This document shows positions 1 through 33,824 of a stretch of 33,824 bases of DNA, one piece after another. Positions within the stretch are counted from its first letter, which is position 1. Every line of letters begins with the position of its first letter. The position numbers and the translations under genes were made by a program. The notes under the pieces are model-generated. The model was not told the origin of the DNA. It did no database searches and was given only the letters and a program-made list of their open reading frames with translations. This stretch comes from a virus, in IMG/VR virus record IMGVR_UViG_3300031280_000010, positions 1-33,824 of that record. One strand, 5' to 3'.

Positions 1-14
1 AAATCTAACTCACA

Positions 15-74
15 ATGAAAGAACCACAACATTACATACAGGTATTCATCAAGGATGAAATATTGATTAAATGA
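15..74 (+). CDS. tiny ORF, 19 aa, unknown
   Basis: A 19-residue reading frame (MKEPQHYIQVFIKDEILIK) starts six bases after an in-frame TAA at 6-8 and ends in TGA that overlaps the next ATG (ATGA at 71-74). The stop/start overlap is the habit of real genes in this window, which is the only argument for it. No function can be suggested, and it may be chance. Confidence 0.22.
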   Translation: MKEPQHYIQVFIKDEILIK

Positions 75-184
75 AAAATATTTCTTATCTTTGGAATCGG
101 ATAGCCGGGATTAGCTCCCCGGTGAAAAGGGAAACCAGAACTCCTCTTCCGATTCTTTTTGTTCTGGATTATAAAAACTGGTAA
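71..184 (+). CDS. small ORF, 37 aa, unknown; lies in a hairpin-prone leader
   Basis: A 37-codon frame begins in an ATGA overlap with the preceding tiny ORF and stops at TAA (182-184), directly before the ATG of the HNH endonuclease gene at 186. The product is basic and rich in Trp, Pro and Arg, with no recognised domain. The DNA it covers contains an inverted repeat, so this stretch may instead act as structured RNA and the ORF may be incidental. Placement supports a leader peptide or a small coupled gene; neither can be proven from sequence. Confidence 0.3.
   Translation: MKNISYLWNRIAGISSPVKRETRTPLPILFVLDYKNW
94..160 (+). other. hairpin-prone leader upstream of the HNH gene
   Basis: GAATCGG (94-100) and CCGATTC (149-155) form a perfect 7-bp inverted repeat followed by TTTTT (156-160). 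Inside it CCGGG (105-109) can pair with CCCGG (118-122) around an 8-nt loop. The outer stem plus T-run resembles a branched terminator or a structured leader RNA about 60 nt long. It matches no riboswitch, tRNA or ribozyme consensus that I could recognise by eye. Confidence 0.3.
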
Positions 185-185
185 G

Positions 186-950
186 ATGAAAGAAATTAAA
201 CTGACTCAGGGCAAAGTTACCTTAGTTGATGATGAAGATTACGAATGGCTTAATCAATGGAATTGGTATGTATATAAAAATAAATCAGAAAATTCAACTC
301 GGCATTATGCGGCACGAAGAAGAAAAAATGGTAGAAATATGATACAAATGCATCGAGAGATTATGAAAACACCAAGAGGAATGATGGTAGATCATATTGA
401 CCATGATGGATTAAATAATCAAAAATATAATTTAAGGAACTGTTTTAATTTTCAGAATGGCAAAAATCGAAAACCAACAGGGAAATCTAAATATATTGGA
501 GTAAATTATTATTATGATAAAAATGGCAAAGAATATATAAGAGCATGTTGTAGATTTAACGGGAAATCAAATTATTTAGGGACTTTTGATACAGAAGAAG
601 ATGCTGCACTTGCAAGGGATATTATGGCATTAAAATATCATGGTAGATTTGCCAACCTTAATTTTACGAAGAAATATATTAGTTCCCGGATACAGGGTTT
701 AATTCAACATGGAGAATCATTTAAATGTCCGGAATGTGGAAAGGAAATACAATTTGGCTTATCTAAGGAAGGGCAAAAGTTATTTTATAATTCACGATTG
801 TTTAAAGGTCAGATGCAGGGTGATCACGGAATATGCAAAGAGAAAGGATGTAATAAACGAGCCACAAAGGACTATAATGGACATGGATATTGGGTTTGTG
901 ATAAATGTTTCGACAGTCTTAATAATTATTTTGATGAAAATTATAAATGA
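186..950 (+). CDS. HNH endonuclease with AP2 domain and C-terminal zinc knuckles
   Basis: This 254-aa protein is a free-standing HNH homing-type DNA endonuclease, common in phages. The HNH core is at about residues 56-90: His56 in MHREI, then VDHIDHDGLNNQKYNLRN, whose His and Asn residues are expected to bind the catalytic metal. An AP2 DNA-binding domain follows at about 101-160 (KYIGVNYY, YLGTFDTEEDAALARD, FANLNF). The C-terminus adds Cys pairs CPECGK (181-186), C217/C222 and CDKC (238-241), a likely zinc ribbon not present in the minimal family. The ATG at 186 was chosen over an upstream TTG at 159 because it follows the preceding stop immediately and begins at the usual family N-terminus. 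It probably cleaves DNA site-specifically to promote its own spread. Confidence 0.9.
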   Translation: MKEIKLTQGKVTLVDDEDYEWLNQWNWYVYKNKSENSTRHYAARRRKNGRNMIQMHREIMKTPRGMMVDHIDHDGLNNQKYNLRNCFNFQNGKNRKPTGKSKYIGVNYYYDKNGKEYIRACCRFNGKSNYLGTFDTEEDAALARDIMALKYHGRFANLNFTKKYISSRIQGLIQHGESFKCPECGKEIQFGLSKEGQKLFYNSRLFKGQMQGDHGICKEKGCNKRATKDYNGHGYWVCDKCFDSLNNYFDENYK

Positions 951-959
951 CTCAAAGAA

Positions 960-1454
960 ATGAAAAAGGCAGAACAAACAATCAAGGAAAAGATTTTGGC
1001 AGAATATAAGAAGGGCAATATTGTTGTCTCCACTTTTGAGGGATTAATGACAATGCCACTTAAAGAATGTATTAAACAGCCAGATTCAGGTTTATTATAT
1101 GATCTAAATAGAGATGCAGCAACGATATTAACATTCATTGATGATCCCAAATGGATTAATGATTATGCCCTATTAATGGTTGTAATTGAACTCAAAAAAC
1201 AAATTAATGATTTATCACTTCGCACATCTAAGCTGGAAAAAGACCTCAAAGATGCAGAAGCAATGTTTGAAAAAATGGAACTAACAGCTTTCAACCTTGA
1301 TAAACGGATTAAGAAGCTGGAAGAACTGGCAGGATTGTATGAGCAAAGAATTGATTATATGCATAGGGTTAGTATGGGACAGGATGTTGTTGTCTCATAC
1401 GGGGATAATATACGTCAAAAGATAAGCGAACTCAGAAAGGAATTAGAAATATGA
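960..1454 (+). CDS. coiled-coil protein, unknown function (164 aa)
   Basis: I do not recognise this protein. The N-terminal 75 residues look globular (LAEYKKGNIVVSTFEGLM, LLYDLNRDAATILTFIDD). From about residue 75 on it is charged and heptad-like, consistent with a coiled coil (LKKQINDLSLRTSKLEKDLKDAE). Residues about 95-122 are nearly identical to a segment of the following gene, because an 87-bp stretch is duplicated. It overlaps that gene by four bases (ATGA). The pairing of two coiled-coil proteins with a shared helix suggests they may interact or that one arose from the other; the role is unknown. Confidence 0.7.
   Translation: MKKAEQTIKEKILAEYKKGNIVVSTFEGLMTMPLKECIKQPDSGLLYDLNRDAATILTFIDDPKWINDYALLMVVIELKKQINDLSLRTSKLEKDLKDAEAMFEKMELTAFNLDKRIKKLEELAGLYEQRIDYMHRVSMGQDVVVSYGDNIRQKISELRKELEI
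1241..1327 (+). repeat. direct repeat copy 1 (87 bp), inside a coiled-coil gene
   Basis: This segment matches 1486-1572 at 81 of 87 positions without gaps, at an offset of 245 bases. Both copies are read in the same phase relative to their own gene, so they encode nearly the same helix (EAMFEKMELTAFNL is shared). Confidence 0.92.
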
Positions 1455-1702
1455 AAGCAATAAAAGAAAGACTGCAAGAATATAAAGACCTCAAAGAGGC
1501 AGAAGCAATGTTTGAGAAAATGGAATTGACAGCTTTCAACCTTGAAAAACGGATTAAGAAACTGGAAGAACTAATAAGCGCACATAAAAATCTATTAAAC
1601 TGCTTTGGAATGAGTAAGCCGAAAAACAAGACAAATATTGCCGATCTTGATGAGGCATGGGAAAGGATTGCAGAGCTTGAAAAGGAATTAAGTTTGACTT
1701 AA
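1451..1702 (+). CDS. small coiled-coil protein, partial paralogue of the preceding gene
   Basis: This 83-aa product begins in an ATGA overlap with the gene before it. Residues about 13-41 repeat the helix of that neighbour with four substitutions or fewer (MELTAFNLEKRIKKLEEL). The remainder is charged and helical (WERIAELEKEL at the C-terminus), again coiled-coil-like. No catalytic motif, signal or membrane segment is visible. The simplest reading is a short paralogue created by local duplication; function unknown. Confidence 0.65.
   Translation: MKAIKERLQEYKDLKEAEAMFEKMELTAFNLEKRIKKLEELISAHKNLLNCFGMSKPKNKTNIADLDEAWERIAELEKELSLT
1486..1572 (+). repeat. direct repeat copy 2 (87 bp), inside the following small coiled-coil gene
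   Basis: Second copy of the segment at 1241-1327. It differs at six positions, and the flanks on both sides are unrelated, so the boundary of similarity is sharp. This points to a duplication or recombination event that is not ancient. Confidence 0.92.
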
Positions 1703-1712
1703 AATAAAGACG

Positions 1713-1991
1713 ATGACACAATTTAGAAAAAAACCAATAATAATTGAGGCTATTCAATGGAATGGTAAGAATTTAAGGGAAGTAATTTCATTTACAGGAC
1801 TGCATCCATCAGTAAAGAAATGGACATGGGAAGAATATGAAAATGTAGTAAAAGCAGACGGATTGAAGATTTTTACTCTTGAAGGCACAATGCAAGCAGA
1901 TGTTGGTGATTGGATAATAAAGGGTGTAAAAGGAGAATTTTATCCAGTTAGAAATGATATTTTTTTAGAAACATATGAAAAAATTGATTAA
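1713..1991 (+). CDS. small phage protein, PGDYG-like family
   Basis: A 92-aa protein with the layout of a widespread phage family: N-terminal FRKKPIIIEAIQWNG, then LEGTMQADVGDWIIKGVKGEFYPVR near the end (split here as GTMQADVGDWII and KGVKGEFYPV), and a closing IFLETYEKID. The VGDW element sits where relatives have PGDYI or PGDWI. Proteins of this type are found in phage accessory regions and their biochemical role has not, to my knowledge, been established. The family assignment is from motif memory; no catalytic residues can be named. Confidence 0.65.
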   Translation: MTQFRKKPIIIEAIQWNGKNLREVISFTGLHPSVKKWTWEEYENVVKADGLKIFTLEGTMQADVGDWIIKGVKGEFYPVRNDIFLETYEKID

Positions 1992-2007
1992 CTTAAAATA
2001 GAGAACT

Positions 2008-2241
2008 ATGAAAGGAGATATAATAAAAGAAACGAAATATCTGATATTTCAGGTATTAGAAGAAAAACCCAAAACAAAGAAAGTCGGTGTAATTAATCGT
2101 AATGGGAAATACATACTTGGAATAATTGAATGGTATGGCCCCTGGAGACAATATGTGTTTCAATCAAAAGAAATAATAGTATGGAACAAGGATTGCTTAC
2201 AAGATGTTATTAATGTTATCAACCAACTAAAAACAAAGTGA
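2008..2241 (+). CDS. small conserved phage protein (WYGPWRQY motif)
   Basis: The 77-aa product carries LGIIEWYGPWRQYVFQ followed by VWNKDCLQDVINVINQL. This core is common in small hypothetical proteins of tailed phages, where it is usually annotated without function. The N-terminus (KKVGVINRNG) looks like a beta hairpin. It ends in TGATG shared with the next gene, a 1-nt overlap. No enzyme signature is visible, and I do not propose a role. Confidence 0.65.
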   Translation: MKGDIIKETKYLIFQVLEEKPKTKKVGVINRNGKYILGIIEWYGPWRQYVFQSKEIIVWNKDCLQDVINVINQLKTK

Positions 2242-2579
2242 TGAAAGACATTAAAGATAGAATAATAGAGAAGCAGGGAGCATTAAGAAAAACTGACCGG
2301 GAATTAATGGAACTACATTATAGATTCCTAACAGATAGACGTATAATTACTAATATAAATAATATTGCAAGTATCTATTTGATTGCCGTACCGAAAGCAA
2401 TTATAAAAGAAAACGGACAAGCAAAAATTATATATGATGAAGAGGTAGAATACGAAGTAAATAGGATTCGTAATATAATTGCCAATATAATAGAATCAGA
2501 TTATGCAGAATTATTTAAAGACCACGTAACCACCAGAGACCTTAATGAGATAGATAAGGCAGAGGAAGAAAAGAAATGA
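2241..2579 (+). CDS. hypothetical protein, helical, acidic (112 aa)
   Basis: Not recognised. The ATG at 2241 overlaps the preceding stop by one base; a GTG one codon upstream is possible but would be atypical here. The protein is mostly helical by composition, with a central hydrophobic stretch (ASIYLIAVPKAII) and an acidic Lys/Glu tail. It overlaps the following gene by ATGA, so the two are probably translated together. Nothing indicates a membrane or secretion signal strongly enough to call. Confidence 0.55.
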   Translation: MKDIKDRIIEKQGALRKTDRELMELHYRFLTDRRIITNINNIASIYLIAVPKAIIKENGQAKIIYDEEVEYEVNRIRNIIANIIESDYAELFKDHVTTRDLNEIDKAEEEKK

Positions 2580-2758
2580 AGCCGGGCGATTTTGTTTACA
2601 TAGAAGCTACCACCGGCAATGGTAAAAATAACGGTGAATGGACAATCAAAGGCATATACGAGTTTGTCAAGATAACAAATGCACGCATCTGGCTCAAAGA
2701 AGGCGATTTGATAATTAAAATATACAAATCCAGAATAACGAAAATCGAACCAAAATAG
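2576..2758 (+). CDS. hypothetical small beta-rich protein (60 aa)
   Basis: Not recognised. The sequence MKPGDFVYIEATTG followed by WTIKGIYEFVKITNARIWL and LIIKIYKSRITKIEP alternates short beta strands and turns, like a small barrel or SH3-type fold. It starts inside the stop of the preceding gene (ATGA) and is the last member of the accessory run before the sugar-modification genes. Role unknown. Confidence 0.5.
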   Translation: MKPGDFVYIEATTGNGKNNGEWTIKGIYEFVKITNARIWLKEGDLIIKIYKSRITKIEPK

Positions 2759-2772
2759 TAAATTTGTAAAAT

Positions 2773-3390
2773 ATGATTACTGCTTTAAGTGTAAATTATA
2801 ATACTCCAGATTATCTTGAAAGGCTACTCAAGACATTCAGGCAATTTTATTCCAATTCATTTATTGTCATCGATGGATCAGATGAAATTAATTATAATCT
2901 GATAAAAGACTTTTCGGATAAATATAATATTGAATTACATCATTTAGATTATAATATACATCACGGACCCGGCCTTGCTTATGGGATAAAGTATATTCAG
3001 GCAGACCAGATACTTTTACTTGATTCAGATTTGATAGTTTTAAAATCAGGATTTGTAGAAGATTTACAAAGAAAATTAAAACAAGATAGTTATGGCATAG
3101 GTGATATTCAAATAGTTGACGAGAGAGGTTTTAATAAACCTATTGGTATTCGTTATCTACATCCAGCCTGTGCATTGATAAATCGAAATATTGTTTTAAA
3201 ATATCCATTACCGATAAAACATGGCGCACCGATGATTGAGGCTATGAAAGAAATAAACCGAAAGGGATTATCAGATAAAATCCTTCAACATGAATCTTGG
3301 GTAACAAATGATTTTCGTAAAAAAAATAAAATATATATTCATCATGACTGGATGGGGACAGTAAATAGGACAGGAGGTTATCATTTATAG
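2773..3390 (+). CDS. glycosyltransferase, family 2-like (GT-A)
   Basis: This 205-aa protein has a GT-A nucleotide-sugar-binding fold: ITALSVNYNTPDYLERLLKT at the N-terminus is the family-2 entry strand and helix, and ILLLDSDLIVL places a DxD-type metal site at residues 84-86. RYLHPACALINRNI is the expected acceptor-side region and IHHDWMGT near the C-terminus matches the HxxG-like closing element. It is short for a bacterial family-2 enzyme (often 250-350 aa) and has no membrane segment, so it is probably soluble. It should transfer a sugar from a nucleotide donor; donor and acceptor are unknown. It opens the sugar cluster that runs to 9579. Confidence 0.8.
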   Translation: MITALSVNYNTPDYLERLLKTFRQFYSNSFIVIDGSDEINYNLIKDFSDKYNIELHHLDYNIHHGPGLAYGIKYIQADQILLLDSDLIVLKSGFVEDLQRKLKQDSYGIGDIQIVDERGFNKPIGIRYLHPACALINRNIVLKYPLPIKHGAPMIEAMKEINRKGLSDKILQHESWVTNDFRKKNKIYIHHDWMGTVNRTGGYHL

Positions 3391-3399
3391 AATATAATC

Positions 3400-3504
3400 A
3401 TGAAAAAATTTATAGATTGGGTTGAAAATGATGGGGGATTTCTTGTAATTATTTATGGAGTTGGATTTATAGTATTTATAATAGCAATGTTATTTATTAA
3501 ATGA
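3400..3504 (+). CDS. single-pass membrane micropeptide (34 aa)
   Basis: A 34-residue frame, MKKFIDWVENDGG followed by one hydrophobic helix of about 20 residues (FLVIIYGVGFIVFIIAMLF) and a terminal IK. The length and flanking charges fit one transmembrane segment. It ends in an ATGA overlap with the next glycosyltransferase, as do most neighbours, which supports translation. It could anchor or recruit the soluble glycosyltransferases to the membrane, but that is inference from position only. Confidence 0.55.
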   Translation: MKKFIDWVENDGGFLVIIYGVGFIVFIIAMLFIK

Positions 3505-4217
3505 TTGCAATAGTTATACCGACATATTGTCGTCCTGATGGCAAGACCTATTCGTATCTTGATCGTGCTTTGAAATCAGTTTACAATCAATCTTATAAAG
3601 ATTTCAGTATTTTTGTTATCGGAGATGATTATAAAAAGAAAAACGAATTATTTCGTTTGTGTTATCGATATAAGGCAAAAGTGATAAATCTCTCTGAATC
3701 TATTGAACGTCTTAAATATCCTTTTGGTGATTATAGATTATTCTGTTCGGGAGGTATTACACCTTATTTAAAAGGCATTGAGTTTGCTTTAAAAACTGGA
3801 TATAAATATATTTGTCATCTTGATCATGATGATTGGTGGGAAAAAGATCACTTGTGGCAGATTGTGAATATAATAAAACAATATAATCCGCTTTTTATAT
3901 GTACACTTTCGACTTATTATGGTACTAACCTTCCGTATTTTGATCCTGATGGTAAATTGTTTGAATATTTCCCATGTGCCGGGGGTTGTGTTTTAAGCGC
4001 AACGTGTGTAAAATATTCATGTACTGATTTAAGATTCAGGGATGTATTTTCAGAGACAGGAACGGCACGTCCGGCAGATGCTGATTTCTGGGATCGGCTT
4101 GGTGAAGAAATGAAACAATCGAACAAGAAAGGATATTTGTTATCAAAAATAACATGTCATCACGATACTGAAGCTTATTCGATTAATGGGAAATTTAATA
4201 CAGATAAAAATAAATGA
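3501..4217 (+). CDS. glycosyltransferase family 2 (DHDDWW motif)
   Basis: A 238-aa GT-A enzyme. The N-terminus IAIVIPTYCRPDG and LDRALKSVYNQSYKDF are the classical family-2 start, and CHLDHDDWW (about 106-113) holds the metal/nucleotide-binding acidic motif. ADADFWDRLGEEM near residue 195 fits the catalytic acidic region, and CHHDTEAYS near the C-terminus the family's closing His motif. No membrane helix follows, so it is expected in the cytoplasm. It is coupled by ATGA overlaps to the micropeptide before it and to the DegT-like gene after it. Substrates cannot be read from sequence. Confidence 0.87.
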   Translation: MIAIVIPTYCRPDGKTYSYLDRALKSVYNQSYKDFSIFVIGDDYKKKNELFRLCYRYKAKVINLSESIERLKYPFGDYRLFCSGGITPYLKGIEFALKTGYKYICHLDHDDWWEKDHLWQIVNIIKQYNPLFICTLSTYYGTNLPYFDPDGKLFEYFPCAGGCVLSATCVKYSCTDLRFRDVFSETGTARPADADFWDRLGEEMKQSNKKGYLLSKITCHHDTEAYSINGKFNTDKNK

Positions 4218-4834
4218 ATCCTCATCAGATAACAACAGAATTTGAGAAAGCGATATGTGATTATACTGGTGCTCCATATTGTGTGGCTGTCGATAATGCT
4301 TCAAATGCCTTGTCTATGTGTCTTACTTATTGTAAAGCAGAAGAGAAAGAAATTGTAATACCTTCACATACATATCCGTCTGTGCCTTGTGAAATAATAT
4401 TAGCAGGAGGAAGGGTACGTTTTGAGGATTCGCCAAAGCATCTTACAGGAGAATATCAATTAAAACCATTACCTATATGGGATTCTGCTTTAAGATTTAC
4501 TGCTAATATGTATCGGCCCGGACAATATCAATGCCTATCATTTACAGGTCAATGGAAGCATTTAAAGATGTTAAAGGCAGGAGCGATACTTACAGACTCA
4601 CATGATGCTTATTTATGGTTTAAACGTTATCGTTTTTCGGGACGTAGAGAATGCAGTTATCATGATGATCATTTTGATATGTTGGGGAAAAATTATTATC
4701 TTCATCCTATATTTGCGACAATAGGATTACAGATGATACAGGCATTTTATAATTTGGACGGCACTAAAAAGGATATTCCAGACTTATCATTGCCTTACCC
4801 GGATTTGAGTAAATATGAAATATATAAAACCTAA
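4214..4834 (+). CDS. shortened DegT/DnrJ/EryC1-like PLP aminotransferase
   Basis: DegT-family enzymes use pyridoxal phosphate to put an amino group on nucleotide-linked keto-sugars. Here the large-domain landmarks appear in order: YCVAVDNASNALSMCL (phosphate-binding loop region), IVIPSHTYPSVPCEIILAGG, Asp90 in IWDSALRF (pairs with the pyridine nitrogen), Lys115 in SFTGQWKHLK (candidate Schiff-base lysine), GAILTD, and YYLHPIFATIGLQM. The family is normally about 370 aa; this one has 206 and lacks most of the C-terminal small domain. The stop is clean and followed by coupled genes, so it seems a stable short form, not a recent frameshift. It may be a reduced transaminase or a non-catalytic sugar binder. 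Confidence 0.75.
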   Translation: MNPHQITTEFEKAICDYTGAPYCVAVDNASNALSMCLTYCKAEEKEIVIPSHTYPSVPCEIILAGGRVRFEDSPKHLTGEYQLKPLPIWDSALRFTANMYRPGQYQCLSFTGQWKHLKMLKAGAILTDSHDAYLWFKRYRFSGRRECSYHDDHFDMLGKNYYLHPIFATIGLQMIQAFYNLDGTKKDIPDLSLPYPDLSKYEIYKT

Positions 4835-4838
4835 AAAG

Positions 4839-5153
4839 ATGAAAAGGAAAGAATTTTTGAAGAAGATTGTGTCAATATTTGGTATTGCTTTAATTGCACC
4901 AAAGATAATATTAAATAATGCCAAAAAGACAAACAAACCATTGACAGAAAATTATCCTATCTATGGACAAATAGAGTGTCCTGTATGTAAAGGATTCGGA
5001 ATTATTGAAATAGAAAGTGGGATTAAAGAATTATTTATTTCTGATACTTCAAGAGAATCAGAAAAAGAATTTAATTTAAGGCGTCATTTAGCAGAAGAAT
5101 ATGCTAATAAAATGTTAGATAATATTTATATTGAATTATTTTCGAATACATGA
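4839..5153 (+). CDS. small protein with signal/anchor sequence and CxxCxGxG motif
   Basis: The product (104 aa from the ATG at 4839) begins MKRKEFLKKIVSIFGIALIA, a basic start followed by a hydrophobic stretch. Bacteroidetes exported proteins often begin this way, including Tat-type ones with RR or KR before F-L. An in-frame ATG at 4815 would add eight residues and overlap the upstream gene; 4839 is preferred since it follows the TAA by four bases. CPVCKGFG is a single DnaJ-like zinc-binding half-site. The rest is charged and helical. It may be an inner-membrane anchored or exported partner of the sugar cluster; function is unknown. Confidence 0.6.
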   Translation: MKRKEFLKKIVSIFGIALIAPKIILNNAKKTNKPLTENYPIYGQIECPVCKGFGIIEIESGIKELFISDTSRESEKEFNLRRHLAEEYANKMLDNIYIELFSNT

Positions 5154-5869
5154 ATGCCTTTGTAGTTAAAAACCTTTGGAATTATGAATCTGTAAATCCT
5201 GTACCCAAAGGACTGGAAATGGATACATATTATATCACAGATTCAGAAAAGAATCGTATAGAAGCACTTAATAAAGGATGGGATTATGCCTGTAATATAT
5301 CTCAATTTAAAAAGGAAAGAGATTTATTAAAACGGCGTTCTATTATAGGATTTATAAATTGTTATCCTGAAATGGTTTGTGAACAATTAAAAGATTATGA
5401 TAAAATATTTGTTACAGACAGTAATATTTTGAATCTTCCGTCAAATTACAATGATTTTGTGTTTGCCTCAACCGATGATAAAGCTTGTTATTTAACTTCA
5501 GGCTATTATGAACAGATAGGACATAAGTTTGAAGATAATATACTTATGGAGCTGGAACGTTCTGTTAATTCAAGATGGTCTTATAATACAGATGCAATGA
5601 TTCGGGCTACGAATTATTATATTCATCTTCTTCAGGATGCAGGAATAAATCATACAGAATTATCGGTATCGTCTGCAAAATATATCGGATGGAATTTAAA
5701 ACATCCAAAACGGCAGGAAATAGCTGATTTTGTCACAGCAGAATACGAAAAACATTTACAAGGTAATATTATATTTACTTTTGTTTATGCTTATTGGAAG
5801 GATTATGTTCTTAACTTTCGCTTTTTGAACGATGATGTAATACACACACCGCATAAATTTATAGCATGA
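5150..5869 (+). CDS. putative nucleotide-sugar-transferase-like protein (239 aa)
   Basis: I do not recognise the family securely. The segment YDKIFVTDSNILNLPSNY resembles the DxD-bearing strand and loop of GT-A glycosyltransferases, and the same pattern (NIFLTDISDVELVKNPF) recurs in the gene at 8890. Residues 112-175 contain WSYNTDAMIRATNYYIHLL, a helical region. It has neither signal peptide nor membrane helix. ATGA overlaps couple it to both neighbours, placing it in the sugar operon. A transferase role is inferred from that context and the motif; it could be a non-enzymatic partner. Confidence 0.55.
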   Translation: MNAFVVKNLWNYESVNPVPKGLEMDTYYITDSEKNRIEALNKGWDYACNISQFKKERDLLKRRSIIGFINCYPEMVCEQLKDYDKIFVTDSNILNLPSNYNDFVFASTDDKACYLTSGYYEQIGHKFEDNILMELERSVNSRWSYNTDAMIRATNYYIHLLQDAGINHTELSVSSAKYIGWNLKHPKRQEIADFVTAEYEKHLQGNIIFTFVYAYWKDYVLNFRFLNDDVIHTPHKFIA

Positions 5870-6786
5870 AAAAACATAGAATAGCAGTAACAGCAACCGG
5901 GGGAGGTGTTGGTCAGTCAATACTTAAAGCTTTAAAGGATTCAGATTATGAAGTTATTGCACTTGACGGTGATCGACTTGGCGCAGGGCTTTATATGGTA
6001 TCAGAATCTTATCTTATACCTTATGCACGGGATCCTGAGTTTATTCCTTTTCTTTTAAATCTTTGCAAGGGAAAGGATATAGACCTGTTGTTTCCCGGCA
6101 TGGATTGCGAGCTACCAAAATTATCTGAAGCAAAGAAAATGTTTAATAAGTTAGGAGTGAAAATACCAATAAGCAATACTAAAATTATTGATATTGCAGA
6201 TAATAAACTGACTACTCAGCATTTCTTAAAGAATAATAAGTTTCCTTATATAAAGACTTTCATATATGGCAATAAGATGCGCTATGTTCTGAAACCCAGA
6301 ACAGGAGGTGCAAGATCACAAAACATGAGCTTTGTAACCGATAAGGATATATTCACATTCAAAAATAACTCTAATTATGTAGCTCAGGAATATATCGAAG
6401 GTGATGAATATACCTGTGGAATGCTGACTCTTGACGGCAAGTACATAGGCTGTATTGTCATGCGTAGAATATTAAGAGATGGTGACACATATAAAGCATT
6501 TGTTGAAAGAAACGAGACTATTGAAAATCTTTGCCGGGATATATGTAATATCTTAAAACCGGAAGGAGCTTTTAATATTCAACTCCGTATGCGTGATGGC
6601 GTGCCTTATGTCTTTGAGTTTAATGCTCGTTGTTCCGGCACGACTGCCGCACGTGCTTTAGCTGGCTTTAATGAACCAAAAATGATTGCTGATTATTATT
6701 TGAAGAATATTGAGCCTGAATTTAAGATCAAAGAGATAAATATACTCAGATATTGGAATGAATTAATTGTAGAAAAACTTATATGA
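5866..6786 (+). CDS. ATP-grasp family ligase
   Basis: A 306-aa ATP-grasp enzyme of the carbamoyl-phosphate-synthase-like group. The pre-ATP-grasp domain starts with a Rossmann-type loop (TATGGGVGQSILKALK) and IDLLFPGMDCELP. The ATP-binding part shows YVLKPRTGGARS (nucleotide-binding lysine and loop), VAQEYIEGDEYTC, and the metal-binding FEFNARCSGTTAA near residue 250. Such enzymes join a carboxylate to an amine or similar nucleophile through an acyl phosphate. Similar proteins sit in surface-polysaccharide loci, often beside epimerases and DegT aminotransferases, as here. The substrate is unknown; it might amidate a sugar acid or make a small activated precursor. Confidence 0.85.
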   Translation: MKKHRIAVTATGGGVGQSILKALKDSDYEVIALDGDRLGAGLYMVSESYLIPYARDPEFIPFLLNLCKGKDIDLLFPGMDCELPKLSEAKKMFNKLGVKIPISNTKIIDIADNKLTTQHFLKNNKFPYIKTFIYGNKMRYVLKPRTGGARSQNMSFVTDKDIFTFKNNSNYVAQEYIEGDEYTCGMLTLDGKYIGCIVMRRILRDGDTYKAFVERNETIENLCRDICNILKPEGAFNIQLRMRDGVPYVFEFNARCSGTTAARALAGFNEPKMIADYYLKNIEPEFKIKEINILRYWNELIVEKLI

Positions 6787-7532
6787 TAGCACTCACAGGA
6801 CACGGCGCACTTGCAGAGGCTTATGCAAAAGTAAATCGGGCATGTTATATACATTCTTTCCGATCGCTGGCAGATAATGAAATAGCAGATATTATCAGTC
6901 GTACAGATATATTGATACACAATGCAGCTACTTTGATAAACAAAGATGCAGAACAAAATCTTGCATTAACTAAAAGAATAGTTTACCTTATATTAAAACA
7001 TAAGCCGGAAGTTAAATTTCTGTATGTCGGGTCAATGTCGTATCTTAGCGAAACAGGATATTTGTCAGAACAATGGATGACACCTTATACTTATTCGAAA
7101 TTTCTTTCTGAAAAATATTGTTTTGCTACTTTAAATAATATCAAGACAATACGTTTTTCTACTTTGTTTTATCGTGATCCTGAACGTGATGGGCTTAGTC
7201 GTTTAATAGCGGATGCTGTTAAAACAAAGAAAATATCGCTTATTAACGGTGGAACACAAACACGTGACTGGCTTCCGATAAATATAGCAGCAAAAGAACT
7301 TCATCGAGTAGCGACAACAAACACGCCTCCGATAAATACAATTGCATCAGGAGTGGAAACATCATTTTTGAAGCTTGCTAATATTGTTCATAAATATACT
7401 GATTGTTCAATAGATTATAAAAGGGAAATAATTATAAACCCCAGTCTTGTATGTAGTAAGTTTGCAAAGACTGTAGAAGTAGATTTAGATAAAGAGATAA
7501 AAGAATATATTAAACAATTAAAAATTGATTAA
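6783..7532 (+). CDS. NAD-dependent epimerase/dehydratase (extended SDR)
   Basis: This 249-aa protein shows the extended short-chain dehydrogenase plan. It opens MIALTGHGALAEAY, a Rossmann dinucleotide loop with a reduced glycine pattern, then ILIHNAATLINKD, FLYVGSMSYL (catalytic Ser region) and YTYSKFLSEKY with the YxxxK pair. RFSTLFYRDPERDG and GGTQTRDWLPINIAAKEL match the substrate-domain region of NDP-sugar epimerases. It is shorter than usual (about 300-330 aa). Expected activity is oxidation/epimerisation or dehydration of a nucleotide sugar in the cytoplasm. It is coupled by ATGA to the ATP-grasp gene, suggesting consecutive steps in one pathway. Confidence 0.85.
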   Translation: MIALTGHGALAEAYAKVNRACYIHSFRSLADNEIADIISRTDILIHNAATLINKDAEQNLALTKRIVYLILKHKPEVKFLYVGSMSYLSETGYLSEQWMTPYTYSKFLSEKYCFATLNNIKTIRFSTLFYRDPERDGLSRLIADAVKTKKISLINGGTQTRDWLPINIAAKELHRVATTNTPPINTIASGVETSFLKLANIVHKYTDCSIDYKREIIINPSLVCSKFAKTVEVDLDKEIKEYIKQLKID

Positions 7533-7533
7533 A

Positions 7534-7758
7534 ATGGAAACAGGGGAAAATATTATTCTTAATAAAGCACAATTAAAAGCAATTGGAGGATCAGATATAT
7601 TTGATTGTATTAATGAAGCAATTCAATTCGCAGCTAAGCATGATATTAAATGTACTTTAATACATAATAGTATTGAAGTTGAGGTATCGACACAAGAATT
7701 AAAAGAGACTATTTATAATATGTGGAATAAATTATTAAAAGAAGCTTGTAAGAAATGA
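7534..7758 (+). CDS. hypothetical protein (74 aa)
   Basis: Not recognised. The product is METGENIILNKAQLKAIGG with a central helix (IFDCINEAIQFAAKHDIKC) and a C-terminal helix. The start at 7534 follows the preceding TAA by one base; an earlier non-ATG start in the same frame is less likely. It overlaps the phosphoesterase gene by ATGA. The phrase IKCTLIHNSIEVEV suggests a short beta hairpin. It could be a small accessory protein of the sugar genes, or an unrelated passenger. Confidence 0.5.
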   Translation: METGENIILNKAQLKAIGGSDIFDCINEAIQFAAKHDIKCTLIHNSIEVEVSTQELKETIYNMWNKLLKEACKK

Positions 7759-8375
7759 AGATACTTGTATTTTCAGATATACATGGCAATTTACCTGCAA
7801 TTGAAAAGTTATTAAACACAGAATCGGCTGATTTATATATTTCGCTTGGTGATGTAGTTAATTACGGTCCCTGGCAAAATGAATGTGTCGAGTTACTTGA
7901 TACTTTGAAATACAAGATATTACATTTTGGCAATCATGAACAGTATTATTATAAAGGAAAATATAGTAATAATAATCTCGCAGGACGATTTTTCGAATTT
8001 TGCTATCCGCAATTCACCCGACATGATCTTATAAAAGACTATCGGGAAGATTCAAGATTAAATGGATATAACTTTCAGCATACTTTCGAGAATAAGGTTA
8101 TTTATCCCGATACTCATATTGTATTTAATGATAATTATATTATCGGTCATTCACATCATCAATCTTTACACAAATATAGACGATGGAAGATGTATTGCAT
8201 AGGCTCAGCAGGTCAAAACCGACAATATATAAACCGTATTGATTATATGATCATGAATCATACTTGCGAACTGAAACATTTAATTTATGATGAAACGCTT
8301 GTTATAAATGAAATGAAAGCAAGAAAATATCCGAAAGAATTTATCGAGTATTATAGTAAAAAACAAAGGATATGA
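7755..8375 (+). CDS. calcineurin-like metallophosphoesterase
   Basis: A 206-aa enzyme with the full di-metal motif set of the calcineurin-like (YfcE/MJ0936-type) superfamily: FSDIHGN (Asp8, His10), LGDVVNYGP, HFGNHEQYY, and IIGHSHHQ, followed by IGSAGQNR. These residues bind two divalent metals that hydrolyse phosphomonoesters or diesters, including cyclic nucleotides and nucleotide sugars. It is soluble. In this setting, between sugar-nucleotide genes and a methyltransferase, it may hydrolyse a nucleotide or sugar-phosphate intermediate; a 3'-5' nucleotide role is also possible. ATGA overlaps join it to both neighbours. Confidence 0.9.
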   Translation: MKILVFSDIHGNLPAIEKLLNTESADLYISLGDVVNYGPWQNECVELLDTLKYKILHFGNHEQYYYKGKYSNNNLAGRFFEFCYPQFTRHDLIKDYREDSRLNGYNFQHTFENKVIYPDTHIVFNDNYIIGHSHHQSLHKYRRWKMYCIGSAGQNRQYINRIDYMIMNHTCELKHLIYDETLVINEMKARKYPKEFIEYYSKKQRI

Positions 8376-8893
8376 TCTGGGAAAAAATTGAAGGGTGGTT
8401 TGATTTTCAGAATTTATATCTTGACAGGGTACAGAATTGCGATAATGCTGTTTTTATTGAAATAGGATGCTGGCGTGGTAAATCAGTTGCATTCCTGGCA
8501 GAGATGATAAAAGAATCAAACAAGAACATCAAATTGTTTGCGATAGATATATGGAAACCTTTTATGCAGGGTGGTGTTATGGAGTGCGCCCCATACGAAG
8601 AATATCTTAAAAACACAGAGCTATTAAAGGAATATATAACAACAATAAAGCTATCATCGGTTGAGGCATCGAAGCTCTTTGAGGATAATTCTGTAGATTT
8701 TATTTTTATAGATGCCTGTCATGATTATAAATCGGTAAAGAGTGATATTATTGCATGGTTGCCGAAAATTAAGAAAGATGGTATCTTTGCAGGACATGAT
8801 TATGACTGGCCCGGAGTTAATCAGGCAGTTAATGAAATATTGCCAAACCATAGGATAATTAATGGTAACACATGGATTTATAAACAAGAATGA
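8372..8893 (+). CDS. class I SAM-dependent methyltransferase (Methyltransf_24-like)
   Basis: A 173-aa protein with motif I as VFIEIGCWRGKSVAFLAEM (SAM-binding glycine region shortened to GCWRGKS), acidic motif II in LFAIDIW, and motif IV/post-IV as DFIFIDACHDYKSVKSDI. KDGIFAGHDYDWPGV near the end is characteristic of the Methyltransf_24 group, often linked to rhamnosyl or other sugar O-methylation in polysaccharide clusters. It probably methylates a small sugar or its lipid/protein-linked product. Coupled by ATGA to the phosphoesterase before and the transferase-like gene after. Confidence 0.85.
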   Translation: MIWEKIEGWFDFQNLYLDRVQNCDNAVFIEIGCWRGKSVAFLAEMIKESNKNIKLFAIDIWKPFMQGGVMECAPYEEYLKNTELLKEYITTIKLSSVEASKLFEDNSVDFIFIDACHDYKSVKSDIIAWLPKIKKDGIFAGHDYDWPGVNQAVNEILPNHRIINGNTWIYKQE

Positions 8894-9579
8894 ATTATAT
8901 AGCAAGTACATATATATCCGGAATAAAAGATACTCAAAGGATGATAATAAAACTTCCTGATGATCATAATTATATTTCTTCATGGTATAAATCGGTAATC
9001 TCAAATAATCTTAAATGCATTGTTTTTCATAATGAATTATCACAGGATTTTATTATTAACTATCCGGAATGTCGTTTTATTAAAGTCATAAATCCGGGAT
9101 TAAATCTTTATGATTTTCGCTGGTATATGTTTAAAAATCTGCATGATATAGATTTTGATAATATATTTCTGACAGATATTTCAGATGTAGAGTTAGTAAA
9201 AAATCCTTTTTTGCAAACAGAATATAATCAGGATGATATATTTTGCGGAGACGAACAGTATAGTATGAATACATGGCCGATGTTATTTGCTGACGAGAAA
9301 TTCAAGGAATTACCTGAATGGGATAATATAATAAATTCCGGGAATGTCTTACTTAATGCCGGTATTGTGGGAGGATCAAGGTCTGTTGTAATTCATTATA
9401 TTGATCTTATAAATATAATCATTGACCAGGTTAAAGGATACAAAGAGACTACATGTGTAGATATTCCGCTTTATAATTATGTGCTGTACCGTTATTTTAA
9501 ACCGATACACGGATTTCCTGTTAATTCAGTATTCAGAAAATTTGAAAAAAGTAATGATGTTTGGTTCATTCATAAATAA
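8890..9579 (+). CDS. putative glycosyltransferase, nucleotide-sugar-transferase-like
   Basis: This 229-aa protein has the order of a GT-A transferase of the family-8/DUF type: IASTYISG start, LKCIVFHNEL, then DFDNIFLTDISDVELVKNPF with a DxD-like acidic site, SGNVLLNAGIVGGSRSVV (acceptor-side NaG motif) and a C-terminal VWFIHK. A similar acidic strand occurs in the gene at 5150. No membrane segment or signal peptide is seen. It is the last gene of the sugar cluster; immediately behind it a promoter starts the packaging genes. Sugar donor and acceptor are unknown. Confidence 0.65.
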   Translation: MNYIASTYISGIKDTQRMIIKLPDDHNYISSWYKSVISNNLKCIVFHNELSQDFIINYPECRFIKVINPGLNLYDFRWYMFKNLHDIDFDNIFLTDISDVELVKNPFLQTEYNQDDIFCGDEQYSMNTWPMLFADEKFKELPEWDNIINSGNVLLNAGIVGGSRSVVIHYIDLINIIIDQVKGYKETTCVDIPLYNYVLYRYFKPIHGFPVNSVFRKFEKSNDVWFIHK

Positions 9580-9582
9580 TAC

Positions 9583-9613
9583 TTGACAATAATATTAAAA
9601 TATCGTATATTTG
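9583..9613 (+). promoter_or_regulatory. Bacteroidetes-type promoter before the packaging/head genes
   Basis: TTGACA (9583-9588) and TATATTTG (9606-9613) are separated by 17 bases. TATATTTG fits TAnnTTTG, the -7 element of Bacteroidetes housekeeping promoters. The region lies in the only sizeable gap around and is followed by a strong AAGGAGG ribosome-binding site at 9649-9655. It likely drives 9663-17539. Confidence 0.75.
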
Positions 9614-9662
9614 CGATTTAGATAACGAAAGAATTAGTTATAAATTAAAAGGAGGATAAAAA

Positions 9663-9794
9663 ATGGCAAAAAAGAAGTATAGTCCTTGTTTTAAGAAACT
9701 TATTAAAAAAACCGGGAGTAAAAAGAAAGCATTAAAAAAATTACATACTATTAAGTATTACGAGGCACATCCCAAAAAACGCAAAAGGAAATAA
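9663..9794 (+). CDS. tiny lysine-rich protein (43 aa)
   Basis: A 43-residue, strongly basic protein (MAKKKYSPCFKKLIKKTGSK at the start, PKKRKRK at the end). An AAGGAGG at 9649-9655 sits eight bases before the ATG, a better ribosome-binding site than most genes here have. It is the first gene after the 9583 promoter. Charge and size suggest nucleic-acid binding, perhaps during packaging, but no domain is recognisable. Translation is well supported; function is not. Confidence 0.65.
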   Translation: MAKKKYSPCFKKLIKKTGSKKKALKKLHTIKYYEAHPKKRKRK

Positions 9795-9797
9795 TCA

Positions 9798-9911
9798 ATG
9801 AGGCGCAAAAAACCAAAAGAGCTAAAGAGACAAAGCCTCAATAAATATTTGGAGAGAGAGAAGTATAAACAGATAGCAAGAGATAAAAGAAATGGGCGCA
9901 CCTCGAAATAA
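9798..9911 (+). CDS. tiny basic protein (37 aa) overlapping the small terminase start
   Basis: A 37-aa frame beginning MRRKKPKELKRQSLNKYLER, basic and helical. It starts three bases after the previous stop and runs 20 bases into the terminase small subunit gene in another frame. The overlap could couple translation of the terminase to it. Composition resembles the preceding small protein, so both may be basic packaging accessories. Too short for a firm call. Confidence 0.42.
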   Translation: MRRKKPKELKRQSLNKYLEREKYKQIARDKRNGRTSK

Positions 9912-10362
9912 TCAATTTTGGAAACTTCGTTCAAAGCATGGACGTGATAAGTTATTTACTACTCCTGAATTACTTTGGAAAGCAGCTTGCGAATATTTTC
10001 AATGGTGTGAAAATAACCCGATAAAAGCATACGATAATAAAGGAACAAAAAATGTAAACCTTGTATCATTTAGGAGACCTTTCACATTGAAGGGTTTTTG
10101 TCTTTATTGTGATGCTACCGAACATTGGTATTATGAATTTAAGAAGGCATTAGATGATGAAAAGGATAAAGATTTTTTGTATATCTGTCATAAAATAGAG
10201 GATATTATTTACAATCAAAAGTTTGAAGGAGCAGCAATAGGAATATTCAATGCAAATATAATTGTACGTAATCTTGGGCTTTCTGAAAATATAAATCAAA
10301 ATGTAAATATACCTAAAGAATTGCCTGTTGTAATTGTTAAACGAAGAACAAGTGAAAGGTGA
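9892..10362 (+). CDS. terS: terminase small subunit (gp3-like DNA-packaging protein)
   Basis: The 156-aa protein matches the gp3-like DNA-packaging family. It has FWKLRSKHGRDKLFTTPELL and AACEYFQWCENNP at the start, a middle RPFTLKGFCLYCD helix-turn-helix-like segment, and KIEDIIYNQKFEGAAIGIFN with NANIIVRNLGL near the end. The small terminase oligomerises, recognises viral DNA and hands it to the large subunit at the portal. It is followed at once by the large terminase, overlapping its start. This fixes the window as phage and the direction of the late genes. Confidence 0.9.
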   Translation: MGAPRNNQFWKLRSKHGRDKLFTTPELLWKAACEYFQWCENNPIKAYDNKGTKNVNLVSFRRPFTLKGFCLYCDATEHWYYEFKKALDDEKDKDFLYICHKIEDIIYNQKFEGAAIGIFNANIIVRNLGLSENINQNVNIPKELPVVIVKRRTSER

Positions 10363-11827
10363 TGAGATAGTTCAGGAATTAAGTGATCCGCAAATGGATA
10401 TATTTGAAAGCACCGCTTCAATAAATCTATTTTTAGCAGGTTATGGATCAGGTAAGACATTTCTTGATGGTTTATTATCAAAACAATTAATAGCTAAATT
10501 CCCTGAATGCAGGGGTGGTATATTTGCAAATACTTATGATCAATTAAATACAGCTACACTTTTAAGAATACGTGAATATTGGGCCTCAACAGGGATGACA
10601 GAATGGTCTAAAGAAAATCCAGATGGTTGTTATATATCAAACAAAGAACCCCCAATACACTGGAAAGATTGTATAAGAAATTTTGATAGATATACGAATA
10701 TTATTTCATTTAGAAATGGAGGATTGATATTTACAGGATCGCTCGATAATGCAGTTATGCATTCAGGAAAAGAAATGGCATGGTGTATTCTTGATGAAAC
10801 TAAAGATTCAAAAGAGGAAGATGTAAAGGGAATAATTCTTTCACGTTTGCGTCAACCAGGAATGTATTTAGTTAATGGAGAAATTACAAACAAAGGAACA
10901 ATTAATCAGCAATGGAATCCACTTTATATTTCTACATCACCGGCAAAAGTTCCCTGGATATCTGAATGGTTTGAACTTGAAAAATATATTGATGATATAT
11001 CGTCACTTATTTATTCTGACAAAACATATTTTAAAAAACAGTTTGGAAATAAATTTGTAACAATATCATCAACATATCATAATATTGCTAATGTTGGAGA
11101 GAATTATATCAATAAATTACTCACAGAAAATTCCAAAGAGCGTGGCAAGGCTCTTGTATATGCTAATCCTTTTGTTGTTACCGGAGGGGAATTTTATTCA
11201 TCATTTAACAGAATAGAGAATGTACAATCATTACATTATGATCCTTCCCTGGCTATACATATCACATTTGATCAAAACACAGTTCCATATAATACAGCAC
11301 TCATATATCAGATAAAGCAGGATAAAGATATTTGGTATGCTTTGTGTATCGATGAGATATGTCTTGAGAATCCACGTAATTCAACCGAGGAAGTTTGTGA
11401 AGAATTTATTGAACGTTATCCGAATCATAAATCAGGACTGTATTATTATGGCGATGCTTCCGGACATAACAGATCAACAATGTCTAAAGACTTCAAACAT
11501 CATTACGAAATAATAGCTTATAAGCTTTATAAATACCTGAATAACTATTCGGACAGAACATTAAGGCAAAATCCGTCACTTGTTACCCGGCGGGATTTTA
11601 TGAATGCTGTTTTCGAAAAGAAATTACCGATAAGGCACTTAATAAATGAGATATGTAAGCATACCATTGCAGACTTTATGTATGTCAGGCAGGCAATTGA
11701 TGGGACAAAAGACAAACATATCATTACGGATCCCGAGACAGGTGAAAGATACCAGAAATATGGACATACATCAGATTCTTCAGATTATCTGTTCGTTGAA
11801 TTGTTTAAAAACTATTATAGTGGGTAA
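10352..11827 (+). CDS. terL: terminase large subunit
   Basis: The packaging motor and nuclease. From the GTG at 10352 it is 491 aa. Walker A is LAGYGSGKT (P-loop at about 30-36) and Walker B is WCILDET with the acidic pair at about 148-149. The C-terminal RNase H-like nuclease shows ITFDQNT (about 307), YYGDASG (about 368) and HTSDSSDYLF (about 475-478), giving the expected metal-binding aspartates. No ATG fits; GTG 10352 overlaps the small terminase by 11 bases, and a TTG at 10334 is an alternative six codons longer. It translocates DNA into proheads with ATP and cuts concatemers. Confidence 0.95.
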   Translation: MKGDEIVQELSDPQMDIFESTASINLFLAGYGSGKTFLDGLLSKQLIAKFPECRGGIFANTYDQLNTATLLRIREYWASTGMTEWSKENPDGCYISNKEPPIHWKDCIRNFDRYTNIISFRNGGLIFTGSLDNAVMHSGKEMAWCILDETKDSKEEDVKGIILSRLRQPGMYLVNGEITNKGTINQQWNPLYISTSPAKVPWISEWFELEKYIDDISSLIYSDKTYFKKQFGNKFVTISSTYHNIANVGENYINKLLTENSKERGKALVYANPFVVTGGEFYSSFNRIENVQSLHYDPSLAIHITFDQNTVPYNTALIYQIKQDKDIWYALCIDEICLENPRNSTEEVCEEFIERYPNHKSGLYYYGDASGHNRSTMSKDFKHHYEIIAYKLYKYLNNYSDRTLRQNPSLVTRRDFMNAVFEKKLPIRHLINEICKHTIADFMYVRQAIDGTKDKHIITDPETGERYQKYGHTSDSSDYLFVELFKNYYSG

Positions 11828-11975
11828 AAGATTATTATTTATATTGTTATTATTGCCATTTTGTTTAATATGCGGATTAATAATGATATTTAATGTATTT
11901 TACTGGCTTTTTACAGGAAATAATTGTTTATGGATCATTGATACATTAACTTATAAAATGCGGAGGTTATTATGA
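11820..11975 (+). CDS. small membrane protein between terminase and portal (51 aa)
   Basis: The frame starts with GTG at 11820, inside the end of the terminase gene, and ends in an ATGA overlap with the portal gene. It encodes a hydrophobic segment (LLFILLLLPFCLICGLIMIF) directly continued by NVFYWLFTG, then a short basic tail ending KMRRLL. The open frame extends far upstream but there it is only the terminase in another phase, so the GTG start is the sensible one. Placement between terminase and portal is unusual; it might be a membrane-bound accessory or a small holin-like protein. No family recognised. Confidence 0.5.
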   Translation: MGKRLLFILLLLPFCLICGLIMIFNVFYWLFTGNNCLWIIDTLTYKMRRLL

Positions 11976-13768
11976 CAAAAGATGAAGCACTCCCAATACT
12001 ATTAGATGTTATTGAAAACGATAAACATCACCAGGATTATGACAGGGTTACAAAACTCGCCGATGAATATTATAAAATGAAGTCGGGAGATAACATTACC
12101 GATCTACTAAAGAGGATGATAACAAGAGAAACTGAAGAAGAATTTGATCAGCGAAAGAAAATATCAAAGTCGGTTATACCTTCAACTCTCAATAGTACTC
12201 AGCTACCTTTTCAAAAAGCACTTCGTAAACAGCCGTTACTGAGAGAGATAATAACAAAGTCGAAGGCCAAAAAGACAGAACTTGAAGATCATATCAGCCA
12301 TTACTGGGGAGAGAAATCCCTTGAGGAATATCTGGAATATGCTTTTATCAATTATAACTATATCGATCCCAATGCTTTTCTTATAACAGAATTTGATGAA
12401 TTTGATTCCCGGAAAGAAAAAGCAGCACCATATCCTTTTGTCGCCACATCTAAGGAATGTATAATGTTTGAATATAAAAACCAGATATTACAGTATCTGA
12501 TTGTTCAATTACCTATTCAATATAAAGATTACGAAGAAGGAAAAAAACAAGGTGGTATTATTGAAAAGATAAATATAACAAAAGATGGCAGTAAGTTCAC
12601 AATGTATTTGGGGCAGGATACCGTACAGATGACACAAGTAGGGAAGGATGGTTACATGATTGATCTTAAAGAAGGGCAGGAGATTATTGTTATTAAAGAG
12701 AATTATTATCTTTTAGAGTATTTTGAGCCGAAGGCAAATAAAGTACCAGCAGCAAGGTTTGGTTATCTATATGATACTCAAACAAAAGGCCGTACAATGG
12801 TATCAGTATTTCATCCTGTGCTTTTACTCCTTGAAAAGATGATGAAAACAGATTCCGAAGAAGATTTGTCAATTGCCATGACAGCATTTCCACAGAGGTT
12901 AATCTATTTGGATAAATGTCATAATCCGCAATGTAAGAACGGACAGCTTCTTGATGGCAGTGGTATTTGTCAGGAATGCCAGGGAACAGGTAAGAGTCCT
13001 ATACATAAGGGAGTAACTGATATATTAACATTTAAGATCCCGGATAATCCTGCGGATATGATTGATCTTGAGCAATTGCTTGTTTATAAGTCACCTCCGA
13101 TAGAGACACTTAAATTTATGGATGAGTATGTCTCTAATATACGTAAATTGATTCATGCCATGATGTTTAATGCAGAAATATTTTCACGTACAGAGATAAC
13201 GACAACTGCAACGGAGAAAGAACTTGAGACCGATAATATGAATGACACATTATATCCATTTGCGAGGGCATTTTCGCAGATGTGGGAGTTTATTGTCGAA
13301 GATATAGCAACATTTACTGATCTTAATGATGGATTGATATTGCATCATAAAATGCCCGAAGATTTTAAATTCAAATCATTGCCTTCTCTTATGGCAGAGA
13401 TGAAAGCTGCTAAAGACGCAGGAGCATCGACTTCTACGATAGCAGCAATTGAAGATGATATAAACAATATACTTTATGCTGACCGGCCCGGTGATTTGAA
13501 ACGTATCCAGGTGAAACAAAAATATAATCCTTTCCGGGGTTATGATGAAAGTACTGTCAGACTACTTATATCACAGAGTAAGACAACGGAATATAACGCC
13601 GTACTTTGGGCAAATCTCGAATCGGTATTTAACGAGATAGAACTTGAAACACCGGATATTTATAATAAAAGTGATGATATTATAACCGAGAAAGTAAAAG
13701 CTATTGTCGCCCGCTATATCGAAGAGATCAATAACGTGAAAGAAATAAAAGAACCGTTTAAAGATTAA
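11972..13768 (+). CDS. portal protein with internal zinc-finger-like insertion
   Basis: The 598-aa size, the place between large terminase and head morphogenesis genes and the helical composition with a long alpha-rich C-terminal half all fit a portal, the dodecameric ring through which DNA enters the capsid. A GGAGG at 11962-11966 precedes the ATG. An unusual feature is a Cys4 site at 316, 321, 333 and 336 (CHNPQC, then CQECQGTGK), resembling a zinc knuckle or DnaJ-type half-site. The segment after it (PPIETLKFMDEYVSNIRKLI) may be the stem/clip transition. The assignment rests mainly on synteny and size. Confidence 0.8.
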   Translation: MTKDEALPILLDVIENDKHHQDYDRVTKLADEYYKMKSGDNITDLLKRMITRETEEEFDQRKKISKSVIPSTLNSTQLPFQKALRKQPLLREIITKSKAKKTELEDHISHYWGEKSLEEYLEYAFINYNYIDPNAFLITEFDEFDSRKEKAAPYPFVATSKECIMFEYKNQILQYLIVQLPIQYKDYEEGKKQGGIIEKINITKDGSKFTMYLGQDTVQMTQVGKDGYMIDLKEGQEIIVIKENYYLLEYFEPKANKVPAARFGYLYDTQTKGRTMVSVFHPVLLLLEKMMKTDSEEDLSIAMTAFPQRLIYLDKCHNPQCKNGQLLDGSGICQECQGTGKSPIHKGVTDILTFKIPDNPADMIDLEQLLVYKSPPIETLKFMDEYVSNIRKLIHAMMFNAEIFSRTEITTTATEKELETDNMNDTLYPFARAFSQMWEFIVEDIATFTDLNDGLILHHKMPEDFKFKSLPSLMAEMKAAKDAGASTSTIAAIEDDINNILYADRPGDLKRIQVKQKYNPFRGYDESTVRLLISQSKTTEYNAVLWANLESVFNEIELETPDIYNKSDDIITEKVKAIVARYIEEINNVKEIKEPFKD

Positions 13769-13772
13769 TTAA

Positions 13773-14354
13773 ATGATGCGGTCTGATGGATTTTATGATT
13801 ATGCGTGGTCGCCAGTAACAGGTTGTCTTAATGATTGTTGGTATTGTTATGGTAAGAAAGATTTTGAACAACGAGGATTAAGTTATCTTCCTGAGTTTCA
13901 TCCTGAGAGATTACGAGAACCTTACGGTTATAAACCATCGAGAATATTTGTTACACATTATACTGACCTGATGGGTGATTTTATTCCTGAAGAATGGGTT
14001 AAATCTATTATAGGAGTATGTAATGATTTGTCAAAACAGACCTTTATGTTCCTGACAAAGAATCCCAAAAGATATTACGAATATGATTTCCCTGATAATT
14101 GTATACTTGGCGTTACTGTTGAATCAAAAAATGAGATTCAGCGTATTGATATTATCTCAGGGATAAAAGCCAGGAAGTGGATTTCTATTGAGCCTATACT
14201 TGGAGATTTCACCGGAGTTGATCTTTCGCAATTTGAACTTTGTATCATTGGTAAACTATTTAACCATGTATCAAAGATAAGACCCGAATGGGTGCGATCT
14301 GTTTCGCATTCCAATATCTATTATAAACCAAATGTCAGGAGGTATTTGAAATGA
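13773..14354 (+). CDS. Gp37/Gp68-like (DUF5131) radical-SAM-type protein
   Basis: This 193-aa protein belongs to the phage Gp37/Gp68 group, DUF5131. The N-terminus AWSPVTGCLNDCWYCYGKK holds the CxxxCxxC cluster typical of radical-SAM iron-sulfur proteins. RIFVTHYTDLMGDFIPEEW, TFMFLTKNPKRY, GVTVES and WISIEPILGDF are the other conserved blocks. The family usually is about 230-260 aa; this copy ends soon after IEPILGDF and is somewhat short. It presumably performs a SAM-dependent radical reaction on an unknown substrate. It sits between portal and the head morphogenesis gene, overlapping the next gene by ATGA. Confidence 0.9.
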   Translation: MMRSDGFYDYAWSPVTGCLNDCWYCYGKKDFEQRGLSYLPEFHPERLREPYGYKPSRIFVTHYTDLMGDFIPEEWVKSIIGVCNDLSKQTFMFLTKNPKRYYEYDFPDNCILGVTVESKNEIQRIDIISGIKARKWISIEPILGDFTGVDLSQFELCIIGKLFNHVSKIRPEWVRSVSHSNIYYKPNVRRYLK

Positions 14355-14668
14355 ATGAAAGAATTATTTACAAAGAACATTTTTTTTATGATGATCCAGT
14401 AGGTAATTGGTATAAATGCGATAATTGTAATGAAGAAGTCTTTATTCCTTCTGGTTATCCCATATATTCATATTGTCCTTATTGTGGAGAGGAGATTGAT
14501 AAGATTGATGGTTGTGGACAATGTAAAGATGATGATAATATATGTATAGCAAATTATGTTCAAATTAAAAATCCAAGAACGCAAAAGTTTATAAAAATTG
14601 ATAAAAAACAAGGTAGGATTATTGCTTCAAATAAAAATGAGTTTTTAAATATAGAAATTATAAAATGA
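14351..14668 (+). CDS. zinc-ribbon protein, unknown (105 aa)
   Basis: The protein carries YKCDNCNEEVF and YCPYCGEEID, two CxxC pairs about 20 residues apart that should form one zinc ribbon, followed by DGCGQC with another pair. The C-terminal YVQIKNPRTQKFIKIDKKQG looks like a small beta domain seen in phage hypothetical proteins. AGGAGG at 14337-14342 is a good ribosome-binding site. It is flanked by ATGA overlaps on both sides. DNA, RNA or protein binding are all possible. Confidence 0.65.
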   Translation: MNERIIYKEHFFYDDPVGNWYKCDNCNEEVFIPSGYPIYSYCPYCGEEIDKIDGCGQCKDDDNICIANYVQIKNPRTQKFIKIDKKQGRIIASNKNEFLNIEIIK

Positions 14669-15264
14669 GGTTTTCGGTCATTATGGCTTCACGTCTCGTT
14701 CCTTATAGCAGTCAATGTGCAGAGCCTGAAGCAAAATTACGCAGAGCTATTCAGTCGGTACTCGATCAGTCATTCCGGGATTTTGAACTGATAGTCATTG
14801 CTGACGGTTGTAAGAGAACTAAAGAGATAGTTAAAGAATTTAAGGGAATACGTTTTTTTGAAGTCAAACATACACAACTTTGGGGCAATGCTCCTCGTAA
14901 TGCCGGGATTAAAAACGCCAAAGGAGAATATATCATATATTGCGATAGTGATGACTGGTGGGGGACAGAACATTTACAAATCATTAATTCTAATATTAAA
15001 GATAATGACTGGGTATATTATAATGATATTGCTTATGATAAACGCAATGCTCGATGGATTGAACGTGCGTGTAATATCCATAAAATGGGAGCTTGTGGAA
15101 CATCAAATATATGTCATGCCTCACGACTCGGATTGCATTGGCAGCATCCGGGCTATGCTCATGACTATTATTTTAATCAACAGTTATTAAGGTATCATAA
15201 CTTCAAAAGAATACCGACTCCCGAATATTATGTTTGCCATATACCAAATAATTATGACTTATGA
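14665..15264 (+). CDS. glycosyltransferase family 2 within the head module
   Basis: A 199-aa GT-A protein with the family-2 pattern: FSVIMASRLVPYSSQC, LRRAIQSVLDQSFRDFELIV, ADGC and YCDSDDWWG (acidic motif at 94-99). GNAPRNAGIKNAKGEY is the classical nucleotide-binding helix preceding the DxD. GACGTSNICHASRLGLHW is the acceptor region, and YVCHIPNNYDL closes the protein. It is the clearest glycosyltransferase outside the 2773-9579 cluster and lies among head genes, coupled by ATGA to the zinc-ribbon gene. It may glycosylate a virion component, but this is inference. Confidence 0.88.
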   Translation: MRFSVIMASRLVPYSSQCAEPEAKLRRAIQSVLDQSFRDFELIVIADGCKRTKEIVKEFKGIRFFEVKHTQLWGNAPRNAGIKNAKGEYIIYCDSDDWWGTEHLQIINSNIKDNDWVYYNDIAYDKRNARWIERACNIHKMGACGTSNICHASRLGLHWQHPGYAHDYYFNQQLLRYHNFKRIPTPEYYVCHIPNNYDL

Positions 15265-15461
15265 AAGATCAGGAAATAAAAGTTATTATAGAACCAGGAC
15301 CGCCATTGCCGACGGAAATAACTATATTTCTGCCTATAAAAATTAAGGAGAGCAAGGTTTATGGCTTGGTTTTTACTGATAACTCAGGAAAGACACATTA
15401 TTTCGAGAAAGATGGTAGTTATGACGGATGGTCAAGAGAATGTAATTATAGTGAAAATTAA
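15261..15461 (+). CDS. hypothetical protein (66 aa)
   Basis: Not recognised. It starts in an ATGA overlap with the glycosyltransferase before it. The sequence (KVIIEPGPPLPTEITIFLPI, then GLVFTDNSGKTHYFEKDG) is beta-rich and looks like a compact barrel or binding domain. There is no Cys cluster, signal peptide or membrane helix. Role unknown. Confidence 0.5.
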   Translation: MKDQEIKVIIEPGPPLPTEITIFLPIKIKESKVYGLVFTDNSGKTHYFEKDGSYDGWSRECNYSEN

Positions 15462-15474
15462 TTAAATAAAACGA

Positions 15475-15672
15475 ATGATGAACTGGAAAACATTAAAACG
15501 GAAATACCCCAAAGTATGGGAAAGTGTGTATGATTCAATGATCACTGATCTTTTGGATTGTATGTCAGGTGCTGATATTGAGCAATATAAAATAGGTAAT
15601 AAAGATTGCCGTATATGTCGAATAGCACATAATGCTGCATTTTTAGCTTGTGATGCAATTAAATATACCTAA
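15475..15672 (+). CDS. hypothetical protein with CRIC motif (65 aa)
   Basis: Not recognised. It has two adjacent ATG codons at its start and a helical make-up (WKTLKRKYPKVWESVYDSMI). KDCRICRIAHNAAFLACDAI has a CxxC pair. It ends one base into the start of the following gene (TAATG). Its Cys content echoes the zinc-ribbon protein upstream, but no family is apparent. Confidence 0.5.
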   Translation: MMNWKTLKRKYPKVWESVYDSMITDLLDCMSGADIEQYKIGNKDCRICRIAHNAAFLACDAIKYT

Positions 15673-16355
15673 TGACTTATGACCTTATTATAGTATCCCG
15701 CAGTTCACATCCGGAATTGATACGCAATACCCAGCATGCAATAGATACATGTCTTGCTGATACAAAAAAGGTAAACGTGATACTCATTGAGACATATAAG
15801 AAACATTATTATCGGGGAGTTAATGAGATGATATTTTACACAGATGATTTTATTTATAACCATGCTTTAAATCTCGGTCTTGAACATCGAAAGAATGAAA
15901 TACAGATACTTGCAAATAACGATATAATATTTCAAAAGGGATGGTCAAAGATAGGAAATATAATGCGTGCAAATAATTATTTGTCAGCTTCAGCTCTTTC
16001 AGGTGATTTGCGCCAAAGGTGGTTCCAGCGTGGAGATTGGGCTTATGAGGGTTATTTAATAGGATTTCAACTATCGGGATGGTGTATATTTTGTGATCAT
16101 AAATTATGGGATAAGATTGGAAAACTGGATGAGATATACAAATTTTGGTTTTCGGATAATGCTTATGCGGAACAATTAAAACGTGCAAAGATAAAACATG
16201 CTTTAATATGTAGCGTTTTTGTAGATCATTTAGGATCAAGGACCTTGAATAAATGTGATTCACAAACAAGAATGCTATATACACATTCATCAAGAAAAAA
16301 GATAAGACATGCCACGAGAAAAAGAATCATTAAAGCTGATACCAAAGATTTATAA
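15672..16355 (+). CDS. glycosyltransferase-like protein (GT-A, divergent acidic motif)
   Basis: The 227-aa product begins YDLIIVSRSSHPELIRNTQH, a family-2-like first strand and helix. FIYNHALNLGLEHRKNE is the nucleotide-binding helix, followed by IQILANNDIIFQKGW, where NND stands in the place of DxD; only the third position keeps an aspartate. LSGWCIFCDHKLWDKIGKL resembles the acceptor region, and a late VDHLGSRT supplies the closing His. It is the second glycosyltransferase-like gene in the head module. Loss of the first aspartate could reduce metal dependence or activity. It overlaps the next gene by 47 bases. Confidence 0.72.
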   Translation: MTYDLIIVSRSSHPELIRNTQHAIDTCLADTKKVNVILIETYKKHYYRGVNEMIFYTDDFIYNHALNLGLEHRKNEIQILANNDIIFQKGWSKIGNIMRANNYLSASALSGDLRQRWFQRGDWAYEGYLIGFQLSGWCIFCDHKLWDKIGKLDEIYKFWFSDNAYAEQLKRAKIKHALICSVFVDHLGSRTLNKCDSQTRMLYTHSSRKKIRHATRKRIIKADTKDL

Positions 16356-16566
16356 AAGGAACTATGAAGATATTTCTATGTTTTTTTATGTACTCGCACT
16401 ACGGAAAACTATACCGGCAATGTCGATACAAAAGTGTCTTTATATGTATTTCGGCGAAGTCGGTATTGATGATTATAACATAGAATCGGCAATGACAACA
16501 TTTACGAGAATGCAAAAAGAATATATTGAATTAAAGCGTAATGAGACTTCCAAAAAGATTAAATGA
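16309..16566 (+). CDS. hypothetical protein upstream of head morphogenesis gene (85 aa)
   Basis: The frame overlaps the previous gene by 47 bases and the next by 26. The product (MPREKESLKLIPKIYKRNYE, MFFYVLALRKTIPAMSIQKC, YFGEVGIDDYNIESAMTTF) is helical and of mixed charge. Small proteins of this kind accompany head morphogenesis genes in Bacteroidetes phages, but I cannot name a family. The double overlap suggests compact coding or an internal start; a shorter start cannot be excluded. Confidence 0.6.
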   Translation: MPREKESLKLIPKIYKRNYEDISMFFYVLALRKTIPAMSIQKCLYMYFGEVGIDDYNIESAMTTFTRMQKEYIELKRNETSKKIK

Positions 16567-17539
16567 CATATTACTGCGTAAACAGGCATTTATTGATGCT
16601 GAACGTAATCGTTTGGAACAATCGGTTGTTAAACTACAATCCCGGTTATTAGATGATATTATTACAGAGATAATGCCGGCTTTGGATGTTCGTAACGGCG
16701 TTATCCTTGATACAAAGAATAATTATCGTTTGCTTGCCGACCTTGACCGTATTTATAAGGACTTCACAAAAATAACTGCTGATGTTGTTACAGAGAATAT
16801 GTCTGGTGCTATCGGTGGTATTGTTGATTTTGGCAAACGTTATTTTGCTATTTCGTTTGTTGATCTACCTGTAAGATTTGATAAAGTGATTTCGTCTGCT
16901 GCATCAAACATGAATCTTCGTATCGGTCTTGACGGCGGTCGTATGATACGTGGAGGGTTTCTCGAATCACTCGTAAAAGATACATCGTTGCTTACCGAAG
17001 TTAAAAACTATGTGGCCAGATCGATAACAGGACAAATAGATACCAAAGATTTTATCCGGGGATTAAAAGATATGCTCCAGGGTGTGCCGAAGACTATTGT
17101 AAAAGACGGTAAAAGAATAATTACTCAAACCGGGGCACTTGAGAAATTATATCAGCGGTATGCCTATGACCTTTATCAACAATACGATGCTGCTTATAAC
17201 AAAGCTCTTGCCGATGAGTTTGATATGAATTATTTTATGTATCAGGGAGGTTTAATTGAAGATTCGAGAGATTTCTGTGTAGCACATAATGCAAAGGTAT
17301 GGTCACGTGAAGAAGCCGATACATGGAAGAATTGGCGACCTGTCGATGGACAATATCCTGAAGGTTATAAAGTAAAGCAAAAAGACATTTACAAACATCC
17401 CGGTTATATGGATTACGAAGGTTACAATCCATTTATTGACCGGGGAGGATATAGATGTCGTCATGGTCTGGGATGGATTTCCGATGAGTTGGCATACAGA
17501 TTAAGACCAGAATTGAAAAAAAATAATAAAAAAACTTGA
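16541..17539 (+). CDS. head morphogenesis protein, Mu gpF-like (minor capsid protein)
   Basis: The 332-aa protein has a long helical N-terminal region and a C-terminal block typical of the Mu gpF/SPP1 gp7 head morphogenesis family: YQGGLIEDSRDFCVAHNAK, then SREEADTWKN, and PFIDRGGYRCRHGLGWISD near residues 300-318. The conserved Cys/His residues (C and H of FCVAHN, C and H of YRCRHG) probably bind metal. Such proteins are packaged in small copy number near the portal and help prohead assembly. The stop codon is part of the TTGACA of the following promoter. Confidence 0.85.
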   Translation: MRLPKRLNDILLRKQAFIDAERNRLEQSVVKLQSRLLDDIITEIMPALDVRNGVILDTKNNYRLLADLDRIYKDFTKITADVVTENMSGAIGGIVDFGKRYFAISFVDLPVRFDKVISSAASNMNLRIGLDGGRMIRGGFLESLVKDTSLLTEVKNYVARSITGQIDTKDFIRGLKDMLQGVPKTIVKDGKRIITQTGALEKLYQRYAYDLYQQYDAAYNKALADEFDMNYFMYQGGLIEDSRDFCVAHNAKVWSREEADTWKNWRPVDGQYPEGYKVKQKDIYKHPGYMDYEGYNPFIDRGGYRCRHGLGWISDELAYRLRPELKKNNKKT

Positions 17540-17566
17540 CAAACTAATATTTTCGTTATACATTTG
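17536..17566 (+). promoter_or_regulatory. Bacteroidetes-type promoter of the capsid unit
   Basis: TTGACA (17536-17541) and TACATTTG (17559-17566) are 17 bases apart, the same geometry as at 9583-9613. TACATTTG fits TAnnTTTG. The -33 element overlaps the last codons of the head morphogenesis gene. It is followed by a 39-base leader and the gene at 17606, and a terminator ends the unit at about 20092. Confidence 0.78.
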
Positions 17567-17605
17567 CAGAAATGTTATTTTAATTTAGACTAAATAAAAA
17601 TAGTT

Positions 17606-17944
17606 ATGGCAGATGAACTCATAAAACTCAGGCTCCCTAATGGAAAGATAATTGAACGTATGCCACATATAGCTCGTTTATTTATAAAAGCCGGGGCAAT
17701 AGAATTACATCCGGTAAAAAAACCTCCTGAAATATTGACAAAGACAAAACCGGGAATAAAAATACCTCCACCGATAAAACTCAGAGAAGAACCGATTATA
17801 TCAAAACCAAATGAATATCCGGGAGGAGATGAGATTAAGAAAACCGAACCGGCAAAATCTGAAACTATTAAAACTACCGCAAAGAAGACTACTGCCAGAA
17901 AGACAGCAAAAAAGAAACCTGTCAATAAAACTGTTAAGAGATGA
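17606..17944 (+). CDS. Lys/Pro-rich protein with histone H1-like tail (112 aa)
   Basis: The N-terminal 35 residues (LIKLRLPNGKIIERMPHIAR, LFIKAGAIELHP) form a small globular part reminiscent of short phage head proteins. From residue about 40 it is Pro/Lys-rich and ends KKTTARKTAKKKPVNKT, like histone H1 or bacterial KxxAxK repeats, so it may bind DNA non-specifically. First gene of the capsid transcription unit. It could be a head decoration or internal DNA-binding protein; the family is unidentified. Confidence 0.6.
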   Translation: MADELIKLRLPNGKIIERMPHIARLFIKAGAIELHPVKKPPEILTKTKPGIKIPPPIKLREEPIISKPNEYPGGDEIKKTEPAKSETIKTTAKKTTARKTAKKKPVNKTVKR

Positions 17945-18117
17945 AAGAAATAACATCAAAGAAAACAGGACACATGCAAATCATATCTGAGAAAGTATGG
18001 GAGTGGATATGTGATCACAGGATGCAGAACAAATATAAAGTAAGAGATATACCCGAAAAGAAACTCAAAGAAGTGCCAATAATAACTAAATCAAATAAAA
18101 GTGGAAAAAAAGATTGA
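17941..18117 (+). CDS. small basic protein (58 aa)
   Basis: A 58-residue frame (MKEITSKKTGHMQIISEKVW, then IPEKKLKEVPIITKSNK) that starts in an ATGA overlap with the gene before and runs 17 bases into the GTG start of the scaffold-like gene. It contains no catalytic motif and is basic throughout. Double overlap and absence of a better frame in this stretch support translation. Function unknown; position suggests a head assembly accessory. Confidence 0.55.
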   Translation: MKEITSKKTGHMQIISEKVWEWICDHRMQNKYKVRDIPEKKLKEVPIITKSNKSGKKD

Positions 18118-18994
18118 TGCAAAAGCATTTGAGACCTTTGCCAAAAAAGTCTTTAAACTTACGGATGAGGAAGTGGCTGGCCTTTATAACGAAGCCGGAG
18201 AATTAGCTGATTTTTCTCTTATTGAGACACGTGACACGGAAAGGATGACAAAACTTTCAACTGATAAAACAAACCAGTATAACAGAGGCCTGAAAGAAGG
18301 GGCATCAAAACTGGAGAAAGAAGTCAAAGAGAAATATGAAGTTGAATCTGATCTTATTGGAGTTGAATTATTTGACTTCGTTGTTGAACAAAAAATCGAA
18401 GAGGCTACAAAGAATGTGCAGGTCAATGCCGAAGATATAATGAAACACCCGGAAGTTGTAAAGCTTATTAATAAACATGGCAAAGAGATCAGGGATTTGA
18501 AAAAAGAACACGAAACAACTATTAAGGCAAAAGAAGAAGAAATCAATTATTCATCTTTCATGTCAGAGATAAACTCTCTTGCACTTAAGGAATTTCACTC
18601 TCTCAAGCCGATACTTTCAGAAGACCCTGTAAAAGCAAAGAACCAGGAACGTCTGCTTCTGGATCGTATTAATTCCGGTGCTAAGTTTCGTAAGGACGGA
18701 GATTTGCCGATAGTGCTCAAGTCCGATGGTACTAATATGGCCGATGAACATGGTCATCCTGTAACGTTTGGAGAATATATCAAGGAGACTGCCGGAACGA
18801 TATTCGACTTTAAAGCTGCCGATGATCGTTCGGGATCAGGAAATCAGGATACATCAGGACAAAACCAGGGTTCAAAGAAAGTACGTAAGCCTAAAGATTA
18901 TGATGATTATGTTTCAATGATGAAGGATAATAGTTTGACTGCAAAAGAACGAATTGAAATTAAAAACTTAGCAGTTGAAGCTAAAATTATCTAA
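18101..18994 (+). CDS. putative capsid scaffolding protein
   Basis: The 297-aa protein lies directly upstream of the putative major capsid protein, as scaffolds do. It is highly charged and helical. The central region (INKHGKEIRDLKKEHETTIK, AKEEEINYSSFMSEI) is coiled-coil-like, and a flexible GSGNQDTSGQNQG linker precedes a C-terminal basic helical segment (KVRKPKDYDDYVSMMKDN) that could contact the capsid shell. No ATG fits; GTG 18101 is the start. Scaffolds shape the prohead and leave before DNA fills it. No protease domain is recognisable. Assigned by position and composition. Confidence 0.72.
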   Translation: MEKKIDAKAFETFAKKVFKLTDEEVAGLYNEAGELADFSLIETRDTERMTKLSTDKTNQYNRGLKEGASKLEKEVKEKYEVESDLIGVELFDFVVEQKIEEATKNVQVNAEDIMKHPEVVKLINKHGKEIRDLKKEHETTIKAKEEEINYSSFMSEINSLALKEFHSLKPILSEDPVKAKNQERLLLDRINSGAKFRKDGDLPIVLKSDGTNMADEHGHPVTFGEYIKETAGTIFDFKAADDRSGSGNQDTSGQNQGSKKVRKPKDYDDYVSMMKDNSLTAKERIEIKNLAVEAKII

Positions 18995-19012
18995 CATTAA
19001 AAACATAAAAGC

Positions 19013-20032
19013 ATGAGTGAAATTGCACAAATCGATTGCGGGAATCTTGCTACCGTACAGGCTTTCCAGGAAGAAGTATGGGAAGACCCGATACAAAAGC
19101 TTGACCTTGTTGCTGATGTGGAATCAGCACGTGCCGTGCTGGAAAACCAGCGGGTAAGATTTACTGATTTTCAGGGACCAAAGAAAAAGACTGTATCCCT
19201 CGAATGGCTCACCACGTGTGATCGTGGTACTACTGATTGTAGCGATGATTGTTCTATTGACGGCGATGACGCTACTCCGGAATGTAAAGAATATGAACTT
19301 TCCTGCTTGCAGGAATCTGATGGTTTTAAAATCAATGATCGTGTTTACAGGGAACGTACTATTGACACACAGAAGTCACTGGCCGTACAGATTGAGAATG
19401 CCAAGATGAATCTTGACAATTATATTGCTCTATATGTACTTGCCCAGATACTTGCCAATGCAGGAACTAATGCTTATACCGGATCGCCGGGTACTGTTGC
19501 TGCTGCTGTAACGACTATTCCCGCCACAGCGTGGAATGATCAGATATGGGGTTATTATGCAAGGGTTATTCTTGGTAATAAATTCAAGAATCCTTATGCG
19601 ATTTCCGGCGATAATCTCTTCCAGCTTGTTTATAACAGATTGGCAGATCAGGCAAATGCTGATGGCAAGGGTAATGTCAATCGTATGGGATCGCTCAGGA
19701 ATAGGATATATTTTGATCCTATTAATATCGAAGATAATGCCATTGCTCCATCAACGACTTTTCTGTTACATCATACATCATGTGCTTTTATCTCTAAGGC
19801 ATGGTATCCGCAGGGTGCTGCTAATCGCCAGGTATTGACTGCTGATCGTGTTGCATGGAGTGATCCTTCGAGAAATCTTCCGGGAATCGTCTATGATATA
19901 TTTGCAGAACGTGGTTGTTCTGATAACGACTATTATACAGCTTACAAAGCACAACTTCATGGGACATTTGCATTAAACCCGCAACCTTGCGATGACACAA
20001 ATTCAGGAATCCTTGCATTTGAATGTGTTTGA
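19013..20032 (+). CDS. putative major capsid protein, with an Asp/Cys-rich insertion
   Basis: A 339-aa protein directly after the scaffold-like gene and before a terminator, as expected of the main capsid protein. Its central helix-rich part (LDNYIALYVLAQILANAGTN) and C-terminal half (FAERGCSDNDYYTAYKAQLH) fit an HK97-like shell protein in composition and size, but no signature is decisive. Residues about 66-98 form an acidic Cys-rich stretch (CDRGTTDCSDDCSIDGDD, then CKEYELSC), with five Cys in 30 residues; ten Cys occur overall. Disulfides or metal binding may stabilise the shell. Strong promoter upstream and terminator downstream fit abundant expression. Confidence 0.78.
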   Translation: MSEIAQIDCGNLATVQAFQEEVWEDPIQKLDLVADVESARAVLENQRVRFTDFQGPKKKTVSLEWLTTCDRGTTDCSDDCSIDGDDATPECKEYELSCLQESDGFKINDRVYRERTIDTQKSLAVQIENAKMNLDNYIALYVLAQILANAGTNAYTGSPGTVAAAVTTIPATAWNDQIWGYYARVILGNKFKNPYAISGDNLFQLVYNRLADQANADGKGNVNRMGSLRNRIYFDPINIEDNAIAPSTTFLLHHTSCAFISKAWYPQGAANRQVLTADRVAWSDPSRNLPGIVYDIFAERGCSDNDYYTAYKAQLHGTFALNPQPCDDTNSGILAFECV

Positions 20033-20061
20033 TTTAAACATAATGTTTAACTGATTGAATT

Positions 20062-20092
20062 AAGGATACTGTATCTTGCAGTATCCTTTTTA
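20062..20092 (+). terminator. intrinsic terminator after the capsid gene
   Basis: AAGGATACTG (20062-20071) pairs perfectly with CAGTATCCTT (20079-20088) around a 7-nt loop, and the descending arm runs into TTTTT (20087-20091). This 10-bp hairpin plus U-tract is a standard Rho-independent terminator. It lies between the capsid gene stop and the next ATG at 20103. Confidence 0.9.
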
Positions 20093-20102
20093 ATTAAAAG
20101 CT

Positions 20103-21164
20103 ATGAGTATTAATTTATGTTTGTCTGAAGTTATCGGATTCTCTCGCTCCGAAGACCTTTGTGTTGACGGATGGGATCCGAGTTATGCAACTTCGCTTTC
20201 GGGAATATATATAGATGAACTGCAAGGTATGTCGCTTCGTATCCTTGATGCTGTCGGCGGGAAAGATACTATATGGCAGATGATGGACCGTGCTCGTTCG
20301 GCAGCTATCAATACATTTAAGACCGATGTCTGGCAGGAAATAATGAAACGTTATGAATATCGGCGATTAAAATTCTCAGGCGAGATAGGATCACGGAGGT
20401 TTTCTCAGATTATCTTTAAGGATACCTATCATGGAATAAGATTGTTTTCTGATATTAAAGGAGGTACTTTTACACTTCGGGGTATTACTCTTAATCTTGA
20501 TTCAACGGAAACGGTTGATTTATTTATCTATGATGATTTTGAACTTGTTGATACTGTTTCGATAGATTCGTCTGCCGGGAAACCAAATTATAATATAATT
20601 ACTGCTATTGAACTTGATCTCAAAGGAAATTATTATTTTGTATATGCTCCTGCAGGGACGCCGTATAATAATAAGATAACCTGCGGATGTGGCGGTTACC
20701 GTTGGTATTTCGATACTGAAAATCCATGCTATAAAGGCTCTAAAGAAAACTGGACATTATGGTGTATTGCGGGTGGTATTCATGGCGATGATCTCACAGA
20801 ACGTGATGACTGGGCTGTTTCGCAATATGCGCAGGGGCTTAGATTACATGGAGAGTTTAAATGTGATCCTTCGGATATATTTTGTAGTGCAGCCTCGGAT
20901 TTTGAGAATAATGAAGTTGATTCTGCCATTGCCTGGGCTATTGCTTTTAAGACAGCCGAATTTTTGACATACGATATACGTAATTCCGATGAAGTATCTC
21001 GTAATACACTTATAGGTAACGATGCGGTTCTTAATGCTAATATGAGTTATTATTCTGATCGTTATATTGCTCTTTTGACTTATATAAGAGAAAACATTTG
21101 TGTTGACGGTAATGACTGCCTCGAATGTAAACGGCGTATTGGTCTATACTCACAAAAACTCTGA
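20103..21164 (+). CDS. virion structural protein, putative neck/head-tail connector (353 aa)
   Basis: Not recognised at family level. It follows the capsid gene and precedes tail completion genes, where head-tail connectors lie. The start (MSINLCLSEVIGFSRSEDLC) and end (ENICVDGNDCLECKRRIG) carry Cys residues, and the middle (GGTFTLRGITLNLDSTETV, LDLKGNYYFVYAPAGTPYNN) is beta-rich like a jelly-roll decoration domain. The C-terminal helical part (AIAWAIAFKTAEFL) could be the connector core. A beta-sandwich inserted in a neck protein would be surface-exposed. It overlaps the next start by one base. Confidence 0.6.
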   Translation: MSINLCLSEVIGFSRSEDLCVDGWDPSYATSLSGIYIDELQGMSLRILDAVGGKDTIWQMMDRARSAAINTFKTDVWQEIMKRYEYRRLKFSGEIGSRRFSQIIFKDTYHGIRLFSDIKGGTFTLRGITLNLDSTETVDLFIYDDFELVDTVSIDSSAGKPNYNIITAIELDLKGNYYFVYAPAGTPYNNKITCGCGGYRWYFDTENPCYKGSKENWTLWCIAGGIHGDDLTERDDWAVSQYAQGLRLHGEFKCDPSDIFCSAASDFENNEVDSAIAWAIAFKTAEFLTYDIRNSDEVSRNTLIGNDAVLNANMSYYSDRYIALLTYIRENICVDGNDCLECKRRIGLYSQKL

Positions 21165-21628
21165 TGGCAATAGCTATAATAGAATATAATCGCAGACTTC
21201 AGGGTGTTATTAATGATCTTCAATCCGGAGCGCATGGTCAAGTTATGACACAAATAGCTGAAAATGCCATCACATATATTCGGGATAGAGTACAAGAGAA
21301 AGGACTAAATCCCGAAGGTGGACAATACAAGGATTATTCATTAGGGTACAAAAGATATAAAGAAAAGAAAGGTAAATACAAGGGATTTGTTGACTTTACA
21401 TTTTCTGGCAGGATGTTTAACAATATAAAACTTGTTTCACCGAAAGACGAACTTGATCAGGGAATAGCGGTTATTAAAGCTACTACACAGGAGGATGCGG
21501 GAAAACTGCAAAAGAATACCCTTGCACGTGGTGATATACTTATGGTAAGCAAACAGGAACTTGAACAGTTAAAAAAAGATTATGAACAGGGAATACTCGA
21601 TATATTTCGTAAAAATCAACTTTTATGA
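21164..21628 (+). CDS. putative tail-completion / neck protein (154 aa)
   Basis: The helical N-terminus (LQGVINDLQSGAHGQVMTQI) followed by GGQYKDYSLGYKRYKEKKGK and VDFTFSGRMFNNIKLVSP resembles the gp10/virion-morphogenesis type of tail completion proteins, which contain a similar FSGxMxxNI stretch. These join the tail to the head-neck complex. The gene sits between a neck protein and a probable tail terminator, coupled on both sides, consistent with the role. No exact family is certain. Confidence 0.6.
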   Translation: MAIAIIEYNRRLQGVINDLQSGAHGQVMTQIAENAITYIRDRVQEKGLNPEGGQYKDYSLGYKRYKEKKGKYKGFVDFTFSGRMFNNIKLVSPKDELDQGIAVIKATTQEDAGKLQKNTLARGDILMVSKQELEQLKKDYEQGILDIFRKNQLL

Positions 21629-21870
21629 AACATCTTGTTGAGATAACTCCCGATAAAGCACGCAGAATGCTTTCGACCTATAGAAATAAAGCAGTACCGG
21701 ACAAACAGAAGGTTGAAAGATTTAAACGAATAATAATATCAGGACGATGGAATGCTGAAAGATATACAAGGATATTAATGATAAAAGGAGAGCTCCGTAA
21801 CGGAAAACATCGATTGACGGCAATAGCAGAAACAGGAATACCAACAATAATAAAACTCGATGAACAATAA
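21625..21870 (+). CDS. short ParB-like / nucleic-acid-linked domain protein (81 aa)
   Basis: The sequence follows a known short pattern: VEITPDKARRMLSTYRNK, then FKRIIISGRWNAERYTRILM, and GELRNGKHRLTAIAETG. The GxHRL-type turn with a preceding GRW segment is typical of small ParB/Srx-like proteins found in phages and plasmids, where relatives bind nucleotide or phosphoryl groups. It is only the core, without DNA-binding domain. Its presence between two tail completion genes is odd, as these proteins do not belong to the tail. It is coupled by ATGA to the gene before it. Catalytic or binding activity is unproven. Confidence 0.62.
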   Translation: MKHLVEITPDKARRMLSTYRNKAVPDKQKVERFKRIIISGRWNAERYTRILMIKGELRNGKHRLTAIAETGIPTIIKLDEQ

Positions 21871-22459
21871 AATAGCAAATATACTTAAAAGTTATCTTGA
21901 AGACTTATCATGGGCTGATAAAGTTGCAGGGCTTACACAGGTAGCTAATATCAGGTTAAAAGAAGGTGAAAATATCACAGATAAATCGTTTCCTATCTCA
22001 TGTAATGTAACCATTGAGGATTGTGAAAAAAAAGGTAAATATGATGAATTGGCTCCTAATTCCAAAAAGAAATCTGTGATGTTCTTTGAAGATCGTGGCG
22101 GTGTTAAACTTGACCACTATGAAGGTACTCGTATCTGGTATCGTGCATCGTTGAGATTGATAGTATGGCTGAATCTTCGTAAAATAGAAGGTGCTGCATG
22201 TGATGCTGATGTTTCGGAATGTGGTGTATCGGGTGATTATGTTCTTGATGTTATAAAACATATACCTTATAATGCTTTCGATTCAGGGGGATTTTATGGA
22301 ATTAGTATTGAGCCGCCGGAACAGGTCGAGAGATCGGTTGATATATTTGGGAGATATACTTTTAATGAACCACAGACACAATATCTGATGTGGCCTTATG
22401 ATTACTTTGCCCTTGATTATGATATATTGTTTTCAATACCATGTGATTATGCTGAGTGA
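21860..22459 (+). CDS. putative tail terminator / tail completion protein (199 aa)
   Basis: Overlaps the ParB-like gene by 11 bases. The protein begins with a helix (IANILKSYLEDLSWADKVAG) and then is beta-rich (VMFFEDRGGVKLDHYEGTRI, LRLIVWLNLRK). Tail terminators cap the tail tube and have such an alpha/beta build, and the place just before the chaperone genes is appropriate. The ending (PQTQYLMWPYDYFALDYDIL) is similar to C-terminal strands of terminator-type folds, by general impression only. Five Cys lie in the middle and at the end. Confidence 0.55.
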   Translation: MNNKIANILKSYLEDLSWADKVAGLTQVANIRLKEGENITDKSFPISCNVTIEDCEKKGKYDELAPNSKKKSVMFFEDRGGVKLDHYEGTRIWYRASLRLIVWLNLRKIEGAACDADVSECGVSGDYVLDVIKHIPYNAFDSGGFYGISIEPPEQVERSVDIFGRYTFNEPQTQYLMWPYDYFALDYDILFSIPCDYAE

Positions 22460-22766
22460 AATTCTTAAAATATCGTTTACTGCTTATATTTTCATCTGGC
22501 TTGGTGATCCGGAAGAAATATTCGGATGGTATCAGCGATTGATCAAGGATTTGCCTATATGGTTATGGAAGCCTCTGGGTGGTTGTGTAAAGTGTTTTAC
22601 AGGACAGGTATGTTTGTGGTATTATATTATTGCTCATTATGAAAATTATAATATATTAAATCATGGATTTTTTATTGCCGGTGGTGTATTTCTTGCATGG
22701 CTTTACGAACTTATTTTTGCTATTATAAACAAATTAAAAGATCGCTATGAAACTACGAAAACTTGA
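22449..22766 (+). CDS. membrane protein with CVKCFTGQ motif (105 aa)
   Basis: Start taken at ATG 22449, which overlaps the preceding stop; an earlier frame extension to 22398 would lie wholly inside that gene. The protein has a first hydrophobic segment (ISFTAYIFIWLGD), LWKPLGGCVKCFTGQVCLWY with a CxxC pair, and a last one (FFIAGGVFLAWLYELIFAII) with a basic tail. Two or three membrane helices are likely. The G-C-x-x-C-F-x-G-Q pattern is one I have seen in prophage-encoded Bacteroidetes membrane proteins without function. A holin is possible but placement within tail genes argues otherwise. Confidence 0.6.
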   Translation: MLSEILKISFTAYIFIWLGDPEEIFGWYQRLIKDLPIWLWKPLGGCVKCFTGQVCLWYYIIAHYENYNILNHGFFIAGGVFLAWLYELIFAIINKLKDRYETTKT

Positions 22767-23253
22767 CTTTTCTAAAGATAAGTATTTTGAATGCGGAGGG
22801 CGTAAGTTCTATGTTCACGATACACTTTCTTTTGTGCGCTGGCGGGAGATGCAGCGTATAAATATGGAATTTGGTTATTCTGCCACGTTTATAGATATTT
22901 ATAATAATCTGGATAAAGCTGTTCAGGAATTTAATAAACACGAATATTTTAATATGGCAGTGATTATTAATAATATTCAAAATGGTATTATTCGTATTGA
23001 TAAGAAGGACGATCCGTCACAGAGGTTATGTGCTTTGTTTATCAATGAAGAAGGAGAAGATTTAACAATTATCAATGATGGAATAATACGTTCAAAGATT
23101 GACTGCTGGAATAAAGAACTCGATGCGTCCCCTTTTTTCTATTTGGCATCCAGTCTTGTCAACGGATGGATGTCAGCTTACGAGAAAATTTCCCGCAATG
23201 GTTTGACGACAATAGAAAGCGACCAAAACGAAAAGAAAGAGAAGACAGAATAA
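22747..23253 (+). CDS. tail assembly chaperone, upstream frame (gpG-like)
   Basis: A 168-aa protein sitting immediately before the tape measure gene, where siphophages encode the tail assembly chaperone. It overlaps a second open frame in the -1 phase, and a slippery heptamer TTTTTTC (23133-23139) lies in the correct phase (codons CCT TTT TTC). Termination in the 0-frame gives this shorter product, the lambda gpG equivalent; a fraction of ribosomes would shift and make a 218-aa gpGT-like fusion. The protein is alpha/beta with a helical middle (IYNNLDKAVQEFNKHEYFNM) and an acidic-basic tail. Chaperones coat the tape measure and recruit tail tube subunits. Confidence 0.8.
   Translation: MKLRKLDFSKDKYFECGGRKFYVHDTLSFVRWREMQRINMEFGYSATFIDIYNNLDKAVQEFNKHEYFNMAVIINNIQNGIIRIDKKDDPSQRLCALFINEEGEDLTIINDGIIRSKIDCWNKELDASPFFYLASSLVNGWMSAYEKISRNGLTTIESDQNEKKEKTE
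23133..23174 (+). promoter_or_regulatory. programmed -1 ribosomal frameshift signal
   Basis: T TTT TTC at 23133-23139 is a canonical X XXY YYZ slippery heptamer in the phase of the upstream frame. Five bases further on, GGCATCC (23145-23151) can pair with GGATGTC (23168-23174) in a 7-bp stem with one G-U pair and a 16-nt loop, a suitable stimulator distance. After slipping back one base, decoding continues from 23139 into the frame that ends at 23402. Confidence 0.8.
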
Positions 23254-23402
23254 AACATACAGCCGTTGAAATACGTGAACTTGAAAAATACTGGAGAGAA
23301 CTGATTTATAATGTTTGTGATAAAGACCCACAAAAGATGAGAGAGATTGTTAAGCTAAATGTATTTGAATTTTTTGATTATGTCAATGAAAAAATAAAGT
23401 GA
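23139..23402 (+). CDS. tail assembly chaperone, -1 frame extension (gpT-like part)
   Basis: The -1 frame is open from 23115 to its stop at 23402. Read after the slip, it adds 87 residues to the first 131 of the upstream frame: the C-terminal part is basic then helical (RKRPKRKEREDRIKHTAVEI, RELEKYWRELIYNVCDKDPQ, FEFFDYVNEKIK). A separate ATG at 23166 exists but no clear ribosome-binding site was seen, so frameshifting is the better explanation. In lambda-like phages the T part binds the tape measure protein or the tail tube. It ends two bases before the tape measure start. Confidence 0.77.
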   Translation, partial: LFGIQSCQRMDVSLRENFPQWFDDNRKRPKRKEREDRIKHTAVEIRELEKYWRELIYNVCDKDPQKMREIVKLNVFEFFDYVNEKIK

Positions 23403-23403
23403 T

Positions 23404-25527
23404 ATGACAGAAGTTGAATTAAGATTAGTTACCAAGAATCAAAGCGCTGTTAAGGGTGTCCGTGAACTTAATAATGAAGTCGAGAGACTTGGTAATACTC
23501 AAAAAAAACAACATCAGCGAGAAATGGGGCTTATTGCTGATACTGAAAAAGCATTGGATGATTTGAAAAATGCAAGACGTAAAGCATATACAATCGAAGA
23601 CATTGAAAAATATAATAAAAAGATTAAAGAGGCAGAGCTGACCTTGAAAGATTATGAGACTGCCGGTGTTAAAGCAGCAAAACAAACAGAGACACTTACA
23701 CAGTCGATAACTGAATGGGCTATAAAGATCGCAGGTACTACCGTTGTATTAAAAGTATTGAAAGATGCTATTCTTGCAACAACGACCGGAATAAATGCTA
23801 TGAATATCGCCGGAGTTGTATCTAAACAAGTGTTATATAATCTTGTCACAGGAACAGCAGATCTGACAAAAGGATTACAGCAAGTTATTGCCGCACAAAA
23901 AGAATTGAACCGTCTCCGTATAGATGATAAGATAGCTATGTTCGAAGCGAGCAAGGCGATGGTTGACTTTAGAAAATATTCCGTTGAAGCACATGACCAG
24001 ACAAAGACAGCCACAGAACGCATTAAGGCTTACGATAAAGCTATAGAAGCAAATAGCAAATCAATAAATATACAGATAAAAAGCACTCAGGAACAGATAT
24101 TAGCCTATGAAAAGATGCTTAAAGAGCAAGGTGATGACGAGAAAATAAAGATGAAACTTATTGATCTTTATATAGAACTGAACGAACTGGACGCCACGAG
24201 GTACAGGAGACTTAACGAAATGACCTCTATGCGTTCCGGTCTTATGAAGAAAGAACTCGAAGATCAGAAACAATACCATGAGGATTTACAAAAATTAATT
24301 GATGGTTATCTTACAAGCCTTTGGGATTTAAATAACGAGATTTCAATGATAAACCTTACCGGCTTAGATTTAAGATTAAAACAACTTGAGATAGCCAAAG
24401 ATAAAGAACTTAAAGAATGGGGCGATACAGAAGAAAGGAAATATCTTATAATAAAAAAATATAATCTTCTTATTGAAAAGGCTCAAAGAGATCATTTACA
24501 GGCATTAAAAGATGATCAGATAGCTATGGCCTATGGTGATCTTTATAATCCCGCCCTGTCGGGCACAGGATTGCTTGAAAGTGCATTAACCCCTGAAAAG
24601 ACAGATGTTCCGGAACACATGCGACTGAGAGTTAATAAAGCTTTTTATGATGCTCAGAAAAAAATGATAGATAAAGCTATTAAAGATACAAAAGATGCAG
24701 AAGATGAAGATTTAGAAAATAAGAGAAAACGTGTTGAGGCTGTTAAACAACTTATATATGAGCTTGCAAGTGTAGCTCAGGACATTGCTGATCAATCAGT
24801 AGATGATGCACAGAGACAGCGTGAAATACTTGATACCCGGATAGCAGAAGCACAAAGAGCAATGGATGCAGAGGTAGAACTTTATAAAGCCGGATATGCT
24901 TCTAATGTGGGTGCTAAAAAACAAGAAATAGAAAAACTTAAAGAACTCCGTGATCAGGCATTAAAAGACGAAGAACGAGCTATTGAACAAAAGAGAAAAA
25001 TAGATAATCTTGCACAAGTAAGTTCACTCGTGACGGCTTCAGCAGAGACTATTAAAGCATTTCCCGGCCCGCTGCTTCCTATTGCTATTGTCCTGATCGC
25101 TTTAATGTGGGGAGTATTTCTTGCATCGAAAGCAAGGGCAAGAGAGATAACAAAGCTTGCTGAGGGGGGTCGTGGAACGGTTAAGGGAAAATTACATTCC
25201 GAAGGTGGAGAACCATTTCTTTCACATGTAGAAGTTGAAGAAGGTGAGGACTGGGGAGTTCTTTCACGTGGAGCATCACGGAAATATGGGAAAGTATTTG
25301 CACGTATGGTTGATTCATTCAATAAGGATAAATTGATCATCCCAAAACAACCCGGAATAAGAAATATTATTAATCTTGACACATCATCGACAAACTCACG
25401 TCTTGAACGTGTTGAGGGACAATTGATAAAACTAAATCATTATTTCGGGGGACAGGAGTTTATGACAGATAATGGCCGGGTGGTTATATCACGCAAAGGT
25501 AATACGACAAGAATAATTAAAAAATGA
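23404..25527 (+). CDS. tail tape measure protein
   Basis: The 707-aa protein follows the chaperone gene at two bases, the usual position of the tape measure. It is dominated by long charged helices (LRLVTKNQSAVKGVRELNNE, LKDARRK-like heptads, ALKDEERAIEQKRKI) with a hydrophobic segment near residues 555-575 (LLPIAIVLIALMWGVFLAS), as is common. The C-terminal 130 residues are less helical (LAEGGRGTVKGKLHSEGGEP) and no lysozyme or peptidase motif is seen. The length suggests a tail of modest length, if about 0.15 nm per residue applies. Its Ser/Gly-rich C-terminus may contact the tail tip. Confidence 0.83.
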   Translation: MTEVELRLVTKNQSAVKGVRELNNEVERLGNTQKKQHQREMGLIADTEKALDDLKNARRKAYTIEDIEKYNKKIKEAELTLKDYETAGVKAAKQTETLTQSITEWAIKIAGTTVVLKVLKDAILATTTGINAMNIAGVVSKQVLYNLVTGTADLTKGLQQVIAAQKELNRLRIDDKIAMFEASKAMVDFRKYSVEAHDQTKTATERIKAYDKAIEANSKSINIQIKSTQEQILAYEKMLKEQGDDEKIKMKLIDLYIELNELDATRYRRLNEMTSMRSGLMKKELEDQKQYHEDLQKLIDGYLTSLWDLNNEISMINLTGLDLRLKQLEIAKDKELKEWGDTEERKYLIIKKYNLLIEKAQRDHLQALKDDQIAMAYGDLYNPALSGTGLLESALTPEKTDVPEHMRLRVNKAFYDAQKKMIDKAIKDTKDAEDEDLENKRKRVEAVKQLIYELASVAQDIADQSVDDAQRQREILDTRIAEAQRAMDAEVELYKAGYASNVGAKKQEIEKLKELRDQALKDEERAIEQKRKIDNLAQVSSLVTASAETIKAFPGPLLPIAIVLIALMWGVFLASKARAREITKLAEGGRGTVKGKLHSEGGEPFLSHVEVEEGEDWGVLSRGASRKYGKVFARMVDSFNKDKLIIPKQPGIRNIINLDTSSTNSRLERVEGQLIKLNHYFGGQEFMTDNGRVVISRKGNTTRIIKK

Positions 25528-27251
25528 TAATATATCGTCATTATATTACAACAGGATCAACAGAAACAGAGGTTTTCCCTTTGAATTTTCTTGAAACGCA
25601 GATTGTTGACGAGAAGCAGGATACACCGAGAAGATTCTATCGCAGGCCATTTTCCGGAACACTGACATTTGTCAATAATAACGGAGGAAATGATTTTGAC
25701 CTTTTATATGCCATAGAGCTTATTGCTCCATGTGATACTATTCTATTCCGGATTACACGTATGGGCGATGCTTACTGGAATGGGCAGTTTTCGACAACAG
25801 ACGGTGATTTTGACCTTGATAACTGTACATTTACGGTAACTCCGAAACTTATAGATGATTATATTGATATGCTCGATCTTGCAGATATACGATATAATAT
25901 ACTCGAAGTACCGACAATAGTTACTACAAAAGCATTTAAGGCGGGCATTTACGATATTGATTACACAAATAACCGATGGCTTGCCAGGCTTGCCGATAAT
26001 AATGTATTAGAATATCTTGCAAATTATATAAAACCGGGGGTGACAGTTTCAAGTGAATTTTTTACTGCTGCAGATAATCCTGCAACATTATACACAAATA
26101 AACTCCTTTATTTAACAATTGCACAAAAATCAGATATAAAAAATCCCGATGCATCAGATCCCGCAACAACAGCAATGTTATCGTGGAATGAGCTCATGGA
26201 TATTCTCTGGGGTATATTTCAGGTATGCTGGGATTATGATTCAGGTACAGATACTATAAACGTAGAACATATATCATGGTTCGCCGGCGGTGTCGGTATT
26301 GATTTAAGAACCCAGGAATTATGTGTTGCTACAAATAAATATAATTACCTGAAAGATAAAATGCCTAAATATGAAAAATGGCAATTTATAGAATCGGATG
26401 ATCTTAATTTTATTGGTGCTCCTATATGGTATGATTCAAAATGTGTTGATCCCGATCCAGACAGTAATGTCAAAAAAACAACTGTTAATGTAACAACAGA
26501 TTTAGAATATATAATTAATTATACGGATTCTATTTCTAATGAAGGGTTTGTTATTTTAGCTAATTATGAAAATGGGGGTAATTATTATGTATCACTTGAA
26601 GTAGGTGCATACGATGCGACTGTTGTGAAGTTAAATTGTCATCTTTCGATTGCTAATTTACATAACTACTATTTCCGGCACAACAGGGTCCTGATTGAGG
26701 GCTATATGAATGATGATCTTATAACATTCTGGACGGCACAAAAAATGAAACATCAGAAATGTTATGCTGTCATTTGCCCTGATACAGGATATGATCCTAC
26801 GGATGAGATAACAACGGAACTCGGAGAGACATATTTCGGAGGCGAAAAAGCTACGGTACAACGTGCTGCACTTAAGCCAAGCGGTGAAATGGATTTTGAT
26901 TTGCTTTACGGCCCGGAAGACAATGAAAACACAGGTGTTGAAACTGTTAAGGCTATATTTGTTAAACAGGAAGACACATGTGATTCGCTTTCTGCTACAT
27001 TAACAGAAGCTGCTGATGGGGCACTTGTTGTGCAATATCGTGAGAATATATATGATAGCCTGGATGTTTGGCAGTGCACAGGCGACTGGGAGACATGGAC
27101 AATACCACTTGGTTCTTATGATGATACATTTACATTTGCCACATGGTGTCAGGCAATACCGCCGGGAGGTTATTGTGTTATTGAAATAGATGCTACGGCA
27201 TTGGTTGGCTGGGAGATATATTTTAGTTATAATGATAATTGTACGTTATGA
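25524..27251 (+). CDS. distal tail / tail tip protein (575 aa)
   Basis: Starts in an ATGA overlap with the tape measure gene. The N-terminus (IIYRHYITTGSTETEVFPLN) and repeated beta strands (DTILFRITRMGDAYWNGQFS, CTFTVTPKLIDDYIDM) suit a tail tip hub or distal tail protein. Later parts are also beta-rich (YYVSLEVGAYDATVVKLNC) and Cys-containing. The C-terminal third (TWTIPLGSYDDTFTFATWC) may be a carbohydrate-binding module. The family is not recognised; function is taken from place after the tape measure and before other tail proteins. Confidence 0.62.
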   Translation: MIIYRHYITTGSTETEVFPLNFLETQIVDEKQDTPRRFYRRPFSGTLTFVNNNGGNDFDLLYAIELIAPCDTILFRITRMGDAYWNGQFSTTDGDFDLDNCTFTVTPKLIDDYIDMLDLADIRYNILEVPTIVTTKAFKAGIYDIDYTNNRWLARLADNNVLEYLANYIKPGVTVSSEFFTAADNPATLYTNKLLYLTIAQKSDIKNPDASDPATTAMLSWNELMDILWGIFQVCWDYDSGTDTINVEHISWFAGGVGIDLRTQELCVATNKYNYLKDKMPKYEKWQFIESDDLNFIGAPIWYDSKCVDPDPDSNVKKTTVNVTTDLEYIINYTDSISNEGFVILANYENGGNYYVSLEVGAYDATVVKLNCHLSIANLHNYYFRHNRVLIEGYMNDDLITFWTAQKMKHQKCYAVICPDTGYDPTDEITTELGETYFGGEKATVQRAALKPSGEMDFDLLYGPEDNENTGVETVKAIFVKQEDTCDSLSATLTEAADGALVVQYRENIYDSLDVWQCTGDWETWTIPLGSYDDTFTFATWCQAIPPGGYCVIEIDATALVGWEIYFSYNDNCTL

Positions 27252-28807
27252 AAACAATAAATACAGTATTACCTGTATATAACAAAATCGAGAAGCAATG
27301 TTATCGCAGGGCAAGAGATATTGCAGACGAGAAACATCCTGTACTTTGTCCCCGGTGGAGACTGCCTTCTATGCAATGGAACGTGGAAGCAGATGATCCG
27401 GGATGCTTATGTTCTATACGCCTTATTGATTTAGAAGAAAATGAATCAGAGATATTGCCACATAATTTTTTTAGTGGCGAGCGACAATTTAATTTTGATC
27501 ATGGTAATGTAACTAATGCAGGATATGATACTTTTGCTGATGCATCACCTTTTGGATTTACGGCAATAAAAACAACTGCTGCAGATGTCGATTATGTCTT
27601 CACGGATCCATTTGCAGTAACAAAAGGAGATTCATTTTTAGTAAGAACAGAATTAACATTAAATTCAGGCACTGCTCCACAGATATTTATTGTTGATAAT
27701 GCAGGTTCAGAAATAAGCAATATAGTTCGTCTCGAAACAGGTATTCCTTATCCTGCTACGGATTTCTATTTTTATGTTCTCACCGTTACTGATACAGATG
27801 CAGCAGCAAGATTACGATTTCGTAATAATGCTACAGAATTATCAAATTATTATGTAGAATTTGCCATATCTGATACTTGTGCTCCTTCTATTTATTCAGA
27901 TTTGACAGATGAATATTTTCAATATAAAGGAGGTATAACTGCCGGTTATGCTGGTATATTATCTTATTTGCCTTCCGGGATTTATTATCTTAAATTTACA
28001 ACAGTAAATGGATATGTTTATTATTCAGATATATTCAAAGTAGATTGTATTTATCCTAATCTGATAACAGGATGGGCGAATAGCGTAACTGTACCGTATG
28101 AGACATTTACTTCTTCCGGGGTAGAAATAACTTCGGCAATAGAAACAGGTATAGCAGGAAGGTGCCGAAGTTCTAATTATATTTCTGTTATAAAAGGTGA
28201 GAATATAAGAGTAATATTTTTTCTGACTTTAAATTCAGGCGTATTACCAACTGTTAGTTTATATGAAGCCGCATCTGGTATAACATCAGATTCAGAAACA
28301 GCAGTAGTGGGATTAAATGATATTACATTAACATCAACAAGAACAAGAACTACATATAGAATATTATTCTCTAATACAGCAGCCTCTAATTTTTCTACAT
28401 CAGATGTCCTTGTCATGCGTGAATATTCAGAAAAATATCTTAGAATTGATTTCTCAAATACTTGTGACATAGCGGATCTGCTTTATCAGGACGGTATAGT
28501 ACATACAGTTTGGTTTGAATCGGAGCCTATGGAATGTATTTTCCCTCAGGAAGAAGAAGGACAGAAAAACGGCGAAGGGAAATTTATACGAACATTTGTA
28601 CGGCAGGATAAGAAATATGTAGCTAAAACACTAAATATGCCCGATTATATGGTCGAAGTGTTTAACCGTATGAAACTACATGATACGGTAGAGATAACAG
28701 ACCTTGTTGGGGATGTTAATGATATTAACAACCTGGAAGTTGAACACGAATGGCTTGCTCCCGGCAAATACTATGCACGGATAACACTTACTTTTGATTA
28801 TGATTAA
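27248..28807 (+). CDS. tail protein with duplicated beta modules (519 aa)
   Basis: ATG 27248 overlaps the preceding stop (ATGA); a TTG at 27239 is less likely. After an N-terminal part similar in style to the prior tail protein, two homologous beta-sandwich-like modules appear, each with TLNSG-containing phrases: RTELTLNSGTAPQIFIVDN at about 134-152 and IFFLTLNSGVLPTVSLYE at about 323-340. They lie about 190 residues apart and look like carbohydrate-binding folds. The C-terminal part (WFESEPMECIFPQEEEGQKN, NNLEVEHEWLAPGKYYARI) is different, and may dock to the tail. Probably part of the tail tip or a receptor-binding assembly. Confidence 0.6.
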   Translation: MKTINTVLPVYNKIEKQCYRRARDIADEKHPVLCPRWRLPSMQWNVEADDPGCLCSIRLIDLEENESEILPHNFFSGERQFNFDHGNVTNAGYDTFADASPFGFTAIKTTAADVDYVFTDPFAVTKGDSFLVRTELTLNSGTAPQIFIVDNAGSEISNIVRLETGIPYPATDFYFYVLTVTDTDAAARLRFRNNATELSNYYVEFAISDTCAPSIYSDLTDEYFQYKGGITAGYAGILSYLPSGIYYLKFTTVNGYVYYSDIFKVDCIYPNLITGWANSVTVPYETFTSSGVEITSAIETGIAGRCRSSNYISVIKGENIRVIFFLTLNSGVLPTVSLYEAASGITSDSETAVVGLNDITLTSTRTRTTYRILFSNTAASNFSTSDVLVMREYSEKYLRIDFSNTCDIADLLYQDGIVHTVWFESEPMECIFPQEEEGQKNGEGKFIRTFVRQDKKYVAKTLNMPDYMVEVFNRMKLHDTVEITDLVGDVNDINNLEVEHEWLAPGKYYARITLTFDYD

Positions 28808-28819
28808 TAAACAAACAAC

Positions 28820-30178
28820 ATGAAAGCAGTATTATTAGCTTGCTGTGAAAATATAGAACCCGCACCATTACTTTTTAAATTATCAGAAAGTTTCAGTCCT
28901 GCTTTAATCAGGAATACCGAAGGTGATAATCTCTCTGAATCCGGGGATACTACTTTGTTAGTAATTACCAATATAGGAGCCGATTATGTGGAATTAAATG
29001 CATTACCGACCGATTTAATTTGCTCGACAGAGATATTGTGGTTTTTGATGTCTCTTGAAGATTTTAATGCAGGGGGCGTTGGTTATACCGGTGATTATAC
29101 AACACAGAAAAAAATTATTAGTTTCAATCTTCCTAATAACAGATTATATTTAAATACAGTAACTAATTTATCGATTGGAGAAAAAGTTTGTTTATATTCT
29201 CCTTTTGCGAATTATAAATTTTTACCCGGACAGACGGCGGCCGGGGTTATTAACAGTGCAGGAGCTCCGGCATGGAGAGATAAATATGTACAACCCGGTC
29301 CTGTTTGGTATGATACTGTTAATTCACGTTATATTATGTTGGTGAACGGACGCAGTACGATAGCCAATAAACTTCAAATCGGATGGGCGGTTTCAGATGA
29401 TTTGATAACGTGGACAATGCAGAATGGAGATGCACCGATTATATTAACTACAGATAAAGCATTTTTTGCTAACAATGTATTTGCTACTGGCGCACCTAAT
29501 TTTATAGATGATGATACTGTTGCTATTACAGTTTGTTGTTATGACGGAAGCAATAATGTACGTGGAGCAATTATATATTTTGATAAAGATATGTCTGGAT
29601 GGACATTACCGGATACAATTGCCTTTAATGATATACCCTGTTATGGCCCATCTTTAATTTATTTTGAAAATAAATGGCATTTAACTTTTCTTTCTATTAT
29701 TGGAGATATTTCTACAAGTAAATTTCCTCATTATACGAGTGATACTATTGATAGCGGGTATATATTAGAAGGTTATGTTTACGAGAATGAATGGGACGGT
29801 AATGATTCAATATTTTGCGAGGGCTATATGGCCGGGCATATAATGCTTGAAGAAGAAGGAGAATTATATTTAATCGGTTCCGGATATAGTAGATATACTA
29901 TGTCAGGCAATCGTGGCAATGGAGTGCATGGATTGTTTAAATATGATAAAACAGGAAACACATGGTATCCTCATAACACATTCCCCCCGGAAATTATTAA
30001 TCCTTTCTATTTTGCTGCCTTAGGACTTGATTATGATTGGGCAAGTGATCACTGTGGCGGATGTATTTCAATATTTAAAACAGATAATGGAAAATGTTAT
30101 TATTTTACAGCTATGAATAATGGTTCTGATACTTACCAGGTTGCTGCTCTTGAACTGATAAACAGAGCTTCTCCTTAA
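28820..30178 (+). CDS. tail-associated five-bladed beta-propeller, glycosidase-like
   Basis: Residues 150-450 show repeated propeller phrases of GH43/GH32-like enzymes: PGPVWYDTVNSRYIMLVNGR, WAVSDDLITWTMQNGDAP, YGPSLIYFENKWHLTFLSII, ELYLIGSGYSRYTMSGNRG and CYYFTAMNNGSDTYQVAAL. Such enzymes split furanosyl/pyranosyl bonds using acidic residues; aspartates are visible at VSDD and near EGYMAGH but the catalytic set cannot be assigned by eye. The N-terminal 130 residues look like a virion-attachment domain. The likely use is host capsule or polysaccharide binding or cleavage. It might also be a non-catalytic lectin. Confidence 0.7.
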   Translation: MKAVLLACCENIEPAPLLFKLSESFSPALIRNTEGDNLSESGDTTLLVITNIGADYVELNALPTDLICSTEILWFLMSLEDFNAGGVGYTGDYTTQKKIISFNLPNNRLYLNTVTNLSIGEKVCLYSPFANYKFLPGQTAAGVINSAGAPAWRDKYVQPGPVWYDTVNSRYIMLVNGRSTIANKLQIGWAVSDDLITWTMQNGDAPIILTTDKAFFANNVFATGAPNFIDDDTVAITVCCYDGSNNVRGAIIYFDKDMSGWTLPDTIAFNDIPCYGPSLIYFENKWHLTFLSIIGDISTSKFPHYTSDTIDSGYILEGYVYENEWDGNDSIFCEGYMAGHIMLEEEGELYLIGSGYSRYTMSGNRGNGVHGLFKYDKTGNTWYPHNTFPPEIINPFYFAALGLDYDWASDHCGGCISIFKTDNGKCYYFTAMNNGSDTYQVAALELINRASP

Positions 30179-30195
30179 ATATGAATAATAAAACA

Positions 30196-30234
30196 TTATG
30201 TTTATAACTTTTGAAATTATATAAAATATCTTTG
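30196..30234 (+). promoter_or_regulatory. possible Bacteroidetes-type promoter before the tail tube-like gene
   Basis: TATCTTTG at 30227-30234 matches TAnnTTTG. The upstream element at the expected distance is weak: TTATGTTTAT (30196-30205) is AT-rich but lacks TTG at the spacing of the two better promoters. The site lies in a 78-base gap, one of the longest here, before a likely abundant tail protein. Weaker than those at 9583 and 17536. Confidence 0.42.
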
Positions 30235-30256
30235 TTAAAACTAAATATAAATTGAT

Positions 30257-30814
30257 ATGTCAGTATTAGTTAATCCTACATGTCCCATAGATTGTGATTC
30301 TTCAATACCTTCAGCCGAGAGCAATGAATGTGCTCCCGAATGGCATTGGGGGGAGATTTCAAAACTTTATATAGGGCGTGCTGATAGTGCATCGTTTACA
30401 AACGTTGAACTGCTTGCAGAATGGACGGCTCGTCTTGATGATACAGGAACGGAGGCGGATGATATACGTACGTTTCCCGGCATAGGAGAATTACCGGAAC
30501 CGGAACAAACAGAAACAGAGATGTCGGGAGACAGGACAAGTTATTCGCCAAAACGTTTTAATCTTCTTTTCGATGTTGATGAGACAAATGATGTGAATTA
30601 TAATTTTCTCCTGACTGCCGGTTGTAACCTCAAGGTCAAGTTCTGGTATGAGACACATGACGGACTTCTTTACGGTGGCAATGACGGTATTGAAGGAACG
30701 CTAAAAGCTACACATCCGATACCACGTGGTAAGCGTGATCAGGTATTGATTAAATTGTCACTCAAATGGGATTCACAGTTTGATCCGCTTCGTTGTGCAT
30801 CACCAATGGCTTAA
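30257..30814 (+). CDS. putative major tail (tube) protein
   Basis: The 185-aa protein is Cys-rich at the start (NPTCPIDCDSSIPSAESNEC) and then beta-rich: WGEISKLYIGRADSASFTNV, SYSPKRFNLLFDVDETNDVN, YNFLLTAGCNLKVKFWYETH and QVLIKLSLKWDSQFDPLRC. A single small beta domain with loop, and a likely promoter just upstream, fit a tail tube subunit. The normal site between the tail terminator and chaperone holds none, so the major tail protein is probably this one, moved downstream. Alternatives are a minor tail or decoration protein. Confidence 0.55.
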   Translation: MSVLVNPTCPIDCDSSIPSAESNECAPEWHWGEISKLYIGRADSASFTNVELLAEWTARLDDTGTEADDIRTFPGIGELPEPEQTETEMSGDRTSYSPKRFNLLFDVDETNDVNYNFLLTAGCNLKVKFWYETHDGLLYGGNDGIEGTLKATHPIPRGKRDQVLIKLSLKWDSQFDPLRCASPMA

Positions 30815-30832
30815 TAATTAAATTATAAAAAA

Positions 30833-31108
30833 ATGGGAAGAATACAAAATTCAGATTGCCAGATAATGGGAGCGACATTTTTCGAAAAACTTGCCAGTTG
30901 TGCAAGGATAGACCCTGTTACTGAAGAAATATATATGAACACTGTCTGTTATTATGTAGATTGTGAAGATGCTGAGTCGCCTTTTACCTGTGATATGAAT
31001 ATCACAGACCATGAACAGTGGTGTGCCGATAATTTCTTCACTACCGATAGTTGTGGACATGTTGCATTGAAATTGAATGTTTGTGAAAAACTTCAAGATG
31101 TAATCTGA
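30833..31108 (+). CDS. small Cys-rich protein, tail-associated (91 aa)
   Basis: Eight Cys in 91 residues (positions 9, 23, 39, 44, 53, 64, 73, 82) and an acidic composition (VCYYVDCEDAESPFTCDMNI, CADNFFTTDSCG) mark this small protein. It follows the tail tube-like gene by 18 bases and shares its Cys habit. The spacing suits disulfides outside the cell or a metal cluster. No signal peptide; if extracellular, it would be as a virion part. Family unknown. Confidence 0.55.
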   Translation: MGRIQNSDCQIMGATFFEKLASCARIDPVTEEIYMNTVCYYVDCEDAESPFTCDMNITDHEQWCADNFFTTDSCGHVALKLNVCEKLQDVI

Positions 31109-31641
31109 TGAAAATTGTTTATGATAAAAAGTTTGTTGTAGAAAATCTCGACTGTTATTACACTGTCAATAAAAGACATCTCCCTTTAGCCGAAGCCGAG
31201 ATAAAACGTCTCGGTGATCCGATAACATTAAAAGGAGTATTGACGAGCAAGATAAGCACCGAGGATAAGTTCTGGTGGCTGACCGCACATACTGATATAA
31301 CGGTTACGGAACTTCAGGAACTTGCCGTCAGGGTTGCTGATGTAGCATTGAGGGTTTACGAAAATGAGCGTCCGGAGGATTTCAGTATTCGTAATCTTGT
31401 GGCTGATTCAAGACGTGGTATTAATACTATCCCGGAATTAAAGGCAAAGATAAAAAGTCTTTCGGAGACCGATCGGGCGAGTAATGCACTGAGGTCTATT
31501 ACCAGGGCTATCGGCACAATTTTTACAGAAGGACATAAACGACCCCTGACGATAAAAGCCATACATAGACTTATGGCTGCTGCTCGTGGCAATAAGGACT
31601 ATACACAATGGACAAAAGATATACTTAAATTTTATTACTAA
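31108..31641 (+). CDS. helical phage protein, possibly Imm5-like (177 aa)
   Basis: The middle portion FWWLTAHTDITVTELQELAV followed by VADVALRVYENERPEDFSIR and NLVADSRRGI resembles helical repeat proteins labelled Imm5-like in many phages, with W, A-rich helices, then a yeNxxPeD turn. The Ala-rich helix array of typical members is weaker here. The remainder (SNALRSITRAIGTIFTEGHK, IHRLMAAARGNKDYTQWTKD) is helical too. It could be a small protein linked to tail assembly or a counter-defence passenger. It abuts neighbours by single-base overlaps. Confidence 0.4.
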   Translation: MKIVYDKKFVVENLDCYYTVNKRHLPLAEAEIKRLGDPITLKGVLTSKISTEDKFWWLTAHTDITVTELQELAVRVADVALRVYENERPEDFSIRNLVADSRRGINTIPELKAKIKSLSETDRASNALRSITRAIGTIFTEGHKRPLTIKAIHRLMAAARGNKDYTQWTKDILKFYY

Positions 31642-31982
31642 TGGCATTTACAGAACAATGTGGTAAGAATATCCCGCCTTCGATGCAGATACTTTCGGAA
31701 TATGCCGGTGGTTTTCCGTTTTTCATAACTGATACAGATAATGATATTGCCGTTCTTGATATGACTGTCGAAGGGGCAGATTATGAACCAGGACCTTATT
31801 TTACAATAAACATTGAGACAGCAGGAGATATTTGTGTCCAACTTGCATCTGGAAGGGATTTCAGGATCACAGCAGTACAGGCAGCATCTTATACAGGCTT
31901 TTGGTATCCTGCATTGATTAAAAGAGTTTACAGAACAATGGGAGTATATACAACTACAGGAACATTTTCTGTAGGAAAATAA
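31641..31982 (+). CDS. hypothetical beta-rich protein (113 aa)
   Basis: Not recognised. ISPSM-like start (FTEQCGKNIPPSMQILSEYA), then beta-like strands (YFTINIETAGDICVQLASG, YTGFWYPALIKRVYRTMG, VYTTTGTFSVG). The gene is the last one before a terminator at 32012, closing the tail tube unit. It may be a small virion decoration or tail protein. No Cys cluster beyond two residues and no hydrophobic helix. Confidence 0.5.
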   Translation: MAFTEQCGKNIPPSMQILSEYAGGFPFFITDTDNDIAVLDMTVEGADYEPGPYFTINIETAGDICVQLASGRDFRITAVQAASYTGFWYPALIKRVYRTMGVYTTTGTFSVGK

Positions 31983-32011
31983 ACAAGTCGATGAAATATT
32001 ATTTAATATAG

Positions 32012-32036
32012 GGGATGTTTACTTGCATCCCTTTTT
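32012..32036 (+). terminator. intrinsic terminator before the tail fibre gene
   Basis: GGGATG (32012-32017) pairs with CATCCC (32026-32031) around the loop TTTACTTG, followed by TTTTT (32032-32036). A short GC-containing hairpin with a U-tract; a leading G at 32011 can pair with the first T as a wobble. It lies 13 bases before the next ATG, so some read-through or a weaker effect is plausible. Confidence 0.78.
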
Positions 32037-32048
32037 AATATAAAAACA

Positions 32049-33143
32049 ATGGCAATAGGAATAACACCTGCAATACCTTTTAATTCTCCTTTCAACTGGG
32101 CTGCTTGGTGGGCTTCACGAACTCCGAGTGATATTATATTAACCCCTGTTTCTGATACAGAGATTCAGGTTGACTGGACAGATGGAGCAGAGGCGGCTGA
32201 CGGGATAAGGATTTATGTTGACGGTGTGCTTGACGGCACTGCTGATTATGGTGACGGAACTTATACGATTGATGGACTCACGGCAGATACGGGATATGAG
32301 ATTACTGTTGTTGCTTATGACGGAGAACATGAATCACCAGAGATAAGCGATAGTTCTACTACATGGACAACAGAATATAATGCTGTTTATGATTCCTGGA
32401 CAAACAAACCTTCTGCCGGGGATAGTGAAAAATACAATACACTTGTCAAATCATGGATTGATGACGGTGTGTGGGCAAAAAAGGATGTATTATACAATTT
32501 TGCTATTCATACCAATGACGCTGGCGAGGCTTGTGTTAACTGGAAAAATCCCGGTACACATGATGCCACGCTTGTCAATGCACCTGCTTTTGTTGCTTAT
32601 GAGGGATTTACAGGTGATGGGGCGAGTAATTATATTGAAGCCAATTACTGTGGTAGAACGGATGGTATTAATTATGTTCTTGATTCAGCAAGTTTTGGGT
32701 TGTATTTCAGGACATTAGAATTTGGTACTGATATTGCACATGGTGTGTATAGTACTGCTGGCGATGGTGGATTAGATAATAGATTGATTTCAGGAAGAGC
32801 AAATCTTACTAATTTATATTTGGGTGTCAATGATAATTTAACACAAGTAGCAGATGCCGTTACTACAAGCGGATTTATTATTTCAACAAGAAACGATGCA
32901 TTGAATCATACAATTTATATAAACAAAGTAGGAACAAGTTTTGCCAAGGCAAGTACCAAAATACCAGATCAGGATGTTGTTCTATTGGCAAGGAGAACTA
33001 CTGACGGAAGTGTGGGTTTGTTTAATACATCACAAATATCTATGGGATTTTTAAGTTCAGGATACTCACAGGCAAATGTTGATGATATGACAGATGACTT
33101 TGAAGTATATATGGACAGTAACGGAACTGGAATTATAACTTAA
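32049..33143 (+). CDS. tail fibre with fibronectin III and lectin-like domain
   Basis: The 364-aa protein starts with a short anchor, then an FN3 domain at about 28-108 (ILTPVSDTEIQVDWTDG, GIRIYVDG, YTIDGLTADTGYEITVVAYD). After a linker with YDSWTNKPSAGDSEKYNTLV, the region at about 165-364 resembles a LamG/concanavalin-like fold (FTGDGASNYIEANYCGRTDG, ASFGLYFRTLE, LLARRTTDGSVGLF). Both domains are common on phage tail fibres and bind carbohydrates or proteins on the host. No catalytic residues are apparent. It is the main candidate for host recognition at this end of the window. Confidence 0.75.
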   Translation: MAIGITPAIPFNSPFNWAAWWASRTPSDIILTPVSDTEIQVDWTDGAEAADGIRIYVDGVLDGTADYGDGTYTIDGLTADTGYEITVVAYDGEHESPEISDSSTTWTTEYNAVYDSWTNKPSAGDSEKYNTLVKSWIDDGVWAKKDVLYNFAIHTNDAGEACVNWKNPGTHDATLVNAPAFVAYEGFTGDGASNYIEANYCGRTDGINYVLDSASFGLYFRTLEFGTDIAHGVYSTAGDGGLDNRLISGRANLTNLYLGVNDNLTQVADAVTTSGFIISTRNDALNHTIYINKVGTSFAKASTKIPDQDVVLLARRTTDGSVGLFNTSQISMGFLSSGYSQANVDDMTDDFEVYMDSNGTGIIT

Positions 33144-33148
33144 CAGAT

Positions 33149-33427
33149 ATGATACGATTAACGAAACAACAAGCAGAGAAGATAGGTTATATGAAGATAA
33201 CCGATTGGTTTGCCATACAGCCTATTGAGATAAAAGACGGGACATATATCCTGCCAAAAGAAGTATTGCCCTATATAGAGAAGTTTTTGACAGAAAAAAA
33301 AGCTATTGATAAGATAAAGGTAGTAAGTACGCTGAGTGACTTGAAAAAATATCCTGTCAGGGCAATAAGCAAAGACGAACTTAAAGAACCCGAACAGGTA
33401 GAGGGGACAAAGAAGATAGTCAAATGA
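33149..33427 (+). CDS. hypothetical protein (92 aa)
   Basis: Not recognised. MIRLTKQQAEKIGYMKITDW and TYILPKEVLPYIEKFLTEKK are mixed alpha/beta, and the end is basic and charged. It lies six bases after the fibre gene and overlaps the following gene by ATGA. Phage genes next to fibres often encode assembly chaperones, but no evidence here distinguishes that from another small role. Confidence 0.5.
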   Translation: MIRLTKQQAEKIGYMKITDWFAIQPIEIKDGTYILPKEVLPYIEKFLTEKKAIDKIKVVSTLSDLKKYPVRAISKDELKEPEQVEGTKKIVK

Positions 33428-33824
33428 AATACTTAGCTCTCATATTATTATTTGTATCGGTAAATTGTTTTGCCCAATACGACTATGATATTGAGAGTGA
33501 TTATTTTGATAGTTATACAATAGTCAAAGAACAAAAGTCACAGGCATGGAAAGTCATTTCGCTATATTCCAGCTCTATTATTCTCAATGCTATTGGGGAT
33601 GGATTGAATGATTCAGACGAAAAACAATGGGGACATCTTTGTAATGCCACGTCAATAGGATTATTACTCGCCTCGCCGTTTATCATTGATTATGACAAAT
33701 CCAAATGGGGTTGGTATTTTACAAGTTATGTGAGTCTGCGGATAGCATTATTTGATTATTCGTATAACACGACAAGGGGATTACCGCTTAATTATATCGG
33801 TGGAACAAGTACATGGGATAAGGT
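33424..33824 (+). CDS. exported protein, N-terminal part only (runs off the window)
   Basis: The frame begins in ATGA overlap and stays open to the end, so its C-terminus is missing. The start MKYLALILLFVSVNCFAQ is a signal peptide with basic start, hydrophobic core and cleavage after the alanine; a lipobox is not present, since the Cys in VNCFAQ is not preceded by the usual L-A/G-G. The visible mature part contains hydrophobic segments (WKVISLYSSSIILNAIGDGL, NATSIGLLLASPFIIDYDK), so it may lie in the membrane. A host-interacting or lysis-linked protein is possible; no family recognised. Confidence 0.65.
   Translation, partial: MKYLALILLFVSVNCFAQYDYDIESDYFDSYTIVKEQKSQAWKVISLYSSSIILNAIGDGLNDSDEKQWGHLCNATSIGLLLASPFIIDYDKSKWGWYFTSYVSLRIALFDYSYNTTRGLPLNYIGGTSTWDK

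Follow-up and report, generated by a model that had tools for sequence, protein, structure and literature searches.

A replaceable glycan-gene cassette next to conserved head-operon glycosyltransferases suggests diversified virion glycans in an uncultured tailed-phage lineage

Twelve open reading frames, all on the plus strand and joined by 4-nt overlaps at 8 of 11 junctions, fill positions 2773-9579 of the 33,824-nucleotide stretch of DNA analysed here (the window; Table 1). The original prediction of eleven or twelve mostly overlapping genes is thus borne out, as is its list of enzyme types, since GT2-like transferases, a DegT-like protein, an ATP-grasp protein, an SDR epimerase, a phosphoesterase and a methyltransferase each have a Pfam match. 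The set contains four glycosyltransferases: two of GT2 type, one resembling GT6 by fold and one assigned to phrog_1579. It was also rightly placed directly before the terminase, with only ORFs of 43 and 37 amino acids intervening. The operon as delimited is real; its 3′ boundary does not close the set of glycan genes, which continues past 9579 with two further glycosyltransferases, c3 and c4, in the head operon.

Table 1. Features of the cassette, terminase and head region in the window.
Feature	Coordinates	Strand	Evidence or remark
GT2 glycosyltransferase	2773..3390	+	PF00535 E=1.3e-9
Hydrophobic mini-ORF, 34 aa	3400..3504	+	next gene overlapped by 4 nt
GT2 glycosyltransferase	3501..4217	+	PF00535 E=2.3e-9
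Mini-DegT, sugar-aminotransferase-like	4214..4834	+	DegT_DnrJ_EryC1 PF01041 E=2.4e-15
112-aa ORF, hydrophobic N-terminus, CPVCKGFG motif	4815..5153	+	
Putative GT-A-fold glycosyltransferase, closest to GT6	5150..5869	+	structure model
ATP-grasp ligase, PRK12767 carbamoyl-phosphate-synthase-like type	5866..6786	+	NF009402 above cut-off; PylC_N + ATP-grasp (Pfam E 6e-17)
Short SDR / NAD-dependent epimerase-like protein	6783..7532	+	PF01370 E=1.6e-7; phrog_540
74-aa ORF	7534..7758	+	
Calcineurin-like phosphoesterase	7755..8375	+	PF00149 E=1.1e-15
SAM methyltransferase, Methyltransf_24	8372..8893	+	E=1.2e-21
Glycosyltransferase, phrog_1579	8890..9579	+	E=7.2e-16
Bacteroidota-type promoter motif TTGACA...TATATTTG, cassette-terminase junction	9583..9613	+	
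Terminase small subunit	9892..10362	+	phrog_606 E=3e-41
Terminase large subunit	10334..11827	+	
Portal protein	11972..13768	+	phrog_7376 E=2.8e-15
Core GT2 (c3)	14665..15264	+	PF00535 E=3.8e-18; invariant DxDD
Core glycosyltransferase (c4)	15672..16355	+	phrog_22332 E=6.5e-29; invariant NND
Small conserved head-operon ORF (c6)	16309..16566	+	
MuF-like conserved head-operon protein, downstream of core glycosyltransferases	16541..17539	+	named by position and eye; no Pfam match
Second Bacteroidota-type promoter motif, 3′ of the unit with the core glycosyltransferases	17536..17566	+	

The DegT-like protein was correctly recognized as to family and proved to be a half-size variant. At 206 amino acids, against about 370 in DegT/DnrJ/EryC1/StrS sugar aminotransferases, it has neither the C-terminal domain nor an internal segment of these enzymes, but it shares the fold core of GDP-perosamine synthase 3dr4 (Z 17.8 over 183 residues, rmsd 2.7). 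K115, which aligns with the PLP lysine region of that enzyme, is invariant in 82 sequences, and D90 is likewise invariant. All 82 relatives measure 200-229 amino acids, and the full architecture is absent from them. The family was matched in 103 viral contigs and, at the threshold used, in none of 247 Bacteroidota genomes; such a virus-borne, minimal fold could tell what sugar aminotransferases need. The GT2 type encoded at 3501 is its frequent partner (26 of 80 loci).

The protein encoded at 5150 has no Pfam or PHROG match. Its predicted structure (pLDDT 84) is best matched by GT6 chains, with BoGT6a on top (Z 11.6, 199 residues, rmsd 4.1, 12% identity), while Foldseek ranked a xyloside xylosyltransferase first; by fold it is closest to a GT-A glycosyltransferase of GT6 type, with a putative activity. 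Relatives occur inside mini-DegT loci, although a pattern search of viral contigs retrieved none for this protein or for the glycosyltransferase at 8890, the latter being related to proteins of mycobacteriophages and of Klebsiella jumbo phages. Both the serine and the YxxxK motif are visible in the SDR sequence, and relatives of the methyltransferase are present in the loci of other phages. The ATP-grasp protein has a single viral relative and no match among cultured phages.

The window derives from a tailed phage of Bacteroidota type that probably infects Bacteroidota and belongs to a lineage uncultured as far as tested: among 50,697 phage records, none matches its portal. Across the relatives, the slot before the terminase is occupied by cassettes that replace one another: 162 of 231 pairs have no cassette gene in common, and the contents are mostly glycan-related, with many glycosyltransferase families, sugar-nucleotide SDRs and heptose-nucleotide genes. 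The order ATP-grasp, SDR, small protein, phosphoesterase, methyltransferase, transferase, for which a search among phage genomes had been suggested, was found in no other phage examined, the same slot holding other sugar genes in many phage relatives. We therefore rejected it as a conserved phage operon. Only its ATP-grasp/SDR/phosphoesterase part recurs, in a bacterial surface-glycan locus, and a literature search found no report of an ATP-grasp/phosphoesterase unit.

In contrast to this turnover, c3 and c4 lie between portal and MuF in 21 of 21 loci, window included, these being the loci that span portal to MuF and have a large terminase at least 55% identical. A third core glycosyltransferase, c5, is present in 18 of them. 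Its ortholog was not found in the window, where the product of the 2773 gene matches c5 weakly (28%, E 0.005). Since a 69% relative of the latter occupies the c5 slot between two core glycosyltransferases in loci L009 and L017, we suggest from position that it stands in for c5; L063 carries another relative (54%). Invariance of DxDD and NND was read from the alignment, as a plain DxD count over c3-like matches mixes in cassette GT2s. c3 and c5 (199-204 amino acids) touch PHROGs of the bactoprenol glucosyltransferase GtrB over the glycosyltransferase domain only, and c4 gave only chance matches against PDB sequences. Core-glycosyltransferase divergence tracks that of the portal (Mantel r 0.80, 0.87 and 0.89; MuF, 0.87), which indicates that these genes descend with the head genes, the test speaking to shared descent and not to shared function; genes that lie side by side should in any case diverge together. 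They are absent from more distant relatives (L052, L053, L062, L064, L070-L072 and L074), so head assembly as such does not depend on them.

The core glycosyltransferases are apparently transcribed with the portal and MuF-like genes. A promoter motif at the cassette-terminase junction was detected in 11 of 22 loci versus 1.1 expected; a promoter placed here suggests that expression of the cassette and of the head genes may differ in timing.

We lean towards the interpretation that the cassette and the fixed head-operon glycosyltransferases together build a glycan on virion proteins using soluble machinery. In this phage the hypervariable glycan cassette would take the form of the 2773-9579 operon, in which the mini-DegT, ATP-grasp ligase, SDR, phosphoesterase and methyltransferase would supply unusual activated sugars and the two GT2, the GT6-like and the phrog_1579 proteins would serve as extending transferases, whereas c3 and c4 would probably initiate the glycan, or attach it, on a protein of the head or connector, assembly taking place on virion proteins within the infected cell. 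We infer that the enzymes are active, that the acceptor is a virion protein and that replacing the cassette would alter the surface presented to hosts, defences and other ligands. The sugar set differs in almost every relative while the head-operon transferases stay fixed, suggesting that the glycan coating the particles may differ from phage to phage. More tentatively, and with somewhat less confidence than we would need to prefer it, the arrangement could amount to a serotype-like system of the particle, in which fixed head-operon glycosyltransferases prime one of the structural proteins while the choice of glycan (amino sugars, heptose, deoxy sugars, methylated sugars) lies with an exchangeable cassette. 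Close relatives would then differ in virion glycan as bacteria do in O-antigen. With its conserved core and exchangeable cassette, the lineage offers a specific case in which diversity of virion glycans among tailed phages can be tested; such diversity would matter for adsorption, immune recognition of phages and virion stability.

Phage glycosyltransferases are usually explained as modifiers of DNA or of the host surface. The original prediction had left open virion decoration, host-surface remodelling and nucleotide modification; the first is favoured because of the fixed glycosyltransferases inside the head operon, the second is weakened and the third disfavoured. Host-surface modification is the main rival, although we consider it rather unlikely: phage glycosyltransferases would load foreign sugars on the host's cytoplasmic lipid-linked units, the host would export them, and superinfecting phages would no longer bind. 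This is the opinion favoured in print for the comparable clusters of cyanophages and pelagimyophages (PMC7824862, PMC7029224), a number of cassette families are characteristic of O-antigen or capsule loci, and the bacterial locus sharing the ATP-grasp/SDR/phosphoesterase order also has an initiating transferase. What weakens it is the absence of membrane export genes: none of 30 phage records has GtrA (PF04138; MAG and reference controls positive), the flippase Wzx (PF01943) or an initiating sugar-phosphate transferase (PF02397, Bac_transf), which both searched MAGs do have, and only 1 of 16 records has an integrase. It also leaves unexplained why glycosyltransferases are fixed between portal and MuF. 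A further consideration counts against the virion interpretation: soluble glycosyltransferases could likewise modify lipid-linked intermediates of the host, whose own machinery exports them.

Addition of sugars to phage DNA bases, blocking host nucleases, is very unlikely. Glycosyltransferases encoded close to packaging genes could modify the DNA before it is packaged, and phage glycosyltransferases are able to glycosylate DNA (PMC7029224). However, no thymidylate synthase homologue (PF00303), the type of hydroxymethylase that glycosylated hydroxymethyl-pyrimidine DNA would call for, was found in 30 phage records, of which three have terminal repeats and the window itself is partial, and no QueC (PF06508), which makes preQ0 for 7-deazaguanine DNA modification, in 16 records. 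The number and variety of glycosyltransferases, the ATP-grasp protein and the methyltransferase exceed, to our knowledge, the needs of known base hypermodification. Nor do we give much credence to a diffusible or capsule-like product that would help the host during infection, the core glycosyltransferases having an unrelated virion function. A second cyanophage cluster has been read in this way (PMC7824862), and some cassettes hold B12-radical SAM, BKACE and formyltransferase families, but glycosyltransferases dominate the cassettes, the sugar genes of L051 lie between the core genes c3 and c5, and a cassette glycosyltransferase of the window has relatives in a core slot. Finally, mis-assembly or fusion of a bacterial island to a phage contig, to which the bacterial relatives of some cassette enzymes might point, has a negligible probability, since dozens of independent contigs from many samples share the layout, three of them (about 52 kb) bear 123-127-bp terminal repeats, and the cassette resembles the remaining window in base composition, all of which supports the prediction that the operon is carried on a genuine phage genome.

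Several known systems resemble parts of this arrangement. In a Bacteroidota surface polysaccharide locus (G126, L191), ATP-grasp, SDR and phosphoesterase genes occur in the same order as in the window (33, 38 and 37% identity), followed by DegT, but this bacterium has an initiating transferase, a full-length DegT and export-type genes, which the phage lacks. The phage records likewise differ from GtrABC-type serotype conversion and from complete Wzx/Wzy O-antigen or capsule loci in the missing GtrA, initiating transferase and Wzx (0/30). Flavobacterium phage vB_FspM_immuto (MW353176), a 160-kb phage of another lineage, has a sugar locus that combines a 56% identical mini-DegT with glycosyltransferases, an epimerase and a methyltransferase. 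The P-SSM2-type clusters of cyanophages and the hypervariable islands of pelagimyophages (PMC7824862, PMC7029224) are alike in being multi-gene glycosyltransferase/SDR/nucleotidyltransferase sets that vary between relatives; these belong to large T4-like myoviruses, in which the island lies with tail fibres, whereas the present lineage is of about 52 kb, has its slot directly before the terminase and inherits its head-operon glycosyltransferases vertically. In Gordonia phage JonJames a c4 homologue adjoins the small terminase, and in mycobacteriophage LittleE (Omegavirus), whose host belongs to a different phylum and which has no swappable sugar-nucleotide cassette in the region examined, the homologue (gp17, 34%) belongs to a block of four glycosyltransferases (gp15/17/18/21) located between the major capsid and head-tail connector genes. 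LittleE and the window both place c4 among glycosyltransferases in the head module, and mycobacteriophage capsid and tail-tube subunits are reported to be glycosylated (as cited in PMC12619734). With phage virion glycosylation systems, the lineage shares glycosyltransferase genes inside the structural module, c3 and c4 being there in all 21 loci.

Unlike the genes preceding the terminase, which vary from locus to locus, two glycosyltransferases (GTs) lie between portal and MuF-like gene in every one of the 21 loci whose terminase is at least 55% identical (window counted; four are near-duplicates of others). These core GTs, c3 and c4, are joined in 18 of the 21 by a third, c5. The c5 slot of L009 and L017, which lack c5, is occupied by a relative (69%) of the window's 2773 gene; in the window, c5 is absent and the 2773 gene is located in the upstream cassette instead. 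Both c3 and c5 are Pfam GT2, c4 matches phrog_22332 glycosyltransferase (6.5e-29), and each has an invariant motif (c3 DxDD, c5 LKLDND, c4 NND). Pairwise identities of the core GTs follow those of the portal (Mantel r of 0.80 for c3, 0.87 for c5 and 0.89 for c4) as do other head proteins (0.71-0.89), correlations with the large terminase being weak throughout, portal included (0.02-0.36). More distant relatives lack the core GTs. In mycobacteriophage LittleE, a c4 homologue is one of four GTs encoded together between the capsid and connector genes. A DUF5131/radical-SAM-mobile-pair-like protein separates portal from core GTs in the window and also occurs in L010, L022, L023, L040 and L084.

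Positions of features in the window
Feature	Position	Basis
Sugar operon	2773-9579	12 ORFs
Mini-DegT	4214-4834 (+)	
112-aa cassette ORF	4815-5153	
Putative GT-A-like ORF	5150-5869	predicted model
Putative promoter, cassette/terminase junction	9583	motif
Small terminase	9892	profile match
Large terminase	10334	profile match
Portal	11972	profile match
DUF5131-like protein	13773-14354	
c3	14665-15264	Pfam GT2
c4	15672-16355	phrog_22332
Putative promoter past MuF	17536	motif
Tape measure	23404	profile match

The sugar operon of the window (virus record, 33,824 bases, 35% GC) comprises 12 + strand ORFs with 4-nt overlaps at 8 of 11 junctions, as the original prediction of eleven or twelve mostly overlapping genes had it. 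The families it named were all recovered: two GT2, a DegT-like protein, an ATP-grasp protein with PylC-like N-domain (it exceeds the NCBIfam threshold for the PRK12767 carbamoyl-phosphate-synthase-like family), an SDR epimerase, a calcineurin phosphoesterase and a Methyltransf_24; a phrog_1579 glycosyltransferase is also present. One ORF assigned to no family has four relatives in sugar loci of other phages, and its predicted model (pLDDT 84) resembles GT-A enzymes and, in a second alignment, GT6 enzymes, Bacteroides BoGT6a on top (Z 11.6, 199 residues, rmsd 4.1); the operon therefore probably encodes four GTs. The 112-aa ORF has a hydrophobic, lysine-rich N-terminus and a CPVCKGFG motif, and relatives were absent from the loci fetched.

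Separate ATP-grasp and phosphoesterase searches of about 200 and 300 Bacteroidota genomes each returned a single, identical genome, with the two genes one gene apart. Its polysaccharide locus reads initiating-transferase-like gene, ATP-grasp, SDR, phosphoesterase and full DegT (ATP-grasp 33, SDR 38 and phosphoesterase 37% identical to the window's). Because the same three genes run together there, they look like one pathway unit.

We compared cassettes of 22 loci at 40% identity, counting genes upstream of the terminase that encode 140 aa or more; the median number of shared genes was zero and 162 of 231 pairs had none in common, counts that take in some ordinary phage genes (HNH, NinG, DNA methylase). 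The window's gene set did not recur among the loci examined, and the predicted order from ATP-grasp to transferase was found in full in no other phage locus; within the lineage, L007 has the mini-DegT (71%), L012 the methyltransferase (40%), and a few relatives occur at other positions. Judged by family matches, cassette content is mostly glycan-related: GT2 in 27 of 133 proteins, GT11, GT17, GT32-like, GT7C and GT92-like GTs, sugar-nucleotide dehydratases/epimerases, UDP-GlcNAc 2-epimerase, and methyl-, formyl- and acetyltransferases. L011, L021-L023 and L027 carry varying combinations of heptose-nucleotide pathway genes (transaldolase, GmhA-like SIS sedoheptulose-phosphate isomerase, HddA-like heptose kinase, RfaE-domain-II-like nucleotidyltransferase). 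All four occur in L023 (1890-4484), which would encode a near-complete nucleotide-heptose route whose product is only presumed, since most heptose-type genes score under NCBIfam equivalog cut-offs. In L002 (520-11072), a phage whose terminase is unrelated, the stretch from terminase to portal-like gene encodes GTs, a methyltransferase, an ATP-grasp protein (48% identical to that of the window), an SDR and a full-length DegT.

A motif of the Bacteroidota promoter type (TTG, 18-22 nt, TAnnTTTG), compatible with sigma-70 as well, lies at the cassette/terminase junction in the window and in 11 of 22 loci overall, versus 1.1 expected (first-order Markov sequences, 500 trials, maximum 5). A second, past MuF, recurs in 5 of 13 loci versus 0.2 expected. 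Both may act as promoters.

The mini-DegT, a half-size DegT-like protein (206 aa), is a member of a family with matches in 103 viral contigs, carried by records ranging from small contigs up to 436 kb, with 54-71% identity to the window copy among the matches listed and 200-229 aa in all 82 sequences examined. In a profile alignment, K115 coincides with the PLP-binding lysine of GDP-perosamine synthase, and D90 is invariant, suggesting catalysis; the predicted model (pLDDT 88) aligns with that synthase (Z 17.8, 183 residues) but is without its internal segment and C-terminal domain. At E 1e-30, 247 Bacteroidota genomes gave no match while viral controls were recovered 7/7, and as far as tested the family is phage-confined. 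Neighbours at 80 loci (L107-L186) include a PglD-like acetyltransferase (37), often after the mini-DegT, a 3501-type GT2 (26) and methyltransferases. Record G278 has an extra, more distant copy.

The window's portal matched none of 50,697 phage records and its terminase only distant ones, Flavobacterium and Salinibacter phages among them; a terminase profile search retrieved 80 viral loci and two close loci within Bacteroidota MAGs (L085, L086). Three records with terminal repeats of 123-127 bp measure 52.2, 52.9 and 51.9 kb, and the window is therefore probably about two thirds of one genome. Large terminase ORFs of ~820 aa in L009 (9992-12445), L011 (9992-12448) and L044 (from 10001) have an insert resembling an intein (starting with Cys, ending in VHNC) at an identical site near the C-terminus; L014 and L057 have terminase ORFs of similar great length.

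We lean slightly towards virion glycosylation, in which the fixed GTs would act on a virion acceptor; such an acceptor fits because these GTs descend with head genes and share an apparent transcription unit with the portal. Mycobacteriophage virion glycosylation is reported, as cited in PMC12619734. Long fibre-like proteins inserted after the portal in several relatives, adjoining the core GTs (L033:6560-7720, L007:11108-12898, L086:9220-11472), had zero Pfam matches and are possible glycan acceptors or head fibres. That the cassette changes the host surface, the published reading of cyanophage (PMC7824862) and pelagimyophage (PMC7029224) clusters, seems rather unlikely to us, as GtrA, Wzx and initiating transferase were each found in 0/30 phage records (reference genomes and MAGs positive as controls), an absence firm for the three terminally repeated records and suggestive for the rest, many being fragments. 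Thymidylate synthase was likewise in 0/30 (controls positive in reference genomes and one of two MAGs), QueC in 0/16 and integrase in 1/16. Sugar clusters of phages and the glycosylation of virions are each already known; we did not find in the literature reached a pairing of fixed GTs in the head operon and a slot for exchangeable sugar genes ahead of the terminase, as seen in this uncultured, Bacteroidota-associated lineage.

Follow-up and report, generated by a model that had tools for sequence, protein, structure and literature searches.

The programmed -1 frameshift of lambda gpG/gpGT and its counterparts in long-tailed phages were reportedly described by Xu, Hendrix, and Duda in 2004. 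Reviews of recoding cover this frameshift and its counterparts (PMC5009743). Another design is found in Thermus thermophilus dnaX, where the long form is the default and transcriptional slippage occurs on a run of nine A's (PMC3711429, PMC5009743). A further point of comparison is provided by the phrog_8914 proteins of phages B40-8, B124-14, PDS1, Croceibacter P2559Y, and others.

Here, we analyzed a window of 33.8 kb of virus DNA (IMG/VR record IMGVR_UViG_3300031280_000010, positions 1 to 33,824), for which a -1 frameshift in the tail assembly chaperone had been predicted. In common with lambda gpG/gpGT and the counterparts in long-tailed phages, the locus has two frames that overlap with a -1 offset immediately ahead of the tape measure, a slip site close to where the first frame ends, and, as predicted, a short default product alongside a long fusion. 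Unlike in lambda, the slip site of this branch is a T run encoding Phe-Phe, the hosts are Bacteroidota, searches of Pfam and of the named PHROG chaperone families gave no direct match, and distant homologs of the gene combine an A run with a long default form. With phrog_8914, the window gene shares distant homology over the full fused length, the position before a related tape measure, and, in several cases, a similar small membrane-protein neighbor, whereas phrog_8914 genes consist of one frame of ~250 aa with an invariant A9-A11 run and off-frame stops past the run. We are highly confident that the gene at 22747-23402 (Table 1) encodes the tail assembly chaperone of a siphophage of Bacteroidota and uses lambda-like G/GT -1 slippage on T TTT TTC. 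It is well supported by the comparisons below that this feature is the lambda G/GT mechanism, one of an already known kind, in a previously unannotated family.

Table 1. Features of the chaperone locus and its surroundings (window positions unless a relative is named)
Feature	Location	Strand	Evidence or remark
Tail protein	21164..21628	+	weak phrog_6195 / Phage_tail_S match, E 0.06 / 0.001
Conserved tail-module protein (phrog_8145)	21860..22459	+	E 8e-8
Small predicted membrane protein, CxxC...GQ motif, directly upstream of chaperone	22398..22766	+	conserved neighbor; annotated DUF1360 in PDS1
Tail assembly chaperone, predicted short (gpG-like) product, 168 aa, frame 0	22747..23253	+	frame read, homologs
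Candidate slippery heptamer T TTT TTC, in phase	23133..23139	+	sequence; in-phase T TTT TT[T/C] in 30/32 loci
Predicted -1 frame extension, gpT-like, 87 codons + stop	23139..23402	+	sequence; C-terminal domain conserved in relatives
Possible stem-loop, 3 nt past heptamer	23143..23176	+	MFE fold; not significant, not conserved
ATG in -1 frame	23166..23168	+	arises from 0-frame Trp codon (GGA TGG); in relatives GTG, CTG, TTG, or absent
Tail tape measure protein, 707 aa	23404..25527	+	phrog_20660, E 8.1e-22
DUF1360-like neighbors in relatives	L001 2736-3020; L002 2709-3002; L003 2753-3010; L023 1123-1377; L031 1599-1856

The overlapping frames of the original prediction hold in all their coordinates (22747-23253 and 23115-23402), with frame 0 running from the ATG at 22747 to the stop codon at 23251-23253 and the -1 frame free of stops over 23115-23402. 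The codons at 23131-23139 read CCT TTT TTC, which verifies that the heptamer lies in phase with frame 0. A -1 shift at this site would give a product of 131 + 87 = 218 aa, in which DASPFF is followed by LFGIQSCQR; the peptides predicted from the sequence are ELDASPFFYLASSLVNGWMSAYEK for the 0-frame and ELDASPFFLFGIQSCQR for the junction. By itself, however, the site in the window is only mildly unlikely and hence not decisive: TTTTTT[TC] occurs in seven runs on the + strand of the 33.8-kb window, and a single in-phase occurrence within an overlap of ~135 nt would be uncommon by chance (about 1% by our own estimate). What is decisive is the conservation of the slip site among relatives.

Protein searches of IMG/VR, of a Spirosoma genome, and of further genomes from the same family and order yielded, once repeats had been removed, a set of 32 distinct loci including the window, made up of IMG/VR phages and Cytophagales prophages. 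Comparing the heptamer across these homologs, which are 25 to 60% identical, we found T TTT TT[T/C] in phase at the homologous Phe-Phe in 30 loci, within runs of T6 to T9; this conservation, together with that of the extension, supports the predicted frameshift. For the first 13 loci, the probability of the slip-site pattern arising by chance is ~10^-8.6, given the codon use of each locus and with the loci treated as independent. A heptamer of the X XXY YYZ form known from lambda-type G/GT genes is thus present in phase at the homologous codon, save in one lineage (L170 and L174), which has T TTC TTC at the site and still keeps the -1 frame. Slip sites of the T TTC TTC type are weaker and involve a single tRNA. 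The comparison makes it very likely that the -1 frameshift at 23133-23139 is real. Direct protein searches of GenBank phages with the T-run proteins gave no match, and neither did a search of IMG/VR with the tape measure. In one relative, an inserted frame between the chaperone and the tape measure (L002:3632-4105) has, by eye, the look of a GIY-YIG-type homing endonuclease.

A run of T's could also give access to the -1 frame through transcriptional slippage, which would generate mRNAs with an extra U and would not involve the ribosome. Such slippage is usually linked to T runs of more than 8 (PMC3711429), and eight relatives from the Spirosomaceae and other Cytophagales have exactly T9, the sole A or T homopolymer of at least 8 in ~3.4 kb of sequence with 44 to 56% GC. 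The A9-A11 relatives, which do reach a homopolymer length of 8 to 9 or more, would be compatible with it as well. The window, however, falls short of that length, with just six T's followed by a C, and runs of T6-T7 occur in 14 of the 32 loci, leaving the in-phase heptamer as the common denominator of the branch. We consider transcriptional slippage in the window unlikely and prefer slippage by the ribosome.

The sequence past the slip site provides a separate line of evidence. The -1 extension is 80 to 125 aa long in all 32 loci and ends, in nearly all of them, in a conserved domain (Y-W-x-x-L-L ... M-D-x-x-x-F-[FWY]), while the region of a P-x-[YWH]-F motif lies exactly 60 nt past the slip site in 19 loci. 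Downstream of the 0-frame stop, changes are most frequent at the third codon position of the -1 frame, with counts for the three positions of 14, 14, and 29 between the window and L001 and of 7, 8, and 22 between L170 and L177. Between L170 and L174, 1 of 84 sites has changed in the doubly coding overlap, versus 31 of 201 after the overlap (p = 1e-4); overlap comparisons with L177 point in the same direction and are not significant. Judged by these patterns, the -1 extension is a coding frame under selection.

A coding frame might be a separate gene that starts at the -1-frame ATG at 23166 and encodes 78 aa without any frameshift. This ATG, 33 nt past the site, has an ATG counterpart in L173 and L178 and a GTG counterpart in L001. 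The NTG at this position, however, is forced in the -1 frame by a 0-frame Trp codon (TGG) that is conserved among the closer relatives, and in L002 it reads CTG; we rejected an independent start at 23166 as a by-product of the Trp codon in the other frame. Furthermore, in 22 of the 32 loci, no ATG, GTG, or TTG occurs within the 60 nt that follow the slip site and precede the conserved motif. (Start codons were judged by this fixed distance because in about ten loci an automatic search put the motif in the wrong place or failed to find it.) Homologous genes that occur as one frame, and the conservation of the slip site itself, also argue against a start within the extension. Such a start is very improbable in our estimation, with a small probability left to it in the window itself, and at the level of the family the extension is both under coding selection and unreachable from a start of its own, as expected of a lambda-type -1 frameshift. 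Still less credible, to the point of being practically negligible, is an overlap left by gene decay or by an assembly error in the form of a single-base homopolymer indel: homopolymers are indeed prone to sequencing errors, and phage P2559S (A8) may be one such case, but the same layout, with the -1 frame under constraint, recurs in 32 distinct loci, which refutes error or decay for the family.

The 7-bp stem that the original prediction placed at 23145-23174 is present, and the MFE fold lengthens it by two base positions on either side (Table 1). A role as stimulator is not supported by comparison: 12 of 200 dinucleotide shuffles fold equally well (z -1.5), no such stem was found when it was looked for in L001, and folding downstream of the site gave a mean z of -0.6 over the 32 loci, versus -0.2 in a control stretch. 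As its folding lies within the range of shuffles and the stem is not conserved, we did not count it as a needed stimulator.

We infer that slippage takes place, that it is ribosomal, and that both the 168-aa and the 218-aa products are made, each with its share in the product ratio and its own role. In this scenario, most ribosomes would finish frame 0, while some would step back one base on T TTT TTC as the two Phe-tRNAs re-pair from TTT-TTC to TTT-TTT. The slipped ribosomes would then read the 87 further codons of the -1 frame, generating a fusion like lambda gpGT next to the gpG-like short form. The short form would coat the tape measure, and the long form would also recruit the major tail protein. 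Relatives would obtain the same pair of products through T6-T9 sites or through an A9-A11 run in a distantly homologous gene.

The connection to this distantly homologous gene came through the tape measure, whose C-terminal third matched 45 GenBank records from phages of Bacteroides, Parabacteroides, Croceibacter, Elizabethkingia, and Alistipes. In most of the records inspected, a single gene of ~250 aa (phrog_8914) lies directly before the tape measure; it is deposited as a tail assembly chaperone in TCUEAP2 and elsewhere as a hypothetical or virion structural protein. PD691P4 has an unrelated gene in front of its tape measure, and AS73P1 is truncated where its record begins. Profile comparison with hhalign aligned the fused T-run protein to phrog_8914 over 200 columns (probability 96%, E 2.3e-9, score 67.1), compared with a maximum of 26.9 for 60 column-shuffled profiles and 14.5 for a reversed profile, and the fusion outscored either half alone against the phrog_8914 chaperones. 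The similarity thus extends along the whole fused protein, and a long product that is found naturally as one chain supports the frameshift in the window. Where phrog_8914 has A9-A11 at Lys-Lys-Lys, the window has T TTT TTC, which makes it a relative of the A-run branch and not a member. Structure prediction gave a confident phrog_8914 model (pLDDT 95), which had a weak match in BFVD to a Rhodococcus phage chaperone (E 0.07); fold searches of solved structures (PDB) with this model listed no convincing relative. A prediction for the 168-aa product of the window from a five-sequence alignment (pLDDT 43) was discarded.

In the middle of phrog_8914 chaperone genes, the sequence reads GTC AAA AAA AAA ATA GA or similar. 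A 19-base pattern around this A run retrieved 46 stretches from IMG/VR, 44 of which are phrog_8914 chaperone genes. Avoiding the bias of this pattern, we collected the relatives again by protein profile (the phrog_8914 loci are L021-L035, L036-L081, and L082-L144) and found A9-A11 in every profile-found locus that reaches the site, even at 55 to 59% GC. All 39 one-frame clusters (<70% identity) use AAA at all three Lys codons, versus 35 to 72% at other conserved Lys columns; the chance of this pattern, calculated from each gene's own codon use under independence, is ~10^-32.6, an exaggerated value given the ancestry that the genes share. A or T runs of at least 9 number 40 across 155 kb of these loci, and each of 39 loci has such a run here.

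Most A-run genes have the long form as their default product. Counted from inside the A run, stops in the +1 frame come early, after a mean of 3.5 codons versus 12.1 in synonymous shuffles (none of 500 as low), and 20 of 37 loci have an immediate stop, often TAG; those in the -1 frame fall as expected (7.3 versus 7.5 codons). Early +1 stops would be expected if selection favored a short product arising from a +1 shift, which suggests that slippage at the A run yields the short form, the inverse of the G/GT logic. Seven loci (L145, L148-L152, and L154) have the opposite polarity: their A run is shifted by one phase, the default product is a short one of 140 to 161 aa, and the long protein, encoded in the -1 frame, aligns fully with the one-frame proteins. 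Both A-run arrangements, and the T-run branch too, place the short frame at +1 with respect to the long frame. Since this relation holds in nearly all cases, a change of one base in run length can flip the default product.

The combination of a run that always has at least nine A's with a +1 stop fits transcriptional slippage of the Thermus dnaX type better than ribosomal -1 slippage. The features proposed to be shared with dnaX are a single long frame, an A9-A10 run, and off-frame stops giving the short form; dnaX is a different protein, and the window itself does not follow the dnaX-type logic. In Croceibacter phage P2559S (L026:1768-2533), deposited as two genes, the run is A8 and the long part lies in the +1 frame, so that two more bases or one fewer would be needed. 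This A8 may be a homopolymer sequencing error, as A9 would give the usual short-default layout.

On balance, we lean toward the view that a single chaperone family of Bacteroidota siphophages has switched its recoding design, with T6-T9 sites making the long form by a -1 shift, invariant A9-A11 runs making the short form from a long default through what is probably transcriptional slippage, and the opposite polarity in a few members. If slippage on a long-default gene is indeed the source of the short form, a single protein family would meet one product-ratio problem by two opposite decoding logics, and it is these A-run relatives with their inverted default that specialists would not expect. 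Our literature search, whose scope excluded most subscription papers and preprints, found no report of a T-run or A-run site in Bacteroidota phage chaperones. Since the Bacteroides fragilis phages B40-8 and B124-14 are cultivable, the A-run logic can be tested directly. The tail assembly chaperone and its probable mode of expression can now be identified across a broad range of phages and prophages of Bacteroidota that lacked this annotation, and the correct long protein can be called.

Beyond the chaperone gene itself, a predicted DUF1360-like small membrane protein with a CxxC motif stands directly before it in many of these phages (Table 1). Farther upstream, at 3501-8375 and 13773-15264, the window carries sugar and small-molecule genes, comprising two glycosyltransferases, a DegT-type aminotransferase, an ATP-grasp protein, an epimerase, a metallophosphatase, and a DUF5131 protein.
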